This document shows, one piece after another, positions 1 through 64,000 of a DNA stretch of 64,000 nucleotides (position 1 is its first letter; every line of letters starts with the position of its first letter). The stretch spans positions 1-64,000 of the forward strand of contig BQJE01000004.1 in the NCBI GenBank assembly GCA_021604545.1, in the 5' to 3' direction. The stretch is from Micavibrio sp. GTDB lineage: Bacteria; Pseudomonadota; Alphaproteobacteria; Micavibrionales; Micavibrionaceae. Position numbers and translations under genes: made by a program. The notes below the pieces were generated by a model, which saw nothing but the letters and a program-made list of their open reading frames with translations, ran no database searches and was not told the origin of the DNA.

Positions 1-230
1 GGGTTTTCAACATGGTCCTTGATTTTCAAGATACCAAGAACACCCAGCAAAATACCGATCAAGTATGCCATACCAGTCAAAAGACCAGGAATCAGCTCAG
101 TTGATGTCGTAATATTTTTAGCAATACTGCTAAATGTATTACCTGCACCGGCATATGCTTCACCGGAGGATCCGATGATCATACCTGCCATTGCGGCAGC
201 GCTTAGTTTGTAACATATTTTATTAAGCAT
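1..230 (-). CDS. icmD: IcmD/DotP-like T4BSS membrane protein, 3'-truncated by window start
   Basis: This reading frame starts at ATG 230 behind a good ribosome site (AGAAGGAG) and stays open to base 1, giving 76 residues without a stop. It opens with a signal-like hydrophobic stretch and an alanine-rich cleavage region (EAYAGAG). It then has the segment ITTSTELIPGLLTGMAYLIG followed by LGILKIKDHVENP, nearly the same as module 2 of the next gene upstream (262-1962). Dot/Icm loci place the small two-helix inner membrane protein IcmD/DotP just after IcmC/DotE, which matches this position as the last visible gene of the minus-strand icmL-K-E-G-C block. Legionella IcmD is about 130 residues, so about half may be present. 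The symbol rests on position plus module similarity; another multi-module copy is possible. Confidence 0.62.
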   Translation of the reverse strand, partial: MLNKICYKLSAAAMAGMIIGSSGEAYAGAGNTFSSIAKNITTSTELIPGLLTGMAYLIGILLGVLGILKIKDHVEN

Positions 231-261
231 AGTTTTTCTCCTTCTACCAAAAGTTTGCTCA

Positions 262-1962
262 CTAAGTAAATGCAACCCCAAAACCCACGATGCCAAGCGT
301 CGCCTGTACAGCGTTAAGTAAGGGGCCCAAGTTCACGGCTAGCGATCCGCCTATCATATGCGTGACACCGGCCATGATCGAGGACTGTTGTTTGCCTTCG
401 GCAACATCTCTTATAATAAATATTCCTCTGATAAAGCTGGCAAAGCCAACAATTATCATAAATTTCAAAATGGCACTGATAACGATATGGGCGTGTGCTA
501 CTTCATCGACGCTCATACCTGTTGTATATTGTAGCTCTGCATATGCTTCCGTACCGAAAAGACCATTGTTAAAAAACGACGTGGAAAAAGCAGTAATCAT
601 CTGATTAAACGAAATCAATGCGCCGCCGGCTACGAATGTCATAAGTGTTCCAAATCCGCCTGGACCACGTGCGCCTTCCTGGGCGCTTTTATACAGGCGC
701 GTAATTGCAACAAAAATTAAAACCACGCCGGCGACATAACCGAACCAAACCATAATATGAGTTGCCGGGGCAAGAAGATTATCCATAAAATCATTAAGGG
801 CCGCACTCAAACCAAGCGGTGTTGTGCCGGCGTCGTTATAGCCGTTGAAGCTGGTGTGGGCCGGCGTAAGGAGAGCAAAATTGGGGTAAATAGTATTGCG
901 GGCTACTTCCGTGATAACAGGTAGGGCAAAGAGCAAACCACCGGCAATCAGGCGGGAAAGTCCTTCGGATAGTTTTGTCTGTTGCGGATTTTCGACATGA
1001 TCTCTTAGTTTAAGTAGTCCCCATGCCCCCAGAACAAGTCCCACGAGATAGGCTATAGAGGCCATAAAAGCAGGTGCTACGGCCGTGTGGAGTATGGCAC
1101 TACAAAGGACAGCACCAACCGTTCCATTAATACCAGTAAAGAGGCAATTATTTGTTATGTCCATAGGATTGAAAAGACCAAAAAAGGTGAGAGCTACGCC
1201 CGAAGTTGCGGTGCTGGCGCCATCAAGACCGGTATCTGCTACAGTGGTGTACATCGCCAAGTAAATAGATGGCAGGGCAAAAAGCGCGCCGCCGATCAGC
1301 AGGCGGATAATACCATCCTTAAGTTTTGTCTGGTCAGGGTTTTCGACGTGATCTTTAATTTTTAAAATGCCAAGTACGCCAAGAAGGATACCAAATAGAT
1401 AGGAAGCAGCCGTAACGATGCCGGGCATATTTTCAATGCCATCGACAATGTTCTCCATAACCTGGTTGGCATCGCCTAATATAGGTACGGTAGCGGCTCC
1501 AAGGCCGCCAACGGCGGATGCTGCCTGGATCAGATTGCCCCAAGTCGTATCAAAGGCGACATCACCGGCACCGGCATCTATCGAAGTCTCCATAGCTTCA
1601 TAGACGATAGGCAGGGCGAATAAAGCGCCACCGGCCAGAAGCTGTATAACAGGTTTTCTGAGGGCGACCCCATTTGAGCCGCCACCTTGTTCAACATGGT
1701 TTTTGAAATTCAAAATAGCCAGAACACCTAGAAGAAGCGCTAGCAAATATGACGTCCCGGTAATCAGGCCGGGGATGAACTCTGCTGAAGTGACAATATT
1801 CTCAGCGATGTCATCTGCTTCTGTCAGAGCACCTGCATAAGCTACGTCACTTGCAAAAACTGTAAATAAAATGGATAGGAAAGCGATGGCTGCCAGACGA
1901 ATAGACCATCCCGGCAAATCATAAAATCGAGCTATTTTTTCTTTATTCATTATTGTTTTCAC
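262..1962 (-). CDS. icmC: Multi-module IcmC/DotE-IcmD/DotP-like membrane protein of the type IVB secretion system
   Basis: About 566 residues; inner-membrane component of a Dot/Icm apparatus. After an N-terminal hydrophobic signal (ending near VAYAGA) come four or five copies of a two-helix module, at about residues 55-127, 168-242, 291-360, 400-475 and 503-560. The first three share a GILxIKDHVENP-like loop and a LLxGGALFALPxIY second helix. The last (KFMIIVGFASFIRG, RDVAEGKQQ, GGSLAVNLGPLLNA) looks like the conserved part of IcmC/DotE. Legionella IcmC and IcmD are separate proteins of roughly 130-195 residues, so this gene looks like serial duplication and fusion. GTG 1962 has an AGGTGG site 7 nt upstream; ATG 1950 is an alternative. 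It lies after icmG, the position of icmC in Legionella. Confidence 0.7.
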   Translation of the reverse strand: MKTIMNKEKIARFYDLPGWSIRLAAIAFLSILFTVFASDVAYAGALTEADDIAENIVTSAEFIPGLITGTSYLLALLLGVLAILNFKNHVEQGGGSNGVALRKPVIQLLAGGALFALPIVYEAMETSIDAGAGDVAFDTTWGNLIQAASAVGGLGAATVPILGDANQVMENIVDGIENMPGIVTAASYLFGILLGVLGILKIKDHVENPDQTKLKDGIIRLLIGGALFALPSIYLAMYTTVADTGLDGASTATSGVALTFFGLFNPMDITNNCLFTGINGTVGAVLCSAILHTAVAPAFMASIAYLVGLVLGAWGLLKLRDHVENPQQTKLSEGLSRLIAGGLLFALPVITEVARNTIYPNFALLTPAHTSFNGYNDAGTTPLGLSAALNDFMDNLLAPATHIMVWFGYVAGVVLIFVAITRLYKSAQEGARGPGGFGTLMTFVAGGALISFNQMITAFSTSFFNNGLFGTEAYAELQYTTGMSVDEVAHAHIVISAILKFMIIVGFASFIRGIFIIRDVAEGKQQSSIMAGVTHMIGGSLAVNLGPLLNAVQATLGIVGFGVAFT

Positions 1963-2143
1963 CAAATTACCACCTAACGTTAATTAGAACACATTTTAGA
2001 CAAATTTGGCAAATTTTTTACAGAATCTTTTTTCATAAAAAATATACGATCTAGAGGTTAGGCAATTTTTTGATTGGAATAGTACGAAGGAGAGAGAGTT
2101 TTAAGAATATTTTAGGATTAAAATATCTATTAATATGAGGGGC

Positions 2144-3478
2144 TTACTGGGATATTCGCCCTTTTGTACCTGTCACAACCCATTTGTTGTTTTCGAGGTC
2201 AATGGAGACGATACGGCCTATGCCGCTTAATGTGTCGCCGACCTTAACGGTTTTAAAGTCGCCGGACCCTTTATCTGAGACCATGGCTTTGCCGGGCTGC
2301 GCAGAGCGAAGCGTCCATTTTGCCGATGTGCTTTTTTTGCCGGTTTTGGAAGAATTTATAGTTTTTGCTGGTTTTACAGTAGGTTGAGCTACAGAAGCTG
2401 GTGTTTTATTTGTCGCTGCCGGCTTCTCGATAGTTGGCGCCGCAGATGCGTTAAGAGTGGTTATGCGCTCTTCCAGCTTTGATATGACCTCCGTTAACTC
2501 ACTGATCTTACTATCTGTTCCTGCAATTTTCTTTCCCAGAGCCTCATTGGAATTGGCCATTTTTTGCTCTAATGTCTCGATCTTTTCATAGACTTCTTGA
2601 AGCTGATCTCCATCTGTATTTGCTGCTGTAATGGCTGACTCCGAGGTGGCTTCCATAGCCATTTCAGGCTCTTCTGACTCAATTGCCACAGGTGGTGCCG
2701 GGGGCTCTGATATATCTTCCATGATGAGCTCCAATTTTGGTTCAGGCTCTTCGGGCTTAATTTCTTCGGCTATAACTGGTAGCGGAGAAGCTACTTCAAT
2801 GCCTGCGCTATCTTCTTCCAATGGTTCATCTATAGAAGCCAACTGGCTTTGTTCTGATAAGACGGCCATTTCAGGCATCGGGGTTAAAACTTCAACCTGG
2901 GAAGGAGCGGGCGCTGCTTCCGGTGTAGGCGAGCTCATAGGTGATGGCATGGGTAGTGCTTCGCTAATGCCGGTGGAGAAAGCCTCAGTGTCGACAGCAA
3001 TGGTTTCGCCGGCACTTTCAGTTTCTCCTGTATCCGGCAGAGCGCTGTCCTTTAGGTCTGCAAGGGGGTCCTGTTGTGCGGGTATTTCCGCAGTCATATC
3101 TGTTTGTATGATTGGCGTGTGCGTTTCATCAGGGGAGCCCCCCATTTGTACCAAAAACAACCCACCACCACCTAGAGCGGCAACGGCAACAATGATAATT
3201 TTTAAATTCTTTGAGACGAAGGACTTTCTTTTTGCAGGCTTTTGAACCGGCATGTCGTCATTATCTTCTATGTCGTTCCCGGGTTTGTCTTCCGTCCCGG
3301 CTTCGGCAATCTCAGCATCGGGAATGTCATCAAAATCATCCCAAGAATCATCCCCGAGATCATCATCAAAATCATCGGTGGGGTCGCTCTCATCAGTGAT
3401 GTCGTCGAAATCAAAATCATCTTCATCATCTAGAAGATCATCATCAAAATCATCCGACTGTTTTTCTTCGTCCTGCAT
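2144..3478 (-). CDS. icmG: IcmG/DotF-like T4BSS inner-membrane protein
   Basis: 444 residues with the layout expected of IcmG/DotF. It has a very acidic cytoplasmic N-terminus (runs of Asp/Glu to about residue 75), one membrane helix (about 93-112, LKIIIVAVAALGGGGLFLVQ), a long Pro/Glu/Ser-rich periplasmic linker, a coiled coil at about 290-345 and a small C-terminal domain (about 385-444, KVGDTLSGIGRIVSID). In Dot/Icm systems DotF contacts the DotG/DotH core from the inner membrane. Legionella DotF is shorter (about 270 residues), the extra length here being linker. The small C-terminal domain resembles PilP-like beta modules, which is only an impression. It sits 32 nt after icmE in the conserved gene order. 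No strong ribosome site is visible. The assignment rests on order and architecture more than on sequence identity. Confidence 0.6.
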   Translation of the reverse strand: MQDEEKQSDDFDDDLLDDEDDFDFDDITDESDPTDDFDDDLGDDSWDDFDDIPDAEIAEAGTEDKPGNDIEDNDDMPVQKPAKRKSFVSKNLKIIIVAVAALGGGGLFLVQMGGSPDETHTPIIQTDMTAEIPAQQDPLADLKDSALPDTGETESAGETIAVDTEAFSTGISEALPMPSPMSSPTPEAAPAPSQVEVLTPMPEMAVLSEQSQLASIDEPLEEDSAGIEVASPLPVIAEEIKPEEPEPKLELIMEDISEPPAPPVAIESEEPEMAMEATSESAITAANTDGDQLQEVYEKIETLEQKMANSNEALGKKIAGTDSKISELTEVISKLEERITTLNASAAPTIEKPAATNKTPASVAQPTVKPAKTINSSKTGKKSTSAKWTLRSAQPGKAMVSDKGSGDFKTVKVGDTLSGIGRIVSIDLENNKWVVTGTKGRISQ

Positions 3479-3510
3479 GGTGTATTTATATAGGTTATCT
3501 CAATAAAATC

Positions 3511-4830
3511 CTAGACATCTTTATCATCTTCGGTGACAGCATCAAGGAATAATATGCCTATAGGGGTCCCTGGGGCTATAACAACAGTCACCTCGATGTC
3601 ATCAACGGCCTCACCAATAATTTGTGATAATTCCTGCCCCGCTTCTTGTATGCCAGACGCAATTTCCTCTCGTGAATCTGCATTGCCCGTCTCTGAGACA
3701 GCAGCCCCCCCATCAACGGTAACAGTTGTGAGCCCAGTGTTGGCAATTGCCTCAGCCGCACCTTCGATAAAGGCGGCGGCTGTGGGCAGTATAACCCGCG
3801 CAAAGTAATGATGGTCAACATCTGTCGCCATAGCAGATAGCGTCGTGCCCGGATCGAGGGCAACGGCATCAATATCGTGGCTAACACCGTCAATGACAAT
3901 TATATCAAAATTCAGAGTCAAAAGTTCTCTTGTTTCCTGAAAACTTCCGATAAGGCGACTGCCTGCTAACGGACCAGACGCAATCATTGCTAAAACAGGA
4001 CCGGGCGCATCAGTATTGGCCTCTATAAGAAGTTGACCGTATTCAATGGCTCCGGCAGGAATAATAATTTCTTCAATATCCTGTTCCTCAAACGCGTCAC
4101 CATCGGCACCACCACCGCCATCGGCACCACCACCATTAGCTGCCGCTGCGGCTCTCTCCTGGGCTTCTTCCCTTCGGGCTTGCTTTTCTTCCTTGTCTTG
4201 GGCAAGGCGCTTAAGAAAATCTGAATCTGTTATCTGCAGGGTTGCTAATTTGGTTTCTCCCTGTGCTTCCAGAATAGATTGCATCTGTTGGGAAAGAAGA
4301 TCGGCCAAAGCTGCAACGGCCTCATTGCGTGCCGTATTATCCACCGTTTCGGCTGGCTCTATGGTTTCGCGCTGTTTAATCTCACGTTGCAGACGTTCTT
4401 CTTGCAAACGCCGCCAGCGTTGCAGTGGATCTTCTTCTTCTTCTCCCTGCTCCGGAAGGTTGATACGACCGCGAGGCGGATCAATTGGAACCGGCAGGGC
4501 ACTTCCACCAGTTGCATAGGCTTCCTCAACTTCTTTTTCGTTAAATTCTTTTACAGCATTTACAAAGTTAGGAGATGACTCCTCTGTTCCCGGTACGGAT
4601 GTTAGGTCTGATCCACTGGCAACGTAAGAGGGGTTAAGCGGTTCTGTTTTGCCGCCAAATAGCAAAATTGTTCCAAAAATAGCAGCGCCAGCAGCAAAAA
4701 TAATACCAACTTTGACGAGAGGATTGTTACGCCATAAATCGCCGAGTGTATTTTGCTGCTCGTCAAAATCATCAAAGCTCGCATCGCCGCCTAAATCTTC
4801 ATCAAAATTTTCTTCTAAATCGTCATTCAT
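3511..4830 (-). CDS. icmE: IcmE/DotG, VirB10/TrbI-like core channel protein of the type IVB secretion system
   Basis: 439 residues. An acidic cytoplasmic tail is followed by a membrane helix at about residues 38-58 (VGIIFAAGAAIFGTILLFGG), a Pro/Glu-rich and helical periplasmic stretch (to about 240), a Gly/Ala linker, and a C-terminal beta-domain from IIIPAGAIEYGQL onward. That domain carries the family signature of DotG/TrbI (GPVLAMIASGPLAGSRLIGSF, LTLNFDIIVIDG, GTPIGILFLDAV). The family spans the envelope and lines the core complex. ATG 4830 has AAGGA 8 nt upstream and overlaps the icmK stop by 8 nt, suggesting translational coupling; a longer frame to 4923 lacks such support. Legionella DotG is about 1050 residues because of pentapeptide repeats, which are absent here, so this is a minimal form. 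Confidence 0.85.
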   Translation of the reverse strand: MNDDLEENFDEDLGGDASFDDFDEQQNTLGDLWRNNPLVKVGIIFAAGAAIFGTILLFGGKTEPLNPSYVASGSDLTSVPGTEESSPNFVNAVKEFNEKEVEEAYATGGSALPVPIDPPRGRINLPEQGEEEEDPLQRWRRLQEERLQREIKQRETIEPAETVDNTARNEAVAALADLLSQQMQSILEAQGETKLATLQITDSDFLKRLAQDKEEKQARREEAQERAAAAANGGGADGGGGADGDAFEEQDIEEIIIPAGAIEYGQLLIEANTDAPGPVLAMIASGPLAGSRLIGSFQETRELLTLNFDIIVIDGVSHDIDAVALDPGTTLSAMATDVDHHYFARVILPTAAAFIEGAAEAIANTGLTTVTVDGGAAVSETGNADSREEIASGIQEAGQELSQIIGEAVDDIEVTVVIAPGTPIGILFLDAVTEDDKDV

Positions 4831-6037
4831 TAATAATATCCTTACGGTCTGATATCCGTGCGCGTACTGTGCGCCCATTATCTGATAAAATAAGGACCGG
4901 CGCGTCCTCCATAGCATAAACATGCATACCGTCCGCTGAAGTCATAGAGCTATTCCAGCCAGGGGAGAGAAGTGTATGAGGTGTCCTTATGTAAGTTAGG
5001 CCATTAAATCTATAAGCGCTGGTTCTTCCATCCACACCGGACACAGCCAGTCTTTGACCACCGGGAGGTATAATACCTTCAAGAACAGAGGTGATATTTT
5101 CGTCGCCTGCGCTAATCAAATAACTTTCGCTAACGAAGGGGTCTCTGCTATTGAGGCCACCGCCCTGGCTTTGATTGTTAATAATCGGGACTTCGGCAAA
5201 AGGCCCTTCTTCAGGAATAATTGCATCAAATCTGTAATGAACAATGTCGCGGCTGGATTCTAAAGTCATGATAATTGGTGTTCGAAGACCGATCATCATA
5301 ATGGACATGTTTCCGTATGCAAATTCCGATTCTGGGGATATCCGTAGAATGTTCGAATATTTGGCGTCACCTTCGCCAGTGCCTTCCGTTTCTACGACTT
5401 CAAAATTCCCTGCCCATGTTATATTTTCTACGGGCCAAGGAGCGCCTGAGGTGTCGACAAAATTCACGGTTGTTACATGGCCATGGGCAACTTTAATTGT
5501 TAAAGGCTTTGCTCCCGGGTCGAGAGAAATCGTTTCCACTGTTACCTCCGGCTTAGGGTAAGGATGGACCGGTACCTCTACAGATTCCTGTGTTCGGTCA
5601 AAATGCTCGAGCAGTTCGCGAATTTCACCTGGTTTCAGAGGCAAAAGGCCTTGCAACGCTGCATCAAAAGCTTCCTTCCGTGTAAGAGCTTCAAGTTCTT
5701 CCGGAGTTTGTTCGAATTCAAACGATTTCCCGCCCTCTTCATTATCGGTGGCAAAGATATCATCCTCATCATCAGGTAGTGAAAAAGCAGAATTGCCCCC
5801 TTGCTTGCTACTACCATCATTTAGTTCTTCGGATGGGGGTAGATCAGGCAGTTTTAGACCGGGAAGCCCTCTTTCAGAGTCTTGAGCTTCGGCGACAGGC
5901 ACGAAAGCAAATATAAACAAAGCAAGAAGAGCCGTCGTGACGGTTCTTCTTGTCAAATACAGGAAAGCGGAGAGCTTTGGGCTGGGCTCCATTAGTTTCG
6001 TCCATTCTGCGTGGTAAATTTTTATGCTTTTGAGCAT
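4823..6037 (-). CDS. icmK: IcmK/DotH, outer-membrane core component of the type IVB secretion system
   Basis: 404 residues, exported. A signal peptide follows ARRTVT-type basic residues and ends near VAEA-QDSE. The middle is acidic and Pro-rich. From about residue 160 the conserved DotH/TraN domain appears (PLTIKVAHGHVTTVNFVD, APWPVENITWAGNFEV, YGNMSIMMIGLRTPIIMTLES, DIVHYRFDAIIP). In Legionella DotH forms the outer-membrane ring with lipoproteins DotC and DotD and the DotG C-terminus; homologues of all of these are in this window. It lies between icmL and icmE, with an 8-nt overlap into icmE. The first ATG is at 6037; ATG 5992 gives a neater signal peptide (MEPSPKLSAFLYL) and may be the true start. 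Confidence 0.85.
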   Translation of the reverse strand: MLKSIKIYHAEWTKLMEPSPKLSAFLYLTRRTVTTALLALFIFAFVPVAEAQDSERGLPGLKLPDLPPSEELNDGSSKQGGNSAFSLPDDEDDIFATDNEEGGKSFEFEQTPEELEALTRKEAFDAALQGLLPLKPGEIRELLEHFDRTQESVEVPVHPYPKPEVTVETISLDPGAKPLTIKVAHGHVTTVNFVDTSGAPWPVENITWAGNFEVVETEGTGEGDAKYSNILRISPESEFAYGNMSIMMIGLRTPIIMTLESSRDIVHYRFDAIIPEEGPFAEVPIINNQSQGGGLNSRDPFVSESYLISAGDENITSVLEGIIPPGGQRLAVSGVDGRTSAYRFNGLTYIRTPHTLLSPGWNSSMTSADGMHVYAMEDAPVLILSDNGRTVRARISDRKDIINE

Positions 6038-6144
6038 TACTTACCCAATGTTATCAAAAAGAATATATCGGATCACAGTAAGTGTCACCCTTCAATCATA
6101 GAAAAGCGCAAATAATTAACAAGGTTTGGAGGAATTAAAAGGCT

Positions 6145-6840
6145 TTATCTTGGAATGGCGATCCATTGTTCAATACCAACGCCATTCGGACTTTCCAGAC
6201 GTGGCACACGTACGACAACAACGCTAACCAACAGGCTATCGCTCCTGGTTTTTGAGCCTGATTGATAGGTTACAATCAAAGGTAGTTCGACAATCCATTG
6301 ATATCGCCCGGCAATCTCAGATTCTGATACCAGTATAGGCGCGCCTTGCGGCGCAGCGGTTACAACCTGCTGATTGGTTTCAACCATTTCAATAATCCGT
6401 GATTTCTGCAAGGCTGTGGTGAAGCTGTCCCATCCTTTTCGGGTAAAGTTACGAGAGGCTTCCTGCAACCGGCGGCGATAATCGTTAAATCCAAAAGTCA
6501 TGACTTCTGTACAAGCTTGGGCAACCCATGACATCAGAGCCGGCGTGCTCAAATTCGGCTGATTGAGTGATACCATGGGAATCAGGCGCCCATCTTCCGT
6601 GGTGGCAAAATACCTGTTTTCGGGCTGGTGAACGTGAATAACGAAATACATGGAACCGAGCAGAGCCAGAATAATAATACCCTGTAAAACAGCCAAGCGT
6701 AGCAGGCTGCGATAACCGTCGCGATAAAACTCGTTACGGACAACGACAGTCCCAAGACCACCTGAATCCTGATTGGCGGCCTCTTTTACGTCATTCTTTT
6801 TTTCTGCAGCCTCTGCAGAGTCTTTTTTCTTCATTACCAT
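6145..6840 (-). CDS. icmL: IcmL/DotI, T4BSS inner-membrane protein
   Basis: 231 residues, close to the usual IcmL/DotI size (about 212). It has a charged Lys/Asp/Glu-rich N-terminus, one membrane helix at about residues 48-68 (LAVLQGIIILALLGSMYFVI) and a periplasmic NTF2-like domain. Family features are FYRDGYRSLLR before the helix, PENRYFATTEDGRLIP after it, then LSTPALMSWVAQACTEVMTFGFNDYRR, FTRKGWDSF and the ending GIEQWIAIPR. DotI and its partner DotJ form an inner-membrane subcomplex in Legionella. This is the first gene of the left minus-strand dot/icm block, about 105 nt before icmK. It is divergent from the exported-paralogue genes starting at 7022, so the 6841-7021 space probably holds promoters in both directions. 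Confidence 0.88.
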   Translation of the reverse strand: MVMKKKDSAEAAEKKNDVKEAANQDSGGLGTVVVRNEFYRDGYRSLLRLAVLQGIIILALLGSMYFVIHVHQPENRYFATTEDGRLIPMVSLNQPNLSTPALMSWVAQACTEVMTFGFNDYRRRLQEASRNFTRKGWDSFTTALQKSRIIEMVETNQQVVTAAPQGAPILVSESEIAGRYQWIVELPLIVTYQSGSKTRSDSLLVSVVVVRVPRLESPNGVGIEQWIAIPR

Positions 6841-7021
6841 GATTTATTGCTTTAACCCAGGTTACGACAGGTACAACATTTACCATTCTGTAATAAAAAA
6901 ACGCGATTAACAAGCACTATGAAACGTGCCATTTTATAGGACGTTGTGATAGAATTAAGATTGGGTTTGAATAAAATTTTAGGAATATGTCTAACCTTCG
7001 TGTTTGGCTCAGGGTGTATAT

Positions 7022-8398
7022 ATGGTGAGTGAGAAACAGAAAACAGGTAGTAAGACTTTGTTTTACAAAATAAAAACCACAGCAAGGATGTTGGTTTTTA
7101 TCGTGTGTATATTTGCTTTTTCTCTTACAACTACTCCCCGTCCGGCTTATGCGCCGTGTCTTGGCTGTTTTCCCGGTGATGCAGAAGCTGGGGCAGAGCT
7201 GGTTAGATTATTTCATTCCATAGGCGAACCACTCATGAAAACTCATATTTCTAATGAGTTTCAGGCGCATAGAGACTGGTTGGTAGAAGATTTTTTTATA
7301 GAGAACGTGCTGCCCGCTCTCATGATGTTTACCGAACAAATGTCGGCTGTGGCCATACAGCAGGTCCTCATAATAGGAACCTTCCTGGACGCCAAACATC
7401 AACTTGAAACTCAGCGTTTGTTCCAGCAATTACAGGCTCAGGCCCATAAGGATTATCATCCCAGTGAAGATTTTTGCTGGTTTGGCACAAATGTCAGAAG
7501 CATGGCCAATTCTGAATCACGGGGTCGGCATCATGCCGTTGCGATGTCCCAGCGCGCTTTAGCGCGGCATTTGGGTAATGCCAATGTGAACTCCTCGAGG
7601 AATCGTGATCAGGATAAGGGCGGAAGATGGCGGCAATTTACCAGCGTATATTGTGACCCCAAAGATAATAACTGGGATTCCGATGCCAATGGAACCGGAC
7701 TGGTTCTGGCTTGTGGTGCTGCAGGCGGAGCGGAAAAAAATCGTCGGAATCACGATGTTGATTATACACGTCTGATCGATGAGCCGCGCAGTTTTAACTT
7801 TGATTTTGTAGGTGATTTTGGAGAGATCAAGACAGGTGATGAAGAAGACATTATTGCTATGGCCAGCAATCTCTACGGCAATGATGTCCTAACACGAAAT
7901 GCCAATAAAGAAAATCTGAAGAACAAGCAGGCTCAGCATCTTTATCTTACGCTACGTTCAGTGGCGGCAAAGCGCAGTGTTGCTGAAAATTCCTTTAACG
8001 CCATTGTTGGTCTGAAATCCTTTGGTACGTCGGATTATGACGGCAATGAGCCGATGACAAGGAAATATATGGGGGCTGTTTTGTTTGAATTGGGGGTTCC
8101 GGAAGAAGAAATTTTTCTTATTCTTAAAGAGCGCCCCAGCTATTACGCGCAGCTTGAGATTCTAGCCAAAAAGATTTACCAAAATCCGGATTTCTACGCC
8201 AATCTTTATGATAAGCCTGCCAATGTGGCGCGTAAGAAAGTCGCACTGCAGGCGATAGAGCTTATGCTGGATCGGGCGATCTATGAAAGTCAGATCAGAC
8301 AGGAAATGGTGATGTCCGTTTTGCTTTCCAGCAAGCTCAGGGATAGTTTCCGGGATGTGAACAAGGATATGGTCGGTATGATGAATGTAGGGAATTAA
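7022..8398 (+). CDS. Exported protein of an unassigned three-member paralogous family, copy A
   Basis: 458 residues, family not recognised. ATG 7022 follows AGGGTG. A signal peptide (about residues 1-42) ends in RPAYA and is followed at once by CLGC, a CxxC pair. The shared domain runs from about residue 85 to the end. Its marks are EQMSAVAIQQVLIIGTFLDA, KHQLETQR, LQAQAHKDYHPS, CWFGTNVRSMANSESR, YCDPKDNN, DYTRLIDEP, AKRSVAENSFNAI, PSYYAQLEILAKKIYQNPDF and YDKPANV. It contains no membrane helix beyond the signal, so it is probably periplasmic or secreted. The conserved cysteines suggest disulfides. It overlaps copy B by one base (TAATG) and is divergent from icmL. The placement suggests a partner or substrate of the T4BSS; the function is unknown. 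Confidence 0.85.
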   Translation: MVSEKQKTGSKTLFYKIKTTARMLVFIVCIFAFSLTTTPRPAYAPCLGCFPGDAEAGAELVRLFHSIGEPLMKTHISNEFQAHRDWLVEDFFIENVLPALMMFTEQMSAVAIQQVLIIGTFLDAKHQLETQRLFQQLQAQAHKDYHPSEDFCWFGTNVRSMANSESRGRHHAVAMSQRALARHLGNANVNSSRNRDQDKGGRWRQFTSVYCDPKDNNWDSDANGTGLVLACGAAGGAEKNRRNHDVDYTRLIDEPRSFNFDFVGDFGEIKTGDEEDIIAMASNLYGNDVLTRNANKENLKNKQAQHLYLTLRSVAAKRSVAENSFNAIVGLKSFGTSDYDGNEPMTRKYMGAVLFELGVPEEEIFLILKERPSYYAQLEILAKKIYQNPDFYANLYDKPANVARKKVALQAIELMLDRAIYESQIRQEMVMSVLLSSKLRDSFRDVNKDMVGMMNVGN

Positions 8399-9750
8399 TG
8401 AAGCATTTGATGATAAAAAAAGTCAAAAAATTTGTTTTGTTTTCGGCGGTGCTGATCGGCGCCGTATTTTCTTTTTCTCCCATACACAAGCAGGCTTATG
8501 CATGTGATTGGTGTATCGATGCAATGATACAAGCTTTACCCGAAGAATGGCTGCAGGATACCAGCGGTGGCGGTGCCGCAGGTGGAAGTGGGTCTGGTCC
8601 TACCGTTCCTGTTATCAATGACCATGTTACTGCAGAATTTGAAGAGCACAGAACATGGATTGTTTCCCTTTTATGGGAGGATAATATTTTACCGGCCATG
8701 ATGTTAATGGCTGAACAATTGACAGCAGTAGCAATGCATCAGGTGTTAATCATAGGGGCGATGCTCGATGCTAAACACCAGTTGGAAACACAACGTCTAT
8801 TGCAGCAATTACAAGCTCAAGCTCATAAGGATTATCACCCCAGCATCGGTATGTGTGAATTTGGAAGTGCTGCAAAAAGCCTTGCTGCCTCTGAGCGCAA
8901 GTCAGAATATAATTCTATCCTGATGAGCCAAAGATCAATGGACCGCCAACTTGGTAATGCTAATAGCAGTGCTATGTACGGGAATGATCTCGATAAAGAA
9001 AGTCGCCTGAATCAGTTTAAAGCAAAATTTTGTGATCCCAAGGATAACAATAACGGTTTGGGTTATATGTGTGAGGCACCGGGTGCGGACAAAAATCGTT
9101 ATAACAAGGATATTGATTACACTAGGACAGTTGATTACCCTTGGACCCTCGATATTGATTTTACCAATGGAGGAACGCCAACGGAACATGAAGAAGAAGT
9201 TTTTGCCCTCGCAAACAATCTCTATGCTCACCATGTTTTTGCACGGCCCAGCGGCAAACTTCTTGAACCCTTGCCGGATGGTACGTTAACCAACCTGCAG
9301 AAAAAATATCTTGATATGCGTTCAATTGTTGCCAAGCGTAGCGTTGCTGAAAATTCTTTTAATGCTATTACGGCTATGAAGGCGCAAGGCCTTCCTGAAT
9401 CAAGAGATTTCCTGATAGCGATGCTTGATGATCTGGGTGTTGTAGATGCGAACACAATCGATCTTATTGGTGAGAACCCCAGCTATTATGCGCAGATGGA
9501 AATGCTGACCAAAAAGATTTATCAAAATCCTGACTTCTACACAAATCTCTATGACAAGCCTGTAAACGTCGAAAGAAAAGGTGTCTCTATGCAGGCTATT
9601 GCGTTGATGCAAAAGTTTGACATGTTTAAAAGTTATCTTCGCAGTGAAGCCTCTTTGTCTATTCTTCTTGAGTTGGCAGTTATGGACCTTCAGGACGAAA
9701 TTGAAAACGAAATTAATCCGCTGGCGGGCGTTGGCGAGCTTGCACAGTAG
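8398..9750 (+). CDS. Exported protein of the same unassigned family, copy B
   Basis: 450 residues, starting at the ATG that overlaps the copy A stop. The signal peptide (about 1-35) ends HKQAYA and is followed by CDWC, again a CxxC just after cleavage, then a short Gly-rich linker. The shared domain has the same blocks as copy A: AEQLTAVAMHQVLIIGAMLDA, KHQLETQRLLQQLQAQAHKD, CEFGSAAKSLAASE, FCDPKDNNNG, NKDIDYTRTVDYPWTLDIDF, AKRSVAENSFNAI, NPSYYAQMEMLTKKIYQNPDF and YDKPVNVERKGVSMQAIALM. Translational coupling to copy A suggests the two are made together. No enzymatic motif is visible. A tightly linked pair differing mainly in the N-terminal 80 residues suggests a heteromer, which is inference. 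Confidence 0.85.
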   Translation: MKHLMIKKVKKFVLFSAVLIGAVFSFSPIHKQAYACDWCIDAMIQALPEEWLQDTSGGGAAGGSGSGPTVPVINDHVTAEFEEHRTWIVSLLWEDNILPAMMLMAEQLTAVAMHQVLIIGAMLDAKHQLETQRLLQQLQAQAHKDYHPSIGMCEFGSAAKSLAASERKSEYNSILMSQRSMDRQLGNANSSAMYGNDLDKESRLNQFKAKFCDPKDNNNGLGYMCEAPGADKNRYNKDIDYTRTVDYPWTLDIDFTNGGTPTEHEEEVFALANNLYAHHVFARPSGKLLEPLPDGTLTNLQKKYLDMRSIVAKRSVAENSFNAITAMKAQGLPESRDFLIAMLDDLGVVDANTIDLIGENPSYYAQMEMLTKKIYQNPDFYTNLYDKPVNVERKGVSMQAIALMQKFDMFKSYLRSEASLSILLELAVMDLQDEIENEINPLAGVGELAQ

Positions 9751-9792
9751 CGGCAGTCTAACCTTAATATGAGGTTGTAAGATTTTAATATA

Positions 9793-12700
9793 ATGAGAGT
9801 GGCAGCAGGAAAAATATTACTATCAATTATTACTCTGGCTTTATGTCTGGGAAGTTTTTCTTTTGTTTATCCTGTGCTTCCGGTTCAGGCGTCACCGCAA
9901 GAGAAAGAACTGGAGGCAAAACAAGAGCCATCAGTTAGAGAAAACAGATTACATCCGGATGTAAGAATAACATTCCAGATTATTTCTGCAGAAGGGTATC
10001 CGCAGACGGGAACAGCCACGATGGGCGAGACGGGGTTGATTTTACTGCCGGCTTTAAATTTCGCAGAGAGCGGGCTCGTTTATAATCTGATGATCGATGA
10101 TAAAGAGCAGGGAAAGCTTATAAATCTTATGCTGCGTTTTAATCCGTTGACGGGTCAGGTTTCTGCTTCGGGTTCCGGTTTTGATGAATTTGCAAATATT
10201 GCTTTTGATAAGAAAACGGGCCTACGTAGTGTTACAACCGATTGGGCCGGCTCTTTTAATGAACCCGCGTTTTTAGAAGCAGACGATTTATTAAGTTGTG
10301 GGACCCTCAATCTTTCTTTTCAAAGTCATGATCTGGATAATGTTGGAGAATTACGACCGCCCACAATCATCAAAATACAGCTTGATATAGACCCAGCAGC
10401 GCTCATAGAAGGAGCTGCTACAGCAGCAACTGAGAACATCAGCATTGAAGGTCCTGGCGGAATTCAAATTGATGGGCAGAGTTTAATCAATGGTACTGCC
10501 AATTTAAAGCAAAAAGCCGCAGAAGCTCTACAAGAAAATTTTGGAGACTTTGCAAACGATTTATCTGGAACTTTGCAAGATGAGATTGGTGGACAGTTGA
10601 TAGCCGAGCTTGGAATAACTCCACAACAAGCCCAGCAGGTTTTAAATTCGGCGGATCTCGAGCAAGTTGTGCTGAACAATTTGGGTGCAGGGCAAGAGGT
10701 ATTTAAAGCGGTTGTGTTGGAAAGTGTCACAGCTAGTGCAGAACAAATATTGGGAATATCTCCAGAAGAAATTAAAAATCTTGCGGCGGCAGATATTAAA
10801 GATACTATCGAGGATACTTTAACACAGAATTTTGGTATATCAGGAGAAACTTTCTCAGAAGTTTCACAAATTTTTACAGATACTTCAGACGCTATCAGTC
10901 AAGCTGCAGATAAGATTGCAGATGATATAAAAGCCCAATTTGAGGCAGAACAAAAGGCATTACAGGATGCGGTGACGTCAAGGATAACCGAATCTTTAGG
11001 AAGTGGCCTGGGTGTAAGCGCAGAAGAACTTCAGGCAGTTTTGGATGGAAATGTTGAAGGTGCTATACAAGATGCTGCAAAGGCGCAAGCAGAGGCCTTC
11101 CAAAAAGAATTTTTAGCCAGCGCCAGCGCCAGTTTGGCCGCCGCGGGGATAGATTCATCGACTCTTGGGGCTGCGCAAGAGCTTATCAATGGAGATTACG
11201 AAGCACTAATAAAAAGTGGTTTAGCGGCCGAATCAGAGGCCTTCCAAAAAGAATTTTTAGCCCGTACCAGCGATAGTTTGGCTGGGTTGGGGATAGACGC
11301 ATCGACTCTTGGAGCTGCGCAAGAGCTTCTCAATGGAGATTACGAGCAGATTTTACAAGACGCTCTAGATGCAGAAATAGAAGCTTTCCAAGAAGCTTTT
11401 ACGGATGAAGTGGCTCAGGCTCTGGCAGATAGTTTGGGAGTAGATCTGGCGCTTGTCCAAGATCTTTTAGATGCGGATTTTGAGGCACTTTTGGAGGAAG
11501 GTTTGGATGCAGCGCGAGAAGCTGCGGAAGAGGCTTTGACCGAAGCTTTTGAGCAAGCACAGCAAGAATTAATAGATGCCACATTAGGGGAGCTCGGGTC
11601 AATTGCGGACGAGTTGTTAGACTCTTTGGCAGATATTTTTGGAAGCGAGGTTGCAGAACAGTTTGGCGAGGTATTTGCTACTTTTTCTGATGCTTTGGCC
11701 CTTGATATTGAGAGTATTTTTGGGAGTTTTGCTGGTTCCTTCACTGGCGGCGGTGGTGGCGGAGAAGGCTTTACAGCAGAAGGCGGCGGCGGTCCAGGCC
11801 CAGAGGGGGTTAATGAATTCGTTGCAGCGACCAACAAGGATTTAAGTACAAGTGATACAGGGCATTTACAGGATACTGTAGACAAAATAGTCGAAAATTA
11901 TGTCACAGCTTTGATGATGATGACCGAGCAATTATCGGCCGTTATGATTCAGCAGGTTGAGGGTATCGGCTTGCTTCTTGATGCGAAGCACCAACTTGAA
12001 AGCCAACGTATTTTACAAACACTCCAGGCTAAAGCCCATAAGGATTATCACCCTAGCGATCAAATGTGCCGTTTTGGAACATTTATAAGAAGTGTTGCCA
12101 ATAGCGAGTCAAAATCTGAAGCAGATCAAAGGCAGTTGAATGAAGTTTTGATGGAGCGGTATCGCAATGTAGAACACACCAGTTCATCAGAAGGACTTTA
12201 CCTTGATGTCGCCGCGCGGCTTGACCAATTCAGGACAGTTTATTGTGACCCGAAGGACAATAATAATGGCCTTATATATATGTGCGATCATGATGGATTC
12301 TTTGGTGACGGGGAAGTTGGAGGTCAGGATAAAGACCGTTTAAACAAGGATATAGATTATACGCGCACCGTCGATTATCCCCTTACACTGAGTATGGATT
12401 TTTCCGCCGGCGCAAAAACCAATGATATGGAAGACGTTATCGCGCTGGGTAAATATCTGTACTGGCCTGCTGTCATAGAGCCCGTTCCCGATCCAGTCGT
12501 GGCAGAGCGTTATAAGCCATATCAGAATTTTCGTAGAATTATTGCCGTTCAAAATGTTGCGCATAACAGCTATGCCAGCATTGTCGGTATGAAAAGCAGC
12601 GCTCAGGATAGAATAGGTGAAGATAGTGGCTGGACTTTTATGAAAGCATTTTTGCGTGAATTTAATGTAATAGTAGATGGTGATGACGCAATTCAGAGAT

Positions 12701-12984
12701 ATATGGGTGAATTGCCCAGCTATTACGCGCAAATGGAAATATTAACCAAGAAGATTTACCAGGATCCTGATTTCTATACCAACCTCTATGATAAGCCGGC
12801 CAATATTAAGCGTAACGGTGTTTCTATGCAGGCCATAGCTTTAATACAGAATAGGGATCATTTTGAATCAATGTTACGTCGTGAAATGCTTATTTCGCTC
12901 ATGGTTGAAGAGGAGCTCCTGAAGCATACAGAAGAGACCAATGTGCGTCTTTACAGCGGCATGAAAAAGACCCAGAACCCATAA
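9793..12984 (+). CDS. Large exported paralogue, copy C, with helical repeat insertion
   Basis: 1063 residues. A signal peptide (about 1-35, ending VQASPQ) precedes a beta-rich N-terminal domain (about 55-195, HPDVRITFQIISAEGYPQTG). A long alanine-rich helical region follows (about 205-640), built from about 45-48-residue units of the pattern LGI(D/S)xxxLxxxxELLNGDYExxL plus AExEAFQKEF. Next is a Gly-rich hinge (about 650-675). The C-terminal part (about 690-1060) is the family domain shared with copies A and B (MMTEQLSAVMIQQVEGIGLL, AKAHKDYHPSDQMCRFGTFI, VYCDPKDNNNG, DIDYTRTVDYPLTL, YYAQMEILTKKIYQDPDF). It lacks the CxxC found after the signal in A and B. It starts 42 nt after copy B, so the three probably form an operon. 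The fibre-like middle suggests an extended surface or periplasm-spanning protein. Confidence 0.85.
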   Translation: MRVAAGKILLSIITLALCLGSFSFVYPVLPVQASPQEKELEAKQEPSVRENRLHPDVRITFQIISAEGYPQTGTATMGETGLILLPALNFAESGLVYNLMIDDKEQGKLINLMLRFNPLTGQVSASGSGFDEFANIAFDKKTGLRSVTTDWAGSFNEPAFLEADDLLSCGTLNLSFQSHDLDNVGELRPPTIIKIQLDIDPAALIEGAATAATENISIEGPGGIQIDGQSLINGTANLKQKAAEALQENFGDFANDLSGTLQDEIGGQLIAELGITPQQAQQVLNSADLEQVVLNNLGAGQEVFKAVVLESVTASAEQILGISPEEIKNLAAADIKDTIEDTLTQNFGISGETFSEVSQIFTDTSDAISQAADKIADDIKAQFEAEQKALQDAVTSRITESLGSGLGVSAEELQAVLDGNVEGAIQDAAKAQAEAFQKEFLASASASLAAAGIDSSTLGAAQELINGDYEALIKSGLAAESEAFQKEFLARTSDSLAGLGIDASTLGAAQELLNGDYEQILQDALDAEIEAFQEAFTDEVAQALADSLGVDLALVQDLLDADFEALLEEGLDAAREAAEEALTEAFEQAQQELIDATLGELGSIADELLDSLADIFGSEVAEQFGEVFATFSDALALDIESIFGSFAGSFTGGGGGGEGFTAEGGGGPGPEGVNEFVAATNKDLSTSDTGHLQDTVDKIVENYVTALMMMTEQLSAVMIQQVEGIGLLLDAKHQLESQRILQTLQAKAHKDYHPSDQMCRFGTFIRSVANSESKSEADQRQLNEVLMERYRNVEHTSSSEGLYLDVAARLDQFRTVYCDPKDNNNGLIYMCDHDGFFGDGEVGGQDKDRLNKDIDYTRTVDYPLTLSMDFSAGAKTNDMEDVIALGKYLYWPAVIEPVPDPVVAERYKPYQNFRRIIAVQNVAHNSYASIVGMKSSAQDRIGEDSGWTFMKAFLREFNVIVDGDDAIQRYMGELPSYYAQMEILTKKIYQDPDFYTNLYDKPANIKRNGVSMQAIALIQNRDHFESMLRREMLISLMVEEELLKHTEETNVRLYSGMKKTQNP
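11091..11378 (+). repeat. 144-bp direct repeat inside copy C
   Basis: Two near-identical units start at 11091 and 11235 (both begin AGAGGCCTTCCAAAAAGAAT), a period of 144 bp or 48 codons. Similar but more diverged units flank them on both sides and make up the alanine-rich helical region. The high DNA identity of just these two units indicates a recent tandem duplication. Confidence 0.85.
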
Positions 12985-13058
12985 GCTAAGAGTGTTTTCC
13001 GCTCACTTAATTCACGTTTAGCGCTCTATTTATTTATTTTTTACGCAAATGCGTCGTC

Positions 13059-13076
13059 GCACGTGATTCCACGTGC
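13059..13076. promoter_or_regulatory. Inverted repeat upstream of the flgK sigma-54 promoter
   Basis: GCACGTG-ATTC-CACGTGC is a perfect 7-bp inverted repeat with a 4-nt spacer, ending 19 nt before the -24 element. A smaller repeat, ACGC-AAAT-GCGT, lies at 13043-13054. The position fits a binding site for a flagellar activator or repressor of the FlbD/NtrC kind; the identity of the protein is inferred only. Confidence 0.5.
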
Positions 13077-13095
13077 TCGGGATTTTCTCTATTTC

Positions 13096-13111
13096 TGGCA
13101 TTTCCCTTGCA
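13096..13111 (+). promoter_or_regulatory. Sigma-54 (-24/-12) promoter for flgK-flgL
   Basis: TGGCA-TTTCCC-TTGCA matches the RpoN consensus TGGCACG-N4-TTGCW in both conserved blocks with exact spacing. It lies 58 nt before the flgK ATG. Late flagellar genes in Caulobacter and relatives are RpoN-dependent, so the placement is as expected. Confidence 0.75.
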
Positions 13112-13169
13112 TAGCTCCCTTTGTAAAAAGAAAAAACAGGCAATTATTGCTTTATAAGGGACAAGACAA

Positions 13170-15554
13170 ATGGGCTTAGTCGGATTGGATGCTGCGCTTT
13201 CTGGGCTGCGGGTTTCGCAGCAGCAGATCGGTGTCATATCCAATAATATCGCAAATGTAAGTACTCCAGGCTATACGCGGAAGATTTTACCTCAATCTTC
13301 TCAGGCTATTGAAGGGGTTACGATTGGCGTTATAGGCGAAACCATCATTCGTCAGGTCGATTTAAATCTTCAGCGGGATTTATGGACACAGATTAGTAGT
13401 GTCGGCGAACTTAATGTTCAGCAGGCTTATTTGAGCCGTATAGAGCAGTTTCATGGACCGCCGGATCGAGAATTATCGATTGCGGCAGAAATTTCCCGTC
13501 TTCAGGACAGTTTTGTGGCTTTGGCTGATAGTCCCGAAGATAGTTTTTTGCTGGCTGCAACTGTTAACCAGGCAACAGACACTGCAAATAAATTTAATGA
13601 TTTATCAAATCTGATCACGACTTTGCGCAATGATGCGCAGGCGGATATTCAAAGCACGGTCACTCGAGTTAACAGCCTTCTCAACCAAATTGCCGATTTG
13701 AACAAACAGGTTCAGGTGAATAACAATACTGGACGCACGACGGCGATTCTCGAAGATCAACGGGATGAAGCGATTAAAGAGCTCACGGGCTTGATCGATA
13801 TCAGTTTTTTCAAGCGCGGAGACGGCGTGCTGGTGGTTCAGACTAATCTCGGTGTACAACTCGCAGATGAGAGGGTAACGCCGCTGACATTTGATCCTTC
13901 GCCAGTATCAGCGGTCAGCTATTATCCTGATTCCGTCGCCGGTATTTTTGTTGGTGACCCTGCGAGCAATCCGGCGGCTGTTGATATCACAACAAGCTTT
14001 CCCGGTGGGCGCCTGGGTGGATTGATCGAATTGCGCGATAGTATTTTTCCCAAACAGATGGCGCAGCTTGATGAGCTTGCGCATAAAATGGCCTTACGGT
14101 TTGAAGCGCAGGGATTGCGTCTTTTTACCGATGCCTCAGGCGCTGTTCCGGCCGATACAGCGCCTGATCCATCGGCGGGCCCACCGCCTACGGCGGTTAG
14201 TTACATTGGTTTCTCTGCGACGATCCAAGTGAATGATGCAATCATTATCGATAGTTCTCTTTTACAACAGGGAACCGTGGCGACTGACGCGTCGGTACAA
14301 CCTGGATCAAGTGAAGTGATTCGCCGAATTTTAGAATTTACTTTTGGTGATGTGGATTTCCAACAGGCGGTTGGTTCGGTTGATCTCCGTGCCTCGCTTG
14401 CCGGTGGCGGACCGTTTAGCCTGCAGGACTGGCTTGGCGCATTCTCAGAAAATACAATCACAAGCACACGTGATATTGCCTCGATTGGCCCGGATCTCAT
14501 TACAAAGCTTGGTGGGCCGTTTGTGGTGCCGGGTGCTGATACATTTTCTATTACAATTGACCCGGGTACTGAAGGGCCAGGTCCGATTGGCCCCCTTCTG
14601 GTTGATATGAACGCCATTCCACCAGCCGGGAATGCGACGGCGGCAGATTTGGCCACATTCATTGATGGTTTGGACCCAGATATCAGTGCGACAATCAATA
14701 GTTTTGGTCAGCTGGAAATTACCAGCCGCTGGGATATTAATATCGCTGACGTAAACATGGGACAGGTAGGCTTTGATTTTCTGGGCTTACCACAGGGAAC
14801 GATTAATGCGACCGACCCGTATTTTGATGTTCAGGTCGGTAACGATGCCCCCGTGCGGATCACGATATTACCGGGTGATGATGAAAATGATCTCATCGAC
14901 AAGCTAATTCTCGATCCTCTTATTCCGGGTGATGTTGGGGTTGCGGGTCTGGCTTATGACGCCGTAACGTTTGCAGCAACGGGTGAGCTGATCCTGCGGC
15001 CCGGCGACGATTTTGCCAATCCGGTTTTTGGTGGTGATATTAAAATTACATCCGGACCTTTTAATGTTGATGCGGCGACAGCTGAGATAAATTTGGCGGT
15101 ACCTGGAACATTATCTGATGGTATTTCATTTGTTTCTTCTCTATTTGGCAGCTTTAGCGCTGGTCCGCCAATACAGGATTTATCTCCTGTTACCAACACG
15201 TCATACGGATCAGAAATTTCTGTGGCTAATACCAATTTGATTTCTTTCAGACAGGATCTGCTGGGGCCAGGCGCCAGTATATCTACTAATCTTATTGGTT
15301 CGAATCGTCTTATTGATTATGCCCAGAAGATGGTAAATGAACATTCACAACAAATACTTTTAAACGAAAGCCGTTTGGAAGATGAAGAAACGTTGCAAAA
15401 TGTTTTACAAGAACAAATCCTAAATGATTCTGGTGTAAATCTGGATGAAGAGCTTTCAAATTTAATTGTTTTTCAAACCGCTTTTGCTGCTTCAGCGCGG
15501 GTTGTTAATGCAATTGATGAGTTATTTCGCGAATTGCTGGACGCTGTGCGTTAG
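13170..15554 (+). CDS. flgK: Flagellar hook-associated protein 1 FlgK
   Basis: 794 residues; forms the first hook-filament junction layer outside the cell. The N-terminus (GLVGLDAALSGLRVSQQQIGVISNNIANVSTPGYTR) is the rod/hook family signature with the NNIANxxTPGY motif. An FlgK-type coiled region follows (LITTLRNDAQADIQSTV, VNSLLNQIADLNKQVQ, DQRDEAIKEL). The C-terminal helix (LIVFQTAFAASARVVNAIDELFRELL) is also characteristic. The middle (about 300-640) is a large beta-rich surface domain, making the protein longer than the about 550 residues of enterobacterial FlgK. The start has AAGGGAC upstream. A -24/-12 promoter precedes it and flgL follows 30 nt later. Its place between two dot/icm blocks is unusual; the rest of the flagellar regulon is not in the window. 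Confidence 0.93.
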   Translation: MGLVGLDAALSGLRVSQQQIGVISNNIANVSTPGYTRKILPQSSQAIEGVTIGVIGETIIRQVDLNLQRDLWTQISSVGELNVQQAYLSRIEQFHGPPDRELSIAAEISRLQDSFVALADSPEDSFLLAATVNQATDTANKFNDLSNLITTLRNDAQADIQSTVTRVNSLLNQIADLNKQVQVNNNTGRTTAILEDQRDEAIKELTGLIDISFFKRGDGVLVVQTNLGVQLADERVTPLTFDPSPVSAVSYYPDSVAGIFVGDPASNPAAVDITTSFPGGRLGGLIELRDSIFPKQMAQLDELAHKMALRFEAQGLRLFTDASGAVPADTAPDPSAGPPPTAVSYIGFSATIQVNDAIIIDSSLLQQGTVATDASVQPGSSEVIRRILEFTFGDVDFQQAVGSVDLRASLAGGGPFSLQDWLGAFSENTITSTRDIASIGPDLITKLGGPFVVPGADTFSITIDPGTEGPGPIGPLLVDMNAIPPAGNATAADLATFIDGLDPDISATINSFGQLEITSRWDINIADVNMGQVGFDFLGLPQGTINATDPYFDVQVGNDAPVRITILPGDDENDLIDKLILDPLIPGDVGVAGLAYDAVTFAATGELILRPGDDFANPVFGGDIKITSGPFNVDAATAEINLAVPGTLSDGISFVSSLFGSFSAGPPIQDLSPVTNTSYGSEISVANTNLISFRQDLLGPGASISTNLIGSNRLIDYAQKMVNEHSQQILLNESRLEDEETLQNVLQEQILNDSGVNLDEELSNLIVFQTAFAASARVVNAIDELFRELLDAVR

Positions 15555-15584
15555 AGAATTAAAGATCTTAGAAAGGAATAAAAA

Positions 15585-16772
15585 ATGACAGGTGTTTCAA
15601 CATTAGGACAGGCTTTGGCCCAGATCGAAAGGTTTAAAGATGTTCAGTCCCGGTTTGCAACACTGAGTACGCAACTGGCAACAGGTAAAAAAACTCAGAA
15701 ATTTACGGGTTTAGGCAACGATATTCTGACATTGCAACGGGCGCGCGCTGATTTTAAATCTCTTGATACGTTTACAAATAATATTATTCATGCCGATCGC
15801 AGGATTAAAACGACATTGAATACGATTGAAGAGTTTAAAGCGCAGGCTGAAAGTTTTTCAGCGGCGCTTGTTGGATTTTCACAGGAAAGTACGCATCAGG
15901 AAGGTGACATTGTCTATTTTGATGATCCAGCCACGCCAAATGTGGTTGAAAATGTACAGATTGGCTATACATCGGCAACGCCGGATATTGATTTTCAGAC
16001 TTTGCAGGATCTTGCCAGCAATCTATTTGATTTCATGGTTAATCTTCTTAATGAGCAGGATGGTGATCGGTTTGTTTTGGCTGGGGCAGAAACGACAACC
16101 AGACCTTTGGTTGATAGCGGGACATTGGATACGGCTGTAAGCTCTTTGCTGGCCGGTTGGAAAACTGCTGGTATTACAACAACAGAGCTGATTAGCGGTT
16201 TACGAAGCAGCGATGCCAGTGTTGACCCGAATGCAGTAACAGATGGTGTTATTGGCTATTCCGCACCGCTTAGCTCAGGTGCTGTGAAGGATGTTTTTGT
16301 TCGTGTTGATGATAACACGGAACTGGATTATACCGCGTTAGCCAATGATCCGGCCTTTAGAGATATTCTTGTGGCGTTGGCGTATTTTAAAAATGAAAAC
16401 CTTCCGCCAATTGCTGATGAAATAGATCCTGTAACCAACGCAGTTACTACAGAAGGGGCGCCCGGCACGACTCTTGATGAAATGAAGGATAATTTCTATC
16501 AGGTGTTTAATGATCTAACTGGGATGGTTAATAGCGCTATTGATCGTATAGATCGGGTGCGATTTAAACTGGAAACAGTTCGTGCTCGGATTGATGAGAT
16601 TCAGCAAAGCCATAAAGAAGAACAAAACCTTCTTGTCGGTACGATTGATAATATCGAGAACGTAGATATTAACGAAGTAGCAGTTGAAATTAATTCCCTG
16701 CAAATTCAGCTTGATGCTTCTTTTCGTGTAACGGCACGGTTACAGCAACTTAGCCTGGTTAACTTTATTTAG
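15585..16772 (+). CDS. flgL: Flagellar hook-associated protein 3 FlgL (flagellin-like)
   Basis: 395 residues with the flagellin/FlgL fold at both ends. The N-terminal helix pair (STLGQALAQIERFKDVQSRF, LSTQLATGKKTQKFTGLGND) and the C-terminal helix (ENVDINEVAVEINSLQIQLDASFRVTARLQQLSLVNF) are the coiled D0/D1 segments. The middle is a variable beta domain with the conserved NxxDGDRFVLAGAETTTRP-like segment. Pairing directly behind flgK argues for FlgL over filament flagellin. The ribosome site AAAGGA lies 6 nt before the ATG. It is probably cotranscribed from the promoter at 13096. Its stop codon overlaps the stop of the opposite-strand gene by 4 nt, leaving no room for a terminator between them. 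Confidence 0.9.
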   Translation: MTGVSTLGQALAQIERFKDVQSRFATLSTQLATGKKTQKFTGLGNDILTLQRARADFKSLDTFTNNIIHADRRIKTTLNTIEEFKAQAESFSAALVGFSQESTHQEGDIVYFDDPATPNVVENVQIGYTSATPDIDFQTLQDLASNLFDFMVNLLNEQDGDRFVLAGAETTTRPLVDSGTLDTAVSSLLAGWKTAGITTTELISGLRSSDASVDPNAVTDGVIGYSAPLSSGAVKDVFVRVDDNTELDYTALANDPAFRDILVALAYFKNENLPPIADEIDPVTNAVTTEGAPGTTLDEMKDNFYQVFNDLTGMVNSAIDRIDRVRFKLETVRARIDEIQQSHKEEQNLLVGTIDNIENVDINEVAVEINSLQIQLDASFRVTARLQQLSLVNFI

Positions 16773-18034
16773 GATCTATCTTTAACGACGAGAGTCATTT
16801 TGTCGTCGGCATTTTCTTTGCTCAGCATCTCGTGATCTGGGCTAGTAGAAGGATTGGTAGCCCGAACAAAAAGCACCTTAACAGCGCTGTCGAATGTTCC
16901 GTTCACCATTACATTAGAGTCCAGCGCATAATCATGTGAGGCTTCCCACACCAGTTCCGCACCGGCTTGTTTGCTCCATCCACTTAAAGTTGTTTTAAGG
17001 CTATCCCCTTGTTTTGCTTCCCATGTTTTTAACACGCTGTTATTTTGTCTTGGTTCAACCTGCAGGGTATTTTCGTCAGCTTTTATAGTTGAGCTTTTTG
17101 CAGGCAGGATATCAACTTTGGAATTACTATTTGCTGGTTGGTTGGAGACTAATTTCCCAGGAGTTTCTCCGGGATCTGTAATGTTAATTCTTCTTGAGCC
17201 CCCTGCCTGTGGTTCCTGCTTTTGCGGTTTGATCATGGATAGATCTTCATCAGAGCTCTGACCAGATTTTGAGATGCTCACGGTTTTTTTATAAATTCTG
17301 GCTGATAAATCCAGTGGCGCAACCATGTCATTTACAACCTCATTCCACGGGCGCCCACCATTCCAGGAAACACGATATCCGGGGTTAACACCATCACCGA
17401 AACTGAAAGAATATTCCGGCGGTACAACCTGGCGCAAAGCTAGAGCCAGCGGTAGATCCGATCCGAATCCAATGACTTCAGGATAGGTCTTGGGTTCGAT
17501 TTTATACTGCCGCTTTTGGGGTGCGGGCGCTGTAGAAGCTTCCATCATTTCATGGGAAGTTGTTCCGTGCGGAAACGGATGAATAGAAACATTTTTTTTC
17601 TGTTTTGGCGTTTTATGAGTGTTTACGGGCGGCACTCTTTCCGTTTTTACCCTTGGTCTTAGATCCATTTCCGGCATAGGCGCCGGTGGTGGCGAGACAG
17701 TTTTTATTTTCATGATATGTTTCGGATCAGATTCAAGTTCCTCTATATCCAGTGTTTGCGTTTTTGCGGGGGCAGGAGCTGATTTACCGACAACGGGTTT
17801 AGCCTGAGTTGGTTCAATCTCTATTGATTCAACGGGAACCGTTTTAAGTGAGGGCGGCTGATCAGATGATATGGATGCAGGCGGCGGTGTTATAATGGGT
17901 GGTGGCTCTGCTTTTGGCGGCGGCGGGGTCCACTCAAAGCCAGCTTGGGCGTTATTCCCTAGATTAAACATAGAGGCACTCGAAATAACGAGTGCTAAAA
18001 ACACAAAAAATATTTTACGTATCGTTATAGACAA
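16769..18034 (-). CDS. Exported protein with two TcpQ-like domains, T4BSS-associated
   Basis: 421 residues. A signal peptide (about 1-31, ending NNAQA) is followed by a Pro-rich linker (about 35-165). Then come two regions resembling the TcpQ/PilL-type secretin-associated fold: about 185-262 (FGSDLPLALALRQVVPPEYSF, YRVSWNGGRPWNEVVNDMV) and about 330-415 (WEAKQGDSLKTTLSGWSKQAGAELVWEASHDYAL, VNGTFDSAVKVLF). TcpQ-type domains help secretins or outer-membrane rings assemble. DotD has a related secretin N-domain-like fold, so this protein may be an extra periplasmic or outer-membrane part of the Dot/Icm core. It is the last gene of the right minus-strand block, 141 nt after icmT, and ends over the flgL stop. 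The domain call is by pattern only. Confidence 0.65.
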   Translation of the reverse strand: MSITIRKIFFVFLALVISSASMFNLGNNAQAGFEWTPPPPKAEPPPIITPPPASISSDQPPSLKTVPVESIEIEPTQAKPVVGKSAPAPAKTQTLDIEELESDPKHIMKIKTVSPPPAPMPEMDLRPRVKTERVPPVNTHKTPKQKKNVSIHPFPHGTTSHEMMEASTAPAPQKRQYKIEPKTYPEVIGFGSDLPLALALRQVVPPEYSFSFGDGVNPGYRVSWNGGRPWNEVVNDMVAPLDLSARIYKKTVSISKSGQSSDEDLSMIKPQKQEPQAGGSRRINITDPGETPGKLVSNQPANSNSKVDILPAKSSTIKADENTLQVEPRQNNSVLKTWEAKQGDSLKTTLSGWSKQAGAELVWEASHDYALDSNVMVNGTFDSAVKVLFVRATNPSTSPDHEMLSKENADDKMTLVVKDRS

Positions 18035-18175
18035 TATTCTATTCCGGTTCGTTTAAATTAGGGCAACAGCCCTCCTGCCGCGCTTCTTGATACCATACTA
18101 ATATGTAGGGTAAAGCCTTAAATTTCAACATAAAGTGCTGTTTTGAAAAATACAAGAATATAGCAGCGGTTAGAT

Positions 18176-18475
18176 TTATCCATAATCAGTAAATTTCTTT
18201 TTATGTGCCGAAATCCAGCCAGGTCTTTCAGAACCGACAACCCAGGATCTTAAATTCCGTATGGCGGAAGGAAATGTTAGCCCCTTATTTTCAAGTAAAC
18301 GGAACAAAATCAAGACAATGATAGAAAGCGTAATTGTTGATGTACGGGCATAGACGAGCAATATGGGCAGAGGAAGAGCGGCGCGGGCATCAAAGCCAAA
18401 AAACCGGATTGTGCGCATAGTATTGCGCCAATGCCAGTTCATTTTCTCCTGAATATTCTCAATTTCTTTCGCCAT
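18176..18475 (-). CDS. icmT: IcmT-like T4BSS inner-membrane protein
   Basis: 99 residues, close to IcmT (about 86). It carries the family signature HWRNTMRTIRFFGFDARAALPLPILLVYAR followed by a hydrophobic segment (TITLSIIVLILFRLLE), then GLTFPSAIRNLRSWVVGSERPGW. IcmT/TraK is a small inner-membrane protein needed for full function of IVB secretion and IncI conjugation, with an unclear mechanism. The start has GGAG 9 nt upstream. It follows dotB by 94 nt and precedes the TcpQ-like gene; in Legionella icmT heads a different cluster, so the placement next to dotDCB is a rearrangement. Confidence 0.83.
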   Translation of the reverse strand: MAKEIENIQEKMNWHWRNTMRTIRFFGFDARAALPLPILLVYARTSTITLSIIVLILFRLLENKGLTFPSAIRNLRSWVVGSERPGWISAHKKKFTDYG

Positions 18476-18569
18476 TTTCTCTTTCTCCGTAACTTTTATG
18501 CTTAAAAAGAAATTCTAGCCGATAATGCTTAAGAGTTTGTTTATAAGGATAAAAACCTTAACGCTACTC

Positions 18570-19727
18570 TTAGCCCCCTGTACTTGATGATAACAGAAGA
18601 TAGTGGCGCCTGTCGATAAGTCCGGCTTCGAAAATAATCTCGGCTGATCTTTCCATCGTCTGGCCGTAATCAACGATCATACGCTGTAGCTCGTTGGGCC
18701 ATTTGGTAAAATGCATATCCATCAGCTTTTCACGGACTTCATCAGGAAACCTCATCCACTCACGGCAGCCCATCCGACCACCGCCTACGCGCGGAACCAG
18801 TACCTGGGTAACAATCAGACGTACTGTTTCCATGAGGGCGATAGCCCGTTCTTCGCGTTCTGCCATATCATAGGTCGAAAGCATTCTTTGTATGGTATTG
18901 GCAACGCCCGTTGTGTGTGTTGTCGTATAAACAGCGTGTCCGGTCTGGGCGGCTTCGATAGAGGCACTGATCGTTTCGCGGTCACGGGATTCCCCCACAA
19001 GGATGATTTCCGGTTTACGGCGCAAGGCATTGCGTACGCCATGTGCAAAATCCGGTAAGTGGCGGGGGATTTCGCTTTGGGATACCAGCGAGCGCGGGCT
19101 TTCAATTGTGTCATAGGTGTATTCTATGGGCGCTTCATAAGTTATCATTTTCCCACAACCATGTGTGCGCTCTAAAAGCATGCGATTGCCTGCTGCCAGT
19201 AATGTCGTTTTACCGGAGCCTGTCGGGCCGGTGATAATCACGATGCCCTGACGCGGAGCCCATGACTCAATAATATCTTGCTCGATCTTTAAGTCTTTCA
19301 TGGTCGGGGGTTCACTCGGCAGGACACGCATTGTAATCTGCGCGGAATCACGTCCGCGGGATAAAATAGCGGTGATATTTACGCGGAAGCGGATACGCGT
19401 GTAGCGATCCGGGCGAATTTCATATGACACATCCAGATCACGTCCAGAGGCAAGGCGCGCCTGCGCCTCTGGACCGTAAAGCTTTGTCAGGAAGATGGCC
19501 ATATCGGCCGCATCAATATTTCGATAGGTGCCCGGGTAAAGTGTGCCGTGAATTTCATTATAGATGGGGCGGTCACTTTGAATGGTGATGTCGGAAGAGT
19601 TCTTTTTAACACACCAAAGAAAGAAAGGATCGATAAGATCATCGGTAAAGCGGTCTGGTTCTTCAGACCAGGTTTCAGCAATATTATCTTCGCCTTTAAG
19701 AAGGCTTACCGGTTTGCGGGTTGCCAT
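18570..19727 (-). CDS. dotB: DotB, T4BSS cytoplasmic secretion ATPase
   Basis: 385 residues, close to Legionella DotB (377). It belongs to the PilT/VirB11 secretion ATPase superfamily. The N-terminal domain includes SSDITIQSDRPIYNEIHGTLYP. The ATPase core has Walker A GPTGSGKTTL (about 160-169), an Asp box (ITYEAPIEYTY), Walker B-like RKPEIILVGESRDRETI (about 240) and the His box TGHAVYTTTHTTG. It hexamerises and energises substrate transfer at the base of the channel. The gene starts within the end of dotC (22-nt overlap), as expected for a coupled dotDCB operon. Confidence 0.93.
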   Translation of the reverse strand: MATRKPVSLLKGEDNIAETWSEEPDRFTDDLIDPFFLWCVKKNSSDITIQSDRPIYNEIHGTLYPGTYRNIDAADMAIFLTKLYGPEAQARLASGRDLDVSYEIRPDRYTRIRFRVNITAILSRGRDSAQITMRVLPSEPPTMKDLKIEQDIIESWAPRQGIVIITGPTGSGKTTLLAAGNRMLLERTHGCGKMITYEAPIEYTYDTIESPRSLVSQSEIPRHLPDFAHGVRNALRRKPEIILVGESRDRETISASIEAAQTGHAVYTTTHTTGVANTIQRMLSTYDMAEREERAIALMETVRLIVTQVLVPRVGGGRMGCREWMRFPDEVREKLMDMHFTKWPNELQRMIVDYGQTMERSAEIIFEAGLIDRRHYLLLSSSTGG

Positions 19728-20593
19728 TGCTCATATCCGGTAACGAGTTCGGGGACGCCTGTAATCTGGACGGCACGATCGCCGATGCGCATTATATTGC
19801 CATTGCCTGTAACGCCGCGGTCTACCTGCAAGGCGGAAGGTGGCGAAATCATCCCTTGCGCTAAAAGGACGCGGTAGCGAACCATGCCCTGAAAATCTGC
19901 TGTGAGTTTGTTGAGGTCTTCCTCAAAAATATCATTAGCTTGTTCGTAGCCGATTTCCCATCCTTTGGATACTTGCCTGCTCCAGATTTCACGCTCTTCA
20001 TCATCTTCTGGCCTCAGAATATCAGGGGGCTCTTCGATATCGCCCCATTGTCTTTCCAAATACGTACTCCAGGTGCGGGCCGTCGACGTAATTTTTGCAT
20101 TTTTAACGATGTTATAAATACGATCTGAAGCGGCGGCTTCCTGCCCGCCGTTATCAATCAGCATAGCATTAACAGATTCAGAAATAATGGGTGGTTCAAT
20201 TAGAAAGCCAGAGGGAGCAGGTATAAGCAACTGGCGAAAATTAAAAACGCTATCAAGATAAGTTGCACGCTGGTCCAGTTCCCGGCGGATTTCATAGGTA
20301 CGCATAGCCAGCCCGCCGCGTACACCGAAAGACAAAGCGGCTTCCTTTAAAGCATCCTCGCGGATATCGAAAGGCAGACCACCATCTTCTTCATCATTGA
20401 TAGCAGGATTTTCCTTTTCAAGCTTTTGAAGGTCTCTCAGGGAAGAAGGGGGCACATCTATTTCCTCGGATATTTCCCCGGAGGCAGAGGCATCGCTGTT
20501 GTTTGCAAAGCAGAGAACATAAACAAAAAGTGCCAGTAAAACAGAGAAGAAAAATTCTGTTTTTCGAAGATATTCTTTATGTGCTATGCGCAT
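19706..20593 (-). CDS. dotC: DotC, outer-membrane-associated T4BSS core protein
   Basis: 295 residues from ATG 20593, which has AGAGGA about 9 nt upstream; a GTG at 20614 is the only longer option. Family blocks are ALSFGVRGGLAMRTYEIRRELDQRATYLDSVFNF, LLIPAPSGFLIEPPIISES, ARTWSTYLERQWG, RQVSKGWEIGYEQANDIFEEDLNKLTADFQGMVRYR and LLAQGMISPP. In Legionella DotC is a lipoprotein that brings DotH to the outer membrane with DotD. Here the N-terminal hydrophobic segment has a Cys (VYVLCFANN) but not a standard lipobox, so lipidation is uncertain. It lies 13 nt after dotD and overlaps dotB. Confidence 0.88.
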   Translation of the reverse strand: MRIAHKEYLRKTEFFFSVLLALFVYVLCFANNSDASASGEISEEIDVPPSSLRDLQKLEKENPAINDEEDGGLPFDIREDALKEAALSFGVRGGLAMRTYEIRRELDQRATYLDSVFNFRQLLIPAPSGFLIEPPIISESVNAMLIDNGGQEAAASDRIYNIVKNAKITSTARTWSTYLERQWGDIEEPPDILRPEDDEEREIWSRQVSKGWEIGYEQANDIFEEDLNKLTADFQGMVRYRVLLAQGMISPPSALQVDRGVTGNGNIMRIGDRAVQITGVPELVTGYEQWQPANR

Positions 20594-20606
20594 GATGAAT
20601 AATCCT

Positions 20607-21113
20607 CTACTCACCGGCTCCGGTATTCGGAGCGTAATGCACCTCTACCTGACGGGTTGCGCCATCAACCCTGACATCGGCACGTAATCCAAGCTGTAAG
20701 CCAATATCACGTAAAACATCAATAACCGGCTGATTGGTAGCATCTACCGAGACTACAATTGCTGTCGGCGGTGGGTTGCCAACGCCCATGAAGGTATATC
20801 CGGCTCTATCGGCGAGCATTTTAATCACCGGTTCGGCTGGGCCGACCCAGTTGATCGTAATCGCACGGCGCAGCTCTGCGGGCGCGTTATGTATAGGCGA
20901 AATAGCAACGCCTGAAGAGCGCGCATATTCGACGGATGCAAGGGTTTCCAGTGATGTTGCGGCTCTGTCTGCAGCATTGGCGAGTAGGGATGAAACTTTG
21001 TCCGGTTCGGCGACAAGCTGCGGGCTACCGTCACTAAAAACACCACTGGTCTCACATGCTGAAACCATGATAACGGCTAAAGACAATGGTAAGAGCAAAG
21101 AATAGCGAAGCAT
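20607..21113 (-). CDS. dotD: DotD, T4BSS outer-membrane lipoprotein
   Basis: 168 residues from ATG 21113. The signal peptide ends in a lipobox (MVSAC, Cys at about residue 20), so it is a lipoprotein. The C-terminal domain (about 85-160: AITINWVGPAEPVIKMLADRAGYTF, PTAIVVSVDATNQPVIDVLRDIGLQLGLRADVRV) has the secretin N0-like pattern described for DotD. It is followed by dotC 13 nt later. A longer frame reaches 21173 through alternative starts, but would place a charged stretch in front of the signal peptide. With DotC and DotH it would form the outer-membrane ring. Confidence 0.88.
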   Translation of the reverse strand: MLRYSLLLPLSLAVIMVSACETSGVFSDGSPQLVAEPDKVSSLLANAADRAATSLETLASVEYARSSGVAISPIHNAPAELRRAITINWVGPAEPVIKMLADRAGYTFMGVGNPPPTAIVVSVDATNQPVIDVLRDIGLQLGLRADVRVDGATRQVEVHYAPNTGAGE

Positions 21114-21262
21114 GAGCGTTTGGACCCTGATCAAAAACATGACGTCACGGGCTTTTTTAGACAAAAGCCGCACGAATCAAGATTAGCTCGTCAAATTCGT
21201 GATCGCAAGCGGGCAATAGCGATATGCCAAGACTATCTTCAGCTTTCTTTTCAATAATGGTT

Positions 21263-21679
21263 TTAGCGGCTGGTTTTGATGAGGCCGTTATCTTTCATAA
21301 TGCCAAGAACGCGGCTTTTGTATTTTTTATTGTGGTGCGGTGTGCGGGAATGGTAATTGCCAATGGCCTGGGAAAGGCTGCCGGTTTCGTCCAGGTGTCC
21401 CCGCAAAATCCAGGCGGCCACACCGACATTGGTGCAGGCATCATCACGGACCCATTTACGCGCAGTTTTTTCATTTACGCCCCATCTATTGGCCAGATCA
21501 GGCATCCAGATCGTATTGATTTGCATTGGTCCTAAATCGTAGCTGCCATTGCTATTGCCAACTTCCTGGCCAATGGCCCCGCCCTCGGCCTTGTATATCC
21601 CGACCAGCACGGCTGGCGGGACAGAATAGGTATGCGAGGCAAGCATGAGGCAGGCGGCTAAAACTTTACTGGCGGCCAT
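21263..21679 (-). CDS. Lytic transglycosylase (SLT, VirB1/IagB-like)
   Basis: 138 residues. A short hydrophobic N-terminus (VLAACLMLAS) precedes a compact goose-lysozyme-type transglycosylase domain: LVGIYKAEGG with the likely catalytic Glu, then NGSYDLGPMQINTIWMPDLANRWG, WVRDDACTNVGVAAWILRGHL and AIGNYHSRTP. Enzymes of this size in secretion loci cut peptidoglycan locally so the apparatus can span the wall. It lies upstream of dotD in the same direction (about 150 nt) and is probably part of that operon. The export signal is weak, so the true start could differ. Two Cys are present (one in the hydrophobic segment). Confidence 0.85.
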   Translation of the reverse strand: MAASKVLAACLMLASHTYSVPPAVLVGIYKAEGGAIGQEVGNSNGSYDLGPMQINTIWMPDLANRWGVNEKTARKWVRDDACTNVGVAAWILRGHLDETGSLSQAIGNYHSRTPHHNKKYKSRVLGIMKDNGLIKTSR

Positions 21680-21782
21680 GGGCGTGTAGTCACTTTCTTT
21701 TACTCTTGCAGTACGTTAGGAAAAATATTGTTTTGTTTCTAGCCGTAATATACATGATTTTTTAAAAGATTCAGTGTTTATG

Positions 21783-22901
21783 TTATTTCTTTTCCGAGTT
21801 ATCGCCGGATTTAAAAAATGACATGGGATCGCCATCTTGTTGTTGCTGTGTTGGTGGTGGGGCAGTTTGTTCGGCAGGAGGAAGGGGTTGTTCAGGCTGA
21901 GGCGGTGTTTCGGGCGCTGCTGGCGGTGCTTCAGGAGTTTGTGTAGGCGGCGCGGCGCTATCCTTGGGCTTGGCAAACATTGATAGTGGTGTGCTGCCTG
22001 CTTCAGCCGGTGGCTGAACTGGTTGAGCGGGCGGTTCTGTCGGTGGTGTTTCGGTAGTTGGTTGTGGCTCTGCTGGTGCGGGTGCCTTATTCCCTGTACC
22101 GGACGAAGCGTTTTGTGGGGCCAAGCTAGTACCCAGTGTTTCCAGCATAGCGGCTCGTACATCAAAAGCTGCCCAGACCGGCGCCATCGAGGCTCCTCCC
22201 GTTTCATTTTGTCCGGCATCGAATTGTGTTAGCCTGCTGGTTTCTGCCCGGTGGCATTCAGCGTAGATTGAGGCAAGGCTGCGCAGTAAGGCCAGCTCTA
22301 TGCGTTTTTGATCGTCGGGGGAAAGAGAGCCCGCGAAAATTGATTCCCGTAGCACCATAGCTTTGCTGGTTAGACGGTCCGCAACTTCCTGCACCAGTTT
22401 TTGTTCCGGCTGGCCAAAAGAAAAATTGCCGATGGCATTTACTGCCGGAATGAAAGCCTGAATATATTGGATGTCTGTTTGCCGCGCATCAACAAGCTGT
22501 CCTTGTGCTTTTATTTGCTTAAGCCGCTCCGTGTTTTCTTCAGAAGGAATAAAGTTCTCTGAAAAAGTCATAACGGCTTGCAAAGCCCCCGTGATACGTG
22601 CAAGGGCCTGATCATCCGGAACCTGGCCACCATGTTTGTATTGTTCGGCTACGACAGAACCAGCTAGGGCCGCGAGCGCAACACGTATGGATTCACCTTG
22701 ATCCTCTTGCGAAGCAAGGTCCATATTTTTGCCGATATCAATACTGACCTGGACGGTTTTGGCTAGAAGCGCTGCAATTTTTTTGGCATCGTCACCTGCT
22801 TCGTCTTGAGGTTGGCGCGTCGATACATCGGCGATGGCTTCCATTAATGGCGCGCCAATTTTCTCAAGAAGCTGGATAAGATATTCCGAACGTTTATCCA
22901 T
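21783..22901 (-). CDS. Unknown helical protein with Pro-rich tail in the dotDCB operon
   Basis: 372 residues, not recognised. No signal peptide or membrane helix is visible, so it is probably cytoplasmic. Residues 1-255 are helical and charged (KRSEYLIQLLEKIGAPLMEAI, KKIAALLAKTVQVSIDIGKNM, ALLRSLASIYAECHRAETSRLTQF). Residues about 265-360 are Pro/Ala/Thr/Gln-rich and disordered. The tail holds two similar short motifs, TPLSMFAKPKDS and DPMSFFKSGDNS, the second at the extreme C-terminus; such repeated peptides often dock on a partner. It lies between the DsbC-like gene (19 nt) and the transglycosylase (103 nt), so a T4BSS accessory or adaptor role is inferred. Confidence 0.8.
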   Translation of the reverse strand: MDKRSEYLIQLLEKIGAPLMEAIADVSTRQPQDEAGDDAKKIAALLAKTVQVSIDIGKNMDLASQEDQGESIRVALAALAGSVVAEQYKHGGQVPDDQALARITGALQAVMTFSENFIPSEENTERLKQIKAQGQLVDARQTDIQYIQAFIPAVNAIGNFSFGQPEQKLVQEVADRLTSKAMVLRESIFAGSLSPDDQKRIELALLRSLASIYAECHRAETSRLTQFDAGQNETGGASMAPVWAAFDVRAAMLETLGTSLAPQNASSGTGNKAPAPAEPQPTTETPPTEPPAQPVQPPAEAGSTPLSMFAKPKDSAAPPTQTPEAPPAAPETPPQPEQPLPPAEQTAPPPTQQQQDGDPMSFFKSGDNSEKK

Positions 22902-22920
22902 GGATTCGAGGTACTACCTT

Positions 22921-23775
22921 CTAAGTTCTGCTGCCGATATCAGCGATCAGATTACCGATATCTTTTGGCCTTCCTCTGACAATTTTAACGTCACCGTTTT
23001 TTGCACGGTAAACAATCATTGGCGTTACTTTGAATTTCCAGGACTGCATAATGGCCAGATTTTTTTGGACGCCCTGCGCGTTAATTTCACTACGGGCAGG
23101 CAGGGCGCTCTTATCACCATCCATATGCCTAAACCATTTTTCCTGCGGGCTTGGTGTGGCTAAAAGGAAAGCCGCTTGTGATTTGGTTTCCTCTCTGAAA
23201 CCTACGGGGATCATCCGCAGCTGAACCTTTCCCTGTTTGATAAGGTTTTGATCTCTGAGATCATTGATAAAGGCATGACAGTGGGGGCATTGCGGATCGA
23301 TAAAGCTATACATCACGGGTGTGCCCGCCTGACCTAGCGGTATCCAGTTGCTGTTCTCGATATCAAAAAATAATTGCTCTGAAGGGGATTTAAATTCAAA
23401 AGCTTCGGCTTTTTGTTTCACTGGATCAGGATCGGCGGTAAGGGCGTCAAGAACCGGATCGCCTTTTTCGCGTAGGCGGCGCACCTGATCGACTGTGACG
23501 ACCTTGCCTTTATTGTCGAACATAACACCCATAAGGAATGCTTCGCCGCCAGGCAAAACATAGAAATACTGCTCTTGCCCGTTTTTAATGGTAAGCCATG
23601 AATCAAGCCCATGCTCTTTGCCTAAATAGCGTATCTGTGCACCTTCATCGACAAGTGTTTGGATAGGTGGCGGCAATTGCGGCAAAGCTTCCTGCGCGGT
23701 CGCGGGAAGAGCGCCAGCCACAAATAGAGTCAGCAGCGCTGCTATAAGACGTACGGAACGTTTTGTATTGGTCAT
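22921..23775 (-). CDS. Periplasmic DsbC/DsbG-like thiol-disulfide oxidoreductase
   Basis: 284 residues. A signal peptide (about 1-27, ending PATAQE) is followed by an N-terminal domain (about 35-120) of the DsbC/G dimerisation type and a thioredoxin-fold domain. That domain has the active site DPQCPHCHAF (CPHC, about 165-172) and the cis-Pro loop KVTPMIVY (about 255). It would isomerise or protect disulfides in periplasmic proteins. The start has CAGGAG 6 nt before the ATG. It heads the minus-strand row that leads into dotD-dotC-dotB. The cysteine-bearing exported paralogues at 7.0-13.0 kb are candidate substrates, which is inference. Confidence 0.87.
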   Translation of the reverse strand: MTNTKRSVRLIAALLTLFVAGALPATAQEALPQLPPPIQTLVDEGAQIRYLGKEHGLDSWLTIKNGQEQYFYVLPGGEAFLMGVMFDNKGKVVTVDQVRRLREKGDPVLDALTADPDPVKQKAEAFEFKSPSEQLFFDIENSNWIPLGQAGTPVMYSFIDPQCPHCHAFINDLRDQNLIKQGKVQLRMIPVGFREETKSQAAFLLATPSPQEKWFRHMDGDKSALPARSEINAQGVQKNLAIMQSWKFKVTPMIVYRAKNGDVKIVRGRPKDIGNLIADIGSRT

Positions 23776-23863
23776 TTTAACTCCTGAAACCAGATTATCA
23801 ACGGCTACTCTGTTAGCGATTCGAAAAGCACTTCCCTTATTGTAGGTGAGGTGACGAAAAGTT

Positions 23864-25099
23864 TCAAAGAAACAGTGTCAAAATTCCTGTATAGTTGTAC
23901 AAACGGCTACCGGCGGTTTCGCCGCTGGCGTAAAAGCCGGCCAGAGGCACCTCACCAATAATATCCTTTATCAGCTTCATTTCCCCCAATTTCTTTTCCC
24001 CTTTATCCGAAAAGGCACGGGCGACGCAAGAGACATAAAGCGCTCCTTTGGGCTCGAAAGACCCGGTTTCTTTTTGCACGCGCTCCCTCAATCCGATTAG
24101 CATGGCGCATAAATCCTTTTCCAGCGTTTTTTCATCGCGGTGGACGAACATAGCCGTTTCACCGGAAGAAACATTCTGGGAAACAGAAATAGAGCCTTCA
24201 TGCGGGTCAAGACCGGTTATGCTACGGACCAGATAATCTTTTTGATCCGATCCGGAAACCGGGAAGGCAATATGAACTTCGCCTTTGAATAAATGTTTGA
24301 ATTCTTCCGGAACGGCGTCCTTATTTTCCAGAGATTCTTGATCAATCAAAATCTGGTCGTGGTCCTGGTCAATTTTTTTGATGGCCATGCTCCGCAAATC
24401 ATTTTCAAAAACCGTGATGGCTTTTTCTTCATCCAGTTCGCGGATGATGTTTTCTGCGCCACGCGTGACGGTGTGGACAGCACCAATGGGCGTACAGCCT
24501 TGCGAGAGAGCCGTTGCGACTTTTATATCCTGTGAAAAAATAACCCCGGTGACGCCACCTTCGCACACGTCATTGGCATATTGAACATGCTTCGTTCTGG
24601 CCGAAGACAGCCCGCCGGTCACATAGCCGCCGACGGTATTGTCCAGCTCACGTAAGGTTAACGCTGGATCAGTTTCTGATGTCGGATCGCCATGGACGTA
24701 GACCAGCATAGAGTCATTATGCTCGAGCCATGATTTTATATGCTCGCCGGTGAGAGAAATATCGGCGCCAGCTAAAGGAAAAATACAAAACTCAGATTCA
24801 TCAAAATATCCGATCATCGCAGATATGGCAGGCTGGTCGATATATTCCTCGCCGCTGCCACATATGCCAATACCCGTACACCCGGTCCAGTTTTCAATAC
24901 CCAGAACCGAACGGAACAAATTAAGAATGCTGGCGGCATCATCAGCCAGATAATCGGATATATAAAGGAAGCCGAAATTAAAATTATCGCCTGATGTGCG
25001 CACAGTTTCAAGCTGCTCCAAAATGGCTTTGGAGGTATCGCGCCAGTCGGTGCCGGAAGCGGAGGCAGAGGCAAATTGTGATGATGTAAACAAAGGCAT
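23864..25099 (-). CDS. FIST-domain sensory protein
   Basis: 411 residues from ATG 25099 (MPLFTSSQFASASA). The frame continues 43 codons upstream but that part is unlike the family. The FIST N part has FGFLYISDYLADDAASILNLFRSVLGIENWTGCTGIGICG, SAMIGYFDESEFCIFPLAG and GGLSSARTKHVQYANDVC. The FIST C part has the small-ligand-binding-type ending ARAFSDKGEKKLGEMKLIKDIIGEVPLAGFYASGETAGSRLYNYTGILTLFL. FIST domains are thought to bind small ligands such as amino acids and often act in signal transduction. No output domain is fused here. It lies 88 nt upstream of the DsbC-like gene on the same strand and is divergent from lemA; a link to the secretion genes is uncertain. Confidence 0.87.
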   Translation of the reverse strand: MPLFTSSQFASASASGTDWRDTSKAILEQLETVRTSGDNFNFGFLYISDYLADDAASILNLFRSVLGIENWTGCTGIGICGSGEEYIDQPAISAMIGYFDESEFCIFPLAGADISLTGEHIKSWLEHNDSMLVYVHGDPTSETDPALTLRELDNTVGGYVTGGLSSARTKHVQYANDVCEGGVTGVIFSQDIKVATALSQGCTPIGAVHTVTRGAENIIRELDEEKAITVFENDLRSMAIKKIDQDHDQILIDQESLENKDAVPEEFKHLFKGEVHIAFPVSGSDQKDYLVRSITGLDPHEGSISVSQNVSSGETAMFVHRDEKTLEKDLCAMLIGLRERVQKETGSFEPKGALYVSCVARAFSDKGEKKLGEMKLIKDIIGEVPLAGFYASGETAGSRLYNYTGILTLFL

Positions 25100-25252
25100 T
25101 GCGTGGTGGCCTGTTTGATTGATCGCTGTTAAGGGTATAAAGCTTTCGCTTTGAAGGCAATCTTTAGAATTTTTTGCGGCATTTTCTGGTATTCCTGCTA
25201 GGATATGCCATCTGATATTACGTATCAAATATAGCGTTTAAGGAGAAAACAG

Positions 25253-25825
25253 ATGGATTTATGGGTTATTTTGGCAATTTTGGCAGGGCTCGCCGGGTTT
25301 TTGGTTATCTTATACAATCGGCTGGTCGCATTGCGTCAAAGCCGCAATAACGCCTTTTCCGATATCGATGTGCAACTGAAGCAGCGCTATAATCTGGTGC
25401 CACAGCTGGTTGAGACGGTTAAAGGCTATGCCGGGCATGAGAAGGAAATTTTTGAAAATGTTACTGAGGCCCGCGCGAGAGTTGGACAAGCCGGCAGCGG
25501 TGCCGGTGAAGGGCGCATGAAAGCTGAAGGTTTGCTCGGTGGGGCGATGATGGGTTTGTTGGCTGTGGCGGAGAACTATCCGGACCTTAAGGCCGATCAG
25601 AATTTCCAGCGCCTGATGAGTGAGCTTTCCGATATTGAAAACAAAATTGCGGCAGCGCGCAGGTTCTTTAACAACGCGACCAACGAATACAACACAGCCG
25701 TGCAGCAATTTCCGGCCAATCTGATCGCCGGACCGTTTGGCTTTAGTACCGAAGCGTTCTTTGAACTGAGCGATGCCGAGCAGGAGCTTGTGCAAAAAGC
25801 GCCGGAAGTGAAATTCGGATCGTAG
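25253..25825 (+). CDS. lemA: LemA family protein
   Basis: 190 residues. One N-terminal membrane helix (about 3-22, WVILAILAGLAGFLVILYNRL) precedes the LemA helical domain: RQSRNNAFSDIDVQLKQRYNLVPQLVETVKGYAGHEKEIFENVTEAR, LLAVAENYPDLKADQNFQRLMSELSDIENKIAAARRFFNNATNEYNTAVQQFP. The protein is membrane-anchored with unknown biochemical function. The ribosome site AAGGAG precedes ATG 25253. The M48 protease gene begins 3 nt after its stop; lemA-htpX pairs are common and suggest a shared role in membrane quality control. Confidence 0.93.
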   Translation: MDLWVILAILAGLAGFLVILYNRLVALRQSRNNAFSDIDVQLKQRYNLVPQLVETVKGYAGHEKEIFENVTEARARVGQAGSGAGEGRMKAEGLLGGAMMGLLAVAENYPDLKADQNFQRLMSELSDIENKIAAARRFFNNATNEYNTAVQQFPANLIAGPFGFSTEAFFELSDAEQELVQKAPEVKFGS

Positions 25826-25828
25826 CAA

Positions 25829-26890
25829 ATGGCAGGCGCAGGCACCGGTCTCAACACGCATATCTGGAACAATAACATACGCTCCGTTATGTTATTGATT
25901 GCGTATCCGTTTCTGATCATGGCGATGGTGTGGGCGGTGGCGCTGGTGGTTGGGGTCAGCGCTGAGCTTGGCGGTGACGGTGTGTCTTTTGCGCATAACA
26001 TCATCATAGAATTCTGGCCGGCGATTATAAGCGTTGTCGCGGTCTGGTTTATGGTGGCCTGGTTATTTCATACAAAACTGGTGCGCCGTTTGGCCCATTC
26101 GCATCCGGTAACGAGACAGGACGAACCGGAATTATATAACCTGCTTGAAAATCTTTGTATCTCACGTGGCATGCCTATGCCAAAGCTGGAAATTGTTGAG
26201 ACCCATGCGCGCAATGCTTTTGCCAGCGGTATCGACCAGAAAAGCTTTTCGGTGACGGTCACAAGAGGGCTTTTAAATTCTCTGCAAAAGGATGAGGTCG
26301 AGGCGGTGCTGGCGCATGAGCTCACCCATATCGAAAACCGTGATGTGCGGCTTTTGATTGTTTGTATTATTTTTACCGGCATGATCGGGTTTGCGGCGCA
26401 GCTGGCCTGGAGTAACGCGCGCTATTCAATGTTTATGCCGCGTAACCGTAACAACCGTTCGAATGGCGGGGCTTTGCTTTTCATGACGACGGTGGCCTTG
26501 ATTTTATGGGTTGGTTATATGGCCACTTTGTTCATGCGTTTTGCGCTGTCGCGCCGGCGCGAATATATGGCCGATGCCGGGGCGGTGGAAAAGACCAAAG
26601 ACCCGGAGGCCATGATGCGGGCCCTTTTGCGGATTGCCGGTCGCGAGCGTATTCCCGGTACCACCGATGATATTGCGATGATGTGCATTGAAAATTCGAA
26701 ACCTTTTTTCGGGATGTTTGCGACGCATCCGCCAATTGATGAGCGCATTAAGGCTATATCGCAGGTGACGGGAACGCCTATTCCTGAGATCAGGGGCAGG
26801 CCTGTGGGCGAGGAACGAAGCTTCAAAGACCCACAAGCAAAGAAAAACCCCTGGCTTATAAGGGAGCGGGGGATGCGGAAGAGGCTATAG
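25829..26890 (+). CDS. htpX: HtpX-like M48 family zinc metalloprotease
   Basis: 353 residues. There are two N-terminal membrane helices (about 20-45 and 60-80) and the zinc motif HELTHIENRD (about 165; HExxH). Two further hydrophobic helices follow (about 177-197 and 215-240), then the downstream ligand region RRREYMADAGAVE (EYMADA, Glu ligand) and the conserved FATHPPIDERI. HtpX-type proteases clip misfolded inner-membrane proteins. It is longer than E. coli HtpX (293), with an extended cytoplasmic end. It forms a tight operon with lemA and ends one base before the convergent gene at 26892. Confidence 0.9.
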   Translation: MAGAGTGLNTHIWNNNIRSVMLLIAYPFLIMAMVWAVALVVGVSAELGGDGVSFAHNIIIEFWPAIISVVAVWFMVAWLFHTKLVRRLAHSHPVTRQDEPELYNLLENLCISRGMPMPKLEIVETHARNAFASGIDQKSFSVTVTRGLLNSLQKDEVEAVLAHELTHIENRDVRLLIVCIIFTGMIGFAAQLAWSNARYSMFMPRNRNNRSNGGALLFMTTVALILWVGYMATLFMRFALSRRREYMADAGAVEKTKDPEAMMRALLRIAGRERIPGTTDDIAMMCIENSKPFFGMFATHPPIDERIKAISQVTGTPIPEIRGRPVGEERSFKDPQAKKNPWLIRERGMRKRL

Positions 26891-26891
26891 T

Positions 26892-27503
26892 TTATCTCTG
26901 GCCGTCATGTGTGAGCTTCTCAGGTTCAACTTGCATGGCTTTTAGAGAACTAGAAAAATCAAGCAATGTTGGTTGCTGTAGAATTTGTTGTGCGTTTAAT
27001 CCTGAGCGCTTTAGGTAAGTTTCATACAATGTTTGCGCATGTATTTGGGTGAGCTTATCCAGACCTTCGCATTTTGAGGCAATCAGACATAATTTGGCAG
27101 TATAGGCTGGTCTATGCTTTGATAAATCTTCCATATATTCATCCAGTATAGTTTCTTCTAACCAGCTTTGAAAAGATGGGTCGTTTTGAAGAGTTTGATT
27201 TTGGGTGCTGGATTGAATAATTTTCAGGCCAATTTCTGGGGCTGCGTTGTAATGTTTTGTGCTTATGGAGTAAAATAACGTAGCGGGGACGTTGACACTT
27301 TCTTCGTTAGCTATTTTGACAAGCTCAACCATTTTAATGGCAATTTCCTCAATTCTCTTTCTCCTCTTGCTTTGTATCGTCGACGAGTCATCATTAGGTT
27401 CGGAATAGTTAGAACATCCACAAAGCTCTGATATTTCTATTATTTTTTGATGAATAGATGGCGTTGGTTCTTGGCTTGTAGCAAAGTGCATAGCTGCAGT
27501 CAT
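26892..27503 (-). CDS. Hypothetical protein, 203 residues
   Basis: I do not recognise this protein. ATG 27503 has AAGGAG 9 nt upstream and is preferred over a longer frame to 27590. It is soluble and mostly helical, with no signal peptide. It contains a CGCS cluster near residue 30, a basic patch (KRRKRIEEIA), and repeated amphipathic helices (LPSFQSWLEETI-like; AKLCLIASKCEGLDKLTQIH). It is more AT-rich and Gln/Ser/Thr-rich than its neighbours, possibly acquired. Given a Dot/Icm system nearby, a translocated effector is possible, but the C-terminus (KLTHDGQR) shows no clear translocation signal. A perfect inverted repeat sits over its probable promoter at 27526-27557. Confidence 0.72.
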   Translation of the reverse strand: MTAAMHFATSQEPTPSIHQKIIEISELCGCSNYSEPNDDSSTIQSKRRKRIEEIAIKMVELVKIANEESVNVPATLFYSISTKHYNAAPEIGLKIIQSSTQNQTLQNDPSFQSWLEETILDEYMEDLSKHRPAYTAKLCLIASKCEGLDKLTQIHAQTLYETYLKRSGLNAQQILQQPTLLDFSSSLKAMQVEPEKLTHDGQR

Positions 27504-27525
27504 AATGTTTATCTCCTTTATACCA

Positions 27526-27557
27526 TTGACATAACATCTATATAGGTAATATGTCAA
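27526..27557. promoter_or_regulatory. Perfect inverted repeat, probable operator/promoter of the 27503 gene
   Basis: TTGACATA and TATGTCAA form perfect 8-bp arms separated by 16 nt. Read on the minus strand the outer arm supplies TTGACA, a consensus -35, and the start codon is 23 nt beyond the inner arm. A dimeric repressor covering its own promoter would bind like this. The plus-strand arm also gives TTGACA facing the BI-1 gene. Confidence 0.5.
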
Positions 27558-27604
27558 TAAAAAAGGCAGAAATTGGTGAAAGTTAACCAAATTCCCTATA
27601 TTCT

Positions 27605-27633
27605 TTGAAATCTGGTAAAATAGGGACTATATA
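27605..27633 (+). promoter_or_regulatory. Sigma-70 type promoter of the BI-1 family gene
   Basis: TTGAAA, 17-nt spacer, TATATA, lying 37 nt before ATG 27670. CCCTAT and ATAGGG form an inverted repeat around its -35 region. Confidence 0.55.
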
Positions 27634-27669
27634 ACTAGGTAAGTTTATTAATTTTTATGGAGACAACAA

Positions 27670-28386
27670 ATGCAACCTGAACGACATGCCGTCCCGAGAT
27701 CCGGTGAAAAGACAATTGATGCCGGCCTTCGTACGCATTTTCAGCGTGTTTACAATATGATGGCGATGGGCCTCGTGGTAACGGGGGTTATGGCTTACGC
27801 TGTGGCGTCTACACCGGCCCTTATGCAGATTATCTACGGCAATACCATCATTATGTGGACTGTGTTTCTGGCACCGTTGGGCATTATTTTCTTCGGCCTG
27901 ACACCGGCCAAGGTTTCAAGAATGAACATCGGTACGGTGGCGGGTTTATATTTGCTTATGACCGCATTGATCGGTATTTCGATGTCCTCGATTTTCATGG
28001 TCTATTCAAATGAAAGTATTACCAAGGTGTTTTTTATTACCGCGGGTATGTTCTCAGCCACATCGGTTTACGGCTATACGACCAAGAAAGACCTGACCAG
28101 CATGGGTTCACTGATGTTTATGGGTCTGATCGGGATTATCATTGCCAGTATCGTGAATATTTTCATGCAATCCTCAATGATGGAGTTTGTTATTTCCGTG
28201 ATTGGCGTGGTTGTCTTTACTGGCCTGACAGCCTGGGATACTCAGAGAATCAAGGAAAGCTATAGCGCTTCCCACGGCCACGATAGCAACATGAAGATGG
28301 CAGTTATGGGTGCGCTTAGCCTGTACCTGGACTTCATCAATTTGTTTATGATGTTGCTCCGGTTATTCGGCGGTAGCCGTAATTAG
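27670..28386 (+). CDS. Bax inhibitor-1 (BI-1/YccA) family membrane protein
   Basis: 238 residues with seven hydrophobic segments in the BI-1 arrangement: FQRVYNMMAMGLVVTGVMAYAVA, TVFLAPLGIIFF, VAGLYLLMTALIGISMSSIF, VFFITAGMFSATSVYGYTTKKDL, GSLMFMGLIGIIIASIVNIF and VISVIGVVVFTGLTAWDTQRIK. The end, MAVMGALSLYLDFINLFMMLLRLFGGSRN, is the family's C-terminal signature. Bacterial members (YbhL, YetJ) act as pH-sensitive calcium-leak channels or partner with the FtsH protease. Ribosome site GGAG. It is monocistronic, with its own promoter and a strong terminator. Confidence 0.93.
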   Translation: MQPERHAVPRSGEKTIDAGLRTHFQRVYNMMAMGLVVTGVMAYAVASTPALMQIIYGNTIIMWTVFLAPLGIIFFGLTPAKVSRMNIGTVAGLYLLMTALIGISMSSIFMVYSNESITKVFFITAGMFSATSVYGYTTKKDLTSMGSLMFMGLIGIIIASIVNIFMQSSMMEFVISVIGVVVFTGLTAWDTQRIKESYSASHGHDSNMKMAVMGALSLYLDFINLFMMLLRLFGGSRN

Positions 28387-28410
28387 AGCTTTCTGGATTT
28401 AATTTTTTAA

Positions 28411-28440
28411 AAAGCCCTGTGTTAAAGCAGGGCTTTTTTA
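28411..28440 (+). terminator. Rho-independent terminator after the BI-1 gene
   Basis: A 9-bp stem (AAAGCCCTG / CAGGGCTTT) with an 8-nt loop is followed by a run of T, 25 nt after the stop codon. Confidence 0.9.
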
Positions 28441-28474
28441 GTGGTGCCGCTTATACCTATAATTGTACTCTGTT

Positions 28475-28509
28475 TGGATAATAAACAACTATCAGTTGAT
28501 TATTATCCA
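28475..28509. promoter_or_regulatory. Long near-perfect inverted repeat before the AAA+ regulator
   Basis: TGGATAATAAACAACT, spacer ATC, AGTTGATTATTATCCA: two 16-nt arms with a single mismatch, ending 21 nt before ATG 28531. It is either a strong operator (perhaps autoregulation by the downstream Fis-type HTH protein) or an RNA hairpin in the leader. Confidence 0.6.
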
Positions 28510-28530
28510 GTGAGACCATAAAATAGTTTT

Positions 28531-29499
28531 ATGGCTTATAGCACATTGCATTCAGAAGCGGCCTATCATAGGGCCTCAGTAGAACCTAAAATATTTAAGG
28601 GTTTTATTGGCACCTCAGTCGCCATACAAAGCATTTATAAAAAAATTGAAAGTGCTGCACGTAGTCGGGAAATTGCTTTCATCACCGGAGAATCAGGCAC
28701 CGGTAAGCAAGTTTGTGCAGAAGCCATCCATCAATTAAGCGATCGTTCTCATCAGCCTTTTATTCATGTTAATTGTGCAATAACCGATTACGAGGAGGTG
28801 ATAGACAGGGCCCAGAGCGGAACACTTTTTCTCGATGAAATCACAGAAATGGGCCCGGATATACAATCCAAATTGCTGCGTTCTCTTGAGAATATTTCTT
28901 CTCGGGACATCAGGGTGATTTGTGCGACCAACCGCAATCCCATCGCAGAAATATCCAAAAGCCTGTTTAGAAGGGATTTATATTATCGCTTACATGTACT
29001 CCCGATTTACATGCCACCCTTGCGCGAGCGTGGTGAAGATGCCGTTGATATTGCTCAGACATTGCTACGGCAATATGCGCTTGAGGAAGAAAAGCAATTC
29101 AGAGCCTTTAGCGACAATGCTGAATTTCTGCTTAAAACCTATAGCTGGCCTGGCAATATTCGTGAGCTTCAAAATGTTATCAGGAATGTTGTGGTTATGA
29201 ATGAGGGTGAAATAGTTACAAAAGCCCTTCTTCCGTCTGTCATGCTTGATGATAAGCGACGTTCTTCTGTTGAGGGTATGGATTTGGTAAACTCAGCCCT
29301 TTCTGTGGTTGCGGGCGCCTCTATTTCTCCAGGCGGCCAGCTTGTAAAGCCGCTTTTGCAAACCGAGCGTGAGGCGATTGAATACGCCATTTCATATTGC
29401 AGAGGTAATATTTCGCGCGCCGCCGCACTTCTCGAAGTTGCTCCATCAACCATCTATCGTAAAAAATCTGTATGGGATCAGGGCGAATCCCCTGCGTGA
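28531..29499 (+). CDS. NtrC-family AAA+ transcriptional regulator lacking the GAFTGA loop
   Basis: 322 residues with no receiver or other N-terminal sensory domain. The AAA+ domain has Walker A GESGTGK (about 53-59), Walker B GTLFLDE (about 97-103), the LRERGEDAVDIAQ region, and sensor 2/arginine-finger segments (FRRDLYYRLHVLPIYMPPLRER, YSWPGNIRELQNVIRN). The C-terminal Fis-type helix-turn-helix is EREAIEYAISYCRGNISRAAALLEVAPSTIYRK. In sigma-54 activators about 36 residues separate NCA from GTLFLDE and include GAFTGA; here only 13 do, so the sigma-54 contact loop is deleted. It therefore probably does not activate RpoN promoters directly and may work with sigma-70 or repress, as TyrR or VpsR do. 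No clear ribosome site is seen. Confidence 0.88.
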   Translation: MAYSTLHSEAAYHRASVEPKIFKGFIGTSVAIQSIYKKIESAARSREIAFITGESGTGKQVCAEAIHQLSDRSHQPFIHVNCAITDYEEVIDRAQSGTLFLDEITEMGPDIQSKLLRSLENISSRDIRVICATNRNPIAEISKSLFRRDLYYRLHVLPIYMPPLRERGEDAVDIAQTLLRQYALEEEKQFRAFSDNAEFLLKTYSWPGNIRELQNVIRNVVVMNEGEIVTKALLPSVMLDDKRRSSVEGMDLVNSALSVVAGASISPGGQLVKPLLQTEREAIEYAISYCRGNISRAAALLEVAPSTIYRKKSVWDQGESPA

Positions 29500-29573
29500 A
29501 TAGCGTTGACATAGGCTAGCGATAAACCTAGCCTCTCCTGATATTATCAATTTGAGAGAGAGGAAACGCATTT

Positions 29574-29990
29574 ATGCTGAAGGAATTTCAGGAGTTTATT
29601 GCTCGCGGCAATGTTATGGATATGGCTGTTGGTATTATTATTGGGGCAGCTTTTACGGCGATCGTGACATCTTTGGTTGGCGATATGATCATGCCGATGG
29701 TCGGTGTTGTAACAAGCGGCGTTGATTTTTCAGATCTTTACTTCTCTCTAGACGGGGAATCCTATGCAAGTCTTAAGGCTGCAAAAGAAGCAGGCGCGCC
29801 ATTGATCAAATATGGTTCATTCATCAATGCGCTGATTAATTTTCTGATTGTGGCTTTTGTGGTGTTCATGCTGGTGAAGGGCGTGAACAGCCTGAAAAGA
29901 AAGGCAGAAGATCCAAAAGCCAAAGATGCACCGCCACCGCCAAAGGATATTGTCCTTTTGACGGAAATCCGTGATCTGCTGAAAAAATAG
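29574..29990 (+). CDS. mscL: Large-conductance mechanosensitive channel MscL
   Basis: 138 residues, normal for MscL. It has the N-terminal amphipathic helix [30 protein letters not shown] with the pore-lining TM1, a periplasmic loop with [27 protein letters not shown]2 [21 protein letters not shown], and a charged C-terminal helix ending [19 protein letters not shown]. It opens under membrane tension and saves cells from osmotic downshock. A purine-rich ribosome site (GAGAGAGAGGAAA) precedes ATG 29574. It ends just before a strong terminator and the tRNA-Ala gene. Confidence 0.96.
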
Positions 29991-30003
29991 GATGGATTGA
30001 TGA

Positions 30004-30032
30004 AAAGCGGGGCCTCAAAACCCCGCTTTTTG
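30004..30032 (+). terminator. Rho-independent terminator after mscL
   Basis: AAAGCGGGG and CCCCGCTTT form a 9-bp stem with a short loop followed by TTTTT, 14 nt after the mscL stop. Confidence 0.9.
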
Positions 30033-30080
30033 CTTGAAAAATAGCGGTATTTTCCCTAGGTTCACCAAGTCCACTAAAAT

Positions 30081-30156
30081 GGGCCCTTAGCTCAGCTGGG
30101 AGAGCGCCTCGCTGGCAGCGAGGAGGTCAGCGGTTCGATCCCGCTAGGGTCCACCA
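30081..30156 (+). tRNA. tRNA-Ala (anticodon GGC)
   Basis: 76 nt including an encoded CCA end. The acceptor stem is GGGCCCT / AGGGTCC (one G-U pair), the D-arm is GCTCAGCTGGGAGAGC, the anticodon stem CCTCG / CGAGG has loop CTGGCAG with anticodon GGC, and the T-arm is AGCGG-TTCGATC-CCGCT. It decodes GCC and GCU. Confidence 0.97.
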
Positions 30157-30312
30157 ATTTTTAGGTTTTCTTGCACGAAGCGCTTAGAAAACATTATGCA
30201 CTGCCGCGGGCGGGGCGTGGTCCAGCCGAGCAGTGCGCCATTCTCCCTGTAACCTTTCCGGTGTCTCCATACGAATATCTCTATAGAATAACAAATATAT
30301 AAGAGGGTTATG

Positions 30313-30930
30313 ATGGTTCGTGCGTTCATTTTAAAAATCATTTTTCTTTCACTGGTGATGGTGCCCGGCGCTGTAAAGGCGGCTGAAACAACAACGGCGA
30401 TTTTTGCGGGTGGGTGTTTTTGGTGCATCGAAAAAGACCTTGAACATGTCGAAGGCGTTAGTGAAGTGGTGTCTGGCTATACGGGCGGTCATGTCGAAAA
30501 TCCAGCCTATAAACAAGTTTCGAGTGGCGGCACCGGCCATTACGAAGCGGTGCAGGTGACATATGATCCTGAAGTTCTCAGTTATAGTGATCTGCTTAAA
30601 TCTTTCTGGGTGAATGTCGATCCGCATGATGCGCGTGGTCAGTTTTGTGACAAGGGTGACCAGTACCGCGCCGGGATTTTTACCAGCAATGAGGAAGAGA
30701 AAAAAGTAGCGCTGGCCAGTAAAGAGGCGCTTGAAAATTCCGGGCAACTATCGGAAAAGATTGTCACCAAAATTTTACCGGTTTCTGAGTTCTTTTTGGC
30801 GGAGGACTACCATCAGGATTATTACAAAAAGAGCAAACTCCGCTACGATTTCTATCGGGCCCGCTGCGGTCGCGATAACAGGCTTAAAAAGGTCTGGGGC
30901 GACGTCGATGTTGAGAGCATTTTGAAATAA
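30313..30930 (+). CDS. msrA: Peptide methionine sulfoxide reductase MsrA, exported
   Basis: 205 residues from ATG 30313 (GAGGG 5 nt upstream; an ATG three bases earlier is too close to that site). A signal peptide (about 1-22, ending AVKAAET) is followed by the MsrA domain: FAGGCFWCIEKDLEHVEGV with catalytic Cys in GCFW, SGYTGGHVENPAYKQVSSGGTGHYEAVQVTYDP, FWVNVDPHDARGQFCDKGDQYRAGIF and AEDYHQDYY. It reduces methionine-S-sulfoxide in oxidised proteins. The signal peptide implies a periplasmic form, less common than the cytoplasmic enzyme; no MsrB domain is fused. It stands alone downstream of tRNA-Ala. Confidence 0.94.
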   Translation: MVRAFILKIIFLSLVMVPGAVKAAETTTAIFAGGCFWCIEKDLEHVEGVSEVVSGYTGGHVENPAYKQVSSGGTGHYEAVQVTYDPEVLSYSDLLKSFWVNVDPHDARGQFCDKGDQYRAGIFTSNEEEKKVALASKEALENSGQLSEKIVTKILPVSEFFLAEDYHQDYYKKSKLRYDFYRARCGRDNRLKKVWGDVDVESILK

Positions 30931-31014
30931 TTTTGTGCTTTCCCTTTGCGGTGGCTGGCAATTTTTGCTAGATATACTTCATTCACATTTTAAATAAGGC
31001 AAAGAGGAGCAACA

Positions 31015-31149
31015 ATGCGTGCTTTTTTAAACGTAACGGCCGTGGCCGGCTTTTTATTGATTATGAGTGGTTTGAGTGCCTGCAACACGGCTGACGGGTT
31101 TGGTCGTGACATGGAAAAGGCTGGTGAATCCATTCAGGACACATTCTAG
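31015..31149 (+). CDS. Entericidin-like small lipoprotein
   Basis: 44 residues. ATG 31015 follows AGAGGAGC. A hydrophobic signal ends in the lipobox GLSAC (Cys at about residue 23), after which only NTADGFGRDMEKAGESIQDTF remains. The pattern C-N-T-x-x-G-x-G-x-D-x-x-x-x-G-x-x-I is that of EcnA/EcnB entericidin family lipoproteins, which are envelope stress-related small membrane lipoproteins. It lies between msrA and another small exported protein on the same strand. Confidence 0.85.
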   Translation: MRAFLNVTAVAGFLLIMSGLSACNTADGFGRDMEKAGESIQDTF

Positions 31150-31200
31150 TGTTTGGCTAGCGCCTGGCTGATTTTTTGTACCTTAACAGGGAGAGAGAAA

Positions 31201-31464
31201 ATGAGATTATTAATTTTGGTAGTATTATTTGGCGGTATTTCGGGCTTCGGTTTAAGTGCCCGCGCCGATGACTTTGGCCCGCGTTTTCAGGAAGAAGCTC
31301 CGGTTGCACTGGCCGATAACAGCTATGGTGTAGCGGATATTGAGCCCTCAGCAGGTGATCAGGAAAGTACTGTGGGAGGAGAATATTCAGCTTCAGACAA
31401 CCAGGGTGAAGGTCAGGATCAATACGCTGACTACGTGCCTTTGCCTCCTGTTATTGAGCAATAG
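31201..31464 (+). CDS. Small exported hypothetical protein
   Basis: 87 residues from ATG 31201, which follows AGGGAGAGAG; a frame reaching to 31153 is less likely. A signal peptide (about 1-20, MRLLILVVLFGGISGFGLSARA) precedes an acidic, low-complexity mature chain rich in Asp, Glu, Gly, Ser and Gln and ending YVPLPPVIEQ. It has no cysteine and no recognised family. Spacing (51 nt) suggests cotranscription with the entericidin-like gene. Probably periplasmic; function unknown. Confidence 0.65.
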   Translation: MRLLILVVLFGGISGFGLSARADDFGPRFQEEAPVALADNSYGVADIEPSAGDQESTVGGEYSASDNQGEGQDQYADYVPLPPVIEQ

Positions 31465-31483
31465 TAATAGCTTCAGCCATTTC

Positions 31484-31527
31484 TACCTATAGTTTTATCT
31501 TGACAGGGATGCAATTATAGGTATACA
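31484..31527 (+). promoter_or_regulatory. Sigma-70 promoter with flanking inverted repeat before the SGNH-like gene
   Basis: TTGACA at 31500-31505 and TATACA at 31522-31527 with a 16-nt spacer. TACCTATA (31484-31491) and TATAGGTA (31516-31523) form 8-bp arms, the second overlapping the -10, which suits repression. The promoter is 88 nt before the gene start. Confidence 0.55.
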
Positions 31528-31571
31528 TTCCCAAATGTAATCACCCGAATTGGGTCAAAATCATATTTTTC

Positions 31572-31598
31572 AGCCGTGCATTAGCGCGGCTTTTTGCT
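31572..31598 (+). terminator. Terminator-like hairpin in the leader of the SGNH-like gene
   Basis: AGCCGTG-CATTAG-CGCGGCT forms a 7-bp stem (one G-U) followed by TTTTT. It ends 17-20 nt before the start codon and lies downstream of the predicted promoter. It may be an attenuator, or it may end upstream transcripts. Confidence 0.6.
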
Positions 31599-31614
31599 TT
31601 TCAGGAGAATTTCA

Positions 31615-32928
31615 ATGCTTAAACTTCTCGGCCGCGGTATGTCGCCGCCAATATCAACAACGCCCACACCTTCAGCACCAGCTTTCTCGCCTTCCGATAT
31701 AGCTTCTTTTGAAGCAGGGTGGGAAACGGGCGCTAACGGTTCTACGGCTAAGACAGAATCGGGCGGTGACCTTTCTCAATGGGACGATATGAGCGGTAAC
31801 GCCAATCATGCTGTACAGACCGTTGGTACAAGTAAACCCCATTATGTTTCTACGCCGGATGAAGACCTGATCGTTTTCAACGATGATTTCTTAACGGTTT
31901 CCAGCCTTTCAATTACAGGAGATATGACGGTTCTTCTTGTGGCTCGACGGATTAACGGCGGACCCGGAAACCAATACGCTTTTCAATTAGGAGCTGACCT
32001 TGGCGGAATATTTTGGGAGACAAGTTCCAGCTCTGGTAAGTGGGGTTTCTACACTAATTCAGGGCCGATCTCCTCTACCGCCACTCTGGCAGATGGACGC
32101 TCTTATAACCTCGCGTTTAAACAAGATGGCGCGAATGGATATATTTACGAAGATGGAACACAGAGAGGCACAGCCACCCCATCTACAGATATAAATAATT
32201 TATTTAAGATCGGGCAGGACAACGGGCTTGAATTTTACGGCGCGATAAGGGCCGTGTACGTCTTCTCTTCCGCTTTGTCTGATGGTGATCGTGGCGACAT
32301 GGACGCTTATATCGCTGCAAAATGGCCGAATAAAACGGAAGAGGTTGTGCAGCTCGGCGATAGCATCATGGCTTTTAGTACAGCCAGTGGTACACCAACG
32401 ATCATGGCTGATTATATTAACAGCGTGAGTTTAGCCACCAACGGCCACACCATCCAAAACCAGCTTGGGGCGTGGAACGGATATGCAGATCAGGCCGATG
32501 CAGACGCAGTTATTATTCAGGTTGGGTATAATAACTGTAGGAATATAGGTGAGAGCGCAGCCACAGCGATCACAGCATATCAGGCTTTGGTTGACCAGAT
32601 CAGAACGGATGTTGGGGCAAGCGTTCCTATTGTCGTGTCTTTAATGACACCAGCCAAACAGGGTTTGATTACTGAATTAGGCGCTACTGATGGCGCGACA
32701 GCCTTTGTAAAATTTGAAGCTCTTAACGATGCCATACAGGGGCTCGGGGCTACACCTATCACGGATGTAGATGGGGTTGTTACCGGGCACTATGCCGCGC
32801 TGGATGATGGCACGGATAATCTGAAGACGGTTTACGATTCAGGAGATGATGTTCATACAAATGCCCTGGGAAGGCTCGTGAATGGAACCTATTTAAGGCA
32901 GGGGCTTAATACTGCTCTCGGGGTGTAA
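31615..32928 (+). CDS. LamG/concanavalin-like plus SGNH (GDSL) hydrolase-like protein
   Basis: 437 residues from ATG 31615, which has AGGAG about 8 nt upstream. There is no signal peptide. The N-terminal part (about 30-235) looks like a LamG/concanavalin jelly-roll: WDDMSGNANHAVQ, MTVLLVARRINGGPGNQYAFQLG, GRSYNLAFKQDGANGYIYEDG, YGAIRAVYVFSSALSDGDRGDMDAYIAAKW. The C-terminal part (about 245-437) has SGNH blocks: VQLGDSIMAF (Ser), ADAVIIQVGYNN (Asn) and DDVHTNALGRLVNG (Asp/His). This design is common in phage tail and tail-spike proteins and in carbohydrate esterases. The upstream terminator and strong promoter and the lack of related neighbours suggest an acquired cargo gene. The enzymatic role is inferred from motifs. 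Confidence 0.72.
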   Translation: MLKLLGRGMSPPISTTPTPSAPAFSPSDIASFEAGWETGANGSTAKTESGGDLSQWDDMSGNANHAVQTVGTSKPHYVSTPDEDLIVFNDDFLTVSSLSITGDMTVLLVARRINGGPGNQYAFQLGADLGGIFWETSSSSGKWGFYTNSGPISSTATLADGRSYNLAFKQDGANGYIYEDGTQRGTATPSTDINNLFKIGQDNGLEFYGAIRAVYVFSSALSDGDRGDMDAYIAAKWPNKTEEVVQLGDSIMAFSTASGTPTIMADYINSVSLATNGHTIQNQLGAWNGYADQADADAVIIQVGYNNCRNIGESAATAITAYQALVDQIRTDVGASVPIVVSLMTPAKQGLITELGATDGATAFVKFEALNDAIQGLGATPITDVDGVVTGHYAALDDGTDNLKTVYDSGDDVHTNALGRLVNGTYLRQGLNTALGV

Positions 32929-32987
32929 ATATCAACGTTATGAGTTTTTGGGTTGATGTCATGAAAAGGTGCTTGTAGAAAAGTTGC

Positions 32988-34229
32988 ATGAGCATTTCCT
33001 CGGCACCTCCGGCCTTGCCCGGTAAAAATAATATTTACCCGGCAGCGTTGGTGTTGACAGTGGTTTTGATGTCGATTATTACCGTCTTTTCTCCTCGTTT
33101 TATGGCTTATGCCCCGGGTCTTGTCGCTGTCATTATGGCTGCTGTTGGTTTTTACATGGCCCAAAAACCAGTATTGCCTAAAACTGCGTTGTTATGGGTT
33201 GCTGTCATTATCGGACTGGCGGGTCTAAGCTGTTTTTGGTCTATAGTCCCGGATTTTGCCGTTAAGCGAACGCTCAAAATGGCTATGGTTTTGTTGCCGG
33301 GGGTATTGTTGCTCGGTCTCGTGCTGTCTGTGGATCGTGAGTATATTAAGCGGTTTTTATGGCTTCTACCTGCCTGTATAATCGTAACGGCCTTTGTGAA
33401 TTGTATTGAGTTGTTCTTTGATATGCCTGTTTACCGTTTTGTGCGCGGATTGGATTCCGAGGCAATCATAGGACGTTCAGGTTCTAATCGTGGTGTTTTT
33501 TGTACGGTTGCTACCTTTTTTGTCTGCATACCGGTGATTTTAAAACAGGATAACTGGAAACATTACCGCTATTTGGCTCTTGCAATTTTAAGCGGTCTTG
33601 TTGTTTTGATGCTGTCATTTTCAGAGAGTCAGTCGAGCCAGCTTTGTTTTGCGGTGGGTCTTTTGTTCTTTTTGGCTTTTCCTTATCGTGTTAAGGCAGC
33701 CTGGATATTTATAGCGCTTGTATTAACCTTACTTATTTTGACAGCGCCCTGGATTGTCCAGATCATGTTTAAGACTTTGCCCGCGCATGTAGGAAGTTTA
33801 GAAAGTGGCTCGTGGCTTGCGAATGGATACGCGGCACACCGTATGGAAATATGGGACTTTATTGGTCGCTATATACTGCAAAACCCGCTCTATGGCTATG
33901 GTATAGAAGCCACCCGTCATATTGAAGATTTCGATACGCAGATGCTTTATCATCCCGATAATATGATTTTGCATCCTCATAATTTTGCCCTTCAGCTCTG
34001 GATTGAATTTGGTTTGATCGGTGCTGTCATGGGCTGCCTTTTTCTCACGCACCTTATTTACAGGATTTATCAAATGCCATCAGGGGCAGGCCGAATTGCT
34101 TTGCCGACTCTTTTTTCTTTTCTCTCTGTGGCGGCAACAGGCTATGGAATGTGGCAGGGCTGGTGGCTGGGTGAATGTATTTTGATGTTATCTTTATCGA
34201 CGCTGGTGATCCGAGCGTACCACAAATAA
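32988..34229 (+). CDS. O-antigen ligase/polymerase family (Wzy_C) membrane protein
   Basis: 413 residues with about ten to twelve hydrophobic segments. Features of the WaaL/Wzy family include the early TM pairs (ALVLTVVLMSIITVFSPRFM; GLVAVIMAAVGFYMA), RTLKMAMVLLPGVLLLGLVL, and GRSGSNRGVFCTVATFFVCIPVIL before a large periplasmic loop with AAHRMEIWDFIGRYILQNPLYGYGIEATR and the conserved HPHNFALQLWIEFGLIGA. The RxxxW and HPHN(x)xL motifs are typical. It would join O-antigen to lipid A-core or polymerise it. It stands alone, 59 nt after the SGNH-like gene, with no sugar-transferase genes nearby. Confidence 0.87.
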   Translation: MSISSAPPALPGKNNIYPAALVLTVVLMSIITVFSPRFMAYAPGLVAVIMAAVGFYMAQKPVLPKTALLWVAVIIGLAGLSCFWSIVPDFAVKRTLKMAMVLLPGVLLLGLVLSVDREYIKRFLWLLPACIIVTAFVNCIELFFDMPVYRFVRGLDSEAIIGRSGSNRGVFCTVATFFVCIPVILKQDNWKHYRYLALAILSGLVVLMLSFSESQSSQLCFAVGLLFFLAFPYRVKAAWIFIALVLTLLILTAPWIVQIMFKTLPAHVGSLESGSWLANGYAAHRMEIWDFIGRYILQNPLYGYGIEATRHIEDFDTQMLYHPDNMILHPHNFALQLWIEFGLIGAVMGCLFLTHLIYRIYQMPSGAGRIALPTLFSFLSVAATGYGMWQGWWLGECILMLSLSTLVIRAYHK

Positions 34230-34259
34230 AAAGGCCGCCTGCAATGGGCGGCCCTTTGT
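34229..34259. terminator. Bidirectional terminator between the O-antigen ligase and tpsB genes
   Basis: GGCCGCC and GGCGGCC form a 7-bp GC-rich stem with loop TGCAATG. A run of A precedes it and CTTTG follows, placed between two convergent genes. Confidence 0.75.
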
Positions 34260-34278
34260 AAATCTGAATTTATGATCC

Positions 34279-36027
34279 TTAGAACTTGCGGTTCACGTTG
34301 AAGTAATAGCGTGGATCTTTGTCTCCGTTAACCTCGATCATACGGTTTAACGGAAACGCTACAGCAACACCGGCTTCGGTCTCATCTGTAATATCGGCGC
34401 GAACACCGAAGCCAGCCGAGGTAACCGATTCACGTTCCAGATCGTTGCTTGTTGAATCTTCATCCCAGATACGACCGGCGTCAAAGAAGCTGTAAAGCTG
34501 GTAATCCTGAAACGCGGGCACTTCATAAGGTTCGTTCCATTGTACTTCTACTTTACCGGCAATACCGTGCTCACCGACAATTTCAGAAGGATCAAAGCCG
34601 CGGCCAAATCCCATGCCACCAACTCCAAATTCCTCAGAACTTAGAAGTTTGGTCGCTGAGTATTGTCCCTTTGCAGCAACAAGCACGTTTACATGTGAGG
34701 TAACACGTTGCAGGCGCTGCAGGCCAGCTTCGACTTTGGTGAATTCCGGGTTGCCCATAGGCCGTGTCAGATTGGCATCGCCTTTGTCACTGGAGCCAAA
34801 TATGTCTACGCCACGTGAAACCTGAACATTCGCGGCGTTTACGCCAACACCCAAAATACCCAATATTGTATCAAGGAATTCAAGACGACCACCGGCACGA
34901 ACGGCACGGATATGATCTCTGCGTGTTGGCTCAAGATTGTTCTTACTCTTTACATTACGGGCATCAAAACCAACATGCGCGCTAAGATTTGTGCTGCGGG
35001 ATCTGATAATCGGGTGTGTGGCTTTGATGCTTGCTGTTTCCGAGCTACCCTTAACATCGAATTCCGCCAAGGTATTTCCAGGGTTTGTTGCGGTCTTGCT
35101 TACCGCAACTTCAATCACTGTCCCTTGATTCCATACAGGTTGCTGATAGCTGGCTGCAAAGTAAGCCAACTCAACAAAGCGTGAATCTACACCAAATTCA
35201 GGTGCGATCACAGTTTGAGCTGTGATGCGTTCGTTGTTGCCGAAAAAGGAGTTGGCAGAAGCGGCGCCTGAAACTTGTAACGGTCCAAGGAAACGGCTTC
35301 CGAAATTATCAAGGCCAGCCATGGCATCCCAAGGGTCGCGCTCAACAATGATACGCAAATCAGCAGCGCCAGTCTGTGTCCGTGAAGGGCTTAGGATACT
35401 TCTGGCTTCAACACCCGGTAGGTCATTGATCAAAAGCAGCCATCTTTCAAGATCATCAACATTTAACGCACCGTCACTTTGGATTTGCTGCGCGTATTCC
35501 TGAATAAGTTTTGCTGCTCTTGGGTTTCCTTCGCCCTGAACAGAAACGTTACCAACAAAGCCTTCAACAACCTGAAGCCGCACGGAGCCGCCCTCAATTG
35601 TTTGTGGCGGTACGATAACCTGCGTCAGTATATAGCCGTCATTGCGGTATTTATTCGTCAGTGCTGCAGCAATTGCATAAACATCGGCAAGGCTTACGGT
35701 CTGGCCGAGCTGATCCTGATAAGCAGGCGCAAGCTGATTGCTTGAATAGGCTGTAACACCTTCAAGCTGGATATTTTTTAAGGTCAGGTTGATATTTTCA
35801 GCACCCGGTGGCGCTTTTTGAACAATCTGATCTTTGACCTCAATGCGTGGGGAAACATCAGGGGTAACTTCCCGCTCCTGAAGCGTGTTCCCGATGCGGC
35901 CTGGGTCTGCAATACCTGTTGCGTTCTCCACCTGCGCTTGTGCAGGGGAACCAAAAGTGAAAAAAGCTGCTGTGGCGGTCAATGCCAGCCCATAACGAGC
36001 GCTTAAAATTGATCTACGTTTTGTCAT
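34279..36027 (-). CDS. TpsB transporter (ShlB/FhaC family, Omp85 superfamily)
   Basis: 582 residues from ATG 36027. A signal peptide (about 1-32, ending PAQAQ) is followed by POTRA-type domains (about 65-215): FTLKNIQLEGVTAYSSNQL-like, YAIAAALTNKYRNDGYILTQVIVPPQTIEGGSVRLQVVEGFVG, NVDDLERWLLLINDLPGVEARSIL. A ShlB-type beta-barrel follows (about 225-582), including GLDNFGSRFLGP and ending YFNVNRKF with a C-terminal Phe. The late barrel has GGMGFGRGFDPSEI and a VRL-like GFGVRADI segment. It is the outer-membrane pore that secretes a TpsA partner; the partner is the divergent giant gene at 36609. Divergent tpsB/tpsA arrangements are less usual than tpsB-tpsA operons. Confidence 0.92.
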   Translation of the reverse strand: MTKRRSILSARYGLALTATAAFFTFGSPAQAQVENATGIADPGRIGNTLQEREVTPDVSPRIEVKDQIVQKAPPGAENINLTLKNIQLEGVTAYSSNQLAPAYQDQLGQTVSLADVYAIAAALTNKYRNDGYILTQVIVPPQTIEGGSVRLQVVEGFVGNVSVQGEGNPRAAKLIQEYAQQIQSDGALNVDDLERWLLLINDLPGVEARSILSPSRTQTGAADLRIIVERDPWDAMAGLDNFGSRFLGPLQVSGAASANSFFGNNERITAQTVIAPEFGVDSRFVELAYFAASYQQPVWNQGTVIEVAVSKTATNPGNTLAEFDVKGSSETASIKATHPIIRSRSTNLSAHVGFDARNVKSKNNLEPTRRDHIRAVRAGGRLEFLDTILGILGVGVNAANVQVSRGVDIFGSSDKGDANLTRPMGNPEFTKVEAGLQRLQRVTSHVNVLVAAKGQYSATKLLSSEEFGVGGMGFGRGFDPSEIVGEHGIAGKVEVQWNEPYEVPAFQDYQLYSFFDAGRIWDEDSTSNDLERESVTSAGFGVRADITDETEAGVAVAFPLNRMIEVNGDKDPRYYFNVNRKF

Positions 36028-36608
36028 CCTCAACCGTGCCTAACTTAAGTTAATACCTAGGTAAATATGTATTTGGGGGTACGCTATAACAGAAATAGAA
36101 AAAAAATAAAGAGTGTTTAAACAATACTTATCCACAAGGTGTAAGCTATTTTACGATAATTTTCAACCCAGCAATTGATAAATATAGTCTTAATTTTGGC
36201 ATGTGGATAAAAATGCAGCTTTTTTCTTTATATTAGAGAAATACGAAAAGTTTTGTCTACAAAGGGATAGCGGCGAATCTTACCCCCCAGAAGCAAAAAA
36301 ACCTTAAGGTTTCCTTAATTATATCTTGAATTTCCCTTTTAAAAATGCCATACCAGCGTTGCAATAGGTTTAACTAGGCGACATTAGCTACTGTTTTTTA
36401 TAGGCTTTATATGTGATGTCGCGGTTAATTTTAGAGGCGGGAAATTTTAAGATACTTATGATTTACGAGCTTCAAATTAACGAACAGAGATTTCAGGTTG
36501 AAAGAATTTGGTATGACGGGGGCGTTAGCTTCCGGGTATCGGGATAGTTTTAAGGTTTAATTTTGAAAGTTCGGTCGCTCCGAACTGTTTTGAGAAGGGA
36601 AGAAGAAA
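36028..36608. promoter_or_regulatory. AT-rich divergent control region between tpsB and tpsA, with DnaA and CtrA sites
   Basis: No gene is seen in these 0.58 kb. Near tpsB there are two palindromes, TAACTTAAGTTA (36041-36052) and TACCTAGGTA (36054-36063). Two perfect DnaA boxes face each other: TTATCCACA at 36128-36136 and its complement at 36202-36210. A perfect CtrA box, TTAA-GGTTTCC-TTAA, lies at 36304-36318 inside the palindrome AAACCTTAAGGTTT. A hairpin AGTTCGG-TCGCT-CCGAACT (36568-36586) lies just before the tpsA ribosome site (GAAGGGAAGAAG). These sites suggest cell-cycle-linked control, or that this is a replication-origin-like region. Confidence 0.55.
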
Positions 36609-39600
36609 ATGAGTAACGTGATCACCCAGAATACAAAAAACGCTTTCGGCGGTCGCCGCAAAGGTTTGCTTTCGACAACGGCTTTGGTTGCTGTTGGAGT
36701 GATGATCGGGAGCCAGGCGCAAGCCCAGGCGATAGACCCGCATGCGGACTGGGATGATATTAATATCGTCGCCGGTAACGCGGACGTTACAGATACAGGT
36801 CTGGGGACGACCCAGATTGACCAGCACACAATGCGCGCTGTCGGTGAAGCACAGGAGCTGCATATTGGTACACTTGGTCATGTTAATATCAGCCAGAGCG
36901 GTGCGAACGCGTTGTTTGTTGCACGCGCCATTGGTGATCATTCTGACCCAACACAAATTTTAGGAACGCTGACGGCCAATGGCCAGGTTATGATTCTGGA
37001 CCGGAACGGGGTGATTTTCGGTCACGGCTCTAACGTGGATGTTGGTGGCATCGTTGCGTCTACCGGTAATTTGTCAAATGTCGACATTATGGACGGCGAC
37101 AGCTCCTTTACCTTTGATAATTTTGGTGACGGCGCGATTGAATTGCGCGGCACGGTTTCTGTGGCGGATTCCGGTTTGGCGGCTTTTGTGTCGCCGACGG
37201 TTATCAATAGCGGCGTGATCAATGCCAAGCTGGGTACGGTTGCAATGGCCGCTGGCGAAGTGGTTACACTTGATATGTACGGCGATGGCCTGGTTGAAGT
37301 GACGGTTGAAGGCGAACTGGGCGATGCCCTGCTGGAAACCACAGGTGAAGTCAACGCCGAAGGCGGTAATGTTGTCATGACCGCTAGTTCTGCCAAGGAC
37401 GTTGTCGACAATATTATTAATGTCGAAGGCGTTGTGACGGTGGCTTCGGCCACGCAGTCCGGCGGTAAGATTGTTCTGTCCGGCGGCAATGCTGGTGTGG
37501 TTTCCGTTTCCGGTGATCTTGATGCTTCCGGCACGACCGGTGGCGACATTGATGTGACCGGTGAAACAGTTAACGTTGCTGACACAGGTTCGATCACGAA
37601 TAATGGCGATAGCAGCAACACCTATGTCTTCGGTACGGAAAAAACAACGTTCCACGGTTCTTTAGATGCAGGTACGAATGCTGAAGCTGAAATCTCCGGT
37701 AAGGAACTGGATATTGATGGCGCCTCTATCATTCTGGGCGATGGAAGTCATATATCTTTCGATCCTGATGACTTTCTTGTTAACGCCGGTAACGTTGGCG
37801 TGTTTACAGCACTGATGGGCGGCGGAAATGTAACCGTTGACCTCGAAGCTAAAAATTCAATTACACTTGATACGCTTTTTGACACAAGCGGTCAGGCCAC
37901 AACGTCTACACTGAACTTCAAAGACGAAGATGCCAATGACAATCTTCAGGTTCACCTGCTGAATAAAATTCTGCTCGGCGTTGACCAGACTCTGACTGGT
38001 GATGCGACAGAAGTAATTGTTGCCAGCACGGCTTCAATTCAAAACGGTGTTGATGTTTCTGCCTCTGGTGCAACAGTAAATGTTCAGGACGGCACGTATC
38101 TTGAATCTGTTTACATTAATAAAAATCTTGAGTTGCTTGGCGATCCTGGTGATCCAAGCGTCCCTGGCGGCGCAGGTTCCGCACCGCTTATCCTGGGAAC
38201 GGGTGCGGCCTTTAGCTATGGTATTGAGGTCGACAGAGATGTAACTGATGTGACAATCAGCGGCTTTGAAATTGATAATTTTGATTTCGGGATTGTTGCC
38301 AATGTTGGAGATGCGACTGTTATTCCTGGCACTAAAATAGATATTAACAACAATACTATTACCAATGTTTCCGGCGGTATATTTGTTGATGAATTTGCCG
38401 ATGTGAACATTGCTTTCAATGATATTGAGGCCAGAAATGTCGGTATCTATGTCGAGGATTTCGCATCCACATCTGCTGATGTTAACAACAACATCGTAAC
38501 GGGAACAGGCGCGGCCAACAGTAAAGGTATCCGCATTACGGACATCAACGAAGATGACGCAATGAAAGCTTCTGTGTCCAGAAACCAGGTGAGTGGTTAT
38601 AAAACTGGTATATTTATTGATGATACGGTTGACCTTGAGGTTTTTGAAAATAAACTTTCCGGCAACGAAGTTGGTATCGTAACCGACGGAGACACGAACG
38701 TTGATAACATCACAATATTTAACAATGATCTGTCCGGCACGATTTTGGGCATTAGACATCAGGGTACCGGAACGCTTGATGCGTCTGGTAACTGGTGGGG
38801 TACTTCTGATGAAGCCGCCGTTCTGGCTAAAACAGTCGGTTCCGTGGACATCACACCGTTCCTGACATCCGGCAGCGATAAAGAAGCCGGCACGCTTGGC
38901 TTCCAGGGTGATTTTGATGAGCTGTTTGTAACAACTCTTGGTGAGCAAACAAACCCGGATCTTGATGTCGGCACATATGGTGCTTTCAGCGACCCGGACA
39001 ATCAGCTTCGTATTAATGAAGCCATTCAAATGGTCGGCGACCCGACTGTGATTGTTGGCGCCGGTACGTTCCTTGAAAATGTAATCATCAACATTGACGA
39101 TCTTATTCTGCGCTCTGTGAACAACACAGGTATTAATCCAAATGGTGTTGGTCCGCGCGGCCTTGAAAGTACAATTGATGGCGGCACAGGTCCCAACGGT
39201 ACGGCTTTCGGCATTACGGTGACAGGCAATAACGCGACCATTGATGGCCTTAATATTACGGCCGATGGTAACGGTATTCAGCTGACCAATAGTTCTGGTC
39301 ACGTGATTAAAAACAACATTATCACCACCACCAATGTTGTGGACAATGATGACGAAGCGGTTGAAGGTAACAATGTCAGCGATGTTCTGGTTGAGAACAA
39401 CCAGATGAACACGATCGATAACAGTGGAGTTGAATTCCACGATTCTTCCGATATCGATATTTTGAACAACGTCATTAACAACCCTGTGGGCAATGGTATT
39501 GAATATCATAACGTCACAGGCGGTCAAATTGATGGCAACGAAATTAATGACACTGCTATCGGTGTTTGGATTAGCGAATCCGAAGACATTCTTGTTGGTA

Positions 39601-42600
39601 ACAAAGACGGCGACAACAATAATGGCAACACCATTGATGGTGCCAGCGACGCCGGTGTTAAAGTTGACAACAGCGATGAGATTGAGGTTGTCGACAACAC
39701 GCTGACCGATGTGAATAACGGTATTATTGCCAACACATCTGAAGACATTCAGATTGTTGATAACGACATTACAGGTTCAAGTGAAATTGGTATTGACGTT
39801 GATGACAGCGACAGCGCTGACATCCTCAACAACAACATCACACATTTCACAACCGGTATTCAGGTTACAGATTCCGACAACACCGATATCGAAGACAACG
39901 TTGTGACGGATATCACAGCCAACGGTATTGAGGTTGACAGTTCCACCTCGGTCGAAATTAAAGACAATATTGTTGGGGCCGCGACGGCCAATGACATTGG
40001 CGGCAACGGCGTTCTTGTCACCAGCAGCCTTGGCTCTGATATTCGCGGCAACACGGTTCGCAATGCGGATGGCGATGGTATCAAGATCAGCTCTTCAGAC
40101 AACGCTATTATCGGCGGTCTGGGCGGCGGCGATGCCAACACGGTCTTTAATATTCTTGGCCACGGCATTTCATCCTTCCTTAGCACGTCGCCTGACATTA
40201 TCGGCAACATGGTTACCCGTATTGGCGGGAACGGTATCCATCTGCAAAATGGTACCGATGCACAGGTTCGCTCCAATACAGTCAGAAATACGGTTGGTGA
40301 CGGTATTGAATCAAACAGTAATTTTGACATCCAGATCACAGATAACATGATCGGCACCGGTAGCTTTGCTGACAATATTCGCATGCACGGTATTGATGTA
40401 AACGGCTCTGACAATGCTGACATTCTTGGCAACACAATCACTGAAACTCTTGGCCACGGTGTTTCGATCAACCCAAGTGACGATACAGTGACGAGTGGCA
40501 ACACGATCAACAACACAGGAGGTGACGGTGTTAACGTCGAAGGTGGCGAAGACAACGAAGTTATCGGCAACTTGATTGGATTGCTTGGCGGTGCCAACAA
40601 TATTGGTGACGACGGCGTTCATATTAACGGCTCCGACGACGCGCTTGTGATGAACAACAAAATTCAAAACACAGTTGCCAATGGCGTTCTTGTGAACCCA
40701 TCCGACGACGTGACTGTTAACAGAAACCTGATTAACAACACAGGTGCCGATGGCGTTCATGTCATGGGTGGTGAAGACAACGAAGTCACAAATAACGTGA
40801 TTGGTACGCTTGGCGGCGCGCTCAATATCGGTGATGACGGCGTTCACATCAACGGTTCTGACGGTGCACTGGTTCAGGGCAACACCATTGAGAACACAGT
40901 TAACAATGGTGTTCATGTAAACCCAAGCCATGACGTTAAGGTTCTTGGCAACGACATCACCGCAGCCGGTCTGGATGGTATTCATTCCGAGGACAGCGAC
41001 CGCATTCTGATCGAAGATAACGATATCTTCGGTACGCCAGGCGGGTTTTTCTTCTCTTCGCCGGGCGTGAACGGTGCGGCGCGTCATGGCATTTTTGTTA
41101 GTGGCGGTGTTGACGGCATTATCAACGACAACCGGATCACGGGTAAAGCAGGATTCCTGGCTATACCGGGTGTCGGTGCCCTCGTGGACGGCATTCATGT
41201 TGAAGGCAATGCAAACATTCAAGTGACCAATAACGACATTATCGGCGACATAAATCTGCCACCGGTTTGGGCTGTTCTGGGTAACGGCATTTTTGTTGGC
41301 GACAGCAACAACGCACTTGTTGAAGACAATACAGTTGCCGGTGCCAAGAAGAATGGTATTTACGTTTCCAATAGCGATGACGCTGACATTATTGGCAATA
41401 CAGTTCTCATCACAGGTGAAAACGGTATCAAAGTAAACCCGAGCGATGATGTCGAGATTTCCTGGAACCACATTTCCAAAGTCGGCAAGCACGGTATTCT
41501 TGTTGATGACGGTTCGAGTGTTGATATCCTTGAGAACGTTATTTCCCACACCGGTGAAGACGGCATCCGCGTGAACAATCATGACGGTGCTTACATTTAC
41601 TGGAACCAGGTTAGCCACGCTGGAAATGACGGCATCCAACTCAACAACAGCGACAATGCTCTGATCGATATGAACGCGATCGAATGGGTCGACGATGAAG
41701 GCATCGAAGCCAATAACAGCGACAACCTTGACATTGTTCACAACTATATTCATGGCGCTGGCGGCAACGGTATTGAAGTCAATGGCGGCAATGATGTTGA
41801 AATCAGCGAAAACATTGTTGAAAAGGTAGATGGCGCCGCGATTGTTTCCAGCGCGAGCGATGTAACAATTGATGATAACTGGATTGTGGCGGCCCTTGGC
41901 AATGGTATCGGCATTAATGGCGGCAACAACATCAAGATCAAGGACAACGATCTTAAATACATTCAGGGCAATGGTATTGATGTTGCGTTTGCCACTAATG
42001 TCTGGATCGATGACAACACGCTGTCTTATATTGGTAATGACGCTATCCACGCTTTCAGTATTTTTGGCGGGTCATTGCCGGGTGGTTACGGTTTGAAAAT
42101 TACCGATAACGACATTGACTATGTTGGCGATGACGGCGTTGATGTTTCCTATAGCGGTCGTACGAAAATCGACAACAACGATGTCTACTACACCGGAAAA
42201 GAAGGTAAATACAAATTTAATGTAGAGGGTCATGTAGGTTCTTACGAGAAAGATGGCGAGACCCATTACTATGGCGGCCATAAAATCAAAGGCAAAATCT
42301 ACTTTGCTGGTGGCGATTATGACGGTGCCGATGGCATTCGTGTGACGAATACGGGTGGTTTTTCCTCACCGGCTATTGATGCGTTTGAATCTGCCGAAGG
42401 CAAAGGTAAGGGCGGTTCCGGCGGTTCCGGCGGTCATCATTCCGACCATGATAACTTCGGTGTTGTTATTACCAACAACCACACAAACCACACAGGCGAT
42501 GACGGTATCGAAGTGGTCGGTAATGAAATCTTACACCTTGTCGCACCTGAGACACTTCCATCAGCGGAAGGTCCAGAGAGCGTTGTCTTCCCGATCTTCA

Positions 42601-45600
42601 GCAACGCCGGTAGCGTTCTGATTGATGGTAACGAGATCGAAAATGCCGGTTACGGTGATGGTGATTCGTATAGCGGTGGCGCCCAAGACGGCTATGGCGC
42701 TGACGGTATCCACGTTCGTGGTATCGGTGGCGGTTTCTTCCCGGGCAATGTTATTGATGCACCTGAAAATGCTGAAAACTTCGGTGGCGGCTTCAAGTTC
42801 AATCAGACACCTTTCGTCAAGATCGTTGACAATGACATCGATACAACCGGCGATGACGGTATTGAAGTTTTGAACAGCGGTAAAACGCTGATTAAAGACA
42901 ACAAAATCGCTTATGTCGGGCTTGATAGCTATACACATGATTACTACTACGACACCTATTTCAACAATGGTGACGGTATCCATGTCGACAATGTTCATCT
43001 CGGTGGCGTTATCGTCAATCCATCGATTGCTGATGGCATTGAAGGCGGCAAAGGTGGTAAAGGCGGTAAAGGCGGCCAAGACGATCAGTTTGCTGTCGAA
43101 ATTGATGGCAACTACATTTACCAAACCGGCGATGATGGTATCGATGTTGGTAATAGTGGTCGTACGCTGATTACTGACAACCGCATCATGGATGCCGGTG
43201 TTGGCGCTCCTGATGATAAAGGGCCTCACTATGAATACGGTTATGGCGATGAATATGGTGCCGATGGCATCTTCGTTCATGGCGTTCATAACAATTTCAT
43301 AGGAAACCAAAACACAATTGAAGTTGCCGGTATCGACGGTAAAGGCGGCTCCGGTGGTAAAGGTGGTTCAGGCGGCAAAGGCGGCTCTGGCGGTCAAGGC
43401 AACTACAGTAACTATGCCGTTAATATCCTGGGTAATGACATTAATGTCGTTGGTGATGATGGTGTTGAAGTTATTAATTCCGGCTCAACAATTGTTGAAG
43501 GTAACGACATCGAAAACACCGGCGTTTCCGGTGGTCTGGAAATCAAAAATATCGGTGCTGAGAATGCTCAAGGTGCTGATCCTTATTATGGTGGTTACTA
43601 CAGCAATGGTGGCGATCATTACGGCCACGGTGGTGATGGTATCTCTATCCGTAATGTCAATGGTGAAGGCTTTGTTCTTGCCGGTATCCAGGATAAAGGC
43701 GGCAAAGGCGGCTCCGGCGGTAAAGGTGGCCAGTTTGAACAACATGACGTCGTGGTTCGCGACAACGACATCAACAATACCAGCGATGACGGTGTTGAAG
43801 TTGTTGATAGTGGCAGCACGCTGATCGAAGAGAACGATATCAGCAACACAGGTCTTGTTGAGCGTCAATATATTTACACTAAAGGTGGTCATCATGGTGG
43901 TGGCGATAAAGCTAATAGTAAAAATGAAGGTGGTTCCGGTTCCGGTGGTTCCGGCAAAGGCGGCTACCGCACATTGTACTTCTCAGGTGGCGATCATCAT
44001 GGCGCCGATGGTATCCATGTTCGCTTTACTGGTGACAACAATCCTGCAATCGCTGCCAACAACTTTGGCGGTGGCGAATATAAAGGCGGCTCCGGTGGTA
44101 AGGGCGGATCTGGCGGCAAAGGCAAATCCCAACGCTTTGATGTCAATATCCTTGATAACAACATCGACACCACAGGTGATGACGGTATCGAAGTTGTTGC
44201 AGAAAACTTCGAAAAGCCTCGTCTTGAGACAGGTCCACAGGACGAAGAAGGCGCTGCCAAGGACGAGTTCCCGTACTTTGGCGACTACCATAGCGTTCTG
44301 ATTGCTGGTAACGATGTTGAAAACACTGGTGTTACCGCTGTTTACGATGATTATCATGGCGAATACAGCTATCGCACTGGTCCTGATCGTCGTCATGGTG
44401 CTGATGGTGTCCATGTTCGCGGTATTGGTGGCAATGGATTTATCAACTTTATCAATGCGGAAACCAAAGGTGGTTCCGGCGATAAAGGCGGCAAAGGCCA
44501 CTTCAACCCATATTCTGTCGTGGTTCGCGACAACGACATCAACAATACCAGCGATGATGGTGTTGAAGTTGTCGATAGCGGCCGCACGCTGATCGAAGAA
44601 AATCATATCAGCAACACAGGCCTTATTGATTACCAGACCGTCTATGATGATGGTAAAAAAGGCGGCTCCGGTGGCAAAGGTGGTCATGACAACGATCACA
44701 AGAATGATAAAGTTGAAAATGACGAGAACAACAAGGGTGGTTCCGGCTCTGGCGGTAAGTACCGCAAGGACCGCTCCCGTACCATGGTCTTCTCTGGTGG
44801 TGACAGACGCAATGGCGCTGACGGCATCCATGTTCGCAATACCGGGAACAGTCAGATCCTGGCAATTGCTGCCGATAATGCCAGTGACGAAGGTGCTGGT
44901 TACTACGGTGGCGGTTCCGGTGGCAAAGGCTTCCGCAACTATGATGTAAATATTCTTAATAACTACATCGACACCACCGGTGACGATGGTGCCGAGGTTG
45001 TTTACTCCGGTTCAACGCTGGTTGAGGGCAACAAAATTAAAAATGTTGGTGTGACCAAGGTTGTCAATAAGCGTCATGGTGGTGATGGCTACTATGGTGG
45101 TGGAGAAAAAGCCGATATTAACGGTGGTGATCATGAATACAGCCGTCGCACAGGCCCTGACCGTAAGTACGGTGCCGATGCGATCCATATTCGTGGCGTT
45201 CATGGTAATACTGATCAACCCGCGCCTCCGGCTCCGATTGATGGATACTACGGTGGTGGCTATGGCGGTCACTTCCAGCAATATGCTGTCGTGGTTCGCG
45301 ACAATGACATCAAAAACGTCAGCGATGACGGTGTTGAGGTTCTGCGCAGTGGCCGGACATTGATCGACAATAACGATATCTACAATGTCGGTTTGAAGGG
45401 CTATCAGAAAATTCAAGATGGTAAGCATCATGGCGGTGGCGATGGCTACTACGGTGGTGGCGATAAAGACGACAATGGCTACTATGGTGGTGGTAAAGAT
45501 TACCGTAACACCAGCATCATGAAATTCAGCGGTGGCGACTATTACGGTGCCGACGCGATCCATGTTCGTGATGTTTTTGCCAATGATGTTATTCAGCAGA

Positions 45601-47924
45601 CTATCGATGCCCCTCAAAGTGACAGCATTTATGGTGGTGGCTATTACGGTGGTGGCTACGCTGTCAAGATCACAGATAACCGCATCAACAAAACAGGTGA
45701 TGACGGTATTGAAGTGGTCCGTAGCGGCCGGACGAAGATCGATGGCAACTACATTAAGAATGTTGGCGTCAACAGTCTGGATAATGGTCATCACGGTCAC
45801 CATGGTGGTGGCGATAAGATCGAAAGCGCTGAAAACTTCGGCGGTTCCGGTTCCGGCGGTTCTGGCGGCAAACGTGATCGTCACGATGGATTTGGCGCTG
45901 ATGCGATCCATGTTCGTGAAGTTCTTGGTAGCGTCCGTAGATATGGTGATGGCGATGTTGGCACTGCCCTTCCAGGCTTTGCGGTCAAGGTGACCAATAA
46001 CCGTATCAACAAGACAGCCGATGACGGTGTTCAGGTTGTGTGGAGCGGCAATACACGCATCCACAACAACAAGATCAAAAATGTTGGCAAGGTCGTTGAG
46101 GATTACATCGAAGAGTATGAAGAGCACGAAGGCTACTATGGTGGTGGTTCTGGTGAAAAAGGCGGCAAGTACGGTAAACAATTCCGTAAAACTCTTGAGC
46201 GTCTTCAGGATGATCACGGTGCCGATGGTATCCATGTTCACTCTGGCTACTTCAAATATGGTCTGCCTGGCTATGAAGGTAAGCAAGATAATCCGGACAT
46301 TCGCGCCGAGAACTTTGGTGGCGGTGACTACAACCCGTACTTCCTGAAAACCTATGTTGAGATTACTGATAACAAGATCGGTAAAATTAACGAAGAAGGC
46401 GAAACATCAAAAGGTCCAAGTGATGATGGTATCGAAACCGAAGGTATTACGTCCCTTCTGATCGCTGACAACAATGTCTACGATGCTGGCGATGATGGTA
46501 TTAAGGTCATTGGTTATGCTGGCTTCTTCGCAAACGAGAAACCTTGTGATGGTGACTGTGGTGGCGAAGAGCCTGAAACCATCGCGTACGGTGGTAGTGG
46601 TAGCGGCGGTGGTGGAGTTCGCTTCAGTGCTGTGATCTCCGGTAACACGGTTATCGACTCCGGCACACCTGCTGAAGAAATGGAAGAGCCTGAAGGCGAA
46701 GAGCCGGAAGAAATCGGCTTTGGCGGCAAAAAAGGCAAGTATGGCGATAGCGTCAACTACTATGGTGAGGCTCATGGAGACGGTATCGAAATTACCGGCT
46801 ATGACCGTGCGGAAGTTCTTAACAACCATGTAGAAAATAGTGTTAAGAACGGCCTTTATGTTTCCGGTCCGTTTAACGCCAGATTCGACAGCAATGTTCT
46901 TGGTGAGTTTGATCCGGACGGCAACAGAATTATCGTTTCCGGTAATGATTTCATCAATAATAACATTGGTGCGAATTTCGAAAGCGGTCTGATTGATCTG
47001 ACGGGTGAAGGCAATAGCTTCATCAACACCGTTGGTGGCGAAGGTTCTCAGATTGGTCTGTTCTTCAACCCATTTGATTTCTCTACGATCAAAGGCAAGC
47101 ACCATGGTGGCGACAAGGATGGTCTTGATGGCTATTATGGTGGCGGCTACGAAGAGCATGACTTCCAGAAAATCACACCACGTCAGTTTGGCGCATGGCA
47201 GGGTTATCCTCTGAAGACCTACGTTCCGACGGAAGGTTATGCTGATCTTGCATTGGTTGATGTTGATGGCCCAGGTTCAACACCGTTCTCTCCTGGTGTC
47301 GTGCCTACCAATTATGGTGGAACCATCGGTTCACAGTTCTTCAATGGCTTCCTGGGTGGAGATGACTACTTTGTAGCCCTCGATAATTTCGCCTTCTACG
47401 ACATGGAAGCGGATCTTCCGATCTGGCAGAATGCGCTGAACTCGACTTATGTCACACCGTTTGGCACTGTTACGCCAAGCACAACCGGTGGGTTGCTGAC
47501 ACTTGATCAGTTCAACTTCCTGGAAGACAAGTTCTTCCACTTCCCGGATCGTGGCGATATCGGTATCTTCTTCTTCGGGTTTACCGTCGATGGTATCGAT
47601 CAGGAGCGGGTCTTCGATGAGTTCGGTCCGTTTGGTCCCGGCGTTAGTGGTCTGAATGTGACCATTACGGGTCTGCCACCGATCAACCTTGATCCAACCA
47701 CAGCTGCGGCTCTAGCGAGTATTGCTCCTGCTGCAGGCGGCGAAGGTGGCGAGTTAACACCAGAAGAGCTGGCCAATATCGCGCCGGAAGCCGGTGATGA
47801 GACAGGCTGTGTTGGCGATGCTCTTGGTAGAGCCGCTGAGGGAACGCCTGCCACTATCGACTGGGGTGGCACGATAGAAGAGCTTATCAGCGATAGAGCT
47901 GGTTGTGACTCAGAAACCTTCTAA
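36609..47924 (+). CDS. Giant TpsA exoprotein (filamentous-haemagglutinin-type adhesin) with beta-helix and Gly/His-rich modules
   Basis: 3771 residues, without frameshift. An extended signal (residues 1-40, ending SQAQAQA) precedes the TPS secretion domain (about 45-250: ALFVARAIGDHS, ILGTLTANGQVMILDRNGVIFGHGSNVDVGGIVAST). A right-handed beta-helix of about 22-residue coils follows (about 480-1870, pattern NGIxVxxSxxxxIxxNxI). Residues about 1835-3300 hold 12-14 modules opening with (G/S)DDG(I/V)EV-xxSG(R/S)TLIxxN, interrupted by GGSGGKGG, YYGGG and HHGGGD inserts. The C-terminal 270 residues are unrelated to the repeats and hold Cys 3734 and Cys 3766. It is presumably secreted by the divergent TpsB and works in adhesion or biofilm. 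Long open frames on its other strand are shadows. Confidence 0.92.
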   Translation: MSNVITQNTKNAFGGRRKGLLSTTALVAVGVMIGSQAQAQAIDPHADWDDINIVAGNADVTDTGLGTTQIDQHTMRAVGEAQELHIGTLGHVNISQSGANALFVARAIGDHSDPTQILGTLTANGQVMILDRNGVIFGHGSNVDVGGIVASTGNLSNVDIMDGDSSFTFDNFGDGAIELRGTVSVADSGLAAFVSPTVINSGVINAKLGTVAMAAGEVVTLDMYGDGLVEVTVEGELGDALLETTGEVNAEGGNVVMTASSAKDVVDNIINVEGVVTVASATQSGGKIVLSGGNAGVVSVSGDLDASGTTGGDIDVTGETVNVADTGSITNNGDSSNTYVFGTEKTTFHGSLDAGTNAEAEISGKELDIDGASIILGDGSHISFDPDDFLVNAGNVGVFTALMGGGNVTVDLEAKNSITLDTLFDTSGQATTSTLNFKDEDANDNLQVHLLNKILLGVDQTLTGDATEVIVASTASIQNGVDVSASGATVNVQDGTYLESVYINKNLELLGDPGDPSVPGGAGSAPLILGTGAAFSYGIEVDRDVTDVTISGFEIDNFDFGIVANVGDATVIPGTKIDINNNTITNVSGGIFVDEFADVNIAFNDIEARNVGIYVEDFASTSADVNNNIVTGTGAANSKGIRITDINEDDAMKASVSRNQVSGYKTGIFIDDTVDLEVFENKLSGNEVGIVTDGDTNVDNITIFNNDLSGTILGIRHQGTGTLDASGNWWGTSDEAAVLAKTVGSVDITPFLTSGSDKEAGTLGFQGDFDELFVTTLGEQTNPDLDVGTYGAFSDPDNQLRINEAIQMVGDPTVIVGAGTFLENVIINIDDLILRSVNNTGINPNGVGPRGLESTIDGGTGPNGTAFGITVTGNNATIDGLNITADGNGIQLTNSSGHVIKNNIITTTNVVDNDDEAVEGNNVSDVLVENNQMNTIDNSGVEFHDSSDIDILNNVINNPVGNGIEYHNVTGGQIDGNEINDTAIGVWISESEDILVGNKDGDNNNGNTIDGASDAGVKVDNSDEIEVVDNTLTDVNNGIIANTSEDIQIVDNDITGSSEIGIDVDDSDSADILNNNITHFTTGIQVTDSDNTDIEDNVVTDITANGIEVDSSTSVEIKDNIVGAATANDIGGNGVLVTSSLGSDIRGNTVRNADGDGIKISSSDNAIIGGLGGGDANTVFNILGHGISSFLSTSPDIIGNMVTRIGGNGIHLQNGTDAQVRSNTVRNTVGDGIESNSNFDIQITDNMIGTGSFADNIRMHGIDVNGSDNADILGNTITETLGHGVSINPSDDTVTSGNTINNTGGDGVNVEGGEDNEVIGNLIGLLGGANNIGDDGVHINGSDDALVMNNKIQNTVANGVLVNPSDDVTVNRNLINNTGADGVHVMGGEDNEVTNNVIGTLGGALNIGDDGVHINGSDGALVQGNTIENTVNNGVHVNPSHDVKVLGNDITAAGLDGIHSEDSDRILIEDNDIFGTPGGFFFSSPGVNGAARHGIFVSGGVDGIINDNRITGKAGFLAIPGVGALVDGIHVEGNANIQVTNNDIIGDINLPPVWAVLGNGIFVGDSNNALVEDNTVAGAKKNGIYVSNSDDADIIGNTVLITGENGIKVNPSDDVEISWNHISKVGKHGILVDDGSSVDILENVISHTGEDGIRVNNHDGAYIYWNQVSHAGNDGIQLNNSDNALIDMNAIEWVDDEGIEANNSDNLDIVHNYIHGAGGNGIEVNGGNDVEISENIVEKVDGAAIVSSASDVTIDDNWIVAALGNGIGINGGNNIKIKDNDLKYIQGNGIDVAFATNVWIDDNTLSYIGNDAIHAFSIFGGSLPGGYGLKITDNDIDYVGDDGVDVSYSGRTKIDNNDVYYTGKEGKYKFNVEGHVGSYEKDGETHYYGGHKIKGKIYFAGGDYDGADGIRVTNTGGFSSPAIDAFESAEGKGKGGSGGSGGHHSDHDNFGVVITNNHTNHTGDDGIEVVGNEILHLVAPETLPSAEGPESVVFPIFSNAGSVLIDGNEIENAGYGDGDSYSGGAQDGYGADGIHVRGIGGGFFPGNVIDAPENAENFGGGFKFNQTPFVKIVDNDIDTTGDDGIEVLNSGKTLIKDNKIAYVGLDSYTHDYYYDTYFNNGDGIHVDNVHLGGVIVNPSIADGIEGGKGGKGGKGGQDDQFAVEIDGNYIYQTGDDGIDVGNSGRTLITDNRIMDAGVGAPDDKGPHYEYGYGDEYGADGIFVHGVHNNFIGNQNTIEVAGIDGKGGSGGKGGSGGKGGSGGQGNYSNYAVNILGNDINVVGDDGVEVINSGSTIVEGNDIENTGVSGGLEIKNIGAENAQGADPYYGGYYSNGGDHYGHGGDGISIRNVNGEGFVLAGIQDKGGKGGSGGKGGQFEQHDVVVRDNDINNTSDDGVEVVDSGSTLIEENDISNTGLVERQYIYTKGGHHGGGDKANSKNEGGSGSGGSGKGGYRTLYFSGGDHHGADGIHVRFTGDNNPAIAANNFGGGEYKGGSGGKGGSGGKGKSQRFDVNILDNNIDTTGDDGIEVVAENFEKPRLETGPQDEEGAAKDEFPYFGDYHSVLIAGNDVENTGVTAVYDDYHGEYSYRTGPDRRHGADGVHVRGIGGNGFINFINAETKGGSGDKGGKGHFNPYSVVVRDNDINNTSDDGVEVVDSGRTLIEENHISNTGLIDYQTVYDDGKKGGSGGKGGHDNDHKNDKVENDENNKGGSGSGGKYRKDRSRTMVFSGGDRRNGADGIHVRNTGNSQILAIAADNASDEGAGYYGGGSGGKGFRNYDVNILNNYIDTTGDDGAEVVYSGSTLVEGNKIKNVGVTKVVNKRHGGDGYYGGGEKADINGGDHEYSRRTGPDRKYGADAIHIRGVHGNTDQPAPPAPIDGYYGGGYGGHFQQYAVVVRDNDIKNVSDDGVEVLRSGRTLIDNNDIYNVGLKGYQKIQDGKHHGGGDGYYGGGDKDDNGYYGGGKDYRNTSIMKFSGGDYYGADAIHVRDVFANDVIQQTIDAPQSDSIYGGGYYGGGYAVKITDNRINKTGDDGIEVVRSGRTKIDGNYIKNVGVNSLDNGHHGHHGGGDKIESAENFGGSGSGGSGGKRDRHDGFGADAIHVREVLGSVRRYGDGDVGTALPGFAVKVTNNRINKTADDGVQVVWSGNTRIHNNKIKNVGKVVEDYIEEYEEHEGYYGGGSGEKGGKYGKQFRKTLERLQDDHGADGIHVHSGYFKYGLPGYEGKQDNPDIRAENFGGGDYNPYFLKTYVEITDNKIGKINEEGETSKGPSDDGIETEGITSLLIADNNVYDAGDDGIKVIGYAGFFANEKPCDGDCGGEEPETIAYGGSGSGGGGVRFSAVISGNTVIDSGTPAEEMEEPEGEEPEEIGFGGKKGKYGDSVNYYGEAHGDGIEITGYDRAEVLNNHVENSVKNGLYVSGPFNARFDSNVLGEFDPDGNRIIVSGNDFINNNIGANFESGLIDLTGEGNSFINTVGGEGSQIGLFFNPFDFSTIKGKHHGGDKDGLDGYYGGGYEEHDFQKITPRQFGAWQGYPLKTYVPTEGYADLALVDVDGPGSTPFSPGVVPTNYGGTIGSQFFNGFLGGDDYFVALDNFAFYDMEADLPIWQNALNSTYVTPFGTVTPSTTGGLLTLDQFNFLEDKFFHFPDRGDIGIFFFGFTVDGIDQERVFDEFGPFGPGVSGLNVTITGLPPINLDPTTAAALASIAPAAGGEGGELTPEELANIAPEAGDETGCVGDALGRAAEGTPATIDWGGTIEELISDRAGCDSETF
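42400..47150 (+). repeat. Gly/Lys/His-rich repeat modules in tpsA
   Basis: Coding repeats of about 128 residues each, arranged partly as pairs. One conserved block starting GTCGTGGTTCGCGACAA recurs at 43749, 44517 and 45288, spacings of 768 and 771 bp. The inserts between beta-helix coils are built of GGSGGK, YYGGG and HHGGGD units of varying length. Confidence 0.8.
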
Positions 47925-47949
47925 GGTTGTTTTGCACTAAGAATTAAGG

Positions 47950-47976
47950 AAAGCCCCGGATGTCCGGGGCTTTTTC
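47950..47976 (+). terminator. Rho-independent terminator after tpsA
   Basis: AAAGCCCCGGA-TG-TCCGGGGCTTT forms an 11-bp stem followed by T residues, 26 nt after the tpsA stop. Confidence 0.92.
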
Positions 47977-48144
47977 TTTAGGGGCATGGATTGCTGCTAA
48001 AAAGGTGCCGGAGCTTTACCAAAAAACATTTACAATTGACGACAAAAGTGTTTAATAAACAGGGGCTTGCGCTCGGCTAATTTTGTGTCAAAATAGCGCG
48101 GTTAACGCGCCCAACGAATTTTAGGGCAAATTTAAGGAATTTTT

Positions 48145-48765
48145 ATGTACCAGGACGATAAATGGAACCCTGTCCAAGGTGATGAGCTCACAGGGTTTCT
48201 GGAGCAAATTAACCCGATTGATGGCAAATATCGCGTTGCTGCCGAGAGCACGGAAGTGCATTGGCGCATGCTGCCTTTTTATGAATCCATTGCGCTGATC
48301 CGTGTGCGTGATCCCAACTGGGTGAATAAAAAACTGAACATTTATTACCTGACGGATCAGGGAAATCTCTTTCGCTTGAATGGTACATCTCCACCTATTC
48401 ATGAAGTGAATGCCAAGGCACCGGTCAAAGTGAATGAAGAAAACGTGCTCGAATATTTACGTTTCTTCTGCTATTTCGTGCGTGGTGAAGAAGGCCCGTT
48501 CTATATCGCCGAGAGCATGGAAGATCCGAATATGCCAGCCGAAATGGACGATACGACACGCTCCGTTATCGAAGGCACCATCCGCCCGGCCAGCTTTGAG
48601 GGTATGAACGAGCAAGCTCATTTCCTGTGTGATGCAGTGGTGTTTTATTCCAATGCGCTATTCATCGCCAATTTCGCAGTGCAACCGACCGGCATGATCG
48701 AAATGATGGATGATGAGCCTATTGCGGCTGATCTGCCTGTCAAAGTCGACTCGCCGATTTCTTAA
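48145..48765 (+). CDS. Conserved hypothetical protein, 206 residues
   Basis: 206 residues, family not recognised with confidence. ATG 48145 has AAGGA upstream. It is soluble and acidic with a mixed alpha/beta pattern: FLEQINPIDGKYRVAAESTEVHWRMLPFYESIALIRVRD, KKLNIYYLTDQGNLFRLNGTSPPIHEVN, VLEYLRFFCYFVRGEEGPFYI, FLCDAVVFYSNALFIANFAVQPTGMIEMMDDEP. No signal peptide or catalytic motif is seen. Codon use resembles the housekeeping genes around it. A short inverted repeat (GCGCG-GTTAA-CGCGC, 48096-48110) lies 34 nt upstream of the start. It stands alone between tpsA and the hairpin-rich spacer before the ubiH-like gene. Confidence 0.8.
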   Translation: MYQDDKWNPVQGDELTGFLEQINPIDGKYRVAAESTEVHWRMLPFYESIALIRVRDPNWVNKKLNIYYLTDQGNLFRLNGTSPPIHEVNAKAPVKVNEENVLEYLRFFCYFVRGEEGPFYIAESMEDPNMPAEMDDTTRSVIEGTIRPASFEGMNEQAHFLCDAVVFYSNALFIANFAVQPTGMIEMMDDEPIAADLPVKVDSPIS

Positions 48766-48799
48766 GCTTCCGCCATTCAACCGTGGACATCGTTATCCT

Positions 48800-48925
48800 T
48801 CGGTCTCGCCGTGCTCATGTACAAAGGGGTACATTCCGCGCGCCTCGCCGCAAAGCAAGTCCGCAGGACTTGTTTGCTTCTTAAAAGGAGTCGAACAAAA
48901 CCTTTGGTTTTGTTTCGAGCTGCCT
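48800..48925. repeat. Cluster of three short hairpins in an intergenic space
   Basis: Three adjacent imperfect inverted repeats: ATGTAC...GTACAT (about 48817-48833), AAGCAAGTCC-GCA-GGACTTG (about 48853-48872) and CGAACAAAACC-TTT-GGTTTTGTTTCG (about 48891-48916). The stretch looks like an intergenic palindromic repeat element of the kind dispersed in alphaproteobacterial genomes; only one copy is in this window. Confidence 0.55.
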
Positions 48926-48980
48926 TGCCACGCTTAAATGGCGTTTGCTTTAGATTTCCTAGGGCGCTAATCTCGCTTTC

Positions 48981-50168
48981 ATGAACGAGGATATCTATGA
49001 CATTGCCATTATTGGTGGCGGGTTGGCCGGGATGAGTCTGGCCTGTTTGCTGGGGGATTCCGGCCTTTCTGTGGCCTGTATTGACCAGGCTGACCCTGAG
49101 CAGCAGATCAAAACCGATGGCCGCACGACGGCCGTATCCTACGGCTCACGCAAAATCCTCGAAGAGGCTGGCATATGGGATGATCTGGACCAGCAAGCGT
49201 GCCCGATTGATGATATCCGCATTCTCGATGGCGCTAGCCCTGTGCTGCTTAATTTCCTGAGCACAGAAGCAGAAGATAAAAGTTTTGGCTGGATTGCCGA
49301 TAACAGCGCCATACGAAAGGCATTGCTCAAACGCATTCAATCTTTGAAGACCATCGATCATCTCGCACCGCAGAAGATCAGTGATTTTGCCCGTGAGGAT
49401 GACCACGTAAAATGCCTTTTTCAAGAGGGCGAAGCGATCAAAGCGCGTCTTGTCATTGGCGCTGATGGCCGGGGCTCTTTCACGCGCGAATGGATGGGCG
49501 TGCGCACGCGCGAATGGAATTACCGCCAGCGCGCTGTCATCTGCGCCGTCGAGCACGAGCATCCGCATGACAATATGGCGGTCGAACATTTCTGGCCTTC
49601 GGGTCCGTTCGCGATTTTGCCTATGGCCGATGATGATAAGGGCATCCATCGCTCTTCTGTTGTTTTCACAGAGCATGGCAAAAAGAAAGACTCGCTTATG
49701 AGGCTGGACAATACGGAATTTGAGGTTGAGCTCGCGTCTCGTTTCCCGAAAGAATACGGAACTGTGCGTATGATTAATGAGCGCATGTGCTTCCCCTTAA
49801 GTCTTATTCACGCCGCCGAATATATTGCCCCGCGCATGGCGCTGGTCGCTGATGCCGCCCATGGCATCCACCCGATTGCCGGGCAGGGGCTTAATCTTGG
49901 TTTTCGTGATGTGAAGGCACTGGCCGATCTGGTGCGTGGTGCCCATGAGTGCGGCGAGGATATTGGCTCGGATGAATTGCTACAGACTTACCAGCGCCAG
50001 CGCCGCTTCGACAATATGAGCATGGTGGCGGTGACGGACGGGCTGGTGCGGCTGTTTTCCAACAATATTCCACCTGTGCGATTTATTCGCCGGGCCGGCC
50101 TCAAGGCTGTTTCAAAATTCCCACCGGCCAAGCGTTTCTTTATGAAACAGGCGATGGGTGATCGATAA
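48981..50168 (+). CDS. UbiH/UbiF/COQ6-family FAD-dependent monooxygenase
   Basis: 395 residues. The N-terminal Rossmann motif is DIAIIGGGLAGMSLACLLGDSGLSVACID (GxGxxG-like, about 8-30). The middle has the flavoprotein monooxygenase motif RLVIGADGRGSFTREWMGV (DG, about 155-170). The C-terminal FAD motif is ALVADAAHGIHPIAGQGLNLGFRDVKALADLV (GD-type, about 290-320). Members hydroxylate the benzoquinone ring during ubiquinone synthesis. Which ring position this one uses cannot be told from sequence alone, so no symbol is given. There is no visible strong ribosome site. It ends inside a 14-bp tandem repeat and precedes the patatin gene. Confidence 0.92.
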   Translation: MNEDIYDIAIIGGGLAGMSLACLLGDSGLSVACIDQADPEQQIKTDGRTTAVSYGSRKILEEAGIWDDLDQQACPIDDIRILDGASPVLLNFLSTEAEDKSFGWIADNSAIRKALLKRIQSLKTIDHLAPQKISDFAREDDHVKCLFQEGEAIKARLVIGADGRGSFTREWMGVRTREWNYRQRAVICAVEHEHPHDNMAVEHFWPSGPFAILPMADDDKGIHRSSVVFTEHGKKKDSLMRLDNTEFEVELASRFPKEYGTVRMINERMCFPLSLIHAAEYIAPRMALVADAAHGIHPIAGQGLNLGFRDVKALADLVRGAHECGEDIGSDELLQTYQRQRRFDNMSMVAVTDGLVRLFSNNIPPVRFIRRAGLKAVSKFPPAKRFFMKQAMGDR

Positions 50169-50195
50169 GCTGAGACCGATAAGCTGAGACCGATA
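50163..50195 (+). repeat. 14-bp tandem repeat at the end of the ubiH-like gene
   Basis: CGATAAGCTGAGAC occurs twice in full (50163-50176, 50177-50190) and again as CGATA. The first copy includes the gene's TAA stop, so slippage there would leave the protein unchanged. Confidence 0.85.
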
Positions 50196-50250
50196 GGCCC
50201 AGTTTCTATTTCTGCGTTTTTTTGAGTACCTGATTATTTAAAGAGGAAAA

Positions 50251-51357
50251 ATGAGCGCAGCCACCAAACATAAAAAGAAAATCAATCTGGCGCTGCAAGG
50301 TGGTGGGGCGCATGGCGCTTATACATGGGGTGTGCTTGATTACCTGATGGAAGACGGGCGACTGGATATCGAGGGTATTACTGCCACCTCTGCCGGGGCG
50401 ATGAATGCGGCAGCTCTGGCGCAGGGGCGCAGCGAGGGCGGTTATCCGCGCGCGCGGGAGATGCTGGAGAGCTTCTGGAAGGGGGTTTCCGATGCCGGTC
50501 TTCTCTATAGTCCTGTGCGCAAAACCAGTTGGCCGGGGCTTGAAGAGATGACTGCCATGTTTAACCCCTTTGCCCAAAACTGGGCCGAGAGCTGGACCCA
50601 GAATTTTGGTGGCGGTCATGCGGCGTCCTTTGCCATGCTCGAGGCGATGAAGAGCAGCATTTCTCCCTATCAGTTCAACCCGCTGGATATCAATCCCTTG
50701 CGCGATATTTTGGAAAAAACCATCGATTTCGAGGAAATTCATCTTTGTGAATGCACCAAATTGTTTATCAGCGCGACCAATGTTCGCACGGGCACACAGA
50801 AGATATTCAAAAATAAAGAGGTTAGCATTGATGTGTTGATGGCTTCTGCCGCCCTGCCGTTTTTGTTCCAGGCGGTGGAGATTGACGGCGAGAATTACTG
50901 GGATGGTGGCTATATGGGCAATCCGGCACTGTGGCCGCTGTTTTATGAAGCCGAGTGCCGCGATATCCTGATCGTGCATATCAACCCGATCGAACGCCCC
51001 GAAATTCCCAAAGAAGCCTATACAATCGAAAACCGCGTGAATGAGATTACCTTTAATGGATCGCTGATTAAGGAGCTGCGTTCAATCGCCTTTGTGAAGA
51101 AGTTGGTTGATGAAAAAATGCTCAAAGACAAATACCGCAGTGATTATAAAAACGTCCTCATTCACGCGATCCGCACCGATGACGTGATGTGCGATTTAAC
51201 CATCGCCAGTAAATTTGATACGGATTGGGGTTTTCTATGCGAATTGCGTGATCTGGGGCGGGAGCAGGCGCGGCTGTGGCTGGATAAAAACTATAGCAAT
51301 ATCAATAAGATAGATACAGTTGATATTCATGCCGATTATTTGAATGGTAATAATTGA
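50251..51357 (+). CDS. Patatin-like phospholipase
   Basis: 368 residues. The oxyanion-hole motif is LALQGGGAHGAYTWGVLDYL (about 11-30). The nucleophile motif ATSAGAMNAAAL (about 47-58) is GxSxG with the first Gly replaced by Ala. The catalytic Asp is in YWDGGYMGNPALWPLF (DGG/A box, about 215). Ser and Asp make the dyad that hydrolyses acyl esters of membrane lipids. No signal peptide is visible, so it is cytoplasmic unless secreted by another route. The start follows AAAGAGG. Patatin-like proteins are also known as secretion-system effectors, but this one looks like the common chromosomal type. The rpmH promoter overlaps its stop codon. Confidence 0.9.
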   Translation: MSAATKHKKKINLALQGGGAHGAYTWGVLDYLMEDGRLDIEGITATSAGAMNAAALAQGRSEGGYPRAREMLESFWKGVSDAGLLYSPVRKTSWPGLEEMTAMFNPFAQNWAESWTQNFGGGHAASFAMLEAMKSSISPYQFNPLDINPLRDILEKTIDFEEIHLCECTKLFISATNVRTGTQKIFKNKEVSIDVLMASAALPFLFQAVEIDGENYWDGGYMGNPALWPLFYEAECRDILIVHINPIERPEIPKEAYTIENRVNEITFNGSLIKELRSIAFVKKLVDEKMLKDKYRSDYKNVLIHAIRTDDVMCDLTIASKFDTDWGFLCELRDLGREQARLWLDKNYSNINKIDTVDIHADYLNGNN

Positions 51358-51383
51358 CAAAACACCATAATACCCGTTATAAA
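51354..51383 (+). promoter_or_regulatory. Sigma-70 promoter of the rpmH-rnpA operon
   Basis: TTGACA (51354-51359), an 18-nt spacer and TATAAA (51378-51383), 33 nt before the rpmH ATG. The -35 overlaps the patatin gene's TGA stop. Confidence 0.7.
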
Positions 51384-51415
51384 CACCGGACTTACAAAAA
51401 TGGAGCACCATAGCA

Positions 51416-51556
51416 ATGTCTACGAAACGTACATTTCAGCCCAGCAGACTAGTTCGCGCCCGCCGCCACGGTTTTCGTGCACGTATGGCTGATCGTGCCG
51501 GTCGCGCCATTCTTGCCCGTCGTCGCGCCAAAGGCCGCAAGCGCCTGAGCGCTTAA
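51416..51556 (+). CDS. rpmH: Ribosomal protein bL34
   Basis: 46 residues, highly basic, with the L34 signature [20 protein letters not shown], then [19 protein letters not shown]. It is a small component of the large ribosomal subunit. It starts the classical rpmH-rnpA-yidD-yidC-engB row and lies 19 nt before rnpA. Too short to stand out by length, but unmistakable by composition and position. Confidence 0.97.
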
Positions 51557-51575
51557 TTTCGAAAGGCGCTGCACC

Positions 51576-51932
51576 ATGCAGGCCGATACAGCAAAACCTC
51601 TTGAAACCATCAAAAAACGTGCTGATTTTGTCAGGATGAATGCGTCCTGCACGAAATGGGTTTCGCATGGCTTGGTCCTGCAGGTCGCGCCCAATGATCT
51701 GGGCCAGTGTAGGGTTGGCTATACAGTGACCAAGCGGGTTGATAAATCCGCCGTGAAGCGCAACCGCATCAAGCGCCGTTTGCGGGCTGTGGCGGCCGAT
51801 ATTTTGCCGCTTCATGCCAAGGAGTCCTGCGATTATGTGCTGATCGGGCGGGTTTTAAGTGCCACGCGGCCCTATGAAACCCTGCAAAATGATCTAAAGT
51901 GGTGCCTGGAAAAAACGGGATATAGCAAGTAA
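51576..51932 (+). CDS. rnpA: Ribonuclease P protein component
   Basis: 118 residues, basic. It has the N-terminal [13 protein letters not shown] segment and the RNA-binding signature [20 protein letters not shown] (the RNR-type motif, about 58-75). RnpA helps the RNase P RNA cut the 5' leader from pre-tRNAs. It sits between rpmH and yidD with tight spacing, as in most bacteria. Confidence 0.95.
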
Positions 51933-51936
51933 AGCC

Positions 51937-52224
51937 ATGAAAAGCCTTCTAATCAGATTTATTCAACTTCCCATACGTCTTTACACCACTGTGGTTTCAC
52001 CGCTTCTGGGGCCGCGCTGCCGCTTTCATCCAACCTGTTCGGCTTATGCGCTGGAGGCGCTGAAAAAGCATGGTGTTATCAAGGGTCTTGCCTTAAGCAT
52101 AAGGCGGGTTTTGAAGTGCCATCCCTGGTGTCAGTGCAAATGGGATGATCCGGTGCCTAAAAGCTTTGATTGGAGCGCGCTCTTCGGCTATAAACGCTCC
52201 ATCCATCAAGACATAAAGAGATAA
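51937..52224 (+). CDS. yidD: YidD membrane protein insertion efficiency factor
   Basis: 95 residues. An amphipathic N-terminus ([27 protein letters not shown]) precedes the YidD core [35 protein letters not shown], with conserved cysteines. A short tail follows. YidD is membrane-associated and assists YidC. It starts 4 nt after rnpA and ends 11 nt before yidC, so it is operonic. Confidence 0.95.
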
Positions 52225-52235
52225 GGGCGGCGGGT

Positions 52236-54149
52236 ATGATACAAAAACAGGGTGATATGGATCCGGGGGATTTGCGTAATCTCTTTATCTTTTTCGTTTG
52301 TTCGCTGGCTCTCTATTTTGTTTTCGACCATTTTGTGGCGCAGCCGAAAGCGGAAGCCTTGCGTCAGCAGCAAAAAGTGCAGGCAGAGCTGGCCAATATC
52401 GAAGCGCCGGGTGGTACTGAAATAGCCAAAGCACGGCCGCGCGAAGAAATTTTGGATGAAACCGGGCGTTTGAAACTTGATAACGGCAAGATTTTCGGCT
52501 CGATCTCTCTGAAGGGCGGACGTCTTGATGATATCAGTCTTGCCAAACATTTTGACACTTTGAAAAATAAAAAAAATGTCATTTTGCTCTCACCAAAAAA
52601 CACCGAGTTCCCGCGTTATGTTGATTATGGCTGGGTTGCCAAGGAAAAAAATGTTGCTGTTCCGGGGCCGGACACAATATGGCAGGTGCGCGACAATGAT
52701 AAGCTGACACAAAGTTCTCCGGTGACGCTGGTCTGGGATAACAAGGCGGGTCTGGTTTTTACGCGCCGGATTGAAATTGATGAAGATTACGTTTTTAAAA
52801 TTACGCAAGACGTTGCCAATAATACCGGCGCAGAAGTTACGCTTTATCCCTTTGGTCTGATCGCGCAAACCGGTATTCCCAAGGACTTTCAGGGGCGCTG
52901 GATAGCACATGAAGGGCCCATCGGTTATATCGGTGAGGAACTGCATGAAATTTCCTATAAGAAGCTAAAGAAAGAGCCGGTGGTAACACGTCAGGCGACG
53001 AGCGGCTGGATTGGTTTTACCGAAAAATACTGGATGGCGACACTGATCCCGCCACAGGCCGAAAATGTTAAATACCGCTATAACTACGTGCCTTCGCGAG
53101 AGGACCCACGGAAGGGCCGCTATCAGGTTGATTTTCTTGGTGCAGCTGTAGACATTGCGGCGGGTAAAAGCGGCGCTGTTAGCAGCCATGTTTTCGCTGG
53201 GGCCAAAGAGGTCTTTAAGCTTGAGGAGTACGGGGAAAAACTCGGTGTTCCCAATTTTGATCTCGCTGTTGATTTCGGCATGTTTTATTTCATGACCAAA
53301 TATGTCTTCTTTTACGCGCTACATTTTTTCGGTACGTTGACGGGCAATATGGGGATTGCCATTATTCTGATGACTTTGATTGTGCGTACGGCTGTGTTTC
53401 CACTGACTAATACCTCCTATCGCTCCTTTGCAAAAATGAAAAAGGTGGCACCGCAGATTGCAGAGCTGCGTGAAACGCATGGTACCGACAAGACGATGTT
53501 GCAACAGGAACTGATGAAAATGTATGAGCGCGAGGGTGTGAATCCGATGGCCGGGTGTTTCCCGATCCTCATACAGATTCCGATTTTCTTTGCCTTTTAT
53601 AAGGTGCTGTTTGCCACGATAGAAATACGCCACGCACCATTTTTTGGTTGGATTCAGGATCTGTCTGCGCCTGATCCCACCAGCGTTTTTAATCTGTTTG
53701 GCCTGTTTGACTATGACGTGCCGGGATTTCTCCAGATTGGTGTCTGGCCGTGTATTATGTTGGTGGCGATGATTTTCCAGAAAAAGTTAAACCCGCCGCC
53801 ACAGGATCCGATACAGCGCGATATGATGAACTATTTTCCTTTTATAATTACCTATGTGCTTTCACGCTTTGCGTCTGGTCTGGTGATCTATTGGACGATT
53901 AGCGCTATTCTTTCGATTATTCAGCAGACGATTATTATGCGTTCGGTTGGCGTGCCGATTTATCTGTTTGATAAGGACGAGATCAACGCCGAGTTGGAAA
54001 AGGCCGTTGAAGAAGGTCCGGCAGTACATCCGCTGGTCGGGATGGTCGAAGAGGATGTTGAGGACGCTTTGTTTGGTGAACATGAGGATAATGAGAAGCC
54101 AAAAGACATCAAGCCGCCCAAGCCCAAAAAGAAGAAGAAAAAGAAATAA
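52236..54149 (+). CDS. yidC: Membrane protein insertase YidC
   Basis: 637 residues. It has N-terminal TM1 (about 11-30, LRNLFIFFVCSLALYFVFDHF), a large periplasmic beta-sandwich (P1, about 55-340), then the Oxa1-type insertase core: ALHFFGTLTGNMGIAIILMTLIVRTAVFPLTNTSYRSFAKM, MYEREGVNPMAGCFPILIQIPIFFAFYKVLF and FPFIITYVLSRFASGLVIYWTISAILSIIQQ. The C-terminus is a long Lys/Pro-rich tail ending in polylysine (KPKKKKKKK), which may bind ribosomes in place of the SRP route contacts. The start is ATG 52236; ATG 52257 is a possible alternative. It belongs to the rpmH operon. Confidence 0.96.
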   Translation: MIQKQGDMDPGDLRNLFIFFVCSLALYFVFDHFVAQPKAEALRQQQKVQAELANIEAPGGTEIAKARPREEILDETGRLKLDNGKIFGSISLKGGRLDDISLAKHFDTLKNKKNVILLSPKNTEFPRYVDYGWVAKEKNVAVPGPDTIWQVRDNDKLTQSSPVTLVWDNKAGLVFTRRIEIDEDYVFKITQDVANNTGAEVTLYPFGLIAQTGIPKDFQGRWIAHEGPIGYIGEELHEISYKKLKKEPVVTRQATSGWIGFTEKYWMATLIPPQAENVKYRYNYVPSREDPRKGRYQVDFLGAAVDIAAGKSGAVSSHVFAGAKEVFKLEEYGEKLGVPNFDLAVDFGMFYFMTKYVFFYALHFFGTLTGNMGIAIILMTLIVRTAVFPLTNTSYRSFAKMKKVAPQIAELRETHGTDKTMLQQELMKMYEREGVNPMAGCFPILIQIPIFFAFYKVLFATIEIRHAPFFGWIQDLSAPDPTSVFNLFGLFDYDVPGFLQIGVWPCIMLVAMIFQKKLNPPPQDPIQRDMMNYFPFIITYVLSRFASGLVIYWTISAILSIIQQTIIMRSVGVPIYLFDKDEINAELEKAVEEGPAVHPLVGMVEEDVEDALFGEHEDNEKPKDIKPPKPKKKKKKK

Positions 54150-54177
54150 TCTCTCACTTCTCTTGAGGGTTCGTAAT

Positions 54178-54816
54178 ATGGAACAGGAATTTTCACAACA
54201 GGATCTGGAACAAGCCAGAAAATTATTCGCCGGCCCCTGTGATTTTGTCCTGGGCGTGGCGGGGCTTGAGCAATTGCCGGCGGCAGACAGGGCCGAAGTG
54301 GCTTTTGCTGGGCGCTCTAATGTTGGGAAATCCACGCTGGTTAACGCTTTGACCGGACGCAATACATTGGCCAAAACCTCTAATACACCGGGCCGGACGC
54401 AGCAGCTTAATTACTTTAATCTGGGTGGTGCGCTTTATATGGTCGATATGCCGGGCTATGGCTATGCCAAGGTTTCAAAAAAACAGCGCGATGACTGGAA
54501 CAAGCTTATTAAGAAATATTTGCGTGGCCGTCCGAGTTTGCGCTGCGTTCTTATTCTGGTCGATGGGCGGCATGGGTTGAAGGACAGTGATGTCGAGCTG
54601 ATGAAAATGCTGGATGAAACGGCTGTGTCGTATCGTATTGTTTTAACCAAAACTGACAAGGTGAAAGACCAGGATTTGGAAAAAGTAATGGCATCGGTAC
54701 AAGAAAAAATCAAAAAACAGGCCGCCGCTTTTCCTATAATTTCCGTGACAAGTGCTTTGAAAACAGTGGGTATAGAAGAGCTACAGGCGGCTATTGCCAG
54801 TTACGTAGATCACTGA
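54178..54816 (+). CDS. engB: Ribosome biogenesis GTPase YihA/EngB/YsxC
   Basis: 212 residues from ATG 54178; the frame is open further upstream inside yidC but that part is noise. GTPase motifs are G1 GRSNVGKSTL (about 47-56), G2/switch I TPGRTQQLNYF, G3 DMPGYGYAKV, G4 TKTDK (about 160) and G5 SVTSA. It acts in assembly of the 50S subunit and is usually essential. It follows yidC by 28 nt. Its last 7 nt overlap the opposite-strand pilin-like gene's stop. Confidence 0.95.
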   Translation: MEQEFSQQDLEQARKLFAGPCDFVLGVAGLEQLPAADRAEVAFAGRSNVGKSTLVNALTGRNTLAKTSNTPGRTQQLNYFNLGGALYMVDMPGYGYAKVSKKQRDDWNKLIKKYLRGRPSLRCVLILVDGRHGLKDSDVELMKMLDETAVSYRIVLTKTDKVKDQDLEKVMASVQEKIKKQAAAFPIISVTSALKTVGIEELQAAIASYVDH

Positions 54817-55511
54817 TCCGCTAAAATCGTATAAAATCCGTAGGCCGTTTGCGCCTGATTTTCGACACAGAGCGTTGTCATTTTATCACAAGCGGGACAG
54901 ATATCGCCGCCGTCAGTCGTGAGGTCGGTATTGGCGCCAGCGCCATAGCCAACGGTGGCATCATCAATCATGGTTTCCTTGATGGAATCGGTCATGGTCG
55001 GAATGGCGGTCGAGCCATTAATTTTTTCATTAATTTTTTCGCAGACCTGCTGGTTAATCTGATAGGCGATCAGAATAACGTCCATGTTGGCCGTTGTCGT
55101 CCATTCGACATTGTTAAACCGTCCGAGATACCAGCCCGATGGCGGGGCGGCGACTCCTGTGGTCATGATTTCTGCCGGGATTTTGCCCTGCATCAAGCCG
55201 CCGCCTTCCGGGTGATAGACCTTGTCGATATGCGGCGCGGCGTTAAAAGGCACGGTATCGCCGGGCAGCACAAAATCGAGATCATCGATATCGGTGTTGG
55301 TAAAACCCATCTGATCGATGATCTGCTTGGCCTGCGCAGCGTAGGAAATCAGCTGCGTGGCATATAATTCAGCCTTTTGATTGCTTATCGTGCTGACTTC
55401 GCCGTTATCGGTCTGGCGGCCCAAGGTGAAGCTCAAAGCGCCAAAGAGCGCAATTGCGATCAGTACATATATCAGGGCGTTTCCAGATTCCGTTTTGTAT
55501 TTTGTTCTCAT
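54810..55511 (-). CDS. Prepilin-like exported protein
   Basis: 233 residues from ATG 55511; an ATG at 55532 is also possible. The N-terminus KYKTESGNALIYVLIAIALFGALSFTLGR is a short basic leader plus a Gly-Asn cleavage-like site and one hydrophobic helix, as in type IV pilins and pseudopilins. However, position +5 after the Gly is Tyr, not the usual Glu. The rest is a globular domain with ASP-rich loops and four cysteines near the C-terminus (CPACDKMTTLC and VCEKI upstream). No pilus genes are next to it. It overlaps engB by 7 nt at the stop and starts close to rmuC on the other strand, so it fills the gap completely. Function unknown. Confidence 0.72.
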   Translation of the reverse strand: MRTKYKTESGNALIYVLIAIALFGALSFTLGRQTDNGEVSTISNQKAELYATQLISYAAQAKQIIDQMGFTNTDIDDLDFVLPGDTVPFNAAPHIDKVYHPEGGGLMQGKIPAEIMTTGVAAPPSGWYLGRFNNVEWTTTANMDVILIAYQINQQVCEKINEKINGSTAIPTMTDSIKETMIDDATVGYGAGANTDLTTDGGDICPACDKMTTLCVENQAQTAYGFYTILADQ

Positions 55512-55533
55512 AGGGATTAAGCTAGCAGACATT

Positions 55534-56769
55534 ATGTTTGAGGCAATAGATTTTCAGGCCATTGGGATCGAATGGATTTATGCCGCTGCCGGGTTTATTG
55601 GCGGCGCTTTGGTTGCTGCCCTTATTTTCCAGGTCTCGCGGACAAAGCTTGAGCGCGATAATGCTGCGCTTCAGGCGCAAATTGTGGCCGAGGAAATGGC
55701 GCGCAGCCAGCTCGATGGCCAGTTCAAACTAACCGCGCAGGAAGCTGTCCAGCAGGCCCATGAGGCATTCTTAAAGCTGGCCGAATCCCGGCTGAAGGAT
55801 GCCCATAAAGACGGCGCCCATGATCTTGATAAACGCCAGCGTGCGATTGATGATCTGGTCAAACCTGTTCACAAACAACTCGAAGCAATGGCCGGGGCTT
55901 TGGAACAGGTCAAGGGAACGGACAAAGCGCTGCGCGAAGATCTGCAATCTCTGGGTAAGGAAACCGCAAAACTGGTTGGCGCGTTGCGCGATCCATCGGC
56001 GCAAGGGGCGTGGGGTGAATTTATCCTCGAAGGTTTGCTGGAAAAATCAGGGCTGATCAAGGGTGTGCACTACGAAACACAAGTGTCGATGAACACCGAA
56101 AACGGGCGGCAACAGCCCGATGCGGTGATTCGTATGCAGGATGGTTTTAATATTATTGTTGATTCCAAAGCGCCGCTGAATGAATTTGCGCAGCGTCTGG
56201 CGGAGGATTTGAGTGAAGATGATCACAAAACTCTCATGAAAAATCTGGCGCGGCAGGTGCGCGAACATGTGAAGGCTCTCGGGAAAAAGGGTTATTGGGA
56301 AAATATCGATAGTCCGGATTTCACTGTGTTGTTCTTGCCATCCGAGCATATCTATTCAATCGCCCTGCGCGCTGATCCGGAGATTGTCGATTTTGCCGCC
56401 ACAAAAAATGTGATTATCGCTTCACCAACTTTGCTGATGTCGTTGCTGCGCGTGGTTGGGGTGAGCTGGCGTCAGGTTGATCTGGCCAAGAATGCGCAGG
56501 AAATTTCTGCGCTTGGCACTGATCTCTATAAACGTCTACTTACTTTTACCGATCATATAGAGAAGGTTGGCAAAGGCCTGCAAAGTGCGATGAAGGGTTA
56601 TGATTCAGCGGTGGGCTCTCTGGAACGTCAGGTTTTGCCTGCTGCCCGTAAATTTAAAGATTTGCATGGTGGTACGGATAAAGAACTGCCGGATATGCGG
56701 CCGGTCGAAGAAACACCGCGGATTCTAGCCCTTACCGGCGAAGATGAAAAAGAGAAAAAGCGCGCTTAG
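55534..56769 (+). CDS. rmuC: RmuC family DNA recombination-limiting protein
   Basis: 411 residues from ATG 55534. One N-terminal membrane helix (about 14-33, IYAAAGFIGGALVAALIFQV) precedes a coiled coil (about 35-160) and the conserved RmuC nuclease-like domain: RDPSAQGAWGEFILEGLLEKSGLIKGVHYETQ, RQQPDAVIRMQDGFNIIVDSKAPLNEF, VLFLPSEHIYSIALRADPEIVDFAATKNVIIASPTLLMSLLRVV. RmuC limits inversions between short repeats in E. coli. No strong ribosome site. It begins 2 nt from an alternative start of the divergent prepilin-like gene. Confidence 0.92.
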   Translation: MFEAIDFQAIGIEWIYAAAGFIGGALVAALIFQVSRTKLERDNAALQAQIVAEEMARSQLDGQFKLTAQEAVQQAHEAFLKLAESRLKDAHKDGAHDLDKRQRAIDDLVKPVHKQLEAMAGALEQVKGTDKALREDLQSLGKETAKLVGALRDPSAQGAWGEFILEGLLEKSGLIKGVHYETQVSMNTENGRQQPDAVIRMQDGFNIIVDSKAPLNEFAQRLAEDLSEDDHKTLMKNLARQVREHVKALGKKGYWENIDSPDFTVLFLPSEHIYSIALRADPEIVDFAATKNVIIASPTLLMSLLRVVGVSWRQVDLAKNAQEISALGTDLYKRLLTFTDHIEKVGKGLQSAMKGYDSAVGSLERQVLPAARKFKDLHGGTDKELPDMRPVEETPRILALTGEDEKEKKRA

Positions 56770-56990
56770 CGGTCTTTTACCGGTAACGTGGCCAGAAGTT
56801 GTTGGCCTTCCAGATTCTGAGTTGATTTATAAAGTGCCAGCTTTTCTTCATACCCAAGGGACTGGTTTTCCCCAAGCACTAAACCGTCATTACCATGAAA
56901 ACCGACTTTTGCTACCGGTAGGAATGATCCTGTGGCCAGGTCAGAACCAGCCGGTATCTGCCCAGTTTTTTTATTCTCATATTCATACAT
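56766..56990 (-). CDS. Small hypothetical protein, 74 residues
   Basis: ATG 56990 has AAAGGG 8 nt upstream, which supports a real gene. The protein (MYEYENKKTGQIPAG, then ATGSFLPVAKVGFHGNDGLVLGE and QNLEGQQLLATLPVKDR) is soluble with no recognised family. It overlaps the rmuC stop by 4 nt on the opposite strand. Moderately supported: start site and protein-like composition only. Confidence 0.5.
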   Translation of the reverse strand: MYEYENKKTGQIPAGSDLATGSFLPVAKVGFHGNDGLVLGENQSLGYEEKLALYKSTQNLEGQQLLATLPVKDR

Positions 56991-57131
56991 GATTTGCACC
57001 CTTTATTATCCATAATTAATAACAATAATCCCGCACCGGCGGAAACTACACAAGAGCCGTAAGCCTTGCAAGACATTTTTCAAAACCACAGTTTTCTTGA
57101 CCAAACGGGCTGAAAGCATTACCTCATTTCT

Positions 57132-57662
57132 ATGAGCAAATACGATATTATCATTGTTCCCGATCCGGTCCTGAAGCAGCAGGCGCAGCCTGTGGCAAAG
57201 GTTGATGACGCTATTCGTCAGCAAATGGATAACATGCTGGAGACGATGTACGAGGCGCCGGGCATTGGTCTGGCCGCCAATCAGGTCAGCATGCTCAACC
57301 GTGTACTGGTCATTGATACCACCCGTCGCGACGAAGAGGCAGAGGAGGAAGGCCCCGGCCCAATCTGTATGGCCAACCCGGAAGTGGTTTGGAAATCCGA
57401 AAACATGAGCGTAATGGAAGAAGGGTGCCTGTCGATCCCGCAGCAATACGCGGATGTTGAGCGCCCGGCCATCGTAAAGGTTAAATACCTCGATTACGAC
57501 GGCAAGGAAGCAGAGATCGAGGCTAATGGCTTGCTCTCTCATTGTGTGCAGCATGAGATTGATCATTTAAACGGTGTGCTGTTTGTGGATTATCTCTCTT
57601 CCCTTAAACGCAATATGATTTTACGCCGGGTGGACAAGCTCAAAAAACAGGAAGTACTTTAG
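57132..57662 (+). CDS. def: Peptide deformylase
   Basis: 176 residues with all three deformylase motifs: GIGLAANQVS (motif 1, GxGxAAxQ), EEGCLSIP (motif 2, with the metal-binding Cys) and QHEIDHLNGVLF (motif 3, HExxH). It removes the formyl group from nascent proteins. It has an acidic insert (EEAEEEGPGP) after the first motif. It is followed by fmt after 3 nt, the standard def-fmt pairing. Confidence 0.97.
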   Translation: MSKYDIIIVPDPVLKQQAQPVAKVDDAIRQQMDNMLETMYEAPGIGLAANQVSMLNRVLVIDTTRRDEEAEEEGPGPICMANPEVVWKSENMSVMEEGCLSIPQQYADVERPAIVKVKYLDYDGKEAEIEANGLLSHCVQHEIDHLNGVLFVDYLSSLKRNMILRRVDKLKKQEVL

Positions 57663-57665
57663 GCT

Positions 57666-58634
57666 ATGTCCGCTTTACGCATCGCTTTTATGGGGACGCC
57701 GGATTTCGCGGTTCCGGCGCTTGATGCGCTGCGCTCGAGTGGCCACGAAGTCGTGTGCGTTTACACTCAGCCACCCCGCCCAAAAGGGCGGGGCCAGCAA
57801 GTGCAGCCTTCCCCGGTTCATATTTATGCCGATGATCATGGCATTCCGGTCTTTACGCCGAAGTCGCTTAAGAAGGAAGAGCGGCAGGCAGAGTTCGCCG
57901 GGCATAATCTTGATGTTGCAGTGGTGGCGGCTTATGGCTTGATCCTGCCCAAGGCTGTTTTGGACGCGCCGAAATATGGTTGCCTCAATATTCATGCATC
58001 GATTTTACCGCGTTGGCGCGGGGCGTCACCGATTCAACATGCGATTTTATCGGGTGATGAGGAGAGCGGTATTACGATCATGCAAATGGATGAGGGGCTG
58101 GATACTGGCCCGATGCTTTTAAAACGTGAGGTGAAAATCAGGCCGCAAACAACCGCGCAAAGTCTTCATGATGAGTTGGCCGGGATGGGTTCGGCGGTGA
58201 TTGAAGAGGTGATCGATAAACTGGCTGAAGGCGATGGCTTTGAACCAGAAATACAGGATGATGCGTTATCAATTTACGCGCCGCTGCTGAGCAAAGAAGA
58301 TGGGCGGGTGGATTGGAACAAAACCGCTATCGAGATTGATCGGCAAATCCGTGCGCTTAATCCCTGGCCGGGGGTATGGAGCGAAGTTGATGGGAAGCGC
58401 CTGAAAATACGCGAAGCCATTGTTACGCCTGTTGCTTCCTATCCCGATCATATTGGCTCGCTGTGCGGGGAAGGCGATAGTGCCGGAACTATTCTGGACA
58501 AGGACGGTCACGTTGTCTGTGGTGGCCGGACCATTTTGCAAATCACCAAATGTCAGTCCGCCGGGGCCAAGGCGATGGATTTTGTTTCGGCGGTGAATGG
58601 CGGGTATATTAAGCCGGGCGATAAATTTTCATGA
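57666..58634 (+). CDS. fmt: Methionyl-tRNA formyltransferase
   Basis: 322 residues. Key features are IAFMGTPDFAVPALDAL, VYTQPPRPKGRGQQ, YGLILPKAVLDAPKYGCLNIHASILPRWRGASPIQHAIL (SLLPRxRGAAPIQ motif with the formyl-transfer Asn/His) and a C-terminal OB-type domain (ALNPWPGVWSEVDGKRLKI). It makes fMet-tRNA for initiation. It begins 3 nt after def and overlaps truA by 4 nt (ATGA), so the three are coupled. Confidence 0.97.
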   Translation: MSALRIAFMGTPDFAVPALDALRSSGHEVVCVYTQPPRPKGRGQQVQPSPVHIYADDHGIPVFTPKSLKKEERQAEFAGHNLDVAVVAAYGLILPKAVLDAPKYGCLNIHASILPRWRGASPIQHAILSGDEESGITIMQMDEGLDTGPMLLKREVKIRPQTTAQSLHDELAGMGSAVIEEVIDKLAEGDGFEPEIQDDALSIYAPLLSKEDGRVDWNKTAIEIDRQIRALNPWPGVWSEVDGKRLKIREAIVTPVASYPDHIGSLCGEGDSAGTILDKDGHVVCGGRTILQITKCQSAGAKAMDFVSAVNGGYIKPGDKFS

Positions 58635-59398
58635 CCCGTTATAAACTAACCATCGAATATAAAGGTACAGATTATGCCGGTTGGCAGCGCCAGGACGACG
58701 TGCCGACTGTTCAGCAGGCCATAGAAGAAGCAATCGCAAGTTTTTCTCAGCAGGACGTAAAAATCCACGCTGCTGGTCGCACCGATGCCGGGGTGCATGC
58801 GAAAGGCCAGGTCGCTCATGTTGATCTTGATAAATTCTCGCGCGATATGGAGCCGTTTGAAATTGCCAAAGCCATCAACGCTTTCCTGCGGCCACAGCCG
58901 ATTACGATTGTCAAAGTCGAAGAGGTTTCTGATGATTTTGAATCGCGCTTTCACGCAAAAAACAAACTTTATCAATACCGCCTGCTCAACCGTCCGGCTT
59001 TCCCGGCTATTGAACAAGGCCTTGTCTGGCATATCAGAAGACCGCTTGATGTTGAGGCCATGAAGACGGCTGCACAAATTTTAATCGGCTATCATGATTT
59101 TTCGACGTTCAGGGATTCACAATGCCAGGCCAAGTCGCCAGAAAAAACGCTTGCAAGGCTTGATGTAACCGCGCGCGATTATGATGCGTATGATGGTCAG
59201 GAAATAATTTTCGAGGCTGAAGGTCGCTCGTTTCTTCACCATCAGGTGCGCAATATGGTTGGGACACTGACACTGGTCGGTGAAGGCAAGTGGAGCGCTG
59301 ATGATCTTAAAGCCGCTCTGGAGGCTCGTGACCGCACCAAAGGTGGGCCCACCGCACCTTCTGACGGGCTCTATCTGGTCAGAATAGATTACCCTTAA
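58631..59398 (+). CDS. truA: tRNA pseudouridine synthase A
   Basis: 255 residues. The catalytic motif AAGRTDAGVHAKGQVAHVDL (Asp in GRTDAGVHA, about 50-60) is present, as are YKGTDYAGWQRQDDVPTVQ, RFHAKNKLYQYRLLNRP, DFSTFRDSQCQAKSPEKT and FLHHQVRNMVGTLTLVGEGK. It makes pseudouridine at positions 38-40 of the anticodon arm. It overlaps the end of fmt by four bases. Confidence 0.97.
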   Translation: MTRYKLTIEYKGTDYAGWQRQDDVPTVQQAIEEAIASFSQQDVKIHAAGRTDAGVHAKGQVAHVDLDKFSRDMEPFEIAKAINAFLRPQPITIVKVEEVSDDFESRFHAKNKLYQYRLLNRPAFPAIEQGLVWHIRRPLDVEAMKTAAQILIGYHDFSTFRDSQCQAKSPEKTLARLDVTARDYDAYDGQEIIFEAEGRSFLHHQVRNMVGTLTLVGEGKWSADDLKAALEARDRTKGGPTAPSDGLYLVRIDYP

Positions 59399-59481
59399 GC
59401 AACACAAGAAAATTATGAAAACATCCTTGTGTTTTGGCTCTATATGCGCTACAACAAAGGCGAAATTTAAGGAGAAAACAT

Positions 59482-60180
59482 ATGACATTCCCGCGCCTAT
59501 TTATTTTGATTGCCACTCTTATGGTTCTAAGCGCCATGCCCTCCATTGCGCAGGCACAAAGCGCCTATAACCAATATATGGAGACGCTGTCAGAACTCAA
59601 TCGCATTGATCCGATGCAACGCTCCAGCTATGAACGTGCCGATAAAATCCTGAGAAGGCGTGTCCTTGATAACAAAAACAAAGTTATCGGTGAAGTGAAT
59701 GATATTATTCTGAGCTCCAATGGTTCTATTGAATCACTTTATGTGGATTTCAATCGTTTGCGTTTGGGACCGGCCGTATATCTGAATTATCGCCAGATGA
59801 ATATCAGCTCTGTTTCCAATGGTTATGCGTTGGCTTTTGACGATAACCAGATGGAAAATATATATCCTGACCTGCTTGCGAATATTGCGACGGCAGCCGG
59901 TGAAGATGAAGACGACACAAGTGTTAAAAATGTTGTTGGCGCTACGGTGAAAAGTGAGGATGGCCGCAAGATTGGCGAAGTAAAGAATGTTTTGTTCAGT
60001 GCCAATGGCGGTCGTGCGGAAGTGCTGTACCTGGCCATGGCTTTTGGCGTTTTGCGCGGCCAAAAAGTTGGACTGCCCTATGGATCACTTGAATACAGAC
60101 CAACAGCCGGTGGTAAAGCCGAAATCATCGCCACCAAAGAACAGGCCGATGCTATCATCGACTTTGTGAAATCCGAATAG
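59482..60180 (+). CDS. Exported protein with two PRC-barrel-like domains
   Basis: 232 residues from ATG 59482 (AAGGAG 8 nt upstream). A signal peptide (about 1-24, ending IAQAQS) is followed by two copies of a PRC-barrel-like unit. The first (about 55-110) has RRRVLDNKNKVIGEVNDIILSSNGSIESLYVDF; the second (about 150-215) has VVGATVKSEDGRKIGEVKNVLFSANGGRAEVLYLA. PRC-barrels mediate protein or RNA contacts; exported versions are frequent in alphaproteobacteria and of unclear function. It stands alone after truA, with its own start signals. Confidence 0.88.
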   Translation: MTFPRLFILIATLMVLSAMPSIAQAQSAYNQYMETLSELNRIDPMQRSSYERADKILRRRVLDNKNKVIGEVNDIILSSNGSIESLYVDFNRLRLGPAVYLNYRQMNISSVSNGYALAFDDNQMENIYPDLLANIATAAGEDEDDTSVKNVVGATVKSEDGRKIGEVKNVLFSANGGRAEVLYLAMAFGVLRGQKVGLPYGSLEYRPTAGGKAEIIATKEQADAIIDFVKSE

Positions 60181-60203
60181 TTTTTGAAGTAATAGAGGTG
60201 AGT

Positions 60204-60383
60204 ATGGATGATTGGGAAGTTGAATTGTTGATCAGACACCATACTGAACGTGGCGAAAATAAATCTGGCCAAAGCATTTTTGGCACATATTTTAGACAGG
60301 TGTCTCATAACCAATTTGCGGAGCATGGGCGTACAATAACCCAGCATGGTATTGATCCTGAGCTAAAAGGCTTAATCCCGTAG
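60204..60383 (+). CDS. Small hypothetical protein, 59 residues
   Basis: ATG 60204 has AGAGG 5 nt upstream. The protein MDDWEVELLIRHHTERGENKS, then FGTYFRQVSHNQFAEHGRTITQHGID, is soluble and histidine-rich with no known family. It lies 23 nt after the PRC-barrel gene and just before a convergent gene, so it could be cotranscribed. Support is limited to the ribosome site and placement. Confidence 0.4.
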   Translation: MDDWEVELLIRHHTERGENKSGQSIFGTYFRQVSHNQFAEHGRTITQHGIDPELKGLIP

Positions 60384-60389
60384 CAGTTT

Positions 60390-61289
60390 CTATTCAAAAG
60401 GCTGTTCGATACCCCAAAAGAACCATTCATGGCCAATGCCGGCTTTGCGGTTTGGCAAAACGACATAGCCATCCTTTGGGATGATTAGTTCTTCTCCATC
60501 GTCGTAACGGGCGATAACGGTGCCTTCCTTGACAGGGTGCATATTGGTCCAGTCTTCGGTGAAGTCACCGTCTTTTTGTTTAAGGCGCGCACCGCGCATC
60601 TTGATGTTAAAATGATTTTCATTCGGCAAATCCATGATATGCAGATCCGGATTGACCTTCGCAATTTTCAAGCTTTCGAGCGCATTTAAAACCGCTTCAA
60701 AAGCAAAATCAGCGGCGCGTTCATAACCATGCGTACCGCATTCCATTGTCAGCGCCACACCGCCCTGTTCACGCGTGTACTCACATGTGCCCATGGACTG
60801 GTGTTTGTCGACAACATCATCGCTTTTTTTCATCGCATCTGCCCAACCGTAAATACAGCGCGGGACGCCGAGCATTTTTCCAAAATTAGCTGTTTCAGAC
60901 TCTGCAAAGTCCAGGAGAATAAATGGCTCTCCCTGCGAGCTATAGGAATGCAGATCAAGAAGAAAATCCGTCTGATCCAGCACAGGACAAATCACGTTAT
61001 CAAGGTGATCTTCGTAATGCTCCGGGTTTTCTTTGGGCGACATGAAGCGGTTCAAATTGCGCTCGACAAAACGAACATCCTGTTTATAAGCGCGGGGGTT
61101 GCAGATCGGAATGGTTGTAAATTTTCCGGCAATGATTTCAATATCGCCATCTTCTATGTGCTTCAAAATGCGCGTGAGGGCTTGGGTGCCGCATTTTTCA
61201 TTGCCGTGCACCGCGCCAAATGCTGTAAAAGAAGGCCCTTCTGCCGCGCCTTCGAAGCTGTGAATATCAAGCTGTGTATCTTCCATCAT
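60390..61289 (-). CDS. Succinylglutamate desuccinylase/aspartoacylase family zinc hydrolase
   Basis: 299 residues. Zinc-binding and catalytic features of the AstE/AspA (M14-like) family are AVHGNEKCGTQAL (HGNE, first His and Glu), NPRAYKQDVRFVERNLNRFM (NPRA...R..RNLNR), and LDLHSYSSQG (DLHS, third ligand). Then VALTMECGTHGYERAADFAFEAV supplies the ECG(T/Q)H-type catalytic Glu. It cleaves N-acyl groups from amino acids or deacylates similar amides. There are no other arginine-catabolism (ast) genes near, so the substrate is open. A C-terminal beta domain completes it. Confidence 0.88.
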   Translation of the reverse strand: MMEDTQLDIHSFEGAAEGPSFTAFGAVHGNEKCGTQALTRILKHIEDGDIEIIAGKFTTIPICNPRAYKQDVRFVERNLNRFMSPKENPEHYEDHLDNVICPVLDQTDFLLDLHSYSSQGEPFILLDFAESETANFGKMLGVPRCIYGWADAMKKSDDVVDKHQSMGTCEYTREQGGVALTMECGTHGYERAADFAFEAVLNALESLKIAKVNPDLHIMDLPNENHFNIKMRGARLKQKDGDFTEDWTNMHPVKEGTVIARYDDGEELIIPKDGYVVLPNRKAGIGHEWFFWGIEQPFE

Positions 61290-61301
61290 GGGGTAGTTGT
61301 A

Positions 61302-62273
61302 TTACTGGAAAGGTGGTTCTGCAAGAGATGAATTGGAAAAATTCTCTGAATTTCCTAGTTGCAACTTTTCTACCCAGGCTGCGGCTAACGATTTTTTTGC
61401 GGCAGCCAAAACAACCAGACGTGGTTCTAGAATTTTGGGTAAATCACTAAAACCTTTAATCGACTTTAACTGTTCTGGCTCTGGCATCTCTACACCTATT
61501 TTCTTATGGGGTCTTTGAGACTTAGGATAGCCCTCATGGTACAGGCGTTTTATATTGATGACATCAGTCGCCATCTTTTCTGCAACTTCATAAAATTCTG
61601 CCTGGTCGGGGTGGAGCGCCGTTGCCATGTCCCTATAAGTGTAGCGTTTACCATCTCCTGCTAAATATGTTTCATGTAAATAAAGCAAAGAAAAGCGATC
61701 AATATCCTCTGCCTGTTCAGCAATTGACTTTCCAGGAATCCCGATTGTTGTAGATGAATTGTTAATATGATCAAGTAGTTTTGCAGCGCTTGTGTTGGGA
61801 TTTTTTAAAAAACGTTTATAATGTTCTCTATCTGTAATGACTTGCTGTTTGCCTTTATAATGCTTTGTCATCAGATCAATTTCATGAACTGTATTCAGTA
61901 TTTCTTGCTTAAATTGAGATTCAGGAAGACGCTCTCTGACAGCATCATACATCTCGTCCAGGCTTTCGAAAATATCTTCGCCAAAGTCGTGACTAATATT
62001 TAAGTTAGCAATACGTCCGGGGTTTTGTAGATAAATACCAGCATCCGTAATATGCCATATATACATGACCTGATCGAGTTGATGACGGCGTAAGGGTGTA
62101 ATTTGATTTTTACGGTATTTCCCATCTGTCTTCTCAATCAGAATATCAAGAAGAACTTCTCCAATTTTGTTATTGGTAGCACGCAGTCTGCTTCGTACGA
62201 AATCATCATATTTATAGATATTCGCATTCAACTCTTGTTCCGCCCCCTGAAGGAATGCTGGAAAATCACTCAT
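61302..62273 (-). CDS. RelA/SpoT-type HD-domain protein, hydrolase-like, without synthetase domain
   Basis: 323 residues. It has an HD-domain pattern like the RelA/SpoT hydrolase half: YIWHITDAGIYLQNPGRIANLNISHDFGEDIFESLDEMYDAV contains HDxxED (HDFGED), and HYKRFLKNPNTSAAKLLDHINNSSTTIG matches the later KLxDRxxNxxT segment. The synthetase (ppGpp-making) domain, TGS and ACT domains are absent. The first His of the HD set is less clear. The family assignment is an inference from motif order; a small alarmone hydrolase would be the closest known function. It lies 12 nt upstream of the aspartoacylase-like gene on the same strand, so they may be cotranscribed. Confidence 0.68.
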   Translation of the reverse strand: MSDFPAFLQGAEQELNANIYKYDDFVRSRLRATNNKIGEVLLDILIEKTDGKYRKNQITPLRRHQLDQVMYIWHITDAGIYLQNPGRIANLNISHDFGEDIFESLDEMYDAVRERLPESQFKQEILNTVHEIDLMTKHYKGKQQVITDREHYKRFLKNPNTSAAKLLDHINNSSTTIGIPGKSIAEQAEDIDRFSLLYLHETYLAGDGKRYTYRDMATALHPDQAEFYEVAEKMATDVINIKRLYHEGYPKSQRPHKKIGVEMPEPEQLKSIKGFSDLPKILEPRLVVLAAAKKSLAAAWVEKLQLGNSENFSNSSLAEPPFQ

Positions 62274-62387
62274 AGCCCTTACTCTAGTAGATTAAGCCTG
62301 TATCGCCCTGTAACGACAGCTTTACCTACCATGCAGAGCGTAAAAATACAAATAAATTTATGTAAATATAAAGGGGGAGTCTAAATA

Positions 62388-63251
62388 TTAATCCCTCAGC
62401 AGCTCATTAATACCCGTTTTGCTGCGGGTACGTTCATCGACCGTTTTGACAATCACCGCACAGGCCAGACCTGGTCCGGGGGAGCCATCGGGTAAATCTT
62501 TTCCCGGCATGGTTCCCGGTATGACAACCGAATAAGCCGGTACGCGGCCGCGTGTAATTTCTCCGGTTTCACGGTTGACGATTTTGGTTGAGGCACCAAG
62601 GAATACGCCCATCGAAATCACAGAGCCGGTTTCAACAATCACGCCTTCGGCAACTTCACTGCGTGCGCCAACGAAAACATTGTCTTCAATAATAACTGGC
62701 CCGGCTTGCAGCGGCTCTAACACGCCGCCAATCCCAACGCCCCCGGAGATGTGACAGTTTTTCCCGACTTGTGCGCATGATCCAACCGTTGACCAGGTAT
62801 CAATCATCGTGCCTTCACCAACATAGGCACCAACATTCAGAAAACACGGCATCAAAACTGCGCCTTTGGCAACATGGGCGGAGTAGCGAACAATCGCATG
62901 CGGCACAGAGCGGAAACCGGCCTGCTCGAATTGCGCTTCACTCCAGCCTTTGAATTTGTTATCGACCTTGTCATACCAGTCCGAGCCATCCGGCCCACCG
63001 GAAATCGGTTTCATTGGATTGAGACGAAAACCAAGCAGAACGGCTTTCTTTAGCCACTGATTAACTTGCCAGCCTGCATCGCTTGGCTCAGCAATACGTC
63101 TTTGTCCGCTATCGAGCATCGCCAGAGCTTCCTCGACCGCGTCACGGACTTCGCCTTTGGTTTCAACGTTCAACCCGTCTCGGTCTTCCCAAGCCTGATT
63201 AACAATGCTTTGTATGTCTGCCATATCTGTGTTCCGCGCTGCTAAGCCCAT
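62388..63251 (-). CDS. dapD: 2,3,4,5-tetrahydropyridine-2,6-dicarboxylate N-succinyltransferase
   Basis: 287 residues from ATG 63251 ([15 protein letters not shown]), which has GAGG 8 nt upstream. A second ATG at 63224 would give 278 residues, closer to the classic start. The protein has the DapD helical N-domain and a left-handed beta-helix: [81 protein letters not shown]. The C-terminal strand carries [13 protein letters not shown]. It succinylates tetrahydrodipicolinate in lysine/mDAP synthesis. Confidence 0.95.
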
Positions 63252-63332
63252 AAAGTTATCCTCACTCGTTAGAGCTTCGCACTTCACCATGAAACGCGCA
63301 GCAAATCAAGTTTTTCGGAAGGTATATGGGGC

Positions 63333-64000
63333 CTAGAGCGGCATCTGGCAATTCTTTTTAGCCTTTTCGAGTTTTTTGAGATCGGCAGCGCTAAGATCTC
63401 TTTCATAGGGGGAGAGTAATTCGATGACTGATTGGTAGTTTTTCTTGAGAAAGGCTTTGGCGGCTTTGGCGCAGGCTTCCTGGACAATCGCTTCATAATG
63501 AGAACGGACTTTATGCTCTATGCGTTTACCGCGCATGGTTAGCGCTCGTTCAATGAGTTTAGGGGTGGGCGCAACAAAATGTTTTATGTGATTTTTAAAT
63601 GGTGTGGCTATCTGTTCTATGGCTTCGCGCACTCCATCACGGTGATGCACCGGCTTTTTCCCTGTGAGGACGCTATCGGTTTTTTTGGCTGCTTCCAGAA
63701 CCTCTGAAAATTCAAAGCGGTTAATACGATTGTAATAAGCATAGCCTTCGAGGGACAAATACATATCATCAAAGATAATCTCGAAGGCATCATCGTCTTT
63801 TTCGTAGCGCGTCATCGCCTGAAAACCGTTTTCGATAGTTTGATTTTTATAGGGCGTAATGATCTGTCGGCCGCCTTTATAATCGACCAGACCGCTGAAA
63901 TATTTGAAGCCGTGCTTGGTTTCAAGAAAGCGAAACTGTGTTTCACATTCCGCGAAAAAACATGCTAGGAGGTATTCAGACGGCTCTCGCTCAATATTAT
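63333..64000 (-). CDS. Unknown protein, 5' end beyond the window
   Basis: The frame stays open from the stop at 63333 through an internal ATG at 63815 to the window edge, adding about 61 codons. The extension reads NIERE, then FFAECETQFRFLETKHGFKYFSG and KNQTIENGFQAM, continuous with the C-terminal 160 residues, so 63815 is not the start. The visible 220 residues are soluble, mixed Lys/Glu-rich helices (EFSEVLEAAKKTDSV, RGKRIEHKVRSHYEAIVQEAC, LSAADLKKLEKAKKNCQMPL). I do not recognise a family. It lies 81 nt upstream of dapD on the same strand. Confidence 0.78.
   Translation of the reverse strand, partial: NIEREPSEYLLACFFAECETQFRFLETKHGFKYFSGLVDYKGGRQIITPYKNQTIENGFQAMTRYEKDDDAFEIIFDDMYLSLEGYAYYNRINRFEFSEVLEAAKKTDSVLTGKKPVHHRDGVREAIEQIATPFKNHIKHFVAPTPKLIERALTMRGKRIEHKVRSHYEAIVQEACAKAAKAFLKKNYQSVIELLSPYERDLSAADLKKLEKAKKNCQMPL

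Follow-up and report, generated by a model that had tools for sequence, protein, structure and literature searches.

Probable IcmX/TraW-family proteins in a tandem array within the Dot/Icm locus of Micavibrio

What are three adjacent genes for apparently exported proteins doing between two blocks of Dot/Icm (T4BSS) genes, and are their products parts of the secretion machine or of something else? The question arises in the window, the whole 64,000-nucleotide stretch of Micavibrio DNA that we analysed, where the products A, B and C, taken singly, have no convincing match in Pfam or NCBIfam, so that a first-pass annotation working by single-sequence comparison was in no position to name them. 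The two Dot/Icm blocks (262–6840 and 16769–21173) lie on the minus strand, and the array between them is followed by flgK and flgL, plus-strand genes that separate it from the dotB block. The features of the locus are as follows.

262–1965, minus strand: traQ-like membrane protein (NF033883, 6.9e-15, below the curated cut-off).
2144–3478, minus strand: dotF-like gene (NF038218, 1.7e-8, a weak match).
3511–4923, minus strand: dotG/icmE, VirB10 class (NF033900, 7.5e-47, below the curated cut-off and over the C-terminal part only).
4823–6037, minus strand: dotH/icmK, VirB9 class (PF12293, 5.1e-69).
6145–6840, minus strand: dotI/icmL, VirB8 class (PF11393, 2.4e-65).
6841–7021, no strand: intergenic region between the divergent dotI and copy A, defined by coordinates.
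7022–8398, plus strand: copy A (ATG at 7022, stop at 8398), with a putative signal peptide, an N-terminal Cys motif and an IcmX/TraW-type domain; member of the ancient clade A.
8398–9750, plus strand: copy B, with a putative signal peptide and an all-helical IcmX/TraW-type domain.
9793–12984, plus strand: copy C, with a putative signal peptide, Ig-like beta domain(s), a helical repeat stalk, a Gly-rich linker and an IcmX/TraW-type domain.
16769–18034, minus strand: TcpQ-domain protein of the dotB block (PF10671, 2.8e-13).
18570–19727, minus strand: dotB ATPase (TIGR02524, 2e-115).
19706–20614, minus strand: dotC, a TraI homologue (R64 TraI, 8e-28).
20607–21173, minus strand: dotD-like lipoprotein, assigned only by gene order beside dotC/dotB and conservation in relatives.

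The window thus holds dotB, dotC, dotD, dotG, dotH and dotI. The dotA genes, three in tandem with products of 999, 898 and 900 residues, are on another contig of the genome, and icmB occupies the corresponding place in relatives, this genome's contig beginning before that place. No NikB-like relaxase ORF was found within the stretches read, and a promoter and terminator scan gave no excess over shuffles, with nothing beyond chance in 6841–7021.

The open reading frames, the flanking dot genes and a search of the 2.15 Mb genome bear out the three paralogues that the first-pass annotation had described. In this search, B matched A (E 8.6e-105, 50% identity) and the C-terminal third of C (E 4.5e-94, 49%) and nothing else, which puts the relationship far beyond chance; identity among the three is about 50% over about 370 residues. 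The shared domain, previously put at about 350 residues, runs to ~370 and in C is restricted to the last ~370 residues. The reported spacing also agrees with the coordinates: the stop codon TAA of A and the start codon ATG of B share a single base (TTAATG), and C begins after a gap of 42 nt. Read by eye, the N-termini pass from a basic to a hydrophobic stretch and then to an AYA/QAS-type cleavage site, and on this inspection all three proteins appear to carry Sec-type signal peptides.

To what family do they belong? The AF2 model of B (mean pLDDT 86) contains long helices at residues 70–146 and 388–444 together with Cys153, Cys212 and Cys225. In a fold search over 350,542 PDB chains its best match was 9ngy_AP1, from the Legionella DotA-IcmX protochannel (E 1.5e-3, prob 1.00), the second-best reaching only E 1.6; the match is partial, covering 230 columns with TM 0.30 and rmsd 8. 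Since the DotA chain of 9ngy is FP1, with 1048 residues, the 417-residue chain AP1 is IcmX by elimination. IcmX corresponds to TraW and VirB5, and DotA to VirB6 (PMC12624023), and DotA and IcmX form a pentameric protochannel (PMC12857230, PMC12981334).

Profile comparison points the same way. A broad family profile (A5) aligned with TraW of IncI plasmids in hhalign at 97.4% (E 1.4e-11, 290 columns, 13% identity), while 100 column-shuffled and reversed TraW profiles gave at most 1.6% and FlgL controls 0.2% and 0.1%. A narrower profile (A2) missed TraW (0.9%), so the link depends on the distant family members. Across 399 genomes of the phylum, the sole credible non-self match of the family profile was a true TraW, 46% identical to that of R64. 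Conversely, the conj_TraW model NF033888 matched 2 of 68 family members as well as a distant copy in the alphaproteobacterium G427 (3.3e-5), and found nothing in the window's own genome; its best members, at 2e-6 and 23 bits, stay under the curated cut-off of 100 bits, which sets the family apart as a subfamily of its own within the shared superfamily and not a strict TraW equivalog. IcmX was not matched by direct sequence when the PDB was searched with the family and with TraW.

Two further features are shared with TraW. The family has the same Cys-59-Cys-13/14-Cys triad, and the single copy in G427 sits where traW would, flanked by icmB/traU and dotA/traY, the order being dotI-traN-dotG-traQ-traU/icmB-family gene-dotA/traY, compared with traU-traV-traW-traX-traY in R64. 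A, B and C are thus very probably proteins of the IcmX/TraW (VirB5) class of Dot/Icm systems, multiplied in tandem and diverged, and the earlier statement that no known T4BSS part could be connected with them is overturned by profile, fold, cysteine pattern and gene slot together. Like Legionella IcmX, which the model of B resembles in fold, they belong to a type of exported, all-helical T4BSS protein of about 420–450 residues with a DotA partner in the same genomes. IcmX is normally a single-copy gene, and TraW, which serves conjugation in IncI/IncL-M plasmids, is likewise single; here, in contrast, arrays in the Micavibrio family hold 2–5 paralogues, DotA numbers three, and one class is extended N-terminally by an Ig-like region. 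New are the amplification, the split into three classes and the adhesin-like domain that C bears.

The distribution of the family follows that of the secretion system. All five genomes outside the order with a convincing homologue carry dotI, a gene present in only 13 of 381 genomes there (P about 1e-7, Fisher, with one doubtful match counted against the association); homologues spread widely among genomes lacking Dot/Icm genes were not seen. Short, weak matches in G375 and G834 were judged to be chance. Linkage to dotI or to the dotB-C-D block is conserved in families f1, f3, f5 and f7, in keeping with the conserved neighbourhood that a secretion role had led the first-pass annotation to expect. 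Its proposal of a lineage-specific surface, pilus-like or substrate-handling component came close in 'surface, pilus-like', and the family is Dot/Icm-associated and enriched in the lineage. Within the order, 138 of the 142 genomes give a dotI-family match, in a few cases no more than a weak secondary one, and DotA was matched in the genomes tested except G026 and G052. Dot/Icm genes had been mentioned only in passing for seven marine Micavibrionales (PMC9418006); nearly the whole order is now seen to carry them. Three good genomes (G031, G034 and G092) have neither the array family nor a strong dotI, and keep three dotA. We rejected this as a co-loss, because flgK beside the array is gone too and the entire locus is absent as one block, possibly through an assembly gap.

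Copy C carries additional regions, as follows.

9964–10386, plus strand: beta-sandwich region with at least nine strands, which C-class orthologues conserve.
11090–11395, plus strand: helical tandem repeat with a 144-nt (48-residue) unit in about 2 copies, inside a longer helical stalk.
11779–12927, plus strand: IcmX/TraW-type domain, preceded by a Gly-rich linker near 11740–11820.

The Ig-like region is closest in fold to repeats of the same type in giant bacterial adhesins (MpAFP and relatives; PDB 4p99, 6xi3, 4kdv), a match to a common fold made with a middling model (pLDDT 73) and with no detectable sequence similarity to those repeats; in C, this region is fused to a secretion-tip protein.

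We consider it likely that the amplified IcmX/TraW members form a diversified tip and gatekeeper set; that this set serves prey contact has about an even chance. From work on Legionella and R388, A, B and C would be exported to the periplasm and may oligomerise atop DotA in the axis of the machine, as a pentamer in the case of IcmX, where the oligomer could close off the resting channel and stretch outwards on firing. The channel-gating oligomer would be made of A/B, while C might reach out via its helical stalk and Gly linker and bind a target through its adhesin-like domain; that target would most likely be the prey cell surface, the lineage being predatory and the predator status of this genome being assumed from its relatives. 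With several tips and three DotA bases in the genome, the machine could build different or mixed tips.

A fuller proposal, which we advance tentatively, is that the Dot/Icm system of predatory Micavibrionales, with a multiplied VirB5/VirB6 module (three DotA, several IcmX) and an adhesin-tipped IcmX in C, recognises and injects bacterial prey by interchangeable or mixed tips, convergently with the Trw system of Bartonella. There, TrwJ1/J2 bind erythrocyte band 3 (PMC3406051) and trwJ is co-amplified with trwI/trwH (PMC2883598). In both cases a VirB5-class tip is tandemly amplified and VirB6 is also multiplied, in a system devoted to target-cell contact, putatively so here; however, Trw is a T4ASS directed at erythrocytes, its amplification is independent, and the B model found no VirB5/TrwJ structure at E up to 10 in the PDB search, so the comparison is one of how the systems work. 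Identifying the array offers a testable mechanism for Micavibrio-type epibiotic predation, namely which tip touches prey and which gates the channel, and a set of naturally occurring IcmX variants with which to ask which Dot/Icm part, if any, contacts the target membrane.

A different reading, possible but rather unlikely, is that all three proteins are indispensable components of a single hetero-oligomeric plug or tip, such as a pentamer of mixed composition on three distinct DotA, kept for structural need and not for target choice. The age of the classes speaks for such a division of labour: A, B and C are orthologous clades in a fixed A-B-C order in many genera, the C-class gene is always last within the core of the family, and dotA, which also falls into positional classes, is nearly constant at three in the Micavibrio family. 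Yet arrays in this same family hold 2–5 copies while DotA stays at three, some f3 genomes combine one DotA with several array copies, and a pure plug has no need of an adhesin-like domain like that of C. A rule of one IcmX per DotA was rejected as well, as the two copy numbers are not locked (2 array copies to 3 DotA in G024, at least 4 to 1 in G038).

It is improbable that the array encodes secreted T4BSS substrates of IcmX ancestry that have ceased to be apparatus parts. The proteins are apparently exported, diversified and tandem, and a truncated IcmX does occur outside Legionella cells, IcmX being present in culture supernatant (PMC12981334), but the apparent Sec-type signal peptides, the apparatus-protein core conserved in every copy, the apparatus-type gene slot in the distant relative, the retention of at least one or two copies in nearly all genomes with the locus and the absence of known toxin domains (Pfam/NCBIfam) argue against it. 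Least credible is the first-pass suggestion of an undescribed, lineage-specific system unrelated to known T4BSS parts, for which the lack of convincing single-sequence matches speaks and which is contradicted by the TraW/IcmX homology.

Returning to the diversified tip set that we favour, faster evolution of A and B as a sign of prey-driven selection is unsupported, their divergence being about that of DotG, DotH and DotA. Clearly faster change is seen only in C's Ig-like region, at 50% within the genus compared to 94–95% for DotI/DotB.

The coordinates bear out what the first-pass annotation had described, namely three adjacent genes, A and B overlapping by one base and C following 42 nt after B. 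In the window, which opens contig 4, they are placed as follows:

7022-8398, plus strand: copy A
8398-9750, plus strand: copy B, one base in common with A
9793-12984, plus strand: copy C, after a 42-nt gap
13170-16772: flgK and flgL, between the array and the right (dotB) block

On the minus strand, the left block reads dotI-dotH-dotG-dotF-traQ-like and the right block TcpQ-domain-dotB-dotC-dotD. With B as query, the 2.15 Mb genome yielded two matches and no others: copy A (E 8.6e-105, 50% identity) and C over its last third (E 4.5e-94, 49%). The association of flgK/flgL with a T4BSS locus was seen again in several families (L063, L067, L097, L103).

The AlphaFold2 model of B (68-row alignment, mean pLDDT 86) is all-helical with two very long helices. 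Foldseek comparison of this model with 350,542 PDB chains placed 9ngy_AP1, from the Legionella DotA-IcmX protochannel, at the top (E 1.5e-3, probability 1.00), far above the second-best match (E 1.6). Since a DotA query located the DotA of 9ngy in chain FP1 (1048 residues), chain AP1 is IcmX. Independently of the fold match, the aligned TraW proteins of ten plasmids, R64 among them, matched the broad family profile, which includes distant members, over 290 columns (97.4%, E 1.4e-11), compared to at most 1.6% for 100 column-shuffled TraW profiles, 0.1% for the reversed TraW profile, and 0.2% and 0.1% for FlgL, an unrelated helical family. The link was not seen between TraW and the narrower family alignment, and thus depends on the distant members. 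Family and TraW have a Cys-59-Cys-13/14-Cys triad in common, and G427, a distant alphaproteobacterium, has its single copy between icmB/traU and dotA/traY, where traW stands in R64. In a 2025 review TraW, IcmX and VirB5 are treated as equivalents, as are TraY, DotA and VirB6 (PMC12624023).

Homologues form head-to-tail arrays, mostly of 2 to 5 copies, and are present in 129 of the 142 Micavibrionales genomes, dotI being present in 138. Among 381 other alphaproteobacterial genomes, six gave a family match, five convincing and the sixth doubtful; dotI occurs in all five convincing genomes but in only 13 of the 381 overall (Fisher P about 1e-7, the doubtful match counted against). In a scan of 399 genomes across the phylum, the sole credible extra match was a conjugative TraW. 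The array is divergent from adjoining dotI in families f1 and f7, and the f3 and f5 arrays adjoin TcpQ-dotB-dotC-dotD; some few arrays are placed apart. Co-loss of dotI and the family in three genomes (G031, G034, G092) was dropped as a reading because flgK beside the array is also absent and three dotA are kept; the joint absence reflects a gap in assembly or else a genuine loss of the block. Contig L108 (JADYZA010000151.1; 3.8 kb), which is labelled Verrucomicrobia and codes for a family member, is probably a mis-binned Micavibrio contig. A non-Micavibrio alphaproteobacterium (G242, L094) carries four tandem IcmX-like copies, four tandem DotI-like genes (DotI at G242:C24:52247-54950) and one full-length DotA, another amplified T4BSS core. 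The window's genome itself has a second, diverged DotI-like gene off the main locus (G000:C6:72254-72691, L197; E 4.5e-17), as do several relatives.

In a FastTree phylogeny of 126 copies, read with local supports only and with long branches outside the family core, the core resolves into three well-supported classes. Class A (20 rows) mostly opens the array, class B (20 rows) mostly holds the penultimate position, and class C (24 rows) closes it in every case. Lineage-specific duplications account for additional A- or B-like copies. A and B evolve at about the rate of DotA, DotG and DotH. The N-terminal region of C-class proteins, kept among orthologues, takes the form of a beta sandwich in its model (pLDDT 73); the nearest structures are Ig-like repeats from giant adhesins of bacteria (4p99, E 1.8e-4; 6xi3, 3.6e-4; TM 0.54 by target against the single domain 4kdv). 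In the window's C, the IcmX-type domain is preceded by a helical stalk, which contains a 48-aa repeat, and by a Gly-rich linker. The Ig-like region is the fastest-evolving piece measured, with 50% identity to the nearest congener compared to 94-95% for DotI/DotB.

The partner gene is also amplified, on a contig other than the window's:

G000:C3, about 199,900-208,400 (L158): three tandem dotA ORFs, 999, 898 and 900 aa

Three dotA, in three positional classes, occur in nearly every tested genome of this family, an arrangement undescribed to our knowledge. Tested genomes of f2, f4, f6 and f7 have one (one genome lacked a match), those of f5 one or two and those of f3 one to four; IcmX-like and DotA copy numbers are not locked together.

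The DotA and IcmX proteins of Legionella make up a pentameric protochannel on the machine axis, which gates the machine and becomes extended upon activation (PMC12857230, PMC12981334). Going by homology, A, B and the IcmX-type domain of C would very probably form a plug or tip on DotA. Bartonella Trw offers a precedent for the array, in that TrwJ1/TrwJ2, amplified copies of VirB5, attach there to band 3, the receptor on the host side (PMC3406051), and trwI, the VirB6 gene, has been amplified together with trwJ (PMC2883598). This precedent and the array architecture suggest, at roughly even chances, that tips of alternative or mixed make-up could be built from different copies, C being the one that reaches the target, through its adhesin-like domain. 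From the known Micavibrio lifestyle, we infer that the target would be bacterial prey.

The kind of part, IcmX/TraW, is already known. New, as far as our search goes, are the family's assignment to it, its tandem amplification into the classes A, B and C throughout the Micavibrionales, the triplication of dotA and a C copy with an adhesin-like domain. The dot cluster is also present in G024 (L074, L191), a complete genome in one contig of 2,458,610 bases that is probably M. aeruginosavorus EPB. If it is that strain, this is in tension with the M. aeruginosavorus genome paper, which reported no type IV system (PMC3189940); Dot/Icm in Micavibrionales had earlier been mentioned merely as a count (PMC9418006).

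Elsewhere, at 34279-47924 of the window, a gene for a TpsB-like transporter (34279-36033, minus strand) is divergent from one whose 3771-aa product has an N-terminus of haemagglutinin type and numerous repeats, parallel-beta-helix-like and GGSGG; read by eye, the pair is a probable two-partner secretion adhesin.
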